In this document: one piece after another, positions 1-64,000 of the stretch
How positions within the stretch are numbered: position 1 is the first letter of the stretch
How the letters are laid out: every line of letters begins with the position of its first letter
NCBI GenBank assembly: GCA_022478985.1
Contig: JAKSZP010000161.1
Location: 1 to 64,000, forward strand
Reading direction: 5' to 3'
DNA from: Massospora cicadina
Taxonomy: Eukaryota > Entomophthoromycota > Entomophthoromycetes > Entomophthorales > Entomophthoraceae
DNA length: 64,000 bases
Notes under the pieces: generated by a model
What the model saw: only the letters and a program-made list of their open reading frames with translations
Databases searched by the model: none
Told to the model about the DNA's origin: nothing
Position numbers and translations under genes: made by a program

Positions 1-1861
1 CATTGCTAGAACCTTGGCTAGCGATGGCAATTGCCAATCAGCAATGGTTGGAGGTGCTAGAACTCTAGCAGCCCAAATCCCTGGTATTTTTTACCCTCAG
101 CCAAATCATCTGTATTCTGCCCTCCCCTCTTACTTTCCCTTAAATTTATTTAATAAAGTATGGAGTTTTTAAAAAAATACTTACAAAAGTAAAATAAGAT
201 CTAAGTTGTAGTATCCTCTTTTTTTGAAAAATATCATCCAAATTAGTCAATTACTTTCAGAGTTATTCACAAACAAGCATAAAAAAATATATACAGGTCA
301 AATTGAAAAAATCCTCCCTTTTAAAATAGGTTAAAAAGCAAGTGTGTGCATGTACACAATGCCCAACCAAAACTACAGCATGTAGAGTTTTGAAAATTTT
401 GCTATAGGTGGACGGGAGGAGATCCGTGTGCACTCGAAGCTGGATTTTTAATTTTTTATAATTAAATAAAAGGTTTAAATGTAAGAAGTAAAAATTTTAA
501 TCTTTTAATGGAATTCTAGTACTAAAAAAATCTTTTAATGGAATTCGGTATAAAGTTATGCCTGAGCAGTTTGATATTCGGTTGATTCGATAGTTTAAAT
601 GGTTGTCAAGCGGTTGGCGGTTTTGGTTGATTAATAAAAACTTAACAGTTTTAATAAAGCAGATAGTGATTGGTTGATTCAATAAGTTAATTGGTTTTGG
701 TAAGTGGTTGGTGGCTTTGGTTGTTTCGATTTCGATAAGTTCAGTTTTACAAAGCAGTTGGTGATTGGTTGATTTAATTTACCCTTTGGTTTAGATAAGC
801 GGTTTGGTGGTTTATTAATATGGATTATCGGATAACCTATAAGCACCGTAGCAAAGCAGGATACCTGGATGCTAGTAGGTAAATAATGAAAGAGAACTAG
901 ACAGCATCTCTCTAAACAATTAACCCTAAACATGACTAACGGTAATTAGTATAACCTTTATTTTATTTTTATACTCAAAGTTTATTGAACTAAGTGTGAA
1001 TGTTATGAAGTTTGATATTTAATTCTGCTATCTAAAAACTTTTCACGCTCGAATACCTTTAAGATTTACTTCATTTGATAATTTTTTCTTATTGTTGTCT
1101 AGTAATCTTTTCTAGTCATTATGACTACTGAATTAGGTTATATACATCATTCTTTAAGTTTGTTAAAGTAATTTCGGACAAAGCCTTTTTATTATTTTCT
1201 GCTGAAATATTTTTTTAGTTTCAACGTATCATTGCTATATCTTTTTAGGCATTTCATTCTAAAGAACGAGTATTATAGTTTTTTATGTCTTTATAAGTAT
1301 CTCATATATCACTATCTGCACCTTTAAAATCAGCGGCTAGCTTAAGAACTTAAACATTTTAGCTATTATATCTATTATCATCATATACATAAACTTTTGG
1401 GCTTTTCAACTACTTGGGAGACCTTACTTTTCTATCACTTGGAGATTTTTATTAAAGTTAGATTTTACTTTTTTGCTTAAGTTTGCTATTCAAAGTTGGA
1501 CTAATTTTCTTCCTTTTAAGCTTTTTTCTTATTGCAACTAATTATACATTTTGGAAATCTAGTTAATTATATCTGTTAATTTGTTCTATTGACGTGAGTG
1601 TGACTGAATATGAGGTTTAATATAAAAATAAAAACCATTGCTTGCTCATTTTATTTATCATATAAGAAGTTTGTGGAGCAACTTCTTGGTTTCTTTTTTG
1701 GGATTTACTTTTCTGAAAGTGATTTGTAATATATTTTATTCGGGCAGATGGCAAAGGTATGTATTGTAAATACTCGATGGTTATACTGGCTTTAAGGCTG
1801 AATTTTTCCCGTTCTATAGTTAATCTAACCATTGCAAATGAGCTTCATTTTTGGCAGTGTA
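1..1861. other. AT-rich stretch without recognisable gene
   Basis: I see no coding region here. The stretch holds short degenerate repeats only, including a 10-bp palindrome at 26-35. Open frames are short and show no protein-like composition. It could contain introns or upstream exons of the gene whose possible last exon starts near 1899, but no splice pattern can be defended. Confidence 0.5.
499..790. repeat. degenerate short tandem repeats
   Basis: The motif TCTTTTAATGGAATTC occurs at 501-516 and again at 531-546, 30 bp apart. From about 560 to 790 the sequence is a loose reiteration of units such as GTGATTGGTTGATT and AAAGCAG. It looks like an old, diverged minisatellite. No function is implied. 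Confidence 0.5.
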
Positions 1862-2405
1862 AAATTGCAGCCTTTTTACTCAACATATTTGTATTGTAGA
1901 TCAAGAGCTACCCCAAGAAGTAAAAGCTCACCTTGACCAAAGGTCTGAATTGAATAGAGCGTTTCTTTATGTTCTAGACTCAATTGTTGCTAAGCAGCGC
2001 ATTTTTAATTTTGAAAATGGTTTTAAATATTATTTGAAAGAATCACGAAAAATCAAGGAAGAAAACCTTGAACTTGAATGTTATCTTAGGGAAACTAATG
2101 GCATTTTTTCAAGTCGTGATGAACCTACACTACCTAATAAGCCTGCTTTCGATCAACCCTCACCAATTATCCAACCCATATCCAATGAAAAGGCTTTTTT
2201 TAATAGGACTTCTTCCATTCATCCTTTTGCACCCAAAATACCTTCCCACCTTTCAAGTGTTGTAAGGGATGTCATACCAATTAGCCCAGACACTTTTAAG
2301 AATAGAACTTCCCATGTTTCATCACCTCATACTTCTGGTACTTTTAAAAGAGAAAAGCGCTCATACCTTGACAGTTATTCTGACCCAACCTCCAAAAAAC
2401 CTTAG
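1862..2405 (+). CDS. possible last exon of an unrecognised host gene
   Basis: An open frame of about 180 codons runs from the in-frame TAA at 1859-1861 to a TAG at 2403-2405, long for such AT-rich sequence. It has one candidate internal start (ATG, 2068) in a different frame, so an exon reading is more natural: a pyrimidine-rich tract and TTGTATTGTAG precede position 1899, a plausible 3' splice site. The first half of the product is charged and probably helical (LPQEVKAHL, then a KESRKIKEENLELE segment that could form a short coiled coil). The second half is rich in Ser, Pro and Thr and ends in basic KREKRSYLDSYSDPTSKKP. I do not recognise the family. Copy 1 of the zinc-knuckle retroposon lies 112 bp downstream, where a 3' UTR would be. 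It could still be chance or another decayed element. Confidence 0.4.
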
Positions 2406-2501
2406 ATTGTCACTATTATTTTGCTTACCACTTTTGTACCACTTTACCTAGGAATCTACTAATTATATAGTGCATCATGGAAATAACTTTTATTTGCTTT
2501 A

Positions 2502-2517
2502 AGTTGTGTTCTACATT
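2502..2517 (+). repeat. target-site duplication, left (copy 1)
   Basis: AGTTGTGTTCTACATT here and AGTTGTATTCTATATT at 3660-3675 match at 14 of 16 positions; both differences are transitions. They flank copy 1 of the 1.9-kb retroposon exactly where its homology to the other copies stops. Confidence 0.75.
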
Positions 2518-3659
2518 GGTGCTGGATCATTGCCTTTGGGCTAGTGTCAACAATGGTTGACACATTTGTACCATCTGTTTTCCATAGACCATACCAAAAA
2601 AGCTTGCCCTTATACTGCTGACACCATCTTCACCTTGGTGGTGGCACCAGCCACTTCTGCACTGAATGTTTTGCTGCCCTTTTCACCCCAGCCCACCCTA
2701 TTGACAGGCCAGTGCAAAGCTTCCACCCAACTCACACCTCCCACTTCACTCAACCACCTGCATTGATTTCAGCTAATCAGGATCAGGCTTGGACTACCAT
2801 TTCCACCCGAGCGCCTTCTGTTTTGCTCCCCCACACCTAAATTTCTATTGCTGTCTCACCAAACTTAACCAAAATATATGGGAATTATTGGATGAGGTTA
2901 ATGAATCAGGTGAAATCATCCTATCCTCAACCAAAGTCATTGCCTTTGATCAATTTTGGAACTCTGATTTGATACAATTCCTAACCCCAAGTGGTATATT
3001 CCTAAGACAAATGCCAAACTATTACTCAGTGACCATCTGCTCGCCATGATGACAGCCACCTCCCCCCAAAATTATCCCCTTTGTAAAGCCTACCATCAAG
3101 CAATCTCCATACTAGTAGGATATCTCCCTAAGCCCACATTCACCCTGATTTTCCCTGTGCCATCCAATCTGAAATCACAAAGTTGTACAGTGCCCTGAAT
3201 ACTGTTGTTAAGAGAATTTTTGCATGATCAGTATATAATGATATAAGTATTTCCTCTGCAAATGACACCCAGATATCTTATGTGCCCTATGTATGCATGG
3301 ATACTTAGCATCACCTCACTAATTAATTCAAGGCCTTCAGCATGGCCCAGCTTCCCTCAATTGATCCTCTCTTTGAGTATCTTGTGCCTCATACTGCAGA
3401 TACCCCTATGCCTTTGCTGTCTGCCTTAGTCAGAGCCAAGCATGGAATTGGTTTAGGTACCAACCTGCCTCCCAGTCCCCCCTCCCCCTCCACTATGATA
3501 TGTTAGCAGTTAGCCACTTTCCCACCTAGTTGGTTTTTATCATTTTATTTTGAAATACTCATGTAGGCAGTTCAGTTCAGTAGTTAGAGTTTTTTATTAT
3601 TTTGCTCTCTGAGCACTTGGCATATCTATCCCCAGGTCATCTTACCTCAAAGTAAATCT
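2518..3659 (+). mobile_element. zinc-knuckle retroposon, copy 1 (5'-truncated)
   Basis: This 1.14 kb insertion matches the 3' part of the two longer copies at 44320-46236 (+) and 52180-54066 (-). Homology starts just before the zinc knuckle and runs through the 3' UTR to the shared end (CAGGTCATCTTACCTCAAA plus GTAAAT). It is flanked by a 16-bp imperfect target duplication. Truncation at the 5' end with an intact 3' end and a long target duplication is the usual product of target-primed reverse transcription by LINE-type enzymes. No poly(A) tail is visible. Boundaries are set by the duplications and are accurate to a few bases. Confidence 0.75.
2530..3545 (+). pseudogene. zinc-knuckle retroposon protein, C-terminal part
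   Basis: The remnant encodes, with several frame changes, the same blocks as the other copies. There is a CCHC zinc knuckle at 2567-2607 (C-x2-C-F-x-I-D-H-T-K-K-A-C, one frameshift inside). A linker contains NQNIWELLDE (about 2871-2900). The block SDHLLAMMTATSPQ lies near 3030-3070. The C-terminal block PHTADTPMPLLSAL lies near 3388-3430, before a serine/proline-rich end with PPSWF. Zinc knuckles of this type bind nucleic acid in retroelement Gag and ORF1 proteins. The repeated conservation of blocks between diverged copies indicates a real protein family, although this copy is dead. Confidence 0.65.
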
Positions 3660-3675
3660 AGTTGTATTCTATATT
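3660..3675 (+). repeat. target-site duplication, right (copy 1)
   Basis: AGTTGTATTCTATATT, partner of 2502-2517. Confidence 0.75.
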
Positions 3676-4296
3676 AACTAATTTATTTCAGTATTCTTTG
3701 CTAGATATATTTTTATATTTTTTTGATATTTTTAGGTGTTCAACAAGCTATAATATATTATCAGTAAAAGCTGGAAGATATCTAAATGAGCATATTTTAT
3801 ATTTACTTCCTCAATGGTAATTATTATTTGTCAGGTTAAATTTAATTTATAGTTTGCATTTATAATATAAAGCTGATCTGCTTTGAAATAGGTCTTTCTA
3901 AAAATCCTAGATTATTACTTTTAATAAAATACTTTATGCTCTGCCTTAGACTAAAATAGCTATCCTATTTGGTATATTTAGTGCCTAAAACAATTTTGAG
4001 TTTGATATGATTATTGTATTGTTGATTATGGTATTTTGATGCAATGGTTCCCAAACTTATTTCACTGAAAGACCCCCTCTCAATGCATTACTTCACTAAT
4101 GGACCCCTTCTCATTGTAAAAACCTTGCTTAAATAAATATAGAATTCAAAAAGATATTAAAAATAAATAAAATTAACTATGTAACATTTGCAATCTTTGT
4201 AACAAAAAAATTGATGCTGCTTTTTGTCCAAAACTGAAAAAATTTATTGCATGCACTTCACATCATGCACAAAAAAGAATTAAATTTTTATTAGAT
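3676..4296. other. AT-rich spacer with one hAT-like end
   Basis: No gene is seen. At about 4044 the sequence CAATGGTTCCCAAACTTATT, followed by repeated GACCCCCT / GGACCCCTT, resembles the terminal inverted repeat and subterminal repeats of hAT-type DNA elements. No matching opposite end was found, so it is at most a fragment. Confidence 0.35.
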
Positions 4297-4410
4297 CAGT
4301 GATTCCTAAAGTGGTTCATACTGATCCCTAAATAGTTTTAATTTGCCACTGACACCCTCAGCAGTTCCATGGACCCCTGAGCTCTGTATGAACCACTTTA
4401 GGAACCACTG
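4297..4410. mobile_element. short hAT-type inverted-repeat element (MITE)
   Basis: The 114-bp unit starts CAGTGATTCCTAAAGTGGTT and ends with its near-perfect inverse (AACCACTTTAGGAACCACTG), giving inverted repeats of about 25 bp. The CAGTGGTTCC start is typical of hAT-superfamily ends. Flanks TATTAGAT (left) and TATTAATA (right) could be a decayed 8-bp duplication, the size hAT transposases make. There is no coding capacity; movement would have required a transposase from elsewhere. Confidence 0.65.
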
Positions 4411-5845
4411 TATTAATATATCAAAATTTCTGGGATAGTAATAGGTATAAGCAGATAAACAATAATTGGGTAATGCAATGCAATGCAATGTAATATAGTC
4501 AATAAAAGAAAAGAATAATTTTAACATGTATAATTTAAACAAGGTTTTATTACAAAAGCATGTTGGCTTGATACAAGGAAAATATCAGTCAATATTTATA
4601 AATTTCATCAGCAATACCAAGCAAATATAGAGAATAGAAATAATGTAAAGAATGGATTATGTATAGATTAAAGGCCCTGAATATATAAAATGCAAAGCAT
4701 AGTTGTAAGTTTTAACTATAGTATAACACTGAGTGGCGTCATTGTTGCTAGTTGATAAATTTGGTATAGATTTCTAGTGCTTGATTTATAAAATTTCATC
4801 ATATGCTTATTTAAAATAGTATAATATGTGATTGACTTATACCTTAAATTGTTAATAAGTTTAATGTGATATAGCTTATCATAGAAATTTTTAGCTAGTT
4901 TTGTCTCATATATGTTATATTTTCTTAGTTTTTATAACTATAGTTTCAAGGCTTGGTTGGTGTAGCATGAGGACTTCAAAACTTTACTTGCACAGGTTTG
5001 ATCATAAACTGGGACTTTTAACTTTTTACTAACTGATCCTTTGCACAAAGACAAAGGTCTCATATCACATAGCAGCATATAGAGGCAACTACGCAGTGCT
5101 TATTACTTGGTCTTCAGTGTAGAATTGGCTATGCCAGAGGTAACTTCCAAAAACAGTCAAGGTAGTTCAAAAATAGTGTAGTTTCATGCATATTGGGTAT
5201 TTAAAGTTGATTGTATAGCCTCTGAAATTATCTAGATTTTGAGTGTACAATTGACAAAGAGTATAATTGATTTAACAGCGCTTAGATTTAAAACAAAATT
5301 AATGAAGAAAATTTTATGTGATAATATAAAAAGGGTTCTAGCAGTTGAAAGGATAACTAATGGTTGCATACTTATAAACTATAAGAGTAGATAAATCCTG
5401 TAAAAGTATCACATTCACCCAACTGATAAGCAAATTGATAACTGAAGAGAAATGTGCAAAAAATTTAAAGACTATAATTAAGTTAACATGCCACATGATA
5501 TATCTCCTTTGACTTGGATCACGCTTCAAATACTTTCTTTTGATAGCAGTTAAGTCTTATAATAGGGTTTTAAGAATTTTATATGATCTCTTTTGATGAC
5601 ACTTCCTGTCATGGAGTGTGCTGATTATAATATAACTGGACTGAACTCCAGGTTAGTGAACACTAAGAACCATAGTCAGAATAACTTTGGTACAGCTATC
5701 CATATTGATGGATGGGAAAGGCAGAAGCCACTGGGACTAACCAGGGTTTTTCAGAATTTTAAATCATCATCACTAAACGTCTAGTGGAACTCTCAAACTC
5801 ACAAATAAAATTAGATGTTTTGTAAGAATTTTAAAAAACTAAAAT
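4411..5845. other. AT-rich stretch, no gene seen
   Basis: Apart from the AATGC microsatellite I see no repeat end, gene or RNA. The longest open frame (5593-5784, +) has no recognisable domain and no coding support. Confidence 0.5.
4473..4494. repeat. (AATGC)n microsatellite
   Basis: About four tandem copies of the 5-bp unit AATGC. Confidence 0.7.
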
Positions 5846-6121
5846 GGCTTAAAGTGCCTTGAGTGTGTCTGTAATTCTCAGATTTCCAGAGAGGTGGTGG
5901 GGAAGGCCCCACCCCACAACCTGGCAACAACTTCCTAGCAAGAGAGAAAGCTGGGAACCACAAAGGAGAATGGTGCACAAAGGCCTCAGGGCGATAATAA
6001 ACAAATTCTGTTATCTGAGACCTATTGGAGGTCAGCAATAAGTACAAAAAAGATACACATATATAAATAAAATAAATGGAGGTTTAATATTATCAAGTTG
6101 ACCAACAAAGAAAGTTGGTCT
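5846..6121 (-). repeat. LTR of B0 (family-B chromovirus, diverged)
   Basis: This region is similar to the family-B LTRs at 7106-7505 and 18202-18603 and closest to the one at 39334-39774. It shares the GTGT-CTGTAATTCTC start, TTTCCAGAGAGGTGGTG, and the end GACCAACAAAGAAAGTTGGT. It is shorter and more decayed, and its left edge is approximate. On the minus strand it would be the 3' LTR of B0, whose C-terminal coding remnant lies to its right. Confidence 0.55.
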
Positions 6122-6404
6122 CAAAAAACATTATTGAATAACTGGGGAATCATCATCCATTAAGTGAGGCACTGTGCTAATTAACCCATTAATGCAACTT
6201 TCCATCCCTCTTTGTACTGTAACTCAAGCAATCCCACACTCAAGTAATTGTCTGAAGTTTCATTTTCCCTGATTTAGCAATATTATAAACTGAATGGGAC
6301 TTGAAGCCCTATTCTCTAATTAAATGAAAAGTTCTTTCATAATTTTTATAATAGCTGGTGTGCTTTAACGCCATGGATGTAATGCTCATCTGAACATCAC
6401 ATGC

Positions 6405-7105
6405 TCACACAGAACAAACTTGGGCACATCTTGCCTTTATCCAACGTTGGTTCATGGTATGCTTAAGGTCAGGAAAGCCTGAAAATTTTACTCTTTTTGC
6501 CTCCTCACGCGCAGCCTTATCTCTACAGTCAGTGACCTCAATTGTGTCATGTAACCATATCATTACTCTCCAGTTCTGTTGGGGCTCTACCCCTCCTCCA
6601 GGGACTTCTGCTAGATAAAAGTTCTTGTGGGCATGGTCCAGCTTCATGGAAGCGATACATTGTTTAAACTTGGGTCCTGCTGCTTTAGGGAAAAGCTTGT
6701 GAAAAACTCTCAATAGGGCTTGAGCATGGGCGCAATTGTGCGCTGGTTGCTAACTGTTCTCAGTTGCATCAAATTCCTTCCAGGATACCATATACTCAAG
6801 TCTTCTTCTTATATGGTGGGAGGCTACAATTTCCTCCACTTACCACTTTGGCACCCCATTAATGAGATAAGCCTTTGGAGTCTCTAGTGGGGGGTCATCA
6901 AACAACATCAGCTTACTTTCATAAAAGATGGCAAAAATCTGGAATAATAAGGGAAGATCCAACTGATACAAGGCGTGGCCCATCTTTCTGAAAATGTGGT
7001 AAAACCCTATCCTCTTTTGTCCCAGTTTTTTTTGCATGGCTTCTTAATAGAGATGTTTCATAATCAAGCAACACAAGATCCCCTTTCTTGCATGCAGAAC
7101 CTACC
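6405..7105 (-). pseudogene. B0 pol 3' end: chromodomain and C-terminal extension
   Basis: Read on the minus strand, this is the end of a Ty3/gypsy polyprotein. First comes the segment before the chromodomain (GHALYQLDLPLLFQIFAIF, about 6914-6976). The chromodomain follows (ETPKAYLINGVPKW, then the YMVSWKEFD block, about 6740-6890, with a frameshift). Next is the family-specific extension (KLDHAHKNFYL, GGGVEP, RVMIWLHDTIEV, DKAAREEAKRVK, PDLKHTMNQRWIKA; 6405-6713). The homologous B1 sequence continues into integrase, but here it stops at 7105, where the LTR of B1 begins. Chromodomains target integration to marked chromatin. The role of the extension is unknown. Confidence 0.65.
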
Positions 7106-7505
7106 TGTAAGGAGAGTGTCTATAATTCTCCTGTTTCCAGCATGGTGGTGCTCAGTGCTCAGAGCCAACGAATGGAAACTAGCCATTAGAACTAAATTTA
7201 CTAGAGCCCAGCAGAGGATGCTGGAGTAATAATAACTTAAAGGGAAAAGTGTGATCATAACAAAAACACCACTAAAAATGATGAAGTGCACAAAGGGAAA
7301 AATGGTAAGCATCCCAGGATGGAGGGAACCTGGGAAAGCCAACGGTGCACAGGGGCTAAAAAGATCATCAGTAAAGTTGTTTGGTGAGTGTAGCGTGAGA
7401 CCTCATCGATGGGGTCCACACACAGGATCATTTGAAATAAAATAGACAAAAATGGAAAAACGGGAAAGGTTTATTAGGAAGTCAACCAACAAGGAATGTT
7501 GGTCA
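7106..7505 (-). repeat. B1 3' LTR
   Basis: This is a 400-bp LTR, nearly collinear with 18202-18603. It reads TG...CA on either strand. No promoter element was assigned. Confidence 0.75.
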
Positions 7506-7679
7506 CAAAAAAAGATTTAAACTTCATCAGGGAAATTTGGGGTTTGCTGAAGTGGGCCCAAGCACTGAACCACCAATAGGCAAACATTACTATCCCAATT
7601 GGTAGAATATGGTGAAACTGACTTCACTTGTGTAATCAATTGAAGTTGTATTTGTCCTGAACATGTGATTTCATAAATA

Positions 7680-9335
7680 GAATAAGTTTCAAAACCTCAT
7701 TCCTTAACTAACTAAATCAAACCGTCTGCGTTCATTATGTAAACTGTCCGTTTTAATGCCTGGGCTGACATAAGGGGCTGGGTGTTAGGCACCCACTAGT
7801 ACCAACCTGACCATACTTAGCTTATACCTAGCGTTGGTCTAGTGTGTGCCTGATGTCAGGAAGGGCCTGAAGCTTCACCTTCTGGGCCTCCTGGCGCCCA
7901 GCCTTATCCTTGGAGTTGGTCCCCACTATGATGTCATTTGACCATAACATTACCCTCTCCTCCCAATGGGGCTCAACCCCCCCTCCAGTGGCTTGCACAA
8001 GGGAAAAGTTCTTGTGGGCTTGGGACAACTTCATGGCGGCAACAGTTGTTTTGGGTTGAGATCCAGCAGCCTGGGGGAAACGCTTGTGGAAGGCGTCAAT
8101 CAGACCTTGGGCATGCACACAGTCACATGCTGGAACCCAGCTGTTCTCTGCAATGTCAAAACTCTTCCAGGATACCAGATGCTCAAGCCTTCTTTTAATG
8201 TGGCGGGAGGAAACTATTTCTTCCACTTCCCACTCTGGCGCCCCATCCACAAGATAGGCCTCAGGAGTCTCTGGAAGGTGGCCCTCCAACAACGTCAAAC
8301 TGCTTTCATGGAAGACAGAGAAGATCTGAAATGAAGAGGGAAGATCTAGCTGGTAGGAGGCATGGCCCACCTTTCTAACAATGCGGTAGGGGCCAATCCT
8401 CTTTGGTCCCAGCTTCTTGCATGGCTGCTTGGTAGGGATGTTCGAGCATCAAACATCACAAGATCCCCTTCCTTATATGCAGGACCCACTCATTGTTTAA
8501 CATCAGTGTTCTCCTCATACGCTTGCATTGCCACCTCCAAACTTGTGAAAACCCCCTGGTAAACCTTCTTGATAGTCTTGGCAAAGTCCACCACTGCTTC
8601 AACCTTATAACCACAACTGAGCTCCATGTTAAATGCGGGGTTAAAGCCATGGCTGGCAAAAAAGGGAACAACTAATAGAAGAATGCATAGTGTTGTTGTA
8701 ACTAAATTAGGCCATATGGAGGTGAGAAACCCAATCTGAATGATCTGTGGAAGTGTAAAACCGCAGAAACTGTTCCAAGCACTGGTTCACTCGCTCTGTC
8801 TGCCCATCTGATTGGGGGTGATAGGCGTTACATGTCAAAGGGCGAATCTGAAGAGTCTTACACAACTCTTCCCAAAAATGGAGGCAAATTGGGGTCCCTG
8901 GTCACTGATAATCTCTTTGGGAACCCCTTGGAGTCCAAACACATGAGTGACGAAGAGCCTAGCCATTTCAGATGTGGTTGTTGTAGTTCTGCAAGGAATA
9001 AGATGGGCGAACTTCATAAAATGGTCCACTACCACCATGATGGCATCGTAACCATCAGAGACAGGTAGATCCACAATAAAATCCACTGATAGAGAAGTAC
9101 AGGGCCCTTCAGCTTTCTGATATGGTACCAACAACCCCGCTAAAGGTTGCCAATTTGGCCTCATTTGGTTGCAGATCAAACACTCCTTACAATAACGCCC
9201 CACCTGAGCAGGCAGGTCCTTCCAATTGTAGGTATGATGTATCAACTCCAAGGTCTTTGCTTTCCTGGATGACCAATGGTGATTCTTTCATGATGGTCCC
9301 AGATGATTTCCAGGTGCAGTGGTCCAGCAGGTACC
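7680..9335 (-). pseudogene. B1 pol 3' part: integrase, chromodomain, extension
   Basis: From right to left on the minus strand: the integrase zinc region ends in CKECLICNQMRP. The catalytic core starts with SVDFIVDLP (first Asp) and has EIISDQGPQF (second Asp), about 8835-9150. Decayed sequence follows to 8370. An open stretch 7828-8370 holds the chromodomain (PEWEVEEIVSSRHIKRRL, LVSWKSFD, ENSWVP; about 8086-8235), the FHKRFPQAAG helix and the extension (MKLSQAHKNFSL, GGGVEPHWEERVMLW, DKAGRQEAQKVK, HTLDQR). Integrase inserts the cDNA and the chromodomain guides it. The frame beyond 7828 continues decayed to the LTR. Element A cuts the integrase at 9336-9340. Confidence 0.75.
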
Positions 9336-9340
9336 CAAAG

Positions 9341-10172
9341 TGTGACGGTTGAGGTCTATCCTCAGCATCACATTGCCCTGATCTTTGGTAAGACAGGGCA
9401 GGCTGTGTCTGTATGTATGGAGGAGGAGGGGGCGTTAGTTCTGGCAAGGACGCCTAAGGGGCCAGAGCTTGGAGTAGGCCAAGGAGCAAGATGGGCGTCC
9501 AAGTTGGAACAAAACGGAAAACGAGTAAAATGGGTAGTTTTGAGATTTGATTTGGATTCGAATTGAGAATGGAATGAAATGGGTGCTTGGGAGTTTCGCA
9601 GTTCAATTGGGATTCGAAATGGAACTGGCGCGGAACTGTTGAGGATCAGAACTGGCACGGAACCATTGAGTAAAGATTCCGCGATCCTGCTGTAAAATTT
9701 ACACCAAACATCTTTCAAGTTGGCAATGGCACCATAAGCTTATATTTTATTTTATTTTAGCTTTTAGTATTTGTATATAGGGAAGGAACTGGGAGCTGGA
9801 TGCTCCTCAGTTCTGTTTTCTATCAACTTGGCTAAATATTAAATAAAAGAACCTAAAATTCATATATTTATAATTTGGGTTTATTTTAAAGATATTGCCT
9901 AACTGCAGCCATGTTTGGCTTAAATCAACAAGAATTGGACTTTGAGAGTGAGCTTGAAAGAGCTATTGCCTCCCTCTATACCTTGTCTTGGAGTCAAGGC
10001 ATGTTGCTGGGGTTAAGTATACTTGCAACTGTCTTCCAGGGGGTGCTTGTCCAATCTTGTGGCGCGCGTACCAGGAGAGTAGTATCAGGAGTCCTGTCAG
10101 CCCTATGGTCTTTAACATGGATCCTGTTGCCCAACTCATTCGTGGCTCATTGGAAGGAGCCAGTGCGTTACA
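9341..10172 (+). repeat. A 5' LTR
   Basis: The LTR spans TG...CA and is a near copy of 14509-15345. It contains a TATA-like GTATATAG at about 9773-9780 and AATAAA at 9842-9847, which would place the transcript start near 9800 and the polyadenylation site after 9860 (inferred). Confidence 0.92.
9773..9780 (+). promoter_or_regulatory. TATA-like box in A LTR
   Basis: GTATATAG, repeated in the 3' LTR. The spacing to AATAAA (9842) fits a U3/R arrangement. This is motif evidence only. Confidence 0.4.
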
Positions 10173-10174
10173 TT

Positions 10175-10184
10175 AAACAGGACT
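10175..10184 (+). promoter_or_regulatory. candidate self-priming primer-binding site of A
   Basis: No TGG-type tRNA site follows the LTR. AAACAGGACT begins 2 bp after the LTR and can pair over 10 bp (one G-U) with AGTTCTGTTT at 9809-9818, in the expected R region. That layout matches the self-priming known for Tf1/sushi chromoviruses. The pairing is short and could be chance. Confidence 0.4.
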
Positions 10185-10301
10185 CATTTACTTTCCTGTC
10201 ATTGTGGTGGCAAGCAAAAGAGGTGCCAAAAGAAGTTGTGTTTCCAATGTGGTATAACCATACTGCAACACTCTTGATGGTGATATTCTCCACCATTTTT
10301 T

Positions 10302-10870
10302 TTGCTTCATGAATTATACCAGGTTTTAGAGTGTGTGTCCTGGGATGGTGGGAAAGTGGTAGGGCCTGGGAAGGACAAAGGAAGAATTCCCACGGTTTTA
10401 AAATCGGAAGACTTGGAACTGATCCACCAGACGTTTAGCTGGGTTCAGTTTCAGGGACGTTTGACAAAGGCAGCGGGTGGAGAGGATTCGTTTGCCTTGC
10501 AGTTAAGTCAGGTTCTGTTGGCACTTCCAGTAAAGCAGTCAAACTGGGTGCGAGGAACTTTTAGAAGAACAGTCAGGGTTACCCATATTGGTGGAGGAAT
10601 GTCTGGATTGGATTGACCATGCAGCATGTCCAGATGAGGCGCAGGATTCGGCCTGGGCGGCGTTACTGCAGTGTGGTCAAGGGAAGAAGTCAGTGGAGGA
10701 GTATGGCCAGATGTTCCGCGCATTGGCAAGAGCAGCAAAGGCACCTGAGTCTCAGCTTCCGCACATGTTTCGCCAAAACTTGCAAGCTGATTTATTATTG
10801 GCAATGGCGGCGGTGAAACCTGCAGCGACGTTAAGGAAGAGGTGGGTTTAGCCTTGCAGGTAGAGCGACA
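10302..10870 (+). pseudogene. A gag (capsid)
   Basis: The remnant of a retrotransposon capsid spans three frames. The first block runs to PVKQSNWVRGTF (10302-10560). A frameshift then leads into DEAQDSAWAALLQCGQG and KSVEEYGQMFRALARAA (about 10630-10740), with the W..L..GK.SVEEY...F pattern of the retrotransposon Gag family. Capsid would package the RNA in the cytoplasm. I see no CCHC zinc knuckle between capsid and protease, which is unusual but could reflect decay. The initiation codon cannot be fixed; the leader after the primer site is full of stops. Confidence 0.7.
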
Positions 10871-11780
10871 GTTGAGTTTGGTATGGGCCTGTCAGGAATT
10901 TGTGCGACCCCCAGGGGGATTCCGAGGACAGAGTGGTGGAAGAAGGGCAGGGTCAGAGCCCATACATGGTTCTAAGGGGTTTAGCTATGTGGAGGAAGGA
11001 AAGAAGAGTCAAGGAAATCCTGAGGGTATGGTTGAGGTGCGGGAGACAGGGATTCCCATCGAGATTACCACTCAGGATCCTGAGGCTCAGAATAAGAAGG
11101 CTCCTTATAATTTTTGCAAGAAGCCAGTGAATCCGGTGCCTCAAAATAAACCGCTTACTTCATCTTATCCTTATCTGATTTTGCCCATCAATGTGCTTGT
11201 GGGGGATGAAGGAAGGGATTGCGGTGAAGTTCTAGCTTTGATTGACACCGGAGCCAGTGAAAATTATGTTGAGGAGAAGTGGGCAAGAAGCTATGGATTG
11301 TCATTACAGAAGGATGGATGGGTGACGTTGGCAGACGCCTCCAAAAAAATGGCGGTATGGCGAGTGCAGGCCAAGGTCCTGTTGAGGCAAGGCCCGGAGG
11401 TATTCAGGGAGGAGTTTCACGCCGTAGCTCACCTGCCACATTTGGTGGTTCTGGGGATGAGATGGTGGCACCATTTCTGCCCACAGTTTGATATGAAGAG
11501 AGAGAGGGTTCTGTTGTCACCTAGAGGTCAGGGGACGTGTGAATGGACGTTTCAGTCCCAAGGTTTGTTGCCACAGTTGGTGAAGCACATGGGTGGAATC
11601 ACCTCAAGTGTGCCAGTGGAAGGATTGCTGAGGGAGTATCAGGATTTTGCGGAGGTGTTTGAGCCTAAAGGTGATGCGCCTTTTTCGCCTACAGGGGATT
11701 TTGCATTTGGATTCCGGTTCAAAGAAGGCTCTGAGTTACCAAAGGGCTGTCCAGTCTATCCGTTGAATCCACGGGCCTGA
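10870..11780 (+). pseudogene. A protease and start of reverse transcriptase
   Basis: This open stretch begins with a low-complexity Gag/protease linker. An aspartic protease follows, with the catalytic motif ALIDTGASENYV (active-site Asp codon at 11244-11246). Further on come the flap region and the hydrophobic VVLGMRWW. The N-terminal reverse transcriptase leader ends in YPLNPRA. The frame stops at a TGA at 11778-11780 where related proteins continue with EALEDYI. The protease would cut the Gag-Pol polyprotein. Apart from the stop, this segment is well preserved. Confidence 0.85.
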
Positions 11781-13020
11781 GAGGCATTGGAGGATTATAT
11801 CCATAAGATGCTGGATATGGGTTTGATTGTGCCTTCCAAGTCGCCGGTGGTTTCGCCAGTCCTGTTGGTTCCCAAGTCAGGGGGAGTTACGTCCTTGTGT
11901 TGATTTCTGACGCCTTAATGAAGTGACAGAACCTGACCCCTATCCAATGCCACTCATGGAGAACATTCTGTCCATGATCTCCGGGTGTGGGGTGTTCACC
12001 AAATTGGATTTGGTGGACGCTTTCAATCAAATTCCTGTTCGCCCTGAGCACCAGCGGTATACGGCATTCAAATGTCATCTGGGAAACTTTGAGTACAGGG
12101 TTATGCCATTTGGGCTACGCAATGCCCCTGCAGTTTTCCAGCGCATGATTGATCATGTATTGGGGGACTTAGTGGGTAGGTGTTGTGTTGCTTATATGGA
12201 TGACATCCTGGTGTTTTCCAGATCGGCACAGGACCATGTGAGGGATGTGAGAAGTGTGTTGGAGGTGGTTAGGAACGCGGGCTTGAAGTTGAAGCCGTCC
12301 AAGTGCGAGTTCAATAAGGAATTGGTGTCCTTCCTAGGGAACGTGGTCCTCCAAGGAGGGATAGCGATCTGTCCTGATAAGTTGCGGGCGGTGCGGGAAT
12401 GGAAAGCTCCTGGGAATAGGACTGAAGTGTGAAGCTTTTTGGGGGTGGTAAATTTCGTGCGAAGGTTTTCTAGGGATCTGGCCCAATGGGCTGTGCCATT
12501 GACAAGACTGATGGGAGACATGCCGTTCGTTTGGGGGGAGGCTGAGGAGAGGGCATTTCAGCAAGTGAAGACGAGTCTGCTGACAGCCCCAGTTCTGGCA
12601 CACCCTGACCCAAAACAAACCATTCGTGGTAGAGACTGACGCGTCAAATTTTGCACTTGGAGCCATGTTGTTGCAGGAGGGTAAGGATGGGGTTGAACAT
12701 CCTGTCTGTTACTTCAGTTGGAATATGGCACCGGCTGAAACCAACTATCCAGTTTACAATAAGGAACTTTTGGCAATAGTTGCAGCTTTATGGGAGTGGC
12801 AACACCACCTATTGTATGCCAGGCACCCGGTTGTCATCTGAACGGACCATCGAGCCTTAGAATACTATAAGTCCCCACGCCTGATGAACCAGAGGCAGGC
12901 CCGGTGGCACTTAGAGTTGGTTCAATATGACCTGCGGATTGAATACAAGCTGGGAAAACAAAATATCTTGCCAGATTTATTGAGCCATAATTCTGGACTG
13001 GTGTTTTCCGATGAGGAGTT
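11781..13020 (+). pseudogene. A reverse transcriptase and RNase H
   Basis: The RT fingers begin at KMLDMGLIVPSKSP (about 11800). The palm follows with FTKLDLVDAFNQIPV, the FGLRNAPAVFQR block, and the catalytic YMDD at 12193-12204, which is intact. The connection domain (FVRRFSRDLA) leads to RNase H with ETDASNFALGAMLL (first Asp), NKELLAIVAAL (Glu) and TDHRALEYYKSP (Asp). Damage: a frameshift and TGA near 11885-11910, a TGA at 12430-12432, a frameshift near 12620, and a TGA at about 12838-12840. Three TGAs sit where CGA or TGG would be expected, consistent with C to T or G to A decay. Confidence 0.9.
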
Positions 13021-14513
13021 GAGGAAGTTCAATACAGCCATGATGTTGCCAAAGAACCTGTTTGCAACGATCCAGGGCTGGAGAGAAGGAATGGTAGGAA
13101 GAATCCAGACTGCACAGCAAAGATGTGAGCTGGGCCAACGGATAAGAGAAGAAACAGGAGAAGGTGAGGCAAGCAGGGGGCATGTGGGATTCTCAGTTTG
13201 GGGTGGTATCATATGCCATGAGGGAAGGATTTGGGTCCCTGTGAAGAGTCTGCAACAAGAGGTAATGGCAGCTAATCACGACCATCCTCTGGCAGGTCAT
13301 CCCAGTCAAGAGAAGACGTTAGATCTTGTTCGCCGTCACTATTTGTGGAGAGGTGTGGGTGTGGCAGTGCGGAAGTATGTTTCGCGTTGTGTGGTTTGCG
13401 CCAGGGCAAAGCCCCAACAGGTGGCACCGGGGGGGGAAATTGAAGCCGCTTCAAATTCCTTCTAGGCCATGGTCCTCAGTGAGTGTGGACTTCATCACAG
13501 GACTGACCAAGTCACAGGGGATGGATGCCTTGATGGTGGTGGTGGATCGCCTGACTAAATATGCAGAGTTTTTCCCTTGTCGATCAACCATTTCTGCAAA
13601 GGTGGCAGGACAGATTTTTGTAAATGAGGTTTTCTCCAGACATGGGGTGCCTGAAGAGATTGTGTCGGATTGTGGTCCACAATTTACATATAAATTCTGG
13701 CTCCACATGTTGAGAAATCTAAAGATCAAGGCTTTCCATTCGTCAGCATACCATCCTCAGTCAGACGGCCAAACTGAGAGAGTAAATCAGATATTGGAGC
13801 AATATTTGAGGTGCTATGTCTCAGGGCGGCAGGATGACTGGGTATATTGGGTGAAGCTGGCTCAATTTGCTTATAACAATCATAAGCATTCATCCACGGG
13901 TATGACCCCATTTTTTGCAAATCACGGCCAACACCCAGAGGATATGGGGCCCAGGGAGCAAGGTTAGAATCCAGCGGCAGATGAGCTGTCGCGAGATACC
14001 CAGGACACCCTGGAGCTCCTGAAGAAGAATTTGGTGGTGGCAGTCGCAGCTCAGAAGAGGAAGGCGGACTGGCATAGATCTGAAGGTAGAGCTTTCAAGA
14101 GAGGTGATTGGGTCTTGGTGAATGCTCAGAACTATGCCTTGCCTGTAAGGAGCCGGAAATTGGGGCTGGTGGCGTTGGGCCCATATCAGGTAGTGAGGGT
14201 GGTGAACGAGGTGGCATTTGAGCTGAAGCTCCCAGAAGGGTCAAGAGCCCATCCGGTGTTGCATGTATCGCAGCTCAAGCCATTCTTTGGCCAGCCACCT
14301 GAAAGGGCTTCTCCTTTATTTCCAGTAGGAGGAGGAGCCGAAGAGTATGAAGTTGAGGAGATTCTTGACACCAAAGTGGTGCAAGGACATCATTCATTCT
14401 GGGTACGCTGGGTGGGTCATCCTATTGAGGAGTCCGCATGGCAGTCAGCTAGGGATTGTGCCCGATGTCCTGAGAAAATCCAAGAGTTCTTCCTGTCTAG
14501 GGGGGTGATGTGA
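13020..14513 (+). pseudogene. A integrase with GPY/F module and chromodomain
   Basis: The HHCC zinc region has the histidines in NHDHPLAGH (about 13274-13300) and CVVCARAK (about 13390-13410). After a frameshift near 13460 the catalytic core has SVSVDFITGL (Asp, about 13486), EEIVSDCGPQF (Asp, about 13668) and DGQTERVNQILEQ (Glu, about 13776). A TAG at about 13965 breaks the frame. The GPY/F module (LGPYQVVRVVNEVAFELKL) lies near 14180-14230. The chromodomain (EEYEVEEILDTK, FWVRWVGHPIEES) lies at 14335-14440, with a C-terminal helix. The polyprotein ends SRGVM; its stop codon TGA (14511-14513) lies inside the 3' LTR. Confidence 0.9.
14499..14508 (+). promoter_or_regulatory. A polypurine tract
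   Basis: AGGGGGG (14499-14505) plus TGA directly precedes the 3' LTR. It would prime plus-strand DNA synthesis and also codes for the last residues of the integrase. Confidence 0.75.
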
Positions 14514-15345
14514 CGGTTGAGGTCTATCCTCAGCATCACATTGCCCTGATCTTTGGTAAGACAGGGCAGGCTGTGTCTGTATGTATGGAGGAGGAGGGGG
14601 CGTTGGTTCTGGCAAGGACGCCTAAGGGGCCAGAGCTTGGAGTAGGCCAAGGAGCAAGATGGGCGTCCAAGTCGGAACAAAACGGAAAACGAGTAAAATG
14701 GGTAGTTTCAAGATTTGATTTGGATTCGAATTGAGAATGGAATGAAACGGGTGCTTGGGAGTTTCGCGGTTCAATTGGGATTCAAAATGGAACTGGCGCG
14801 GAACCGTTGAGGATCAGAACTGGCATGGAACCATTGAGCAAAGATTCCGCGATCCTGCTGTAAAATTTACACCAAACATCATTCAAGTTGGCAATGGCAC
14901 CATAAGATTATATTTTATTTTATTTTATTTTAGCTTTTAGTATGTGTATATAGGGAAGGAACTGGGAGCTGGAGGCTCCTCAGTTCTGTTTTCTATCAAC
15001 TTGGCTAAATATTAAATAAAAGAACCTAAAGTTCATATATTTATAATTTAGGTTTATTTTAAAGATATTGCTCAACTGCAGCCATGTTTGGCTTAAATCA
15101 ACAAGAATTGGACTTTGAGAGTGAGCTTGGGAGGGCTATTGCCTCCCTCTATACCTTGTCTTGGAGTCAAGGCATGTTGCTGGGGTTAAGTATACTTGCA
15201 ACTGTCTTCCAGGGGTGCTTGTCCAATCTTGTGGCGCGCGTACCGAGGAGAGTAGTATCAGGAGTCCTGTCAGCCCTATGGTCTTTAATATGGATCCTGT
15301 TGCTCAACTCATTCGTGGCTCATTGGAAGGAGCCAGTGCGTTACA
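14509..15345 (+). repeat. A 3' LTR
   Basis: 837 bp, partner of 9341-10172. It has one additional 5-bp TTTTA-type unit in the T-rich tract near 14920. Confidence 0.92.
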
Positions 15346-17560
15346 CAAAGGCGCCCCTCAAACCACACCATATCATCCTTTACATGATAACCCCTGGATA
15401 GATCCTCTTGATTTAAAGCTCTCTTAGCAAGTACCATAGTATACTAAGCTGACAGCGGCTGAGAATGGACAACCTTTCTGAACATACCATATTCCTCCAC
15501 GTTTTCCAGAGGTGCAAGAGCTGGCCCGTTGGCCAGGAAAGAGGGAAGTTGAGACAGAATTTTATTTGGAGGAATCATCATAAGTGTGTTGTGGACTTCT
15601 AACTCCTTTAAATCAGGAGCTAAAGCAGGGTTGCAGCTTAAAGCATCCGCCAAACCATTATCCTTGCCCTTGGTGAACTCATACGTGAATGAAAATTGGG
15701 CAAAAGTCTCATGCCAACGGGTCTGCCGTGGGGTTAGGAAATGAGGGGTGCGGTAGTACATCAAGGCACGGTGATCTGTATGCAGTGGAATGTTTGGGTA
15801 GAGCCATGCAAGTGGTGATGCCAATATGTCAGCGCCTCCACCACTGCTAGTAACTCCTTGTCATAAACGGCGTAATTCAACTCTGGCAAAGACATTTTTT
15901 AGAAAAAAATCCCACCAGATGTTCTATCCCATCTTCACCTACTTGTAACAAGGTGGCCGCTATGGTGAATTTGGAGGCATCAGTGGACACAATGAACTCC
16001 TTTGAAAGGTCAACATGGTGAAGGACAGTTGTGGATAACAGGGTGCACTTCACTTCTTGGAAAGCATCCTCCAAAACGGGGACCATTGAAGCACCTTGGC
16101 ACCGCTGGCCTTATATAAGGGTGCTGCCACCTCAGAAAGATTGGGCGTGAACTTCTTGAGGAACGTACATGTCCCCAAAAATTTCCTCATTTCCTTGACT
16201 GAGGTGGGGGTGGGCCACTCACAAATAGCCTTCTCCTTGTCTGGAGTTATCATGTTTCCTTGTTCAAACACGAAGTTGCCCAGAAAAGTAACCTGGGACT
16301 TGAAAAATTCATATTTACTGATTTTAGCGTAAGATTGGCAGCCCTTAAACGCTCCACCACTTGCCAAAGGTGTACTTCATGGGACTCTTGATCTGGGAAA
16401 AACACCAGGATATAATCCATGTAGGCAACCGCGCATGCCCCAAAAAGTCTCCCAACGCAGCATCAATGCAGCGTTGAAAGATGGCAGGGGCATTATTAAG
16501 CTTATAGAGCATGGCCCAAAACTGGAAAATTCCTTTTCTGGTGCGGAATGTGGTTAACCACTCCTGGCCCCTCTTTATCCAGATCTGATTGAACGCATTG
16601 AGGCAATCCATCTTGGAGAAGACCTTCGCCTTCTCCACATAGCGTAAAATCTGTGAATCCAAATGTATGGAGGTCTGGTACAGTAATGTTGTTGAGGTTC
16701 CCATAGTCTATGCATGGTCATAGAGTACCATCAGCCTTCTCAACAAAGAAAAGGGGGAGCAAACAGGAGAGGTCCGCTGAAAAATCTCACCTTTAGCTAA
16801 CTGCTCCTTCACCCTCAAATCTAACGCCTCTTCCTCCTGGATGGTTAAGGGGTAAATGGGAGAAGAAACATGCACCAGATCCACAGTGAGTTTAAAGTTT
16901 TAGTCATACTTGGAATGATCAGGTAGTGCATCAGCTAAAGCTGCATCAAAGGAAGATTCTAAACCCTCCAAACAAGAATGTAGGGGAACCACCACAATGA
17001 GCTTCAGCATAGAGGCAAGGATAAGGGTGTGAAGATGGGGCCAGTGGGGCAAGTCAACCTAAGTGTCAGCCTCAGACAAAGGAATAACAAGTGTGCGACC
17101 ATACTTCATTGTTAGGAATAGGTATTCTCTTTAAAGTTGGTTCTAACATCAAACTACCGCCACCACTCCACACCCAAAATGATAGGATACAGGAGGTTTT
17201 TGATAGCTTGGAAGTGATTGACAAGTGGTATTTTCCAACCTGATAGTCCACTGTCCAAACGACCTTCAGAGTGGGATTACCTTGAGACGCCCCTCCCCTA
17301 ACCATACCACCAGGCAAGTGATGCAGCCCAAGGTAGTTGGCTAGGCTCATGTCCATAAAGTCTTCCATGGCACCCATATCCATTAGAATAGTGGTGCTGA
17401 ATTTTCCTAAAGGAGAGGAAAGGATAGCAGTCAGTAGAAAATACCTGATATGATCTTTATCTAAAGCTGAAAACGCCAGTTGAACGCCACCAAACTCTTC
17501 ATTTGGCAGTAACATGTCACCCTGGTATTACTGTAAATTGAAGAATGGAGAGGGATACTT
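15346..17560 (-). pseudogene. B1 pol 5' part: protease, RT, RNase H
   Basis: Read right to left. The protease region (17072-17515) has MDMGAMEDFMD where DTGA is expected; the Thr to Met change inactivates the motif. The RT palm (16345-16704) has FSKMDCLNAFNQI and NNAPAIFQRCIDAAL. The active site reads YMDY at 16412-16423, so the second catalytic Asp is lost. Then come VTFLGNFVFEQG and the connection FTPNLSEVAAP (16050-16367). RNase H (15444-16086) has STDASKFTIAATLL, TDHRALMYYRTPHF and the GLADALS end. The segment stops at the CAAAG duplication of element A and resumes as integrase left of 9336. Several frameshifts separate the blocks. Confidence 0.8.
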
Positions 17561-18201
17561 GGCCACTCTTACTACTGAGGCCACATATCCCACCATATCT
17601 TCAGCAGGTGCATAAAAATTCTCATATTGAAAGCGCAGTTCCTTTTTAACTTCCTGAGGTGGCGAATCATGGAAGAGGTCAAACGGGGATTTTCTGGGGT
17701 GATTTAATACACAGTAATCGATTCCTTCTCTGAGCCATGAGAGAGCAAATATAGTTCAGAGTTATACATAGTGTTTTCATTATAAAACGCTTTTTTAGAC
17801 TCAAATGACCCTATTCCCATAACAGCAATGGAATGCACGATGTTATCCAAGGCCAACATCCCCAGGGTCATCTGCGCCAATTCTGCCAGCATCATCTGAA
17901 CGTGCTTCAAATTAAGCCTTGTTTAGTAAAATTGAAATTGGTAATTTTGGCTGAAAGTTGGGGAATCACGACTTCCAGACCTCAAAATTTCATATCCACC
18001 AGGTACGAGTATGAATGGTGGGTACTTTCCAGTTGGAGGCAACCATAATAACGCCAAGTTGCTCCGATGTTCAGGAAAAGAGGAAACAGTGGTGTGGCTG
18101 ACCACAGCCAAGGCCCTCAGCTGGCGCCCACCATTTACACTTTGTAAAAGTCCCACACAGAAAAAGTTTGTGCGCATAATTTTAAAGGGTTGGTTGAATA
18201 A
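17560..18201 (-). pseudogene. B1 gag and leader
   Basis: Gag is heavily decayed. Recognisable are MKHVQMMLAELAQMTLGML (17704-17910) and, nearest the LTR, a frame at 17923-18177 with NFFCVGLLQS, VSSFPEHRSN and PPTGKYPPFILVPGG. The last block recurs in D (about 39130-39190) and B4 (about 63920-63980), so it is a conserved 5' part of family B, probably the N-terminus of Gag. No TGG-type primer site follows the LTR (it reads TTATTCAACCAACCC on the minus strand). Confidence 0.55.
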
Positions 18202-18603
18202 TGTAAGGAGAGTGTCTATAACTCTCCTGCTTTATAGAATGATGGTGCTCAGTGAACAGAGCCAACGCATGGAAACTAGCCGTTAGAACCAAAGTTACTA
18301 GAGCCCAGCAGAGGATGCTGGAGCAATAATAACTTAGATGGAAAAGTGCGATCATTATAACAAAAAACCACCAAAAACGATGCAGTGCACAAAGGGAACT
18401 GGTAAGCATCCCAGGATGGAGGGAACCTGGATGAACCAACGGTGCATGAGGGGCTTACCAGATCATCTGTAAAATTGTTTGGTGAATATAGTGTGAGACC
18501 TCCTCAAAGGGGTCCACACGCAGTATTGTTCAAAATAACATAAGCAAAAAAAGAAAAACGGGAAAGCTCAATTAGGAAGTCGACCAACAAGGAGTGTTGG
18601 TCA
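18202..18603 (-). repeat. family-B LTR shared by B1 and D
   Basis: This 402-bp LTR matches 7106-7505 closely. To its left lies the gag leader of B1, to its right the C-terminal extension of D. It thus acts as the 5' LTR of one element and the 3' LTR of the next. Confidence 0.8.
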
Positions 18604-20002
18604 TGGGAAACAAAACTAAACTATGTTGGGGAAATATGGGGTTTGCTGAAGTGGGCCCAAGCACTGAACCACCAATAGGCAAACACTACCATCCCAATTG
18701 GTAGAGTATGCTGAAAATGACTTCACTTGTGTAATCAATTGAAGTTGGATTCAACCTAAACGTGCGATCTCATAAATAGAATAAGTTTCAAAACCCCATT
18801 CCTTAACTAACTGAATCAAACCGTCTGTGTTCATTATGTAAACCATCCGTTTTAAAGCCTGGGCTGATGTAAAGGGCTTGGAGTTAGGCACCTCACTAGT
18901 ACCAACCTGAGCATATTTAGCTTGTACCCAACGTTGGTCTAGTGTGTGCCTTAGGTCAGGGAGGGACTGAAGCTTCACCTTCTGGGCCTTTTGGCGCCCA
19001 GCCTTATCCTTGGGGTTGGTCCCCACTATGATGTCATTTGACCATGGCACTACCCTTCTCTTATCATCAATATTCTCCTTACAAACGTTCATAGCTGCAT
19101 CCAAATTTGTGGTAACCCCCTGGTTTACTTCCTTGATAGTTTTAGTAATGTCCACTAGCACTTCCAATTTAGATCCACAGTCGGGCTCTATGTTGAAGGT
19201 GGGTTTAAATCCATAGTTGGCAAAGAATGGAAAACAACCAATGGATGCAATTTAGGCATTGTTATAACTAAATTTGTGCCATGGGAAGATGGGAAGCCCA
19301 ATCTGAATGATCTGCGGCAGTGTAACACCGCAGGAACTTCTCCAAACACTGGTTCACTCATCTAATCTGACCATTTAATTGAGGGGCAATGGTCAGTAGA
19401 ACGGCGGGGGTAAATCTGATGAATTATGCTCAACTTTTCTAAAAATACAGAATTAAACTGGGGACCACAATCACTAATTATCTCCTGGGGCACCCCATGA
19501 AGGGTTAACACATGAGACAAGGTGATCCTAGAAATCTCTGACGCAATTACTGTGGTTCTACAGGGAATAAGATGTGCAAAATTTGTAAAATGGTCCACTA
19601 CCATGATGGCATTGTAGCCCTCAAATGCAGGTAACTTCAAAAAATTAACCAATAAGGAAGTTCAGAGCCCTTCAGCCTTTTGAACTGGTATTAACAATCC
19701 TGCAAAGGGCTGGAAATTCAGTTTTATTCAGTTGTGGACCAGGCACTCCTTACAATACCTGGCAACCTGCGTATAAAATACTTTCCAATTATAAGTGTAA
19801 CAGATTAGCTCTAAAACCACTTTAGAAAATGCTCTATGGTGATCCCTTCATGATAGTACAAGATGATTTCCAGGCAAAGTGGACCAGCAGAAACCCATAG
19901 GAATCTTTTAAACCACACAATCTTGTCTTTAAAGTAGTAACCCCTGATATTATCCTCCTGATTTAACTTTCTCATGGCGAGGGCCATAGTATATTTCGCT
20001 GA
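18604..20002 (-). pseudogene. D pol 3' part: integrase and extension
   Basis: The segment 18751-19167 encodes the family-B extension (VPWSNDIIVGTNPKDKAGR, KVKLQSLPDLRHTLDQRW, ALKRMVYIMNTDGLIQLVK). The chromodomain itself appears to be deleted between about 19060 and 19160. The integrase core is at 19362-19652 (FEGYNAIMVVDHFTNFAHL, PQEIISDCGPQFNSVF: second Asp present). The IN zinc region at 19700-19960 is decayed. The piece ends at the target duplication of element C (TAGGG). Confidence 0.7.
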
Positions 20003-20007
20003 TAGGG
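20003..20007 (+). repeat. target duplication, left (C)
   Basis: TAGGG; the partner CAGGG is at 29498-29502. One C/T difference. Comparison with B1 shows the uninterrupted target. Confidence 0.65.
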
Positions 20008-21144
20008 TGAAGGATTTTTTCCACATTCTCAGCCATCTAGATTACCAAAGGTCACTAAGGGATGATTACATTATAGCGAGTGAATTGGATATCAGTTGGC
20101 CCCAATTTCAGGCTAACATTGTTTGGTGGATTTTAGATAATTTGCCTGGTTTGGATCTGTTGGGAATCAATCCAGTTGAATGCTTAAGATTTCATCAGGC
20201 AGATTTGCCAATGAAATGGGGGCTTCTGATAGTTGATTGATGATCAACTATCAGGTGTACCAACTGGGATTAATTGAGTTTCATCACTAACCAATTGGAA
20301 ATTTAAGGAGTAAGTTGTGAGGCGAATGATGCTGCCTGCAACTCGCAAATTAATCAGTTGGTTTGTGACCTTCTATAATGGGTAACTAGTCCCATTGCCA
20401 AAGCAGGTCTTTTTTTTTTACTAGATGCCAAAGCAGGTCTCTGGACAAATATGGTTGGTTCACTGGGATCAAGTAGAAAACATTAGGGACACGTTTTCTG
20501 ACTCTTTCCATTATAGGTCTAAAGGATGTCCAATGATTGAATCCTAATCAGGATGGATAAGACCATTGCTGATGAGACAATGAAGAGTACTTCAATGGCA
20601 ATGGCTGCTGTTTCATCACTGAGGTGCCAACTGAGGGTTGGGCGCTGAATTCTTTCTATAAATTTCCTTGAGAATTAACTTATTTAAAAAAATTAAATCT
20701 TAAATCTTTTAATTAGCAGAATTCATTATTAGTTCTATTCATCTTCAAGGAAATTATTGCTGTGTGCTTTAATCGGAGACTCTTTAATAAATAAAAAGTA
20801 AGGATCGAGGATCCAGAGAAGAGAAGCTGAGCTGAGATTGGAATTGCTGTCAACTTTGTGTTGCCAGAGGATAGGCCATAAACTATGATCTGAGCGTGTA
20901 TCAAGTTAGGCGGATAAGGGAATAAATCCTTACTGAGGACATCTTTAGTATTTTGAGGAGGAATACTGGTTAAGAGTTGGACCTAACACTAGTGATCTAT
21001 TTAGCTACAGATAATAGTCTTCATACTATTATCAACTATATATATCATCAGAAAACACAAGAATTACACACAACCAAACCAGTGCAGTTATCAATTTGTA
21101 GTTAATATCTGTGAATGAGCAGTAAAGCCCCTAGAATTTTACTA
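20008..21144 (+). repeat. C 5' LTR
   Basis: The LTR starts TGAAGGATTTTTTCCACATT and ends near CCTAGAATTTTACTA. It is homologous over its length to 28392-29497. A local duplication of AAAGCAGGTCT near 20400-20440 makes it longer than its partner. Confidence 0.85.
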
Positions 21145-21146
21145 AT

Positions 21147-21164
21147 TGATGCTCACTACAGGGG
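21147..21164 (+). promoter_or_regulatory. C primer-binding site
   Basis: TGATGCTCACTACAGGGG follows the LTR by 2 bp. It matches the sites of E and J (TGGTGYTCACTRCAGGGG) apart from a G to A change. It would pair with the 3' end of a tRNA ending ...GAGCACCA; the tRNA is not identified. Confidence 0.7.
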
Positions 21165-21221
21165 TTGTATTTATATAGGATACTAATGCAAGATTTTGTA
21201 CAAGGATGAGTTAAGAAAACT

Positions 21222-22460
21222 ATGGCAGAGTTGGCAACTGCCAACAAGAGCAAATTAAATTACGTGGATCATTGAAAAATTGCTGCATTGGAGGAAAGAG
21301 TTAACAAGATCAAGGAAGAAGTCAATAATGTTGCTAGTTTTGGCAATGAGTTACTAGGAAAAGTAACGTCATTAAAGAAAAAGTAAGGAGATTTAGTTTA
21401 AAGCGTATTATTATTTTAAACAGAGCAAGAAACGGATCACATTTGATTATGGACATTCAGCACAGATATAGAGTAGTTGATTAAGCAAGTAAATATAGTT
21501 AAAGACTCACAAATGTGAATGTGAGCCTTATGCGTCAACTGATGCCAAAGAGAGGACCCCAAGAACTTCAGTTAGAAAGATGACTATTCTACAAAATATG
21601 CCACATGCATTCACAGCCATTTTGGAGATGACTCCCAAAATTACTCCTCAAGTTAGTCAAATAGCAGAACCAAGAGTGGCGGATAGAGAAACTTTAGAGG
21701 AATTTAAAGCTAAGCCAAAGTTACCTACTTTCTGTATGGACAACACCCCTGCATTTTTGCACCTATTTGACATGAACATTTTGGTCATGGCAATCATCAA
21801 AAGGCTTTAATGGTGATGAATTGCTTAGATACCAATTATCAGAACCTATTTTTACCCCATCTAGAGGGGGACAGATGGTCATACTCAGAGCCAAAGGTGG
21901 CCATTATAAAAGAATTTGAAAGTCCCACATGCATGTCAAAGTGCAATCAAGAATTCATGGAAATTCAATTTTAGAAGGATGACACTTTACCAAGTTTTGC
22001 CAATCATTTTTACCAAGAATAACAGGTTTTGATTGGAACAAAAGTTGGATGATTTTGACGCATGGATTGTGCTGCAAGCAGCCCTTCAGCCCTATCACAA
22101 TTTGCAGTAAATAAAGTCTTTAATGTTTATAATGGAGATTGCCATCTTGCAGATGGTAGATCATATGAAAATATTAGGAGCTACTTTCAATACTCCATAT
22201 AGAAGTTTCAAACTGAGCCTAGTATGAAATTTGAATCCTACGAAGGGGACTGAGGGCATTTAGGAATCCTTTTAATAAAACTGTGCTTGGAAATTAGCCC
22301 AAAGATTCAAGTGGATCAATAAGAAAGAAACTTTTTGTTACCAGTGCAGAGGAAAAGGACACTTTGCTGTGCATTGCAAGAAGTCTAAGGAACAGATCAA
22401 TGTGGTCCAATTGAAAGATTCTAAACCTGCATAGGAGGCAGAAAAAAGGCCCACAACCTA
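21222..22460 (+). pseudogene. C gag with coiled coil and zinc knuckle
   Basis: The reading begins at an ATG at 21222 (MAELATANKSKL), followed after a stop by a coiled-coil segment (ALEERVNKIKEEVNNV). A short open frame at 21580-21810 includes KPKLPTFCMDNTPAFLHLFD, which resembles the start of gypsy capsid domains. Capsid is badly decayed to 22300. The CCHC zinc knuckle is intact at 22336-22377 (C-YQ-C-RGKG-H-FAVH-C) followed by basic KKSK. Gag would form the particle and the knuckle would bind the RNA. There is no collagen-like part here, unlike E and F. Confidence 0.75.
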
Positions 22461-22859
22461 TATGGGAACATTCTAGAGCTTCAGAAAAACCCATTCCCCC
22501 AAATATTATGCATGAAGAAATTGACATTAGTGATCTGTTTGTCAATGATGACGTTCAGGATCAAGTATATCAAGAGGCAAATTTAGATGTGAATGCAGTA
22601 ACCAGATCCAGAGATAAGGAGATTGACCCTAAAATAACTATTGAAGTTGCTCAGCAATATGCACAACAGCTGGTGGACAAGATTTGAGCCTTGGAGAATC
22701 TGGAAGTTTTTGACCAAAGTCAAATTAGATGAGGCAAACCTGTATATACCCTTTAGCACGATCAAGGTATCATCTCATGATCTATCAGCAAAAATAATTC
22801 AAACCTTGATTCAGAAAATAATACCGCTATACACTCAATAAAATTGATTTTAAAATACT

Positions 22860-23900
22860 CCAATTGTACATATATAGATGTACTGGTTAATTTTATACAG
22901 GTGCAGGTGTAGTTGACAGTGGAGCACCCATCAACATTGTCTTGACCAAGCTGGTGAAGAAGGTGAGGATTTAGCCTGATTTAGAACACAAGAAAGAATA
23001 TGGGACAGCTGGGCCAAATATCACCATCTCCTGTGGAGCGTTTAGCGCTCTACCACTTCGATTTGGATCCTTAGTGGTATCCGCCCCAGAAATAGATTTG
23101 GCCAACTAAAATTATGATATTCTGATTGGGACGGAGTCTCTACGAAAAAACAGAGTTTAAAGTAAATTTGAGGATAATAATTTGACCATATTGGGTCAGA
23201 CGTTACCATTGGTTCATCAGAAGGATGGGGAAGCTCCAAAGAATTGGAGAAATAACTTCATCAATCTTATCTACAATGACGACATTGTCCTAAATTGATA
23301 CCAATTAGCTGTCTGTAAGCGACGAGAAATGCTGACAGAAATCCTAGTAATTTGGGGAATTTGTTGTGGATTAAGAGTTCAAGAACCATACCGCTGGGAT
23401 CACAGATAATAGTTGACACAACGTTGACATTGGAGATACCTGAGCTGCTGTATGGAGAGGTCAGAAGCCCCTGGAAGAAGTCTAGAGTAGAGCCTTGGGT
23501 GGCTCCTGATATAATTATGCTGGGCCATGGAGAAATTAGAGTTCTTCTAGAAAAAGTGATTGAAAAACCAATGAAGATTGAGAAGAATCAGATCGTCACA
23601 TTTGTTCATCTAATCCTGACAACTGAATTGAGAAAATTCCACGATTTTGGGACCCTTGATGAAATGAAATTACTGGAAGGGGTGAACAAAAGTATCAATT
23701 TATTGGTCAATCAAGAGCAACTTGCTGATTTGTTGGAAAGACGGCAGGAGGAGGTGCTTGAGCTATTTGACAATTATCAGGAAGTATTTCCCCAGGATAA
23801 CCACAATTTGGGATGTGTGAGAAATGTGACCCACAAAGTAGACACTGGAGAAAATTTGCTGATAAGAATGATACCAATTTAACAGTTGAAAGCAGCTGAA
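22860..23900 (+). pseudogene. C protease and linker to RT
   Basis: The protease catalytic motif is GVVDSGAPINIVL with its Asp codon at 22915-22917; the FGSLVV and NYDILIGTESL blocks follow to 23150. The best open frame of C (23352-23882, 176 codons) covers the protease-RT linker: IPLGSQIIVDTTLTL, PWVAPDIIMLGHGEIRVLL, and ELFDNYQEVFPQDNHNLG, the segment that leads into RT in gypsy elements. It ends at a TAA where the RT leader continues in frame (QLKAAEEVLEEEI). Confidence 0.75.
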
Positions 23901-25180
23901 GAGGTTTTGGAGGAAGAAATCAGTAAACTAGTGAAGCATGGGCTTCTAATTTCAACATCAAGTCCCCAGGCGAGCCCTATCCTTATCATGAAGAAGAAGG
24001 ACAGTTTAATTGGGTGGTGATTTATTTTCAGAAATATGTATAAGATTATGAAGAAGGATTTGTATCTGCTACTATGAAATGGTGATGCGTCAGATCAATT
24101 GAGTGAAATGAAGTGTTTCCTCTCAATGGATCTAACATTGAGGTATCATAAAATCAATTTGCCAATAGAAGACCAGGAGAAATGCATGATTATCACCGCG
24201 CAGGATCTTTATCAACTAATGAGGATGTCCCAGGGTCTGTGCAATGCGCCTGCAACGTTCTAGAAATCCATGGGCGCCATATTGAATGAACTGAATTTGT
24301 CATGCGTCCTGGTATACTTGGACAATATAAATATGTCCAGTAGGACATTCACTGACCATTTACACCACTTGGAGGAAGTTTTCAAGCAACTATCCACAAC
24401 TAACCTGAAGATCAAACCAAGGAAGTGCTACTTCTTTAAGAAAGAGTTGAAGTTTCTGGGAATAGTAATTAACTCTAGTGGACTGCAGCTGAAAGCACAG
24501 AAAATAAAGCATAAAGCGAATAGTTGTACTGAAGAGTGTCTGAGATATCCAAGAGTTCCTCTGAAAAAATCAGATACTATCAAATATTCATTTAGGATTT
24601 TGCAAGAATTGCTAAGCCCCTCTTCCATTTACTGAAGGATCTGAAAAGAAGGGTTCGTTTGGAGTGAAGAAGCCCAGAGTTCTTTTGATGAATTATGCCA
24701 GTATTTGATAGATTCTTCAATTTTGAAATATCCAAATTTTGATTAAGAATTGATAATACAGACCAATGCTTCATTAACGGTGATCAGTGCCATCATAAGC
24801 TAAGTGGATAAACTTGGGGAAAAACATCCAGTAGCATATGTGAGCTGGACACTCTCAGCAGAATAAATTACAATGTGACTGAGAATGAATGCCTTGCGGT
24901 CATTTACGCCTCTAAACAGTTTCAGGTGTATATTCATAGATGCAATCTAAAGTAGTGATGGACCACTCCACAATGCGTTGGCTGCACAATTTAAGAGAAC
25001 TGGAAGTATGACTGGCCCAAAGGCATTAAAGGTACAATCTTATGATTATAAGATAGTCCACTAAGCTGGAGCTTATCAACAGAATGCAGATGAATTATCA
25101 AAGTTATCAATGGTCCAAGTGGTATACCAGCAGGTGGATGAGCTATTACTGATAATGATCAAAGTAGAAATTGGGAAAAA
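23900..25180 (+). pseudogene. C reverse transcriptase and RNase H
   Basis: RT blocks are KHGLLISTSSPQASPILIMKK (23935-24000), FLSMDLTLRYHKINL, MRMSQGLCNAPATF, and LVYLDNINMSS with the active site YLDN at 24315-24326. The second catalytic Asp is Asn (GAC-AAT instead of GAC-GAT, a CpG to CpA change). KFLGIVINSSGLQL follows. RNase H begins near 24750 (QTNASL, first Asp lost) and runs to about 25090 (QQNADELSKLS). Stops and frameshifts occur throughout. Confidence 0.8.
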
Positions 25181-26340
25181 GCCCTGAGAAATCTAGGGTG
25201 CACTTCAAAAAATGATGGAAAACACCAAGACCATGGGTGGACAAGTTTTCAAGACAATTAATGGGATTAAATTACCATTCCCAAAGCCGTTTAGAGCGGC
25301 TATTGTTCAAACTGCTCATAAGGTTGTTGGGCATGGAGTCCTGTAGAAGATGCTCAATCATATCCACCAGTACTATTACTGGGAGTCCATCAACTATGAT
25401 GTAGAAGGTTATCTGGCTTGTTGTGTGGAGTGTCAGTTGCATAATCCCCACAAGAACACAACTGGACAGTGACTGGTCCTCCCTGAATTTGCTTGGCATA
25501 CAGTGTCCATTGATGTGATAGGACCATTAAACATGAATACCAGGAAAGTCAAACATCATAGTTACAATTGACCATCTAATGAGATGGGTTGAGATGAAGG
25601 TTCTGGTAAAAACAGATGCTACAAGCACTGCTTGGTTTATCTTAGATCAAGTAGTATATCAACATGGATGCCCGCAGGTCTTGTTGAGTGATTATAGAAC
25701 AAATTTCACATCTCATGTGATCCCACAATTGAATTAAATAATGGTCATCAGAGGAGTCATGTCTGTACCTTACCATCTGGAGATGAACGGACTGGTAGAA
25801 CGGGTCAATGGAATGCTGGCTGCAACGCTGAGGAAGATGGTTGCATAAGAACTTCTGCATGAGGAACATACTTTAGTTTGGTGACATTTGCATACAAGAT
25901 AAGTCATCATATGGCAATGGGAAAAATAACGTTTGAGTTGCTATATGGAAGGAAGGCCATATTGCCACCAATTTTTACTTTTGGTGGTGGAACCAACATT
26001 GGGATGAGTGCCAAGCAGTATCTCATCAATTGTCAAATATTCTAATCACAATGAAGTTGTAAGCATTCAATATGTCCTTAAAGAAAAAGATTGAGGAAAA
26101 ATGACGTATGATAAGAATTGACCAGCCTTATCAGAATACTGAATAGGCAAAAGTGTTGTTTTTTGCGATACACATGGTATCAGGAGAAGAAACAAATCAG
26201 ATGCATTGTGGTTGGGTCCACTCAAGATTATTGCCAAGATGGCGACAGATAGCTATTCCATCAAGAACTTCTTGGATGGAAGGATAATGAATTGAGTCCA
26301 TGCTAAGTACTTAAAGCAGTGGATTGATAAAAAATAATGA
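25180..26340 (+). pseudogene. C integrase
   Basis: The HHCC zinc region has AHKVVGHGVL (about 25313-25345) and CCVECQLHNPHKN (about 25425-25460). The core has VSIDVIGPL (first Asp, about 25512), a second-Asp block with SDYRTNFTS (about 25690), and LVERVNGMLAATLRKM with the catalytic Glu (about 25795). Downstream is AYKISHHMAMGKITFELLYG. The C-terminal part after 26160 keeps LGPLKIIAKMATDSYSIK-like residues, a GPF-type module. No chromodomain follows. Confidence 0.8.
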
Positions 26341-26841
26341 AAAAAGTGCTTTCAGAGGACCGCTGAACCATTAAGATAGTTGTCCTGATGATTTGATTAA
26401 GTCCCAAAAAATGACCACTGAACCAAATTATATGGTTAAATCTTAAAAATTTGACCTCAAAACCATGAAAAACTAGTTAGTTAAGTATACCTAGGAACCA
26501 ATATGGGGGAATAAATAAAAAAGATGGATCGCTGAATTGAAAAAGGTCAAGTACCATGAAAAAAAGAAGAAAAGAAAAAATATCGATAAAAATATAGCAA
26601 AAAATAAAAAATTCACTAAAAAAAGATATATTTTTAGATTTTTCATTAGTTATCTTTAACTAATGGATGATTCTGCCTATGTCACCTTTTGGGGGAGGGA
26701 GGATGGATCGCAGTAGGAATAAACAAACTGTCAAAGTCTATGTGGGATTAGATGCTAGCAAGGGCTAGATTACTTGAAGCCAAGTTCACTGAGCAGAGGC
26801 GGATTCTTGTGAGAATGCAACTAGGGGAAGAAAAATGGAAT

Positions 26842-27410
26842 TGTTAGAACATGCAAATGTGATACCCTGGAGCAGGAAGGGAAGCAACAGTAAAAGAAAA
26901 GGAAGTTGGCAAATAACTCTGAGTAATCACAATATAGCTTTGGAGCCAGAAGATTGGTCTTGAGCGCTTGCTGATGGGCTTCATCAAGAACATTGGACAT
27001 ATAGGCTGGAATCAAGCAAGGGATACTAGGTGGGGTTCCCAAATCATTCCTCCAATCAAAGCCATCAGGGGAAAATACTGATGGGACACGCCATAAATGA
27101 GATAGTCATGTAGGGAGCAAAGGGCATCCTGCAGATGATGACTACAATCTTCTTGGAAGCGAAAGCAGAAGGAGTGATGGAAGCTGGGAGAGGTGGGAAG
27201 CTTTGTGGTCCAACTTCAAAGAACTTGGCTGGCAAAGCAAAGAGCATAGGCTGCAACATCTCTATCTAGAATGATTTCAAGATTGGAGGGGTTCAGAGCT
27301 ATGGATTGAGACTCAGTTACTTGGGTCCTCAGTTCTGTGTATGGGAGTTTGATTGTTCATGGTTTATGTTGACTAATTCAGTTGACAGAACATCTGGTTT
27401 GTAATACTGC
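26842..27410 (+). pseudogene. C post-pol open frame, unknown
   Basis: From the ATG at about 26836 one frame can be followed for roughly 190 codons with only about five stops (three TAG, one TGA, one TAA) and no frameshift, in contrast to other frames. Residues include ELLEHANVIPWSRKG, ADGLHQEHWTYRLESSKGY and SYGLRLSYLGPQFCVWEFD. It sits between integrase and the 3' LTR, the env position, but I see no signal peptide, cleavage site or membrane anchor. It may be a lineage-specific accessory gene, a captured sequence, or chance. Confidence 0.3.
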
Positions 27411-28380
27411 TGAGTTGGAAAAGGAACTACAGAAGCAAGTCTAATCTGGAAAGGCATGATCAATCAAGAGTGAAGAGCATTGCTTTTGGAGGTTCAATGA
27501 TGATTGTAGGAGTATCTGTCAATGGAGTCAAATCCAGAAGAGTTTTAAGTTTAGCTTGGGAATCAACAACGGAGGGAGGATAAGTCATGAGTCATTTGAG
27601 ACAATTGCTAATCTGGTTTTATCAGGGTTAATGCCCGTTTCTGGTAATTCCATGGAAGGACTGGCCAGGGTACTCAACTGGGAGTATGAGTCCTGGGAAG
27701 ACCATAGAAGAGGGCCTGATGTGCAGATTAACTCATCAGCTGAAAGAGCTGAAGGTCTTTTCAGACATTCTATTAAGCAGTTGTTCGTACTGGGACTTTA
27801 GATTTGACATATGAGCAGGATAAGAGTGGGATGACAGACTTTTATGATAGTCAACATTATGCACTCTGGAATTAATCATGCTCTAATTTTGGTGAAATAA
27901 ATTTCAAAATTAATGAAAGAAGCTCTCCAGAAGAAAATTAAGAATATGAGCCATGAAGTTACTATGAGAAAATAACCAGAGCAAATATAAATGAGCATTT
28001 ATAATTATGCCACAAAACAAACATTGACAGCAAGAATCTCCTGTTGAGGATGAGGAGGAAATTCAGGAAAATGAGGACGCTGGGCCAAGAATCCTGTGTA
28101 TGATAATGGGTCATATGCCCTGACAGGAGGAAAACCGGATCCCAGGTTTAATATTGTCACAAGTAAATTGATCAACCCAGCACAACAGAAGGTCATGGAG
28201 ACCACACTCTGAGTAGGCGGTAGCAAAGAGGAAGACTAAGAGAGCCGCATGCCAAAGGTCATCCCAAACAGCATTGAGTACCAGTTAACTGTACTCCACT
28301 TAGACCCAAGAAGCATATGACCTGGTGTCTGAAGTGGTATTGTCCTGTCCTTATCCTATTATTGCTGGAAATCTAGTCAT
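27410..28380 (+). other. C 3' untranslated region
   Basis: No protein family is recognised. An 81-codon open frame (27556-27801) has no motif. A purine tract TGGGGGAGGGAGGA at about 26689-26702, upstream of the unknown frame, could be an internal second polypurine tract. Confidence 0.4.
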
Positions 28381-28391
28381 GAGGGGAGATG
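28381..28391 (+). promoter_or_regulatory. C polypurine tract
   Basis: GAGGGGAGATG abuts the 3' LTR. Confidence 0.65.
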
Positions 28392-29497
28392 TGTTGGGAT
28401 TTTGCCCACATTCCCAGCCGTCTAGATTACCATGGGTCACCAGGGGATAATTCCCTATAGCGAGTGAATTGGATATCAAGTTTTCTCTGATTTTAGGTTA
28501 ACAATTTTTGGGGGATTTTAGGTAATTTGACTGGTTCATACCTATTGGGGATTGATCTAGGTGAATGCTCAAGATCTCGTTGGCAAAATTGATAGCAAAA
28601 ATGGGGGCATCTAATAGTTGATTGATGATTAACTATCAGGTGTACTGATTGGTATTAGTCAGATTTTATCGCAGACCAATTGGAAAATTAAGGAGCAAGT
28701 TTCAAGGTGAGTGATGCTACCTGCAGCTAGCGAATTAATCAGTTGGTTTGTGACATGCTATAATGGATAACAAGTACCATTACTTAAGCAGGTCACTTGC
28801 CAAATATGGCTGGTTTGCAGGGATTGAGTAGAAAAAGTTAGGGACACGTTTTCTGACTCTTTCCACTTTAGGTCTCAAAGTTGTCCAATGATGGAATCCT
28901 ACCAGTATGGGAAGACCATTGCTGATGAGACAATGAAGAGTAATCTAATAGCAACAGCTGCTTTTTCATCACTGAGGTGCCAACCAAGGGTTGGGTGCCA
29001 AATTCCTTTTTAACTTCCCCTGAGAATTCAATTATTTAAGAACTTTAAACATTTTTAAAAACATTAATTAGAAGAATTCATTATTAGTTCTATTCATCTT
29101 CAAGGAAATTATTTCTTTGTGCTTTAATTGAAGCCTCTTTAATAGATGAAGAGTAAGGATTGAGGATCCAGAGAAGAGAAGCTGAGCTGAGATTGGAATT
29201 GCTGTCAACTTTGTGTTGCCAGAGGATAGGCCATAAACTATGATCTGAGTGTGTATCAAGTTAGGCGGATAAGGGAATAAATCCCTACTGAGGACATCTT
29301 TAGTACTTGAGGAGGAATACTGGTTATGCGTTGGACCTAACAATAGTGATCTATTCAGCTATAGATAATAGGCTACATACTATTATCAGTTGTATATATC
29401 ATCAGATAAAACGAGAATTTCATAAAACCAAACCAGTGCAGTTATCAATTTGTGGTTATAATTTTTGAATGAGCAATGAAGCCCTAGAATTTTGACA
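28392..29497 (+). repeat. C 3' LTR
   Basis: 1106 bp, starting TGTTGGGATTTTGCCCACAT and ending TTTTGACA. It is followed by CAGGG, the right target duplication. Confidence 0.85.
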
Positions 29498-31700
29498 CAG
29501 GGGCTGAGAAAGGACCACCTTTCTGAACATACCATATTCCATCACATTTTCCAGAGGATCAAGTGCTGACAGCTGTGCCATGGGAGAGGGTGTTGGGATA
29601 AAATCTTACCTGGCAGAATCATCAAGTGGGTGTTGTGTACCTTTACCTCCTTCGGATCTGGAGCTAACTTTTGGTTTGACTCAATGCATTCCCCAAACCA
29701 TTATCCTTGCCCTTTGTAAACATATAGAAGAAAACAGTTTGGGCCAGGTTTTTCAAGCCAGTGGGTTTGCCGTGGAGTCAAGACATGAGGTGCGTGGTAG
29801 TACAACAAGGCATGATGATCTGTACAAACGCATATTAGTAGGGGTGAGCCGTGCAAATGATGATGACAGAAGGTCAGCGCCTCAACCTTTGCCAATAACT
29901 TATTGTCATAAAAGGCGTAGTTGAACTCTGGTAAGGTCTTTTTTCCTGGAAAAATACTCCACTAAACGCTTCATTCCATCTCCGCCCACTTGTAACAAGG
30001 AAGCCGCTATTGCAAAGTTGGAGGCGTCAGTAGCCACAATAAACTCCTTTTAGGATCTACATGGCAAAAGACGGATATAGAAAGCAGGATGAACCTTACC
30101 ACTTGGAAGATATTCTGCAAAACAGGGGACCATTGTAGCACTTTTGCCCCACTCGCCTTATACAAGGTGCAGTTACCTCAGAAAGATTTGGTGTGAATTT
30201 TTTAAGGGACGTACTCATCCCCAAAAAATCTTTAATTTATTGACTGAAGTTGAAGTGAGCCAATCCCAAATCGACTTCTACCTGTCTAAAGTTATCATGT
30301 GGCCTTGGTCAAACACAACGTAGCCCAGGAAGGTGACCTGTGACTTTAAGTACTCACAATTACTGATTTTCACTATAATGTTGGCTGCCCTTAAACTCTC
30401 CACGACTTCTTGCAGGTTTATTGCATGGGACTCTTGATCAGGGGAAAACATCAAAATATCATCCATGTAGTTTACCGCGCATAAACACATCAGGTCCCTC
30501 AAGGCCACATCTATACAACGTTAAAAATAGCAGGTGCATTTTAAGAAAAAGCATAACCAAATCTTGAAAGTTACTTTTAGTTCAGAACGTGGTGAGCCAC
30601 TCCAGCCCTTCTTGATGAGGATCTGATTAAAAGCGTTTATGAAATCCAGTTTGGAAAACTCTAGACTTTTCCACGTAGTGATCAATCTGTGAATCCACCT
30701 GGATGGGATGAAAATCTGATACTGGGACGTTGTTTGATATTTATAATCCACGCATGGTCATAGAGTACCAACAGCTTTCCCCACAAAAAGAAGTGGGGAA
30801 CATACTGGAGAGGTACGCTGAAATATTGCACCTTTAGTTAACTGCTCTTTAACCCACACATGTAAGGCTGCTTCCTACCATACATTCAAGAGGTAAATGT
30901 GAGAAGATATACACATTAAATCAACAGTGAGTTTGAACTACAAACTCTGAGTTAGCTGGAAGTACACTGGCTGAAGCGGCACTAAATTAAGATTTCTCAT
31001 TCTAATCAGGAAGGTAAGGGTACCTCCAAAATGGCTTCAGCAGTGGTGCTAGACTGAGTGTGTGGACCTTTGGCCATTAGGGAAAATTTTCCTGAGAGTT
31101 AGCTTCAGAGAAGGGGAAAACTAATTTGGACCATTCTTCAGAGCTATTTACAGGTATTGCCTTTCAGGTTAGTCCTGACATCAAACTTTCATCATCACTC
31201 CACTCCTAAAATAATGGGGTATAAGATGTTTTTTATTTGCCTGGAAACAGTCAGCTAAATCATATTTGCCAACTTTATAATCCACAAACCCCAAAACCTT
31301 CAGCGTGGGAATAACTTGGGAAGCCCCTCCCCTAATAATACCATCTGGAAAATAATTCAACTCAAGGTAGTTAGCTAGTTCTTGGTCAATAAAATTCTTA
31401 AAGGCTCTTGTATCTAACAATATAGTTTAGCTGATTTACCCTAAACTGGATGAAAGGGTTTCATTCAACAAAAAATATCCAAAATAGTCTTTATTCATAG
31501 CAGATAACACCAACACTTCAACAGCAAACCCTTCATCTGGCATAAGCATGCCCACAGGATAATTTTTTGCATCATAAAATGGAGAGGGATAGGTGATTAC
31601 TCTCGCTACTGAGAACACATAACCCTCACATTCTCAGCAGTTGCAAAAAACATCTTCATATTTTGAAAGTAGCTCCTTTTTCAACGTCTGTGTTCTGTAT
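29498..31700 (-). pseudogene. D pol 5' part: protease, RT, RNase H
   Basis: Collinear with B1 at 15444-17515. Protease remnant 31181-31420 reads LDTRAFKNFIDQELANYL (DTGA to DTRA). RT has FSKLDFINAFNQILIKKG (30600-30700). The intact active site YMDDILMFS is at 30458-30469, followed by VTFLGYVVFDQGHMIT. RNase H lies at 29700-30070 (ATDASNFAIAA-like and TDHHALLYYHAPHVL). The end at 29498 continues the piece that stops at 20007. Numerous frameshifts are present, but the RT active site survives, unlike in B1. Confidence 0.8.
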
Positions 31701-32612
31701 CATGGTAGGGGCCAAGCTGTTTCTTTGGCGTGATTTGTAAACATGAATGTGGTTTATGTCAGAGCCGCAGGAGCTAATACTTAGATTTTTATAATATTAC
31801 ATAAGTCATTTCATAAAACGCATTTTTTAGGCGTCAGTGACTTCATATCTGATCTGATGCCTGTTGTTCATCATTATTTAAGGCAATCAACACTAGGCCT
31901 TTTGTCTATGATCTGATCTGCACTGTAGTAATGCGGTGTAAAAAACCATTTTTGGATAATAGTTTCTATAAATTTGGGACCAGACTCATCTGAGCTCTCA
32001 AATTCCACCAAAACAGGAAGAATTGAAGGGAGCTCTGCCAAATTTAAAGGAAAAACAATAATCATAGGAGCTGCATTTATAGGGGCCAACGCAGGTGACA
32101 TTATAGCAGCAGAATTAGCTGAAACATATAATAAAAACGTGGGGCTAAATCCCTGCTCGCCTTCAAGCATGGTGGAACTTGAAGGAATGGAAGGATAAGA
32201 TTCCTCCTTTTTGAGGCGTATGAGAGATTTTGTTGCCTGTATTTATAAGGGCCCCCTGGGTGAAACAATGACGGCCAAATTACCTAGCCCCTTTGCAGTT
32301 GGGGAGGGGAAATTACCCCAAAGAACTTCAATCAGCTGGTCAAAGTTGGGAGGGTGTGATTACCATACCAGGGCTTCTTGTGGGGATTTAAAAGTGGAAC
32401 AGAGGAACAATGTTTTAATGACGTCTGACAAGTAGGGCATGGGCCTGCCACTAATTTCATTTAAATATTTTTTTATTGGGTGGCCAGATTGGCGTAGAGC
32501 AAAGAACTTATAGAAGGCTTGGATGGATGACATGTCTGGGTGACGCTGCTCCAGGAAACACTCAAAACCATCTACTGATTTCCACAAAAGTGGTTGTGCA
32601 CAGAACACCATG
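31700..32612 (-). pseudogene. D gag
   Basis: 32360-32612 encodes the capsid part (WKSVDGFECFLEQRHPD, FYKFFALRQSGHPIKKYLNEI, TFKSPQEALVW), with the FY.F..L.Q.G.PI..YL pattern of retrotransposon Gag. 31874-32170 holds a small-residue-rich linker (SANSAAIMSPALAPINAAPM) and DESGPKFIETIIQ. I see no zinc knuckle. The gene is cut at 32612 by element E; the N-terminal rest lies beyond 38938. Confidence 0.65.
32608..32612 (+). repeat. target duplication, left (E)
   Basis: CCATG, identical to 38938-38942. Confidence 0.8.
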
Positions 32613-32952
32613 TCTGGAAGTTTTGAATTACACTTCCAATGGGGCAGGTTTAATCTCGAAGTTACACTGAGAGATTTCTCCAAAAACGTATAAAAATTAA
32701 ACGGAAAATAGGTTATGAATCAACCTAATTTTTATTATCGAAAAGAGGGAATATTTATAGGCTTCTTAACTGCTTGTAATCTATTAGAGTGAATTAATCT
32801 CTGCGCAATCAAATCTTCAATCAATTGATTGGGATCAGATTAATCATTAACCTTAATAGATTGTGATATATTGCTTGCTCCTTCTGATGATGTCAGGGGA
32901 ATTGATGAAGTATATTTTTTTGGAGATATGAGAATTTGGTGAAATCCTGACA
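32613..32952 (-). repeat. E 3' LTR
   Basis: 340 bp, partner of 38600-38937. Confidence 0.9.
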
Positions 32953-32966
32953 CTTCCTCCCTCAAG
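32953..32966 (-). promoter_or_regulatory. E polypurine tract
   Basis: CTTGAGGGAGGAAG (minus strand) directly precedes the 3' LTR. It codes for the last residues of pol (LEGGSVRIS across the boundary). Confidence 0.7.
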
Positions 32967-34110
32967 ATTTGATCGCGGTGGAGGATGACTTCTTAAAAAC
33001 CTAGGATGAATACAATTTACCACTATACCAGTATCAATACGAACAATTGAATACTCTAATCCTTTTCAAAATATAACTCTATGAGGACCAGACCAATTAG
33101 TTCCCAACTTTTCAGTCCGCCCACCAGGCTGAGAATGATAGTACATAACATTATCCCCTAATCTGGTATTCAGGTAAGACAGGTTTGTGTTGATTGCTCC
33201 TTTGAGTCTCTTTTCATGAGGTTGTTTCAATTGAATTCATTGCTTGAGCTTGAAGACGGATAATCTTGTCAGCCAAATCCCTCATAATCAAATCAGAATT
33301 TACTGGGATGCTTTCCTCAAGGATGGTCTGAACATTTGAAGGGACTGAAGGATCCCGCCCATATATACACTTAAATGGGGACATAATGATAATGCAGTGG
33401 TAACTATTTAATAAGCAAACAAGGCACTAGGCAAATATGAATTCCACTGAGTTGGTTCAGTGGGTGCCATCTTTCTTAGAATTGAGACCAAAGTCTTGTT
33501 AACTTGTTCAATGGCCCCATTTTTGGATGGATTAGATGGGACAACAAATTGCTGTTTAGTGTTAAATAATTTGGATAGCTCCTGTATAAGTTGTGAGGTG
33601 AAATTAGTCCCATTATCTGACATAAGACCTTGGGACACCCATGCTGAGAAATGATATGCTGATATTGGAATAACGCTGTAGTCTTAGCTGAAGGGGTAGC
33701 AATGAAAATGGCCTCAACTCATTGGGTTAAATGGTCGACAGCCATAATGATATAATGATGGCCATGCAATCCCCGAGGAAAAGGACCTACAACATCAATG
33801 CTGACCACCTCAAACGCCTTAGTCGGGGAAATAACTTAATGTTAATATGTAGGGTTGGTAGTTCCATGGCTTTTGTAGATAAGACTTGAGTCAAGGGTCT
33901 CTCAAATGAACTCAATCATGTTGTTCCAATAGTATCAAGTCTTCAACCATTCTTGAGTCTTTAAGCCGCTATGACCAACTTGCTCATGACCTTCCATTAC
34001 AGCGTGAAATCTAGAGTTGGGATATAGGAAGGGCAACCACTTAGATTTGACTTTCTTATACAAAGCTCCATCTTGAATCATAGTATCTTTGGTAATTGCT
34101 TTTAGAAAGG
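32967..34110 (-). pseudogene. E integrase
   Basis: Read right to left. The zinc region has HAVMEGHEQVGHSGLKTQEW and a YYWNNMI block (about 33930-34040). The core has VVSIDVVGPFPRG (first Asp, about 33795), GLMSDNGTNFTSQLIQE (second Asp, 33560-33640) and NGAIEQVNKTLVSILRKM (Glu, about 33490-33530). A C-terminal module with GRTEKLGTNWSGPHRV follows (about 33080-33130). All three catalytic residues are readable. No chromodomain follows; the frame runs into the polypurine tract. Confidence 0.8.
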
Positions 34111-35640
34111 GTCGATCCTTTTCAGTCTCTCAATCCCATAACTCAGGTCATCCAATAAGATTGTATAAGCGTTCTTCCTTTATAGTTCCAAGGTCAGAAT
34201 AGGCAGTTGGGACAGCCCATCAGCATTTTGGTGCTGAGCCTCTGATTGATGAACAATAGAGAAATCGAAATTTTGCAACCTTAAAGCCCAATGGGCCAAC
34301 CTCCCATCAAGATCCTTCATATTCTGCAACCATCATAAGGAGGAATGGTTGGTAATAACAGTGAAATGGTTACCATATAAGAAGGGGCGGAACTGCTTGA
34401 TTGCTATAATTACTGCTAAACATACCTGCTCAGTAACACTATAATTTCATTCGGCCTTTGACAAAGTTTTGCTATAGTAAGCAACAGGATGATCATTCTT
34501 CTCTTCATCACACTGAGATAAGATAGCCCCAATAGCGACATTTCTTGCATCAGTATGTAAAAAGAAAGGCTTATCAAATTGGGGATGAATTAGAACAGTT
34601 GCCTTGATCAAGGCGGTACGCAGAGAATTGAATGACTATTCTTGAGCTGACCCCCACTCAAAAGACACTCCTCTTTTGCAACAGGTGAAATAAGGGTTCA
34701 GCCATATCAGCAAAGTTGGAAATAAAGTGCTGGTAATACCCAACCATGCCAAGAAAGACTTGTATATACCTAAAGAAGAGGGAGGAGGCATTCGTTGGAT
34801 GGCTTGAACTTTATCTGAGAGGGGTCAAATCCCTTTAGCTGAAACCTGATGTCCTAAAAAGTCCATTTCGTTTTGAAAGAATGAGCATTTGGAGGGTTTG
34901 AGTTTTAAGGAAGAGCCCCAAATTTGGCTGAAAAACTTCTTTTAGATGGTCTAAATGCTCAGTAAAAGTTTTGGAGAACATGATAATATCATCAAGATAT
35001 ACCAAAACTCAAGTAAGCTTTAGATCCCATAGCATACTGTCCATGGCCCTTTGAAAAGTTGCTGGGCATTGCTTAGTCCTTGAGGCATATGAGATGGTTT
35101 AAACAACCCTTCACTCAATATCAGGGCACACTTGGCATGATCTTCTGGTGATAACTCGATTTGCCAGTATCCACTGGCTAAGTCCATAGCCGAAAAATAG
35201 GTAGATCCAGCCAACAACCTAAGAGAATCATCAATCCTAGGTAAGGGATAACAATCCCGTCGAGTGATGACATTCAGTTGATGATAATATATCACGACTC
35301 AATGAGAAGCATCTTTCTTCTTAACCAATAACAATGGGGATGCCCAAGGACTATAGGAGGGTTTCAATAATCCAGCCTCCAACAATTGATGCAACTCCTT
35401 AGTAACCTGGGCTTCTTCTACTTTAGATTTATGATAGGGATTCGCAAAAATAGGAAGGTGATCACCAGTTTCAAAAGTGTGCACTACTCCTTTCATCTTT
35501 GCAAAATTGTAAGTATGCTTAGCAAAGATGTCGGAATATTCATCTAACAATTGTAACACTTGTTTCTCCTGTTCACTAGAAAGGTGTTTTTCAATAGCAG
35601 GACCCACAGTAAGAATTTTCTGATCACTTTCCAATCTAAA
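34110..35640 (-). pseudogene. E reverse transcriptase and RNase H
   Basis: The leader (35299-35634) has EQEKQVLQLLDEYSDIFAKH, then HQLLEAGLLKPSYSPWASPL. The palm (35020-35295) has DCYPLPRIDDSLRLLAGSTY and FSAMDLASGYWQIEL. The active site YLDD at 34988-34999 is intact. A connection segment follows. RNase H (34240-34600) has a DHSSL-like TNHSSLWWLQNMKDLDGR, WALRLQNFDFSI and NADGLSQ. This is the usual gypsy RT of elements without chromodomain. Breaks are few: two or three frameshifts and TAG stops. Confidence 0.85.
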
Positions 35641-36400
35641 GTCTTGTAGACTCCCAAAGGGTTTAACATCATAGATATGAAATAAGGGCAGTAACTTGAC
35701 ATAAGCAATTGGATGCTCTCAATCTACCAGTTTCAGCTCATTGATAAGTTTTTGCCAGTAAGACAGATAATGATACTGAGTAAGCATAATACAATACTCC
35801 AGGACAAGGCAAGAGCTCTTTAGCAGATGGGTTGACAGTGCCTTGGACTTGTAACAAATGTCCCTTGGGAATTAAAAAATGCAAGGAAGTGTTATTAATT
35901 ACTTGTGATTTTGGCAGAATAACTAATTTATAGGGGAGAAAATAGGCATCCCCTCTTCAATATCTGCCGATATAGGGGGTAATTTTATGTGACAATCCCC
36001 AACATGATATTGAAGTGAATAAGACCTTTTAGTTCCTTCTAGCAGACATAACTGAAGTCAGGTGGAAGCATGGTCAGATAAAAGTAAGGGAACTCTATAC
36101 CCCAAGAGAGACAACGACGAGTCAGGGTAATTGATAATTCCATCAAATTCTCATAAAAATTGAGTCCCCAAAAGTAAGTCATAACTCAAATTATCGAGTA
36201 CAATGGCTGGGATGGTAAAGGTTAATTTCCCAATTTCAGGGGAAAAGACGAAAAAGCTCCAATAGACCGAGTACTCTGAGGCCTGGCTGTGCCATATTCT
36301 TCATAATGAGAAATATTGGGTGTTAATTTGATCCGTTTGACCAATTTTGACGAGACAACATTCACTGGGATCCAGTATCTATGATAGCTTTGGCATTGAC
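35640..36400 (-). pseudogene. E protease region
   Basis: The catalytic triplet is seen in VNAKAIIDTGSQ near 36365-36400 on the minus strand. Downstream sequence to 35640 is badly decayed but has a plausible YDLLLG-like block near 36170-36190. It would mature the polyprotein. Domain limits are not certain. Confidence 0.65.
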
Positions 36401-38540
36401 TTGATTCACTCAGAAATCAATATGGGTAATGGTGCTTCCAAACTGAGAGGATAATGCCAATAAGAAAGGCAAGGAATAAGAAGAATGTTTGTCTTTATTA
36501 CACTTAATCAAACTTTGATGCTCTTGCTGCGCACTCATATCATTATCAAGGTGGAGAATCTTATTGGGCTTATCTCTTTTCTTCTTCTCATCTGCTTCCT
36601 TTTTAAAACAATGATCCTCAGTATGAAAGTAGCGATGACAGTAATTACACTGGATCGCTCTAGTGTTCTCAGGCATGGCAAAGACTATGGGCTGACTAGG
36701 TTTAGGAGACTCATAAACTTGGAGTTTCTCGGAGAATTGAGGAGGCAATTCCAATAAGGCCTCCTTAATGTCTAAAATACTTCAGAAATTCTTTTTTACA
36801 CTGATCAGATAAACTTGCGTTTGAGTCCTGGAAGTAAAAGCTGACAGAACTGCAGTAATTTCATTGTCTAAGTTTGACCAACCACAGGCTACTAGAATTT
36901 GAGCTTCCCAATAGAACCAATGAGCAAAGTCTTTGATAGATTCATTTCAGTGGGGCTGTATACCCATAAAACCTGCTTTTGCGAGGATAAGGTTTGCTCA
37001 CTCCCAAAATCTTCGATCAACGCTTCTTTGGCCTGAGCCCAAGTAGAGCAAGTCATTAAGTGGGGGACCATAATATCCTGAGCCAATCAAGTAAGGCAAT
37101 TAGGAAAGTAATTCATCTTTTGGTGATCCGTGGCCTCACTTTATGCCTTTTTATAAAGATAGAGAAAGGAGATAATGCTGCCTTCCCCCAAGGAGTATTT
37201 GTACTTGAATACTGGCTTGAAACTCATGGGAGCATTAGTGGTCAAAACATGAACTCCAGGTTGTTCTGATTGAGTGGAAATATAAGAGGTGGAATCTGAA
37301 ACTTGAGAAGAAAATTGAGGGTAAGGGCCAAAAGCTTCAGTATGAACTTCACTAATCTGACAATTCAGATCAGCATGCCCTACTTTCTCATCTAATTGGC
37401 GAGATAGCTCAAAAATCTGTTCCTGCTGTGCATTGTACTTGAGTTTCAGCATCTCAATTTTCGCTTGGAGTAGTTCCCCTTTTGATTCACAAGCATGTAG
37501 TAAGATATTGGTGTCCTTGGCTCATTTTCCCAGATTGATCAATTTGTCAGATAATGACTAAAGCGATAAGAGGGGATCAATTGGTACCCCATTGGGTGTT
37601 AGGTTACACTCTTTGGCCAATTTAGAGACTGTTAATGCAAGTGGTTCATCATGTTCAAGAGAGAGTCAATTTGCTGGTAAGATCCTGAGTGCCCATCAGC
37701 ACCTGGGGGTCCACAGGGCCCATAAGCTCTAGGAGGTTTACGTGGTCCTACGCCCCCAGGTGGCCCACGAGGTTCTTCAACCCCAGGAGGGCCCATATTC
37801 CCAGAGGCTTTTTCTACTTCATTAACCTGGAACTGAATTTCTGAGTACTTTTGTTCCAATTGGAAGAGATGGGTTCTAATTTCCTCCTCCATTGATTGAA
37901 TACACTCAGAGAGTTGGGAAATAACCTCTATCCATTCTCTCTGAATCTCCTGAACTTTCTTGAGAAACTGTACCTCAACAAAATTAGACATCCCATAAAC
38001 GAGCTGAATGAGCTGCTGATGTACTTCATTGAGGAAGGCCCAATTACTAATGATAGCATCACGATTATCTCAGCTAAACTCAGAGGCTGACTTAAAAATT
38101 TGGTAATATAATTATTTAAGGATTGGAGTCCTTCTAGTAAATTGAGCATCCCTTGGTGGTGCATTCCAACTACAGGTAATAAATGGTATAAGGTAGGAAA
38201 TACGAGTTGGTGCAAATATTGCTTGGGGCCAATTCCTGGCATTTGAGAGGTTTGCAGCACTTCCAGCAATATAGAAGGTACTGCATTAGATCAAGATTGG
38301 GTAGAATGGATTCCAGAGATTAAGGCCCTCAAGCAATTGATTAATAATATTTTGTAAAGCCTCAGGCGGTATTTGAAAGTCTGAGGTAAAACTTAAGTTA
38401 GGACCATAAAATTCCAAGTTGGCCCAGAATTCCAACGTGGAGAGTAATCTTGGGATTTGGGCTCCAGTTTTATGGACCCATCGTAAAATACTGCCTTGCT
38501 CTTGGTCTTGAGCTTCATCAGGCATAAAATGAGAATCCAT
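36400..38540 (-). pseudogene. E gag: coiled coil, collagen-like part, capsid, zinc knuckle
   Basis: Long Gag of about 700 codons. N-terminal part from the ATG at 38540 (MDSHFMPDEAQDQEQGSIL). A start-like MSNFVEVQFLKKVQEIQREW at 37991 opens a coiled coil (residues about 5-62 of that frame: SECIQSMEEEIRTHLFQLEQ and onward). Gly-X-Y repeats follow (37683-37802), then a second coiled coil (37390-37500, YNAQQEQIFELSRQLDEKVG). The capsid start is KPVFKYKYSLGEGSIISFL. Capsid continues (TWAQAKEALIEDFGSEQTL, 36890-37090). The CCHC knuckle is at 36608-36649 (C-NY-C-HRYF-H-TEDH-C). Coiled coil beside collagen repeats suggests trimerisation; this is inference. Several stops and frameshifts. Confidence 0.8.
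37683..37802 (-). repeat. collagen-like Gly-X-Y coding repeat in E
   Basis: Fourteen consecutive triplets have Gly at the first position in eleven cases; the other three are Glu, Lys and Arg, each reachable from a GGA Gly codon by G to A changes. Prolines fill X or Y repeatedly (GPPG, RGPPGG, GPCGPPGADG). The frame is open and continuous with the preceding coiled coil. Confidence 0.85.
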
Positions 38541-38580
38541 AGTGGTGATAGACGATGTTACTGGTGCATAACTCAGAGTG

Positions 38581-38598
38581 CCCCTGCAGTGAACACCA
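38581..38598 (-). promoter_or_regulatory. E primer-binding site
   Basis: TGGTGTTCACTGCAGGGG on the minus strand, 1 bp after the 5' LTR. The same site recurs in C and J. Confidence 0.75.
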
Positions 38599-38599
38599 G

Positions 38600-38937
38600 T
38601 CTGGAAGTTTTGAATTACACTTCCAATGGGGCAGGTTTAATCTCGAAGTTACACTGAGAGGATTCTCCAAAAATTTATAAAAATTAAACGGAAATATAGG
38701 TTATGAATCGACCTAATTTTTATTATCAAAAGGAGGGAATATTTATAGGCTTTTTAACTGCTCGTAATCTATCAGAGTGAATTAATCTCTGCGCAATCAA
38801 ATCTTCAATCAATTGATTGGGATCAGATTGATCATTAACCTTGATAGATTGCGATATATTGCTCGCTCCTTCTGATGATGTTGGGGAATTGATGAAGTAG
38901 ATTTTCAGAGATATGAGAATTTGGTGAAATCCTGACA
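38600..38937 (-). repeat. E 5' LTR
   Basis: 338 bp, followed by CCATG (38938-38942), the right target duplication. Confidence 0.9.
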
Positions 38938-39333
38938 CCATGTAAACCCAGTTGGCAGCCTCAGGAGACAGCCAAAACAGAAAATCCACCCCACATCAGG
39001 GTGGACGGGAACCATTTGATTTGTCATTATAAGAAGCCTCCGGTGAGAGGGAAGAAAGAGCCTATTGTTTTCAGAATAAATATTGGAGGAAAGTCAAGGA
39101 ATTGTGACAACAAGATCACAAAGTGTCAGAGTCCACCAGGTACAAGAAGGAAGGGTGGGAACTTCCCAGTTGGTGTAGAAAGAATAACGGTGATATGCAC
39201 CAACAAAAAACAAACGAGAAACATATGGTGAGCACCATAGAGGCTGTGACAAATGGCCTGCGCACTTAATTCACACGTAAGAAAGTCCCACAGATAATTA
39301 TCAGGCACATAAAGTAAAAATGTTGGCTAAAAT
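38938..39333 (-). pseudogene. D gag N-terminus and leader
   Basis: This is the remaining 5' piece of D. It contains the family-B block PTGKFPPFLLVPGGL (39126-39180), homologous to B1 and B4, then an untranslated leader up to the LTR at 39334. The sequence joins the gag piece that ends at 32612. Confidence 0.6.
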
Positions 39334-39774
39334 TATCAGGAGAGTGCATGTAACTCTCTCATTCCCAGAGAGGTGGTGCTGTATACACAGACACACCACA
39401 AGGGAACTAGTCACTAGTAAGGTAAGGAATAAGGCACCTTAAAAGGTGCTGGAGCACAGGGGACCCAAGTCAGGGTGTACAATACAGAGTAAATACTAGA
39501 TAAATGATAATAACTGAACTTGGTAGACCTGAAGGTAGATTTAATAACCAATTGCAGATCAGCGTTGGGGTGCTTGGGTGCCTCAATCTGGAGGGGACCA
39601 GGGCCCTGTTGCACACCAGATTACATTGTTAATTTAAGTAAAATAAAATGTCCAATATTGTTGGAGACTTCCTTGAGGAGGTTTTCACACAGGCTCACCC
39701 AAGGGATCATGCAAAAATTTAAAAATAATGGGGGTTTTATTAATCAAGACGACCAACAAGAAAAGTTGATCTTA
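39334..39774 (-). repeat. family-B LTR at the right end of D
   Basis: This LTR shares CAGGAGAGTG, TCCCAGAGAGGTGGTGCTG and the end GACCAACAAG-AAAAGTTG with other family-B LTRs and is closest to B0's. Left of it is D's leader. Right of it is the C-terminal extension of yet another copy (B3), repeating the shared-LTR arrangement seen at 18202. Confidence 0.65.
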
Positions 39775-40218
39775 GGAATTGTTATAAAAGATAGGGATAA
39801 GAATAAATAATCTGTGGTAGTGATACTAAACTTAAACGAATCAATAAGTGCACACTACCATCATTCATGGTACTGTAGCTCAAGTAAGTCCAAACTCAAG
39901 TTATTATTTGTAGCTAAATTCTTCAAGATTTATAAATATTGTAAATCAAACGGGTTTTAAAACCCCATTCTCCAAGCAACCGTAACAAACCATCCTCAGT
40001 AATAGCAAAGCTGGTCATTTTACACCCTTGATGTAACACTGGGCTGACCATTATATGCACTCTAGGACCAACTTGTGCATATCTTGTCTTTACCCAGCGT
40101 TGGTAAAGGGTATGCTTTAGGTCAGAAAGGCCTGAAAACTTTACTTTTTTGACTCCTCACGCTCATCCTTATCTCTACAGTCAGTGAACTCAATTTTAAA
40201 ATGTAACCATGTCATTGA
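39775..40218 (-). pseudogene. B3: family-B pol C-terminal extension
   Basis: This fragment is similar to B0 at about 6200-6550. The minus strand keeps the TLYQRWVKTRYAQVGPRVH-like end and the VK-rich, PDLKHT-type block (40060-40200). Similarity stops at 40218, so only the last part of an element is present. No stop-free frame. Confidence 0.5.
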
Positions 40219-41399
40219 AGGAGCCAAGGAAGCAAAAAACTAAAGTTGGGACCAAAATATAGTTTTATTATTAGTAAAATTCTCACGTGAGGCAAGAAAA
40301 AAGCCATCATAGATTTTAAAATGGGGCTCTTCAAAAATATAAGGAAGATTTTATACTAAACGGTAGAGAAATCAGCGCAGAAATGAGTGAAGGAAATACC
40401 CAAAGAGTTGGCAGAAAGTCAACTGCGCCATCAAGATCTAAAAAGTTTGATCCTGATAATTTCATCAATGGGTGGCCAAGGAATACAGTGCCATACATTA
40501 AAGGGGAATTACGTCAGTCTCCAAAAGGTTAGTGTTCAAAGAGACAAATCCCAATAATGCAAATGACATGATCAACAAAAGTCAATTTATGTTAGTAAAG
40601 ACCTTCTGCAGTAGGAGTTAAAAACCTAGTAAAAAGTCTCCAGGCATTAACGATAGGGGGTTGAAATTAAATTTAAAAGGTAAGATTGTGGTGTTATATT
40701 GCAATAAGGATGGGTATACACAAAGTTGTGTCTCATAATGATACTCCTACCCAAAGAAACAAATTTAATAACATAGTAATAAGTGCCCTTATGGCCTAGT
40801 CATTTTAAAGAGAAGGTAACATAGCAGATAATATCAAACATATACTACTTAAAGTCAAAAATTAAAGATTTAATACTTTGTTTTTAAATTTGGGGACAGT
40901 AAAAAAATGGACTGACAGAAGAGCTTCTTAAGGGCTGCTTTATAATAAGCTAATTGGAAAGTAAAAGAGTGTGTATTGTGACCAAAAAGTTTTAGCATAG
41001 CAAGATCTTAGTGGATTAATACATTATGAAATTCTGGTACTTATGATCTAATTAAAGAGTAAGATTATTTCAACTCAAATTAAATCGCCTATTATATTTT
41101 TTACAGTAAATTGGATTATGATCACTGCTTGATGGATGGTGATGATCTGTCCAGAAGAAATGGTGGATCACATCCATGTGTAGGGATGGATGTGATGATC
41201 TAAGTTTGAGTTTAAAAAATCTTGGGATATTGTAACCTATTAGGGATGGACTCACCACACCCTCAATAAAATTGTAAAGGCTAAGATGTATTTATCAAAC
41301 TCAAATATATTCAAATTGACTCCTTTTTTATAAATTTCAGTCTATACCTTTTGGAAGGACTAAAAACTTATTTATGATTATGGCATTAAATAGTAAGAC
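40219..41399. other. stretch without recognised gene
   Basis: A 49-codon open frame (40383-40532, +; MSEGNTQRVGRKST...) is preceded by more open codons and a CAG and followed by GGTTAGT, so an exon is conceivable; I cannot support it. A hairpin with an 11-bp perfect stem (ATCACATCCAT) lies at about 41150-41190. Confidence 0.4.
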
Positions 41400-41858
41400 A
41401 ACCTGAATATTGGCCATCTCTGGATTCCACCACCCCCATGCACAACACACTAGTCCTCTCTAACAACTCTTAGGTAGTAGTAAGAACTGGAATGGAAGAA
41501 ACCTTAAAGTGGATAGGCTGTGACCCATTAATCATCTACTACATGGGCTATGTCGCCCTTAAAGGTGAGGGGCACAGCTGCCTTTCTAGGCACCTTCTTG
41601 GTTCTGTAAGGGACTTCTTCCTGTCCAGGCACAGGGGTGGTACAAGGACTTACATCATTTTTCTTTTTTTAAAAGGAGGTGCTCCTCCACCAGGAACCTG
41701 TACAAGCACTTAACCCTTGTGCGCTTTTTGTAATTTTGATAGCCAGGATAAGTGTGACCTTCTAAGGGAACAGGGACCTACAGGGTGGGATTTTGGAATG
41801 CTTCCACCAGCTCTTTGTGTTTGTGCAAGCCTTGGCACTCACCCAGCATATTATATCA
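41400..41858 (-). pseudogene. I chromodomain end and C-terminus
   Basis: Reading minus from 41850: MLGECQGLHKHKELVEAFQN resembles the C-terminal helix of gypsy chromodomains (LH..ELVEAFH). A basic segment YQNYKKRTRVKCLYRF follows. It fits as the continuation of 50622-50800 across element F. The evidence is by eye and the segment is short. Confidence 0.45.
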
Positions 41859-42383
41859 GGGATGTTGATACTGTAGATAGCAGTTACAGACAAAGGGACA
41901 GGCTTGAAGCTGCTTAGAGTCAAATGTGGTTAATTCTAATAAAGTACACCAAGAGGTCAGAACCACCAGGATGGCCAAAGCTTGCTAATAACCTTAATAA
42001 TATCCTAAAACTAGGAAGCCTACTAAAAATTATATAGGCAAAAATGATAACTCATATATTTAAGCTTGGGATATTTATAGGGCAATAGGGTTTGCTGTGC
42101 ATAGGACATTTCAGGTGGAATGACAATTGATATCTCCTTGGACTTCAGGAAGAGGTGCGTAATAGACGTCTTCCTTTGTTTCATGGTAGTCTTCCAGAAT
42201 TGATAGGGAGGCTTCTTTGAAGATATGGTTTTAATGGCATCTGGATCTCTTCTTCTTCCATTGTATGATTTAAGGGTGGATGCCTTTGATAGCGTAGAGT
42301 TATAAATTGAATAATCAGTAGGTAGATGAGATTCTATTTATATCCTTTTCAATTCATCTTCATCCACGGTGTGAGTTCTGATA
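41859..42383 (-). repeat. F 3' LTR
   Basis: About 525 bp. It shares CTGTAGATAGC, AATAAAGTACA, GACGTCTTCCTTTGTT and CTTCATCCAC with the LTR at 50095-50621. Ends are approximate. Confidence 0.8.
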
Positions 42384-43420
42384 ATGCCTTTCAAGATCCT
42401 GTCAGAGGGGTACAATGTTCTGAGAAATTACCCATGTGCACAGTCAATTATAGTATACTTATCAGCGCTTATAATTGTATATTCTGACCTAAATTTATGC
42501 AGGACTTTATATGGACCATACCCAGATGCCTTAAGCTTACTGGTTCTTCCCCTGGGACAATGGTGATAGAACATTACTAAGTCTCCTGATTGTTACACCA
42601 CCAATGATGATCATCATAATTTGCTTCTTCCCATCTCCTTGGTCGTGGTATGCACCAAAGCATCTATGGACAGGGACTGCAGTCATACAATTTCCTCTGT
42701 TAAGGCGCGTAGAGTGATGGAAGTTTTGAGAGTCGTTGACATTAGCAAGGATTGCAAAATAGTTGGTAGGAGAGGTTCCCTGCTGTAAAGCGTCTTAAAG
42801 AGGGACATCTTTATCACTCTGTAATAGCTGACTCAATAGGCAAGATGGGCACTCAGGAGAAAGTGATTTTTTTGTAGCGGTCAGTGAAAACCGTCTTCAT
42901 CAAACTTTAAATAAAAGTGCCATTAGCCCACTCTACAGCCCCATTAGTGAAAGGGTCATAAGGTGCTGCAAAACCTTGACAATTGTCAAATAAGGCCGTC
43001 AAATTCTCAGATTATCTCTGAGGTAAATTTGATGCCGTTGTTGGATAGAAGCACCTGTGGACTACCATGTTGTGTGAAGTGTTGCTTGTACAAAAATAAA
43101 GAATTTGCTCATGAAGTGGCTGTATAAAGATATAGATTTGATCCATTTGGTAAGATGATCAGTGGCCAAAATTTTATATCAGTGACCGTGGACTCCTGTA
43201 TGCAAGAGATCTATGATGTCAATGCTTAACATATGAAAAGGGGCTGAAGGAGCAACTATTTAGTATTAAAATCTTGGGTTGTGCCTATTATGCTAGCGAC
43301 AGGTGATACAAGCATTTATAAACATCTTAGATTAAGCTAAGCATTCCATCCTAAAAATACAAAATGCTTTCAACCATTGGTGAGTATTTTCATACCACAC
43401 TATGTCCGCTGATAGTGTGC
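42384..43420 (-). pseudogene. F integrase
   Basis: Blocks readable on the minus strand: LLSNNGIKFTSEII (about 43020-43060), where the second catalytic Asp has become Asn, and DPFTNGAVEWANGTF (about 42920-42960), which keeps the Glu. Further upstream, 43150-43260, an IDIIDLL-like segment marks the first Asp. The zinc region (43270-43420) is barely recognisable. The enzyme would be inactive. Confidence 0.65.
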
Positions 43421-44319
43421 TCTTCTATAACGACCTTGGTTTGATCAGAGGGGCAGACATAAGGGAGCCACTTTTCCTTGCAATTTAAATAGCATGCCAT
43501 TGGTTATTTGAGTATTGGACGCTTGACATCTAAGTTTAAACTGGATTTCAGGAGTTTTTGATGAACTTAAATTGGAGTGACAAAGGGGGTCATATAGACA
43601 GTCCTTCTCAACAGTTAGAACAGTCAGTACTGGTAACTGGGAGAGACCATCAGCATTTTGGTGTATGGCGCCAGGTTAATGAACAATCCCAAAATCCTAG
43701 CTTTGTAAATATAATTCCCGCCATGATAATTAGCCAACAGGATCACACGTCTGTTACAACCAATGAAGGTATGAATGAATGGTTATTAAAGTAAATTGTG
43801 TCCCATAAATGAAGTGCCAAAAATTATTAATGGCCAAGGTTACTACTAAACACTTTTAATCAGTGACACAATAGTTCTGTTCAGCTCTAAAGAGTCTTGA
43901 TAAAGTATTCAATTGGCTGGTCTACCTGATTTTCATTATTTTGTTCCAAAGTGTCTTCAACAGCAACATCGCTGGAATTGATATTAAAGCAGAAAGGGTT
44001 ATCCAATTTGGGATGTATTAGCAAAGGAGATTTAGTCGATGCTGATTGTAAGGCATTGAAATGATTATTATTACAATAATATCCAGTGTAAAAGCACGTT
44101 TTTCTGTAACAAGTAGACAAGGGCTCCACAAATTCATCAAAATGAGGGATAAATTGCCAGTAATAACCAACCATACCCATAAAACACCAGGATGTATTTT
44201 AGACTTTTTAGAGGGGACATCTGGTGTATGGCCATCACTATATCTGGAAATGGCTGCATATATTCGTTGGTTACTTTATGACCTAAAAACTCTAAATCTT
44301 GCTGGAAAAATGTGAAACT
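43420..44319 (-). pseudogene. F RNase H and RT connection
   Basis: 43887-44180 encodes MGMVGYYWQFIPHFDEFVEPL, the connection segment after RT, then HPKLDNPFCFNINSSDVAVEDTL, the start of RNase H with its Asp region. The RT thumb is cut at 44319, where the zinc-knuckle retroposon begins; it resumes at 46237. Confidence 0.75.
44306..44319 (+). repeat. target duplication, left (copy 2)
   Basis: AAAAATGTGAAACT; the imperfect partner AAAAATTGTGCATCT is at 46237-46251. Comparison with the uninterrupted RT of E supports this as the break point. Confidence 0.55.
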
Positions 44320-44408
44320 AATAATAAATCTCTTTCCAATTGGCTAACTTTCTGAACAAATCTTATGAAAAAAGTAAAATTTAAATCGCCCACCATAGTT
44401 TCACTCTG

Positions 44409-46140
44409 ATGTCCTTGGATCCCCCTCTAGCTGCTCCAATGTGAGGCAGCGGTGAAACTCCCCCCGCCATTTTTTGTCTGGTAGAAAAACGCGCTTGAAC
44501 TGGCTCTCCCAGTCATACCAAACCCTGGGACAATTTGTTCCTCCCAAGGATCTCGACGCCCACCTTGCTTGTATCCAAGCGGTATCTCATTGCCCCCTGG
44601 TGCTCCCCCAGAGCAACATGCACTTCAGCCTTAGGGTCAATTATGGGAAACTGTTCCCTTACTATGACCAAGCCATTATTGAAATAGCTCAGGCGGTGAT
44701 GAATCCCGCTGGTTTTATTGATTTCCGCTCCTATAAGGTTTTGTTCAATATTGGATTCAACTGTGAGGCTGACGCCGCCACTGTAGCAACTGTGCCCCTG
44801 GTTTTCGAGGGAACCCCTCTTCCCACAATTCAGACCCAGCTCCCAGCAGATATCACTTTGGTGGTTCAGTTCTCTGGTTTGACCACCCACCTCCCCCCTG
44901 CGGTGCTCCATCAGGAGCTGATGGACAGTTTGGCAGTCTATGGCTCCAACTCCATTTACAGTTTGCAGTCCTAAATGGGGCCACACGCCTCACTGGGCCT
45001 CGGGCATATGCCATAATCAGCCCTGAATTTAGTAAAATTGACTTGTAAATTCCCCCTCACGCTGTTAATCCTTCTTCCCCTGACCATCCGTTCTGGGCCC
45101 ACGTCAAAGGCAGGCAGATGATCTGTCCATACTGTTTCAAGTTGGACCACTCAAAACGCAAGTACCCTTCCTTAGCTGCTTCCAATGGCTCTAATTTTTT
45201 GTCTTCCAGCTTCCAATCTGCTGCCCACCCCACGCCAGTTTTGGTATGGGGTAAAATCTTACCTTCCCCTCCCCCAAAGCCTGTTGCTGCAGATGCACCT
45301 GCAGCCACCAATCAGCCTCCACTAAAGTGCCACACATGATTACTCCAATCAAGCGCCAGCTTGGACCCCAGTTCACTCCCATGCTTCCTCCAATGAATCA
45401 ACTAAACCTCAAACATACGCCAATTTTCCAATTTAATTCAACCAGAACCTATTGGAGTTATTTTTGTTATTGATAAATTAGATAATCTCATTGAAAAACC
45501 ATCTCTGCAAATTGAGCGGATTTGTTAATGCAGAATGGGTTGCCAAATACTCCATCGTTTATATTCCCACATCTAAATGCTGAACCATTTTTCAGTGACC
45601 ACCAGCTTGCAGTCAAAGCAGCTGCCACGCCAGATTGTCATCCCCTCCACAAAGCTGTCGCCAAATCTATGGCGATGCTTACAGGAGGTATTCTCCCTCC
45701 TTTTATCCCCTCAACCCTCACCCCACAAAGTAAGATTACTTTATATCAATTACACAAATATGTCAATGATGCTATCCAGAACATGGTAAATGTAGCACGG
45801 AATCCTAAAGCTAAGATTACCCAAACTAATATTGCCACATTTATTAAACTACCAGACACCCAAATTAAAACTGAAAAAGCTTTAGCTTAATATATCAGCG
45901 CCATTTTTAGCTGACAATTTCCTTGAGATACCAATCATTAATGATATTGAGCCACATTCCGCTGATGCCCCCAACGCCCTTGCTCTCCACCTTGACATGT
46001 ACCTTACTCTGGTATGAAAAAGCTTATGCCAAAGATGAGCCCACTGATCCCCCCTTCCCTTCCGCCATGGTTGGATAAGCAGTTTTCCGCTGTCCCACCT
46101 GGTTGGTTTTTTTCGTTTAGTGTGTATCATTTATTTTCTC
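44409..46140 (+). pseudogene. zinc-knuckle retroposon protein (copy 2)
   Basis: It starts at ATG 44409 (MSLDPPLAAPM, then a stop), matched by MSLAPPPATPVW in copy 3. The N-terminus is proline-rich. The next segment, best seen at 44630-44970, reads LRVNYGKLFPYYDQAIIEI, GFIDFRSYKVLFNIGF, PADITLVVQFSGLTTHLPP, HQELMDSLAVYG. Its alternation of strands and helices resembles an RRM-like fold (inference). The zinc knuckle at 45124-45165 reads C-PY-C-FKLD-H-SKRK-Y, with the last Cys lost. Then an Ala/Pro-rich linker, SDHQLAVKAAATPDCHPLHKAV (about 45594-45660), YVNDAIQNMVNVARN, and PHSADAPNALALHL near 45953-45995. Likely an RNA-binding, Gag/ORF1-like protein. Confidence 0.7.
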
Positions 46141-46221
46141 ATTTTGGGTGTTTTTTAATTGACCAGTTACGTTAGTTTTTAGTTTTTTTTAGTATCAGTA
46201 ATGTCCATCCCCTGGTCAGCT

Positions 46222-46235
46222 TACTTCAAATAAAT
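46222..46235 (+). terminator. polyadenylation-type 3' end of copy 2
   Basis: TACTTCAAATAAAT at the end of the insert contains AATAAA. The same position in copy 3 also has AATAAA and in copy 1 AGTAAA. Confidence 0.5.
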
Positions 46236-46236
46236 C

Positions 46237-46900
46237 AAAAATTGTGCATCTCTAGGGTTTCAGTTTAAGGGTGCTGATCACAGTTGATCAAATACACGGT
46301 GTAAGTGGTTTTATGGGAGCTAGAAGTTTGTTAAACGTCGTTAGTATCATCTAGATACATAGTACACAAGACATTTTCAGGTAAGCTAGATTGCCATCCA
46401 TGGCTCTCTGGAATGTAGCAAGGGCGTTGAACAGCCCCTGCGGCATTTGAGTTGGGTTTAACAGGCTCTTTTTAGCGACGAGGGTGCACTTCTCTCAGTC
46501 CTGAATAAGGTATATTTTCCAGTATCTGCTAGCTAGATCCATGGAGGAGAATATTTTGAGCCAGCTAGCATCCAAAGGGAATTGTCAATCTTAGCTAAAG
46601 GATAGCTGTCCTTTCAGATGGTTAATTAAATTTTTTATAATCATTGCCACGAGATGGGTCCCACCTTTCTTATCACCAACAGCAGAGGCGAAGCCCAAGG
46701 GCATTGGAAAGGTTTTAATATACTAATCTCCAAAGGTTGTTCTAATTTGACAGTTGCTTGGGCTTCTTCCACTTTAGATTTTTGATAAGGCTTAGTCCAT
46801 ATCAGTAAAGCATCTCCTGTATATATCCAATGGGTTACTTCAGTCATTTTCCAAAAATGTATGGCCCATAAGAAAAGATATCAGAATACTCATCAAAGAG
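46237..46900 (-). pseudogene. F reverse transcriptase, N-terminal part
   Basis: 46641-46847 encodes the RT leader (WTKPYQKSKVEEAQATVKL, SILKPFQCPWASPLLLV), matching E. The palm follows with ALATFQRAMDG (about 46390-46425). The active site YLDD is at 46346-46357, intact. The copy 2 insert lies about 100 bp after this motif. Confidence 0.8.
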
Positions 46901-48000
46901 TTGCTCAGCGGCCTTTTATTAATCTTGGTGAGATATAAGCTAATATTATGTCTGATGGTGGCTATAGTAGGAGTATCCTCTAGTTTAAAATCTTGTGAGA
47001 ATATTAAAATTTATGTACTTTGGGTATTTAATCAACAGGTAACAGGCGAACATAAGTTATAGGGTCCTTTTTCCCTGGGATGCTAATGGCCAAAGTCAGG
47101 TTACTGATATAATAGAAATAAACCCATAATATTAAGTATCTAGAATTCCTGGTCAGTGAAATATCTCTTTGATAAATGAATTATCTACCCCACAATCTTC
47201 TAGTATATGGCCAGATGATTATGTACTTGGATACAGGCATATAATATATCTTGCACCTGAGCTGGGACTACAACTTGATATGGATTATACAATGAAATTC
47301 CTTCCTGGGTTACAGCAGATTAAGGAAGGTATTTTTACTTGAGGTCCAACTATATAATACTCGATTTGGTATGATGTTGGGACATCTTAAATAAGGAAGA
47401 TTCTTTTATGGGACTTTTCCTCTTTAATTACAAGCGTTTGGAAGATAAGTGATGCCTGATGCGTGATTATAGATAAATAGGATTCAGACAGGTTACGATC
47501 CCAGGGTACTCACGCAGAAATTTCGTCCTGAATTATAAGTTATAACTCTGGTTCTCAAGAACTACAACTGAGGCCGTTAGAGGAAGCTTTCCAATAAATA
47601 GGGTAAGGCCAAAAATTCACAAAGAGACCTAACTAAATGGGAGCCCACCGTTCTTTACTTGATACTATATTGGAGGTCAGTTGATTCTTTAATTTGACTT
47701 ACTAGTTTAAAAGATATAACATTAACTAGGGGATCTGGTGTCAAAAATGGCTTGAACCTTAAGTTTGCAAACTCAAACTTCCACCTTAGTAACTGAGTCC
47801 CCAAACTGAGGTTATATGGTAAAGAATTAATTGAGGGGATACAGAGGGATCAAAAATAATCTGAATTATTGTAATTATTTTCATTAGACACATAAACTGT
47901 TTTATTAGAAGAAGAGGCAACAGAAATGTTGGCCCAAGAAGTAGATGGTTGAGGTGTAGGGTGGTTGTCAACATTAAAAACCTCTCCCTTCATGTTACAT
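46900..48000 (-). pseudogene. F protease region, decayed
   Basis: By position between RT and the gag zinc knuckle this should be protease, and sequence similarity to E at 35640-36400 is faint. I could not place the catalytic DTG. 47720-47760 has a possible PFLTPDPLVNVISFKL run that precedes it. Confidence 0.4.
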
Positions 48001-50074
48001 GGATTTCCCCTCAATAGCAATTCTCTTGTAACATTCTTCAGCGTTATTCCAGAAACTATTATAGCAAATGCATTGAGTATTTTTCTTATTAGGTCTTTTT
48101 TCTCAAGAACGTTGTCTTGAGGTGTTGATTAGGAGAAAAGATGGGCTTATAGCTTTTGAAGTAAACTAGTGGGGATTTGGCAAGAACCTTTTTAATGTCC
48201 AGGATGCTAGAGATTATTTCTTTATAGCGCAAATATGTAAATTCAAGTCAGGGAAAGATGCCAAAGTGGAAATGACAGCGGTAATGGCATCATATAGAGT
48301 AATAAAGTCACAGGAAACCAGGGCTTGTGACTTATAGTAAAATTGATTGACAAACTCAGTTGTTGATTCCACATGCTTGATGCAAATTCCCATGAAGGCC
48401 TGCTTTTGCTAGAAAAGGGTCTGATTACTTGTAAATTCTTTTATCAGGGCGTTCTTAACTAATTTCCAAGGTTGACTATTCTTCAGGTGAGGGATCACTA
48501 TTTATTGGGCAATTTTAACCCAAGCAGGTGGTTAGATGCTTAAATTTTTTGTCAATTAGTAGCTTCTTCTATGGCACTTTCATAGATTTTTAGGAATGAA
48601 GTGATTTTTTCTTCACCAGGAATGTACTTTTCCTTAAGCGTAGGCTTACAATAATTAGAAACTGGTGTAGATAAAACGTTAATCCTAGTTGGTGCAAAAG
48701 GAGCTGAAAATAAGGACTTGTTATTATTATAATCAGAGGGTTGCATACGATCAAGATGAGCTATAAAATCATTGACGTCATTCTGTATATCTGTATACTT
48801 TGTCATTACTGTGGTAACGGTGGCTTTTGGGTAAGCTGCTCTTTGGACCTTGAAATTCTAGCTTCTGGGCTTCCATGGAGGTCTTAATGGAACTTTCTCT
48901 GCCTTAATGGCTTTTACTTGGCTGGTAAGTTTATTGAGCCAGTCATTGATGTGGGCTAATTGAACGCTATTTAAGTGAGAGAAACTAATGACATTTATGA
49001 GCCCATCTGGTAAGGATTCCATGGCATAGTTGGGGTCAAGAGATAGACCTCTCAAGGTCTACACCACAGCCATGAGAAGTATCTTCACCTTGGGACTTAA
49101 TTTGGTTGACCTGATTTTAAGGTTTATTCAGTTGTAATTGAAAAGCATAATCCTTAGGTTCTGCTACAGTAGGTCCAGGGGGCCCTGTTAATCCCAGGGT
49201 CCCTATAGATCCACAATCACCTTTAGGCCAAAGGATCCCAGAGGGTTCCCATAGTCCAGGAGGGTCTTGATAGCCAGGGGGCCCTTCAGGGCTAAAGAGC
49301 CTTGTTCAACAGTACAGGCTTTCAGTAAAGCTTCCTTTAATCATGTGAAATATTGTCCCACTATTTCTTAAAGCTGAAGTTATGATCCAAGAGTGTACCA
49401 ACAGTCTCCTGACTTTAAGATAAGCTTCAGATGCGGCCACATCAACTTGAGTTGTGAGTTAATTCTGTAAAAATGCAAAGTCTCCTTTATCCAACAAAGT
49501 CATCTGACTTCATACTTTGTTAATTCAGTGTCAGCTTTTAAAAATAGCGTTTTGTTTTTCTTGTATGAAAGAGGAGGAAGATTTATAAATCCACAGAAGC
49601 TGAGTGAAGCGATCAAATCAGGTCTAATACTTGCAGTTCTTCTTGGTGAATTACTGAAAACTTGCATAATATATTAGATGGAATGATGGACGAAGTTGTG
49701 AAGGTACTTATCTGTTCTAGTTCCTACTTCAGTGACAGGCAAACTAAATACAAGTAAGGTTCTCTAATATTATAGGAAACGGTTGATGCTATGACCTGGC
49801 TGGAATGCCCTTCGGGCACAAAAAACTACTGATCATTTGTTGTATGATCATGCTAAGGTTGAAGATTCTTAACTGATGTTTGCTTTGGTCTACAAGAGGC
49901 ACTTCACCTCTGTACTCAGCCCTGAGTTCAAGAGTAGCTGGAACATGAGTGCCTACTTCAAAGTGATCATTGCTGATCCAACGATTAATGTTTAAACCCC
50001 ATTAACATGGAAGGTTTCTTGGCTAGGATTTTCATCTTCTTCTATGTCCTCACTCTTTAACAGCAACTTAGAAG
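48000..50074 (-). pseudogene. F gag with collagen-like part
   Basis: It has the same plan as E's Gag. Right to left: a decayed N-terminal region (49450-50074), collagen-like repeats (49158-49300), then a helical segment NSVQLAHINDWLNKLTSQV (48858-49055). A coiled coil follows and the capsid start KPTLKEKYIPGEEKITSFL (48552-48640), closely matching E's KPVFKYKYSLGEGSIISFL. Capsid runs to about 48200. A degenerate zinc knuckle lies at about 48020-48075, where one Cys and the His are disturbed. Many stops. Confidence 0.75.
49158..49300 (-). repeat. collagen-like Gly-X-Y coding repeat in F
   Basis: About 13 triplets in one frame, Gly in ten (GPPGYQD, EPSG, KGDCGSIG, GLTGPPGPT); the exceptions are Asp, Glu and Trp, each one base from a Gly codon. 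A preceding EQGSLALKG-type run in the neighbouring frame suggests the repeat once began earlier, before a frameshift. It sits at the same place in Gag as in E. Confidence 0.8.
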
Positions 50075-50075
50075 A

Positions 50076-50093
50076 ACCTGGCATGGAGCACCA
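50076..50093 (-). promoter_or_regulatory. F primer-binding site
   Basis: TGGTGCTCCATGCCAGGT on the minus strand, 1 bp after the 5' LTR. It shares the first eight bases with the sites of C, E and J but differs after that, so the primer may be another tRNA. Confidence 0.65.
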
Positions 50094-50094
50094 G

Positions 50095-50621
50095 TTTCCT
50101 ATAGCACTGTAGATAGCAAGTCCAGATGAAGGGACAGCTTTTCTGTTTTTCGCAGAGTCAAATGTGTTTATTTTTAATAAAGTACAACTGGGGGCCAGAA
50201 CCACTGGGATGACCAAGGCTTATTGAATAACCTCAATAAAGTTCTAAAAACAGGAAGATTACAAAAAGTTATATAAGCAGAAATGACAGACCATTTATTT
50301 GAATCTTGATATTTATAGGGTAATAGGGTTTAGTGCACATGGGATGTTTTGTAGTGGACTGATGATTGGGATCTTCTTGTACTTTAGGAAAAGGTGCTTG
50401 GCAAGACGTCTTCCTTTGTTACATGATAGTCTTCTGAAGTTGATAGAGAGGTTTATTTGTAGCTTTGGCTATGGCATATGGATATACTCTTCTTCCATTG
50501 GATGAAAAATGGTCAGTTGCCTTTGTTAACATGTAGGTAGGAATCAAATTATCTGTAGTTAGATGAGATATGGGTTTGAAATATGTAAAAAATATCTTCA
50601 TCCACAGTGCTAATTTTGATA
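50095..50621 (-). repeat. F 5' LTR
   Basis: About 527 bp, partner of 41859-42383. Confidence 0.8.
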
Positions 50622-52167
50622 AGAAAAACCCATTCAGACAGTCAAATACTAAAATGATTGGCAGTATTTCTTATAAGCCAATGGTTGCTTCAACTTTGGC
50701 CTCCTTGAAGTTTTCCACTAATACCATCTCAGGGATGAAAGCTTTTTTATGTTTTAAAAGATCCAAAGGATTCTAGTTCAGGAAACTTTACGGGATGAAG
50801 GCCTTGGTTACTGCCCCCACTGCATTAGGAATTTGCGAATCTATGGTAAAAGGATTTTCAGCCTTAAGGGGGAAAGCTGAGAAGCATGAAAACATTATGC
50901 TACTTCCAATGAGGAAGGTATTGTCATATGTAAATCCATATTTCCAAGGTCTCTTTTCACCATAAGGGACCCAAACGTTTGCTTGCAAATTTGTTAAAGA
51001 GATTTTCATTTTATATTGATCATATATAGAATGACGATGAGCATTCCATGAACTCATGGGCTGGAAGCTGTTTGCATTCCACAAACTTCTGGTAGTCATT
51101 ATTGGCCTTTAATAACGTTTGTAAATGTAGTTCTGAGTATCTCAGATTTTCAGCAGGCATGACTCATCTGCAGGCTCTTCTGAGAAAAAGAGAAGGCCAT
51201 TTTGAAAGGGGAATCATACTAAGTAGTTTGTATGTGGAGAATATAGTAAAAGAGTAAGTTGCATTATTGCATGCAAACTGTGTCAAAGGGAGATCAGCGC
51301 CCAAGGATCCTAAGTTGAAAAGGAATAGCAGAAAAAATACTGCTCCTTTATCTGTTTGAAACTTTTTTTGTCTACCCATCATACTGAAAATGATAAGTAT
51401 AGAACAGCATGTCTCTAACTTATTTATGGATAATATAGCTTTCCAGAATTGGGATGTGAATTAAGGACCCTGATCACACACCACTTCCAATGGTATGCCA
51501 AATATAGCAAAGAAGTGGTTAATGAACAGGCAGGCAATCTCTTATGAGGAAATTTCCAAATTACAGTTAATAATAATGAATACTTGATAGCCAATACACC
51601 AAAATTTTTATTGCGTCTAACCCATTAGAAGGAGTAAGTTACACAATGAAGTCAACAGATATGGAAGTTCAAGGAACTTCTGCCTATTCTAGTGGGTTTA
51701 GCAGACTTTACTTCCCTGATCTGTCTGATTTTCCACAGGCACAAATAACATGAAACGCTATCCATGCTGACATATCTTTAAAGATATAAGGCCAATTTAG
51801 ATACCTTTAACGTGAGACTAAATTTTTTTTTCTCAGATGACCTACTAATAAGGATTGGTGTTCTCTAATAAGTTTGTAACAAATCAGGGGAGTACCCAAA
51901 CTCTTTTTCTAGAACTATTTCATTCTTTATATTATATGTGGGGTTTTTTTGTTAAGCGATATTGCTAGAAGATCAGTTAATTTTAGTACTTATAAGTAAT
52001 TTATTTGAGCAGCCACCATATGTGAAACTAATGATACATCCAGATCCCAGTATGCAACTTAGATTATGATAGAGGCAATATCTAGGATTTAAGAGGGTGG
52101 TATGGCCACATTAAATCCTTTAACTCCTCATTGGTTGGTATTAACGATGGGTTTTACTAAACATATC
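50622..52167 (-). pseudogene. I integrase and chromodomain start
   Basis: The core is readable as a first-Asp SVDFIV-like segment near 51630-51650, PLEVVCDQGP with the second Asp (about 51465-51500), and LPLTQFACNNATYSFT (51240-51300), the usual block after the Glu. A GPF-type module lies near 50930-51000 (KRLGPLW), and the chromodomain start VLVENFKEAKVEATIG lies near 50690-50750. The zinc region extends toward 52000. The element is heavily decayed. Confidence 0.6.
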
Positions 52168-52179
52168 AGGAATAACATT
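52168..52179 (+). repeat. target duplication, left (copy 3)
   Basis: AGGAATAACATT, identical to 54067-54078. Confidence 0.88.
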
Positions 52180-54066
52180 CAATTTATTTGAGGTACGCTG
52201 ACCAGGGGACAGACAGTACCGAATCACAACACTCAAAATGACAAAACAAAACTACTAACCAGGTGGGAAGCAGAAACCGCTAACCCACCAAAGCAGAGGG
52301 TGAAAGGTTGGGGGTTGGTTTTCAAAAAGACCCGCCTCATTCAAGGGATGTTGGTTATAGTACTGGATCAGAGAAGAGAGCCAGGGAGTTGGGGCATCCG
52401 CATAGTGGGGGTGGAGGTCAGTGTAGTAGGAGTTTTCCTCTTCTGCATCAAGATAATGACGGGAAAGTGTTTCAAATAAAAGCTGCAAGGAGAACTTTAG
52501 CTTCTTTGCGGGCTTCAGGAAGTTGGGTGAAAAGGGAGATAGTATGGTGGGTGATTTTGGCTGAGGGGTTGAATGAAGCAAGCGTTGTGACATTCATAAC
52601 AGCAACTTCAGCATCATTGAATAGTTTTTAGATGTCACTGCAGGGAGATTCAGGGAAGTCGGGGGGAAGAAGAGGGTGGGCAGGCCATGCTGGAGCTGAG
52701 CCGCTGACTGGGCCACCGCGGTGCATAGTTTTGGGCACTGAGGAGAGGCCGCCGCAGCTAAGGCGAGCTGGTGGTCACTTTGGAAGGGGGATGTATTGGG
52801 CAGAGGAGCAAAATGGCGAGTGGTAGGGGTTTCATCAAAGCTGGGAAGGAAAAATTCTTCCTGACCATAATCGCCTTGGCAGAGAGGTTGACCTGTATGC
52901 TTACTAATGAGGATAGTATCTGATTTGTCAGTCTCAGCCAATAGATCCCATGTATTTTGGTTCACTGGAATAGTGGCGTTCAAATTCAGGTGGGTGGGAT
53001 TGGGCAAATGGGCAGCTGCTTGGGTGCCAATGGAGGTCCAAGCATTGCTCTGATTGGCTGGGTTAGATTTAGGTGGGAGAGTGAGGCTGGAGGTTTTGGG
53101 GGGGGCTGATTTTCATGTGGACCCATTGAACAAGACTGGAGGGTGGGAGGGGGCAGCAAAGCGCCCCATACTGAACCTCCAGAGGGGGGCTCAGAAGCCG
53201 CAGCAGCGGGCTTGGTCTGAGGGCACACTTTTTTTGCATGGTCAAGGCCAAAGCAGAGGGAACAAATCTGCCTACCATTATCGACCCAAGCCCAAAAAAA
53301 TGATCAGGCGCTGAAGCCACACTAGCGCGGGGTGGGATTTGTTGGGCTATGGTAGGGTGGTGTGGTATGATGGTGGCTGTTGCCTGAGGAGCAGCAAGGC
53401 GCTCCACACCAGATGGAATGGCAAAGATGAGGTTGGGCTGAGTGCCATAAGCCATGAGCCCCGCGACCAACTGGTCATACAAAACCTGGGGTGGAAGGTG
53501 GGAGGGGAGATTTGCAAAGGATACCACCAGCGTGGTGTCTGAAGGGAGGCGAGTACAGGTTGTGGGAATGGGGTTTTTTTTATAAATTAGAGGAGTTTGT
53601 GCTGCCGCTTCAGCATCCTCCTCAGATTGGAACCCAACGTCAAAGTAGCCCTTAAAAGGGCGGAAGTCTATAAAGCCAGCTGGTGCAAAGCCGCAGTGGC
53701 TAGCTCAATAATTGCTTTATTGGCATATGGGAACAAACGCCCATAGTCCACTCTGAGGCAATAGCGAATGGCGGAGCGAGGGAGGGCGAGAGGATGGGGG
53801 CGAGAAGGGTGGACGCGCGCCAGGTGGAGCGCTAAGTCCCGTGGGGGACAAAATGGTTGGAAGCAGTGGGCGGGCTGTTTGAGCCCATCTGAACGCGCTT
53901 GCCCGCGGTGCAGAAAACGCTAGGTGGGGGTGCACTGCTGCCCCACACTGGGGTGGCAGGCGGCGGAGCCAAGGACATCAAAGAATAGATTTGGGCAGAT
54001 GAATGTGGATAAATAAAACTTTAGATTTAAAATCGCTCAAAAGTGACTTCAAGCGGTAAAAAATTA
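52180..54066 (-). mobile_element. zinc-knuckle retroposon, copy 3 (full length)
   Basis: 1887 bp between perfect 12-bp direct repeats AGGAATAACATT. It is collinear with copy 2, including an 88-bp leader before the ATG and the AATAAA-bearing 3' end. It is distinctly GC-richer than its surroundings, especially in the N-terminal part (53720-53980). It lies in element I between RNase H and integrase. The perfect duplication suggests it is the youngest of the three copies. No LTR, RT or long poly(A). Confidence 0.88.
52255..53978 (-). pseudogene. zinc-knuckle retroposon protein (copy 3)
   Basis: It starts at ATG 53978 (MSLAPPPATPVW). A Pro/Ser-rich N-terminus leads to LRVDYGRLFPYANKAIIEL (about 53700-53760). 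The RRM-like part has GFIDFRPFKGYFDVGFQSEE, SDTTLVVSFANLPSHLPPQV and YDQLVAGLMAYGTQPN. The zinc knuckle is complete at 53223-53264 (C-SL-C-FGLD-H-AKKV-C), preceded by FWAWVDNGRQ. The C-terminal half has NLNATIPVNQNTWDLLAE (52594-53007 frame), SDHQLALAAAASPQCPKLCTA, and PHYADAPTPWLSSLI (52255-52593 frame), ending PPG near the 3' UTR. Frames change three or four times. Function is inferred as nucleic-acid binding. Confidence 0.75.
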
Positions 54067-54078
54067 GGAATAACATTT
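54067..54078 (+). repeat. target duplication, right (copy 3)
   Basis: AGGAATAACATT, partner of 52168-52179. Confidence 0.88.
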
Positions 54079-55640
54079 ATAATCGTTTAACAAACTTGTA
54101 ACAAATTGAAACTGCAAATATTGCAATATGTCTGGTCCTGATAATATAAAAATTTCTTCAGCCTATATATAAATGAGTTATTGATAGTGTGTTATGATAA
54201 CTACTTTATGTTGGTCTCCATAGAAAAGATACTGTCACTGTGTGATCTCCATGCCACCTCGTCAAGCTTCATATAATAAATTGCCCATCATTGTTCAGAA
54301 GGGGGAACTTACATGAAAAGTAAGTGACGGGGTGAATTAAAACATCAAGGTCCTATAGTACCTATGCTACTCAGCTGCCGCAGATGCATCACACGTCACA
54401 ATAAAGAGCTTAGATGTATTAGCATGCTTGAGAATAGGGGCAGAAGCAAATATCTCCTTAATGGCATCAAAAAATTGTTGACAGGCTTCTGACCACTTGA
54501 ATGGGATTTCTTCATAACAGGGGGAGATGTACCACCAGCTGAGATGATATGAGAAAATCTTCCTAAAAAAGATAGAAGTTTCCAATAATCTGAAAATGTC
54601 TCTGTGTCATGGGGGAGGGCCACAAAAGATGGTCTCAAGTTTATAGGGAGGTATTGCATACCCATCTTTAATAACTAAGTTACCCAAAGAAATAACTTCC
54701 TCTGTGAACTCACATTTGGAGGTTTCACATACAGATATGATTTCTTAAGATCAGAAAGAACAGCTTTAGAATCCTTTTATTGCTGCTCATGATTGGTGAA
54801 TGTACCAGATATTGTCAACATAGGCCACATTGAACGTATATTCAAGATCACTCAGGACATCATCAATCATATGATGGAAAATCTCAGGTACATTTTTATC
54901 TTTAAAGGGCATTAATTAAAACTGGAACTACATTTCCTTCTACAGATTGCCATGAGCCACTCCTGGTCTTATTCTACCCTTAATTGATTTAATGTGTTCA
55001 TAAGGACAAGGGTTTTAGATATGAGACTTTGCAATCGCTTTACTTTGTGTTTAAAGGGTAGAGGGTAAGAGTCGTAAACAAGTACATTGTCAGATGTTTA
55101 TAGTCCTCACAAGGATGTATAGTTCCTTCAGCTTTCTGGGGTAAGACTATAGGAGAGACAATGACTGAGAATTTTTGAAATACCCATCTCTTCTGATCAT
55201 GTCCTCTAACCAAAAACCCAAACCTTTTCTTCTTTTTATGGTATATGTATACAATGAAAAGTTTGTATTGATCATCTCTCTACCGTTCATAAAAAGCAAA
55301 TCATACTCAGAGTGAGGAGAGAGAAATTGGACTTTTGCATATTGAAGATATCTTTATAAGTGAAATTCTTGGGGAGCTCCCTCTCCATTTGGATCAGATG
55401 TGTTCCATTTTTATCCAAGAAGGGGCCAAGAAGGCTGGCGGCCCCCCTCATAATCCAGGGAGATCTCACTCATGTGGTGGAAAAGTGGTGGGTGATGGCG
55501 TACCCTTTGAGGATTTGGCCCCAACCCCAGTCCTTACATCTGAAGAATTAATGGGGCGAATTAAGGGAAATTGTAGTGAGTTGGCAATTAATCTTCTATT
55601 CTTGGGGAAAAGGGGCCATGTTTAAAAACAGAGGTGACTC
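54079..55640 (-). pseudogene. I reverse transcriptase and RNase H
   Basis: Right to left: a pre-RT segment LPKNFTYKDIFNMQKSNF (55287-55380), then HPCEDYKHL (about 55090-55125), the dNTP-binding region. The thumb side follows. The active site reads YVDN at 54811-54822, so the second catalytic Asp is lost. A SKCEFTEEVISLGNLVIKDG block lies at about 54660-54725. The connection and RNase H start are at 54367-54585 (FKWSEACQQFFDAIKEIF, LFIVTCDASAAA). It was an active-type gypsy RT before decay. Sequence right of 55640 is not assigned. Confidence 0.7.
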
Positions 55641-57039
55641 TTAGAAATTTTAGTTATTAATTAGAAAATTTCAGCAACAAAGCTCAACAAGCGTTCACTT
55701 TTGGTAACCTGAGAATCTAATGTTAAATCCTCAGAAAAACATGCCAGTTGTTTTAGGCCATTGGGATTTTGTTACAGGTTCAAAGCCCGCCCCAGATATA
55801 TTGGGAAAAAAGCCAATGGGCATGTACATTTTATGAAAAATGTTCATAAATAAAATCCCCAGAGGAACTTTCCAATGGCATCAGGCCATTTGAGAAATGC
55901 TGACGCAAGTTTGAAACCCTCCCTGGCAGTATTGCAACACCCATCCAACAGTTCTAGTTTGGTCCAACAGATGCCAGAGTGACTGGATGTGGGCGGGTTG
56001 GGCATGCTGAGCCCATTCCTACCTTCATGGGAATGCCCCTATGTGGGATGGCCTTGGGAGGTTCCCGCTGCCCATCAGGTGAGACACCATTGCTCTAGTC
56101 GCTAAAACAAAAGAAAATTGGCAATTTGGGTGTCCGTGGACAAACCAACTGTGACTTGACCCTCCACTGACAATTTTGAAGTCAGTTCTTTATAAGTACA
56201 TTTCCCCTCGCTTGAAGTTTGTCAGGTTAGGAGAATCTTCAGGGCCCCAATCCTGAGCTTGTCCAAGCTATTCCACAAATCAATTGTCTATTTAAGAATT
56301 TGTAACATACTATGAAAATTGACGTTTGCTTTTCTAATTTTAAAATTAAATAAAAATTCATACCCAAAATTCGATTTCTTTCCCTATGACAAAACTTAAT
56401 CACATATTCCAATCTCAATTTTCCCAGTACCTAAACCCTTGGGCCCTGGGCCATGACAATCTGGTTTGTTATAGGGTTATTGTAACAATAACGACCTTTT
56501 GGTGTTAGCTGGTGAATTCTCTAATCACATGATTTAGCGTTGTTTGAGTAACACTGCCTTTGGCATTTAGACTTGCCTTCTGGTGTTCAGGAATCCAGAC
56601 TGGCAACACGTTTTAAACTTTACTGTCGCCATCATGACATAATCAACCGTTCAGTATTTTCCGCCATTTCCACCCTTCTCATCAAGATGGGTGCAGAAGT
56701 AGTCCTCTACCAGATGAATGTACAGTTGGAATCCCGCCTTCTGTTGTTTGTCTGGATAGTCGCCAATATTGTATGCTTCCCCAAGAGGGTTGTGAAGAAA
56801 TTTTTGCTATGGCTGCACTGCCCCAGTGCCTTCTACTTTTTACTCAGTCCACTCTCAAAATGGGATCTTCATGCTTGAAGCTGCTGACATGGCCTCAGTT
56901 TTTAATTCCTGATTTGAATTAGAATCCATATTGATTCTAAAAACTGATTCTGCCTGTCAGAAGATTGACTATGGGCTCTGTTAGTTAGCAGGCTAACCAG
57001 TATGAAGACTGGTCAGCTCTTGCAATTTCACCTTGGGTG
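55641..57039. other. unassigned stretch, possible hAT end
   Basis: No protein family is recognised. On the minus strand, 56050-56095 reads CAATGGTGTCTCACCTG and then GGGCAGCGGGAACC, similar to hAT-type ends, next to CTCTAG. No second end was found. A 101-codon frame at 56573-56878 has no motif. Confidence 0.35.
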
Positions 57040-57990
57040 CCAGAGCTATCAGCACCAGCTAACCCCTTGGCGTGTCACCCGCGCCATTTTGGGGGGATCC
57101 CCTTAGCCTAAACTCTAACCAACGAAATAAATAATAAACTTATAACAAATGTAGATTAGGCAAAGGGAGATATTTAGAAAGGGAAGCGCCAGGTATTTAT
57201 ACTATTTACAAAAGGGCTACTGCGCCCACTGCCAACCTATCAGCTTTTCTTCTGGTCCTTCCAGCCAACCACTTCTCTTCTTCTACTACTACTTCTTCTT
57301 CTACACTATCCTCTTCCCTGGCATTGATCCTCTCACTCCATCCTTCCCGATGTCTAAATTAGTTTTAGCTCATCCTTGGCCTTAAGTCGCCGGTGAGCCA
57401 TATAAATGATTAATCTAAATAAACATCAAATTCATATTCTTCCTTCAAGTTGATAATAATGCGCCAAAAACAACTTTGGTCACTCGCTTGACTCAGAATA
57501 TCTCAGCATCTCACTGACATCTATTCTCGTCTTATCTTGATAATAAATGAGGCACCAGAAACAACCTCAGCCACCTCAAACTCATAATAGCTGGATCCAC
57601 TGACATTGGATAATCAGTACAGGCAGCAAATTCATTGATGAATGAATAAAGCGAATACATCAGCTTTCTGCTGGAAATTCCCACAATGGTCCATGAATGG
57701 CAGTTGGCGTCAAACTCTGATTCTGCTGACTGATACCAATTGTATTATCCTCAGCTATTAATCACTGGTGATCCTTATACTAATTTGGGGCCACTGATTG
57801 ACCCCACTCAAACCTAATAACAAACTTGGCGGAATACTAATTTTGGCTCAACCCAAATTGGGAAGCAACTAACCAGCAATCATATTAAATCATAAGAAAT
57901 TCAGTCAATAAACCATTTCTCCAGGATTGGCCATATCATCCCACATAATGCTAAATCATTGGAAGATTCCATATGGTTAAGTTTCTGACA
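57040..57990 (-). repeat. K: probable LTR
   Basis: The right edge TTTCTGACA followed by CTGCCCCCGCTCCC mirrors the LTR/polypurine boundaries of E and J: on the minus strand a purine tract, then TGTCAGAAAC. The left edge is uncertain; no second LTR was found. Confidence 0.4.
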
Positions 57991-58280
57991 CTGCCCCCGC
58001 TCCCATGTTAGTTTTTTCTAGCACACCAGCTTGTGAGTTGTTGGTGGTCCAGCCTGGAGAAAAAAATGGCATACTTCCTTTTCATTGACAGTTCTTCTTC
58101 TATCACAAACCTTGCTATTTCCCCTGATCTAGTTGCAATCTCTTTATTATCAACAGACACTACCACATCTTTCAATAAACAGAATCCGCCTACTTTTTTA
58201 CTAATGAAAATTAGTATTAGGGCACACCAGGTGTCTTTTGAGGACTTAGTTATAGTAGGAGCAGTGGGTAATTTCATGAT
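57991..58280 (-). pseudogene. K: end of a retroelement gene
   Basis: An uninterrupted minus frame (58008-58277, about 90 codons) leads into the purine tract and LTR of K. It reads KDTWCALILIFISKKVGGF, VVVSVDNKEIATRSGEIARF and IEEELSMKRKYAIFFSRLDH. Its position next to the polypurine tract suggests the C-terminus of the last gene of an LTR element. It does not resemble integrase or the coiled-coil protein of J. I do not recognise it. Confidence 0.4.
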
Positions 58281-60295
58281 TATAAATTGGCCCAGAAGCT
58301 CAGCCTAGACTTGGACGTGGTGCCATTGGTGTCAGTAGCATCATTTGGCCGCGCAACACTCTTCACTCCTCTCAGAGTATGGCGCCCCATGCCTTTCTCA
58401 GTCCACCAGTTTAGTTTTTGTGATTGTTTCTCTGTGATGCCTAACCTTGTGCTCCCAGTGATTTTGGGTGTGGGTTGGTGGCGTCAGAAGCATGTGAGAA
58501 TCCAACTGGAGACAAACATGCTGTCCTTCTCCAACAGTTAGGTGGAGGGCGAGTTTCCATTGTTTGATACCCTCACAAAAGCTTGTGGCTGTGGTTCTAT
58601 TGAAACCCTTGTTTCCCCCAATGGTTATCCGCCATATTTTTCCACTGAATTGATGGGTATAAGAGCATCTTTGGCTCTGACAAGGCTAACCGACTTCCCC
58701 TCATATGAAATTTGATTTAAATTTTGGACTACAGTGCAAGTGGTTAATATAAACTGTCCAATGTACCCACATATGGTGGAAGAGGATGTGGCACTCAATG
58801 TTTTATGGACGACATGCTCAAGAAGGATTGGATGTTCCAGGAGACATCATTAGCTGCCTCCTCCATTGTCTTTGCCAAAAAACCATATGGTCACTTCATC
58901 CCTGTGAGGATTACAGGCATCTCAATAAGATAATGGTCCACAACTCCTACTCACTTCCCTTGGAGCAGACCATAGGCCAGGAAATTTCCAAGTTGTGGGT
59001 GTTCTTAAAACTTGATATTGTGTATGCCTTTGATTAAATTTGGGTGATGGAAGGTCATGAATGTCTTACTGCTACCTGGACAAAACGAGGTATATTCCAA
59101 TTTCAAGTGATTCCCTTTGGGCTAAAGTATGCACCCGCATCATTCCAGAGAATGTTTGATAGCAAATTAGGTAATCTCATAGTCTCCTGTGCAGTCATAT
59201 ATATTGATGATATCCTGGTACATTCCTCCTCCCCAAAAACATGCAAAGGATCTGGAGGAGGTAGTGGCGGTCCTTCATAAAGATGGCTTGTTTGTCAAAC
59301 CGTCAAAATTCAAATTTTATTGGGAAGAAGTCACCTTCTTTGTTAATCTCATCTTGAAAATGGTTAAGCCATCCCGCCCAGCAGTCTTGGATGCCATCCA
59401 TGAGTGGCCAACTCCAACAACCCATAAGCAAAAAGAATTTTCTTGGGCACCATTATCTTTTGAAAAAATTCTACCCCGCACTCTAACAGTTGGCTGCACC
59501 ACTGCATCCGCTTATTGGTAAAAACATGCCTTTCCACTGGACGCCAGAGTGCCAGCAGGCATTTGATTATACTAAAGAGTTGTTCTTGTCACACCAATCC
59601 TCAAGCATGCAGATCCTTCAAACCCTATATTATATCATGTGATTCTTTTTCTTCCGCAGTAGAGGCTGTCTTACTCCAGGAGCATGATGGATTGGAACAC
59701 CCAGCCACTTACTATTCCTACAATTTTCTTTAACTGAGCAATCCTGGGCCATCTATGACAAGGAGTTAGCAGCTGACGTTTAGGCCTTGACCCACTGGCG
59801 ATATCTCTTACAGTGTGCTCATTATGAGTTGACTATGCTAACTGACCACCAAGCACTACTATATTTTTGCAATCAAAAGAAATTGTCGCACTGTCAGGTT
59901 TGAACCTACTGGGACCTGTGCAGCTTCAATTTCAAATATGAGTTTGTGAAGGTAGCCCTGAACGCCCTTCACAATTTTCTCAGTTTCAATCCTGCACTTC
60001 GCCCAACAGATTCAGATGAAGCAGATCTCATCCCAGTTGTTCCCCCATTAAAATTTTTTATATTGTACATCCCATGGTATCAGCAGTTGACTAAGCTCCA
60101 GATGCACTTTTGGTATCATGGGTCTTAGCTGCGCAGTTGGCATGTGCAGAAGGGGTGAATCTTATGGAGCGGTTGTCCCTCATGGCTTCCAAGAATTCCT
60201 TATATTCTTTAGCTGATGGAACAATCCAGTTTAGGTTGCAGGTGTGGGTCCCTCCTCTCCTCCAAGCTAAAGTCATTCAAGCACATCATGATCCC
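58281..60295 (+). pseudogene. H: gypsy pol fragment (protease end, RT, RNase H)
   Basis: Plus-strand pol. A protease tail (58287-58541) includes LPVILGVGWWRQ. RT has KPYGHF, CEDYRHLNKIMVHNSYSLPL (58885-58960), FLKLDIVYAFD, PFGLKYAPASFQRMFD, and the intact active site YIDD at 59200-59211. VKPSKFKFYWEEVTFFVNLI and the connection follow. RNase H has ISCDSFSSAVEAVLL (59630-59680) and LEHPATYYSYNFL. Integrase only begins (LLQAKVIQAHHDP, about 60255-60295) and is cut by element J. Its RT resembles that of I. Confidence 0.8.
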
Positions 60296-60862
60296 TATTG
60301 GGTTTCCCCCAGATGCGCTCGCTGGTGCTAACGCTGGGGAACCCAATAAGGCGGCTGACTGCATGGGGCTAGGGATAGCTGAGAGGACAGGGGCAGCTCT
60401 GGGTGCAACTATGGATGAGACTTCAATTATTAGAATAAATTAAACTTAAATAAAAAAAGATAGAATAAATCCTAATAATGAAAGTATTTTATTAGACTAA
60501 CATGCAGGAATTTTTATAGGGTATTGGGGACAAGGTGCCTCGAGGATCGTCATGGCCCCATCCATGTAGGATCTCTCCTAGTCTTCTGGATTGCCCATTG
60601 TTCTGAACCTTACTCAGATCTCACCACCCTCGTGACCAGGTCAATGGATACCCAGTTCACATGACTTAAGGAATGGGGATGTAACGTTTTCCTAAATTTG
60701 GAGTAATCTATATAAAGCCCCAAATTAAGTATATTTGCAAATAATATAGGTTTGAACTCTACTCTCAAACTTATTAAGCCATTCAGGATTTATGCCCCTT
60801 GAATGGAGGTATCTATCCTTCCCTGGACAAGGCTTTCACCTAACCCAGGGAAAATCCTGACA
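60296..60862 (-). repeat. J 3' LTR
   Basis: 567 bp. The right edge is ATCCTGACA before GAGCCCCCTCC (polypurine tract on the minus strand). The left edge is set by comparison with 62855-62915. Confidence 0.65.
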
Positions 60863-62790
60863 GAGCCCCCTCCAAGCCTTGTCCTAGGGGAGCAAGTTGT
60901 GGCATGAGGGTTAAAGTAGATGGAGGACTCAAGTTCGGGGGCGTATGGATCCTCAGGCGTAATGCATAACAGGTTGGTAATAATACCTGGTGTGGCTAGG
61001 GTTTGAAGCCGGCCAATTTCATCAGCTAAGACCCTCATATTAAATTTGGAGTTATCTTGAATAAATAAGGTTTGAAGCCAGATAAATTCATTGGCTAAGG
61101 CCCTCATAGTTGATTTGGATCATTCTTTGAAAAAGGTGGCTTCAAGCTCCTTGATCCGCGATCCACTGCGAGCCAAGCAATCTAGTTTTTTGTAGTGGTC
61201 AGCTTCAAGCTGCCTTCTGGTTTTGAGGTAATTCGCCTTGAGGTCATATAACTCCAGCCTAAGCTGTGAGTTGTTGATTGTGAGTGTTTTGATCCGGTCA
61301 GTCTTGTTCCAGGTTTTCAACTGCAGGGTAACCAGCAGCCTTTGTTCCTGCATAACTTCCAACTTGGAGGCCTTCAACTCCACCTCCAACTGCATTATCC
61401 TTTTGCATGTCTCTTGCGCCATCTTGGCCCTGTAGGTTTTGGCCTCTTCAAAATTTCCAATTCAATTCATTTGCCATTTGAACCTGGCATCTTGTGATCA
61501 CCTTATCCGCCAGCAGATTAGGTAAGGCTCAGAGAAAAGGTTGTTGACAGTGGGTAGTGTGGTTGAGCAACCCCACAAGCTTAGAAGATGACTAGGCGAT
61601 GGTAGATTGTGGCCCCCTGAAGGTTTTGATAGAGAGGTTTCTTCAAGCAACACTGAGCCATTGTCTTGGGATTGTGGCAAGCAAATCTCACACATGACCG
61701 AAAATGACCCATGTGATAGAGTTTGAGAGGGGAAATGTGTAGTGGGCTGAAAGATTGGCATTAGTAGTAGAGGTAGTGTCATCCAGTTCCTCTTGCTTCA
61801 CTTTTCTTGACTCTCATTTTCATTGGGATTGGCACTATCCCAATCTGAGAGCTTCACTGGGTAATCTAGAATTTTTGTTTTAGAAATGTGGCTTAATCTT
61901 AGGATGGGCGCCATCAAAGTTGAAAAGTAGTAGGATTTCTGAAAAGGAGTCATCAAACTTATCCCAAATGATGCAAAGGTAATTCCCAGGTATTTCCTGG
62001 CATTTGTATCACATCATCACATCAATTGTTTTTGAGGCTTCCAAAAAATTCCTGAAGCTTGCCACCTTTGTCAAGATTGTAAATTGGTTCTTGACTTGTC
62101 CCAATCTCATCAATTTGGTGTTGTCAATGTTCACTGACCACATTTGATTTGTCATTCAGTACTTTTGGGATCAAATTGGCTATCTGCTTTGTTTCCACTT
62201 TCTGCTCTGAAACGGCAGAGTGGGAGTCAACATCAAGTGGAGGGTTTTATTTTTTATTATCTAAATAGTTATTAGGGTTAGTATAAAATCTAGTTGTTTT
62301 AGTTAAGATCAAAGCACTTGGATAATTTGATTTTCTTTTTTTGACCAGAGGATGAGTTGTAGCTTGGCCAATTTTTTTATATTGCCCAAAGCAGAGAGAA
62401 CCTTGAACATTTTCTCTTATAACAGTAGACAGGTCCTAGCGTCCAATAGTCATCCCACTGGGTGATATCTTCAAAGGCTTCTTCTCTCCTAGCATCTCAC
62501 ATTCTCTTGAAATGCAATGCTTGGTCCCTGTAATAGGATATTGCCTTCATTAATTTTTCTTTATGATGCTGGTATTTTGGCTCAAGTACATCTTTTTTAA
62601 ATTCTTCAGAAATTTTTAGCAGGTCAAGCAAAGGTTTCAGCTGACTCGGATCTTGGAAGTGTATGAAGCCTTCTGGGGCACAATTGAAGGATTTACTTGG
62701 AAATTGATCCCAACTGTTATTAGGTCTTGGCTGTTCCAGAAAGAGTAAGTTAGAAGATCGGCATCCAGCGTGCTCATGGTGGGTTGATTA
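60863..62790 (-). pseudogene. J coiled-coil, Gag-like protein
   Basis: It begins near an ATG at about 62780 (MSTLDADLLTYSFWNSQDL). After a frameshift come APEGFIHFQDPSQLKPLLDL and EFKKDVLEPKYQHHKEKLM, then decayed sequence to 61800. A strong coiled coil (61120-61422) has EVELKASKLEVMQEQRLLV and LRLELYDLKANYLKTRRQL. Repeats of 21-23 residues (ending ALANEFIWLQTL and VLADEIGRLQTL) run to 61000, then the C-terminus at the polypurine tract. No capsid motif or zinc knuckle is visible, so calling it Gag rests on position. Self-association through the coil is likely. Confidence 0.6.
61001..61207 (-). repeat. 69-bp tandem repeats in J coiled coil
   Basis: Units begin at 61001, 61070 and 61139 (69 bp, 23 codons), and a related unit starts at 61202 (63 bp later, three heptads). 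Each starts G(T/C)TT(G/C)AAGC. The lengths are whole codons, so the repeats extend the coil without shifting the frame. Confidence 0.7.
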
Positions 62791-62835
62791 TCATTCAAGG
62801 TTGAGGGTAACTCCTCAGGGTGCGCCTTGGAAGCC

Positions 62836-62853
62836 CCCCTGTAGTGAGCACCA
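62836..62853 (-). promoter_or_regulatory. J primer-binding site
   Basis: TGGTGCTCACTACAGGGG on the minus strand, 1 bp from the right LTR; nearly identical to the sites of C and E. Confidence 0.7.
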
Positions 62854-62854
62854 G

Positions 62855-62915
62855 TTATTGCATTTTCCCAGATGTGCTCGCTGGTGCTGATGCTGGGAAC
62901 TCAATAAGGCAGCTT
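62855..62915 (-). repeat. J 5' LTR, truncated
   Basis: About 60 bp matching the start of 60296-60862; cut off where family-B sequence (B4) begins. Confidence 0.6.
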
Positions 62916-63361
62916 GTCATGTACCCATGACATAATAGTGGGGATCAACCCCAAAAATAAGGATGGGTGCTTGGAGGCCCAAAAGGTGAAGCTGCAGGGC
63001 CTCCCAGACCTGAAGCACACCCTAGACTAGCGCTGGGTAAGGGAAAAATATGCCCAGGTAGATCCTAATGGGGTGCCAAGTGCCCAGCCCCTGATGATGA
63101 TCCAAGCGTTAATATGAACTATCTACCAAATAAAGGCGGATGGTTCAGCTCGCTTAGTTGAGGAATGAGGTTTTTAAAACCCATTCCACCTACAAAATAA
63201 TGCGCTCAGGTCAAATCCAACTTCAGTCGATAACTCAAGTGAAGTCAGTTTTGGCCTATTTTACTAACTCAGATGGCAGTATCGCCCTATTGGTGAGCAG
63301 CTGCTTGGGCCCACTGCAGCATAATCCCAATTTCCCCATCTAACCTTAAATACGTTTTCCC
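62916..63361 (+). pseudogene. B4 pol C-terminal extension
   Basis: A plus-strand copy of the family-B extension: the HDIIVGINPKNKDGCLEAQ-like start, KVKLQGLPDLKHTLD, and VKYAQVDPNGVPSAQPLM-like residues (62940-63100), then decayed sequence to the LTR. The chromodomain is missing because the copy starts at 62916. Confidence 0.6.
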
Positions 63362-63776
63362 TAAACCAACAATCCTTGTTGGTCGACTCTCAAAATAAAC
63401 ATTTACCCCAATTTACGATATTTTAAATTTTATATGATGTTTCTGAACGCTCCTATGCGCGAACCTCTTTGAGGAGGTCTTGCATTCCGTTACCCTTGCC
63501 ATTGCAAGGACCTTGCAGCTCTCACCTCGTGCACCATATATTTTCGCAGGTTCCCTCCAACCTGGGTCAGTTATCCCCTATTGATATGTGCACTGCATCA
63601 TTTTTACTGGTGCTTTTCTTATAATATTCACAATTTTATGCCTAAGCGATTATGGCTCCAGCACCCTCTGCTGGGCTCTAATCACATTGGCCCTAATGGC
63701 TAATTCCCTGGCGTTGGTCTGGTGCACCACACACTGCCACTCTGGGAGCAGGAGAGTTATAGACACTCTCCTTACA
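63362..63776 (+). repeat. B4 LTR
   Basis: About 415 bp, reverse-complement partner of the LTRs at 7106 and 18202: it starts ACCAACAATCCTTGTTGGTCG and ends ACACTCTCCTTACA. Internal 3' sequence lies left and gag leader right, again a single LTR between two internal regions. Confidence 0.7.
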
Positions 63777-64000
63777 TTAGTCAAACAACCCTTTTTTCTT
63801 ATGTGCACAAACTATTTCAGTGTAGAACTTTTCCAGAGTGGAAACAGTGGCTGTCAGTTGTGGGCCCCAGCTGTCATTAGCCGCACCGCTGTTTCCTCTT
63901 TTTCCCAAAGGTTGGAGCAACTCAGCGTTATTATGGTTGCCTCCAACTGGAGAATATCCACCCTTCATGTTTGTACCTGGTGGATTCGGACGTTTTGATG
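63777..64000 (+). pseudogene. B4 gag N-terminus (runs off the window)
   Basis: Homologous to B1 at 17980-18200: CTNYFSVELFQSGN, RTAVSSF, then in a neighbouring frame LWLPPTGEYPPFMFVPGG. This supports a conserved N-terminal block of family-B Gag. The element continues beyond the window. Confidence 0.6.

Follow-up and report, generated by a model that had tools for sequence, protein, structure and literature searches.

ORF1-only non-LTR retroposons of the fungus Massospora cicadina and their probable dependence on a LINE

ORF1-only elements are already known from mammals (HAL1) and from fly telomeres (HeT-A). HAL1 elements are described as non-autonomous derivatives of L1-type LINEs that encode ORF1p only and that arose from L1 on several separate occasions (PMC5753468). 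HeT-A of Drosophila is presented as a Gag-bearing non-LTR element without pol that serves telomeres and for which the Pol protein of TART has been proposed to act (PMC4467039). Within the L1 clade, stringent-type SINE/LINE pairs of plants and green algae are reported to have a common 3' end, with a variable stem and a conserved loop (PMC3747384). In a fungus, barley powdery mildew, work on a plant-infection peptide describes a peptide-encoding non-autonomous retrotransposon (PMC6022647).

Here, we analyse a family of M. cicadina found in a window (the whole 64-kb stretch of DNA that was analysed) of the 1.47-Gb genome assembly. It can be likened by description to the mildew element, reportedly named Eg-R1 / ROPIP1, in being a fungal, non-autonomous, coding retrotransposon. 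With HAL1 it has in common that it is non-autonomous, ORF1-only and LINE-related; unlike HAL1, its ORF1 is clearly diverged from the LINEs seen and of the RRM/CCHC type, and it ends in a 3' stem-loop without a poly(A) tail. It lies outside the mammalian HAL1 family proper, whose L1 ORF1p homology and poly(A) tail were not found. Like HeT-A, it carries a gag-type protein without a pol of its own, whereas the Massospora insertions seen are dispersed and flanked by target site duplications (TSDs). As in stringent SINE/LINE pairs, its 3' end and stem-loop are common to a LINE, but in Massospora the LINE is paired with a protein-coding element of 1.9 kb that bears signs of purifying selection, in place of a short SINE. 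With a probability of about 0.8, we regard the family as non-autonomous ORF1-only non-LTR retroposons of M. cicadina, which have an ORF1 protein of their own and would use the reverse transcriptase (RT) of a LINE in trans.

Copies in the window and the genomic unit

Copy 3, a full-length element, occupies positions 52180..54065 on the minus strand. Its ends were fixed via the TSD AATGTTATTCCT, read in the sequence on the 5' side (54066..54077, minus strand) and on the 3' side (52168..52179, minus strand), and because this duplication is present on both sides, copy 3 is a true insertion. The 5' leader contains a hairpin (CGCTTGAAGTCACTTTTGAGCG; 54034..54056, minus strand, read in the sequence), while the 3' end contains a terminal stem-loop, GGTAC-TGTCTGTCCCCTGGTCAGC-GTACC, followed by TCAAATAAATTG (52192..52220, minus strand). 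The coding region between them (52280..53978, minus strand, its end taken from comparison with the ORF of the young copy L041) encodes, in order, a proline-rich N-terminus, an RRM-like part, the CCHC knuckle CSLCFGLDHAKKVC and a C-terminal half. Copy 2 (44320..46236, plus strand) is a diverged full-length element from another branch than copy 3; its broken coding region (44409..46078, plus strand) ends in ...PSAMVG and a stop, as in the L041 ORF, and its terminal stem-loop reads AGTAA-TGTCCATCCCCTGGTCAGC-TTACT (46197..46225, plus strand). Copy 1 (2518..3659, plus strand) is truncated at its 5' end, has a degenerate 3' stem-loop and was detected by blastn as blocks 2525-2610, 2736-2909, 3476-3545 and 3625-3657.

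The initial annotation had described copy 1 as a truncated third copy and copies 2 and 3 as units of ~1.9 kb at these positions and strands, apart from an end of copy 3 at 54066 that the TSD moves to 54065, each with an ATG-TCC-TTG-G start after 88-89 nt and an AATAAA-bearing 3' end. All of this was recovered, with the ATG at 53978 in copy 3 and at 44409 in copy 2, and with both copies terminating in CAAATAAAT; the single long reading frame that had been attributed to them was not, as frameshifts and stops interrupt it in both. At the DNA level, copies 2 and 3 align by blastn in two short blocks only (85% over 41 nt and 76% over 51 nt), but when read as protein they correspond over much of their length. 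The 3' motif TCCCCTGGTCRGCKTAC occurs three times in the window versus 0.22 expected. Copies 2 and 3 belong to two diverged branches of one mobile element of ~1.89 kb.

A DNA search of the genome with copy 3 listed at least 42 matches including copy 3 itself; the other 41 display 91-93% identity, and most of the listed matches span nearly the whole length. The element consists of a short leader with a 5' hairpin (for which a 9-bp stem is predicted in copy L057), one ORF, a short 3' UTR, a terminal hairpin and an AATAAAT tail. Among the 61 copies examined, which were the best-scoring ones only, 53 are flanked by TSDs of 10-21 bp and 8 are not bounded at the threshold of >=10 bp. At this threshold, TSDs were found in 36 of 41 older-branch copies, with 1.1% in a mispaired-flank control; for the young copies, counted without this control, the figure is 17 of 20. 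The young copies have fixed ends and 94.9-99.1% identity in the pairs shown, and one copy (L039) is 5'-truncated and carries a 10-bp TSD. No poly(A) tail was found in the 41 older-branch copies. The TSD-bounded unit holds one ORF and is free of repeats of LTR length (at least 60 nt), in agreement with the earlier view that RT, endonuclease and LTR are lacking. A discrete 1.89-kb unit with TSDs, a fixed 3' end, a short non-poly(A) tail and occasional 5' truncation is, as far as sequence can tell, what target-primed reverse transcription (TPRT) leaves behind.

An ORF1-type protein and its relatives

The sole product of the element is a protein that combines an RRM-like part with a CCHC knuckle, and the HAL1-like layout that had been noticed at the outset is supported. 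CCHC knuckles are carried by the Gag of HeT-A. A low-confidence model (mean pLDDT 43.9) displays an RRM-type strand/helix order at residues 74-145, and the Foldseek hits shown are mostly RRM proteins, none of them at E 0.001 or below. The Pfam profile search returned zf-CCHC_4 alone, below threshold (E 0.12-0.26), with no domain above the cut-off; for the 568-aa protein, Pfam returned nothing and the PDB sequence search nothing useful. No match to L1 ORF1 was obtained by sequence in Pfam or PDB, with which a remote relation is still compatible. A protein profile search, in which the 8000 candidates sharing most words were scored, gave no relatives outside Massospora except P0008, and the protein searches listed only Massospora members of the family together with P0008.

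A separate LINE in the same genome encodes a homologous ORF1 and an RT-bearing ORF2. For the ORF1 homology, BLASTP gave 36% over 72 aa (E 2e-12) and hhalign 96.8% (E 2.1e-10), in an alignment of 147 columns that extends to the CCHC knuckle; by these alignments, the single protein of the element, which comes without RT or endonuclease, is a remote homolog of the ORF1 of an L1-like LINE. The LINE ORF2 in L061 matched RVT_1 (E 2.5e-27), with LINE-1 ORF2p on top of its solved relatives (E 2e-18). Its putative endonuclease piece was assigned from residues by eye, Pfam giving no recognition of it. In the aligned parts, LINE ORF1 has 26-36% identity with the element protein or P0008, and protein identity between the two branches found in the window is 38-51%. 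The identity gap separating the element from LINE ORF1 is modest.

The ORF1 homology and the 3' end common with the LINE also fit deletion products of a LINE carrying the same ORF1, generated by recent internal or 3' deletions and devoid of a lineage of their own; with 74 of 101,404 candidates scored, a closer LINE may exist. We consider such an origin unlikely, given that the LINE ORF1 is less similar to the element protein than one element branch is to the other, that L041 and P0008 are 44% identical along nearly their whole length, and that no inspected copy (53 of 61 being TSD-bounded) runs on into an RT-bearing ORF2, the case that the initial annotation had set against its own proposal.

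The shared 3' stem-loop and proposed movement in trans

The terminal 3' stem-loop of the element recurs at the end of LINE RNAs, with compensatory changes in the stem. At their 3' ends, the L062 LINE and the element are 94% identical across 32 nt (E 5e-8), and the motif is present in 6 of 7 further LINE 3' ends (L071 is without it). Pairing was observed in 85% of stem cells, and the covariation score reached 0.357 versus a shuffled mean of 0.121, none of 500 shuffles being as high. When the stem partners were slid by -2, the numbers of doubly changed pairs (3) and cells (4) equalled those of the true stem, but pairing fell to 40% of cells and the score was lower. Past the stem, the tails differ (TCAAATAAAT in the element, TCGGTTAAATAAA in the LINE), and a second LINE type is present in L018, so that the LINE serving the element is a candidate rather than a pinned-down partner.

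The suggestion of a non-autonomous element is supported by a TSD-bounded, ORF1-only retroposon family with a LINE-type 3' end. In its proposed cycle, the element RNA would be translated and the RRM/CCHC protein would coat its own RNA in cis, as LINE ORF1p does; the LINE ORF2 protein would bind the shared 3' stem-loop, nick the target and then reverse transcribe the element RNA. We infer this movement in trans from sequence comparisons. More tentatively, the family may belong to a long-lived two-replicon system, in which a gag-only element, perhaps in more than one organism (P0008), has its own selected ORF1 protein, uses LINE ORF2 via the shared 3' stem-loop and makes up a sizeable share of the 1.5-Gb genome. 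If so, fungi would have a non-telomeric counterpart of HeT-A/TART, and ORF1p would have to act in cis even with RT supplied in trans. The fungal case is young and abundant, with a protein showing signs of selection and a 3' stem-loop matchable to LINEs, and offers a natural experiment on the question of why ORF1p is needed in cis by LINE-type elements when their RT can be borrowed. The family also accounts for a group of "hypothetical proteins" in the M. cicadina annotation and for part of the growth of its genome to 1.5 Gb.

Reading frame and selection

Only one of the 20 young copies (L041) is open to the expected stop, giving 568 aa; eight end at 462 aa with a nearly identical out-of-frame tail, two read past the stop and the remaining ones break elsewhere. 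The relative P0008 has an open frame of 587 aa. The broken frames of the young copies could stem from nanopore homopolymer error or from a real shared frameshift. Indels pile up in homopolymers, rising from 0.07% of cells at a run length of 1 to 4% at 8, with none at 7, a pattern that fits nanopore error or slippage without proving either.

Between branches, codon-position identity is.63/.70/.33, with saturated third positions and conserved first and second positions. Within the young copies, N/S is 6/13 for variants in 3 or more copies versus 101/47 for singletons (p=0.004, uncorrected for several tests, with CpG-type sites excluded and related copies counted as independent). On this codon-level evidence, the ORF shows signs of purifying selection in the lineages that spread. 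In a separate comparison, singletons display no codon-position bias. An apparent depletion of shared variants in the ORF relative to the UTRs, obtained in a first codon-level test, was rejected because flanking bases at the edges had produced it; once the UTRs were trimmed, variants in 4 or more copies occur at 22/1048 ORF sites and 0/85 UTR sites (p=0.40).

The element might alternatively be a bare SINE-like passenger, in which the 3' stem-loop alone matters and the ORF is a relic encoding a dispensable protein. The disrupted frames of the window copies and of the older-branch copies looked at, the 19 of 20 young copies that are not open to the expected stop and the unbiased singletons point that way, but the contrast between codon positions across branches, the lower N/S of shared variants and the open frames of L041 and P0008 make it quite unlikely. 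Repeated retroposition of a host gene mRNA, the other origin initially entertained, is hardly tenable: a single ORF, AATAAA near the 3' end, the absence of visible introns and the fragments annotated by NCBI as hypothetical genes would suit it, but it is unsupported because no poly(A) occurs in 41 copies, the 3' terminus, located directly at AATAAAT, has a stem-loop in common with LINEs and the protein has its homolog in LINE ORF1, to which are added the selection signal inside amplified lineages and protein searches that gave no source gene, so that neither the poly(A) tail nor the spliced source of a processed pseudogene was seen.

For the ORF1-only retroposon, a two-ORF or programmed-frameshift design, considered from frameshifts shared in the older branch, was discarded, as L041 and P0008 each have one uninterrupted ORF and the indels lie mostly in homopolymers. 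In the NCBI annotation, fragments of the element are listed as hypothetical genes.

Window copies and reading frame

Copies 2 (44320-46236, + strand) and 3 (52180-54065, − strand) of the ORF1-only retroposon were each read along the strand that carries them, with comparisons between the two and against the 5'-truncated copy 1 (2518-3659, +). Direct reading bore out the start, leader length and 3' end that the initial annotation had given for copies 2 and 3, and no framing repeat of at least 60 nt surrounds the window copies, in line with the claimed absence of an LTR. The single long reading frame did not hold for these copies, whose frames are broken; one open version (L041) was found elsewhere in the genome. 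At the DNA level copies 2 and 3 are similar in short blocks only, and their encoded proteins match along much of their length. A 180-aa open frame with no Pfam match (1863-2405) lies directly upstream of copy 1.

The protein search returned 13 proteins, namely 12 M. cicadina "hypothetical proteins" and P0008, a relative whose 587-aa frame is open and whose contig, at 1,857 bp, is roughly as long as the entire element; with two protein searches combined, at least 23 NCBI "hypothetical proteins" of M. cicadina (L0F63_*) match the retroposon protein. Among the 20 copies of the young branch (L041-L060), only L041 has an ORF open to the expected stop (568 aa). Eight stop at 462 aa with a nearly identical out-of-frame tail, reflecting either a real shared frameshift or a systematic read error, while two overrun the expected stop through a late shift and the remainder break elsewhere. 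Across 40 copies of the older branch, to which copy 3 belongs, indels affect 0.07% of cells at single bases and 4% in 8-base runs, with none in 7-base runs. Since indels rise with homopolymer run length, many frameshifts in the M. cicadina assembly may be sequencing errors, and these would disrupt host gene models too.

Insertion marks and spread

Target-site duplications (TSDs) of at least 10 bp flank 36 of 41 older-branch copies (median common stretch, 14; mispaired-flank control, 1.1%) and 17 of 20 young copies. The 5' ends of full-length copies fall near one point, which reads (A)nACTTTC or ACTCTC and then TTTWACCGCTC with a hairpin. At the 3' side the terminus is fixed as an CAAATAAAT-like sequence plus C or TG, this terminal unit is at times tandemly repeated (L005, L049, L052), and element copies carry no poly(A) tail. 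The L039 copy is 5'-truncated with a 10-bp TSD. TSDs, a fixed 3' end without poly(A) and 5' truncation are marks of target-primed reverse transcription (TPRT) by a LINE-type enzyme independent of poly(A). Two loci hold pairs of elements, in tandem with one common target sequence (L040, C12436:1184-4657) or tail-to-tail 14 bp apart (L028, C14078:20699-24481), for which repeated insertion at one site and twin events are suggested as alternatives.

Copy 3 as a DNA query gave at least 42 genome matches (best 40 of 7,678 first-look candidates scored) and P0008 as a protein query at least 84 (best 74 of 101,404 scored), these candidate totals not being copy counts. Loci L001-L040 hold 42 copies, 40 of them full-length; the first 20 loci of the P0008 search form the younger branch, with 94.9-99.1% identity in the pairs given. 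At least four more old copies lie in 128 kb of flank (at L009, L021 and L051, plus L034, read by eye), from which we would extrapolate, crudely and with a bias to repeat-rich places, to tens of thousands genome-wide.

The assembly used here, which contains the window, comprises 1.47 Gb in 16,968 contigs. The published one is described as 1.488 Gb (nanopore and Illumina), of which transposable elements make up 92%, with Ty3 accounting for 73% of the latter (PMC9584336), and LINE expansion is reported to have followed the Ty3 burst (PMC11105155). The window itself contains a Ty3-like LTR retrotransposon (9341-15345) whose direct repeats, at 9341-9640 and 14509-14808, are 97% identical and which matches protease, RT and integrase, and a degenerate Ty3-type element (21100-26400) with an RVT_1 fragment (24264-24632, E = 4.6e-11), the remainder of which, including a CCHC motif near 22340, was read by eye.

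Signs of selection and predicted protein fold

Between copy 2 and the copy 3 branch, identity at codon positions 1, 2 and 3 is 0.63, 0.70 and 0.33 in the N-terminal part, 0.48, 0.66 and 0.35 around the knuckle, and 0.65, 0.67, 0.26 and 0.54, 0.67, 0.33 in two C-terminal parts, a pattern lost in shifted frames. In uncorrected tests on related copies, N/S among singleton (post-insertion) variants is 130/71 in the young branch and 497/190 in the older one, against 26/32 for young variants common to at least three copies (p = 0.009), 41/38 for at least two (p = 0.057), 105/62 for older variants common to at least four (p = 0.018) and 13/13 for fixed-like differences between branches (p = 0.03). 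Older-branch copies decay by CpG loss (14-19%, versus about 1.5-3.6% in other C/G contexts). Without CpG-type sites, young singletons stand at 101/47 versus 6/13 for at least three copies (p = 0.004) and 13/16 for at least two (p = 0.02), and older ones at 451/144 versus 32/19 (p = 0.045). Given the relatedness of the copies and the uncorrected tests, these ratios support, rather than prove, a role for the protein in those copies that went on to spread.

The Pfam profile search called for in the initial annotation yielded no family for the element protein, whose knuckle is spaced C-x2-C-x4-H-x4-C. The P0008 structure model has low overall confidence (mean pLDDT 43.9, pTM 0.26); its residues 71-150 (block means 56-80) follow a strand-helix-strand-strand-helix-strand order, that of an RRM. 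RRM proteins dominate the best 50 of 1171 Foldseek matches (E up to 10; top E 0.005), none of these 50 reaching E ≤ 0.001. In our reading, a second RRM-like stretch may follow the first.

Proposed partner LINE and common 3' stem-loop

The locus flanks contain LINEs. On contig C6797 (L061), an ORF1 that spans two frames (95-691 and 492-1373) and shares the element's layout precedes an ORF2 whose RT matches RVT_1 (E = 2.5e-27) and whose end resembles zf-RVT at a score below the cut-off (E = 0.0029); a second LINE, on C4619 (L063, L047, L062), is interrupted by a young element insertion with a 17-bp TSD. The closest solved protein to the LINE RT is LINE-1 ORF2p, and all 150 best of 79,676 candidates in a genome search with this RT are at ≥89% identity. 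The element protein matches LINE ORF1 by BLASTP (E = 2e-12 over 72 aa), as does P0008 that of L063 (E = 1e-5 over 104 aa), and hhalign of element versus LINE ORF1 gives 96.8% (E = 2.1e-10) for an alignment of 147 columns that runs through the knuckle, with profiles of seven versus two sequences. Judged by these alignments, the two proteins are homologous.

Element and LINE RNAs both end in a stem-loop, GGTAC-loop-GTACC in copy 3 and AGTAA-loop-TTACT in copy 2 on the element side, GGTAA-loop-TTACC in L062 and GGAAG-loop-CTTCC in L018 on the LINE side, and the loop TGTCYRTCCCMTGGTCAGC is identical across all four. In eight ends (three LINE, four element, one in L042 left without class), 85% of stem cells are paired, with double changes at three of five pairs; covariation is 0.357 versus 0.121 in shuffles, none of 500 being as high. 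Slid partners gave fewer paired cells and a lower score than the true stem, but at a slide of −2 the numbers of doubly changed pairs and of doubly changed cells equal those of the true stem. Among seven additional LINE 3' ends, six carry the motif and form three to five of its five pairs; L071 lacks it.

The data show insertion of the TPRT type, signs of selection on a coding unit, homology to LINE ORF1 and a common 3' stem-loop; beyond these, we propose that element RNA would be translated into its protein, which would coat its own RNA, and that LINE ORF2p would recognise the 3' stem-loop and reverse transcribe this RNA in trans. Stringent LINEs and their SINEs follow the same stem-loop logic, which has been described for the L1 clade in plants and algae as well (PMC3747384). 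HAL1 (PMC5753468) and HeT-A (PMC4467039) are described as ORF1-only elements; no description of a comparable fungal element was found in the open-licence literature searched, which is weak evidence of absence.

The 5' leader has word matches of only 10-22 nt with LINE stretches and flanks. The L018 end (L018:840-930) belongs to a second LINE type, whose tail consists of TTTAAAAA-like repeats.
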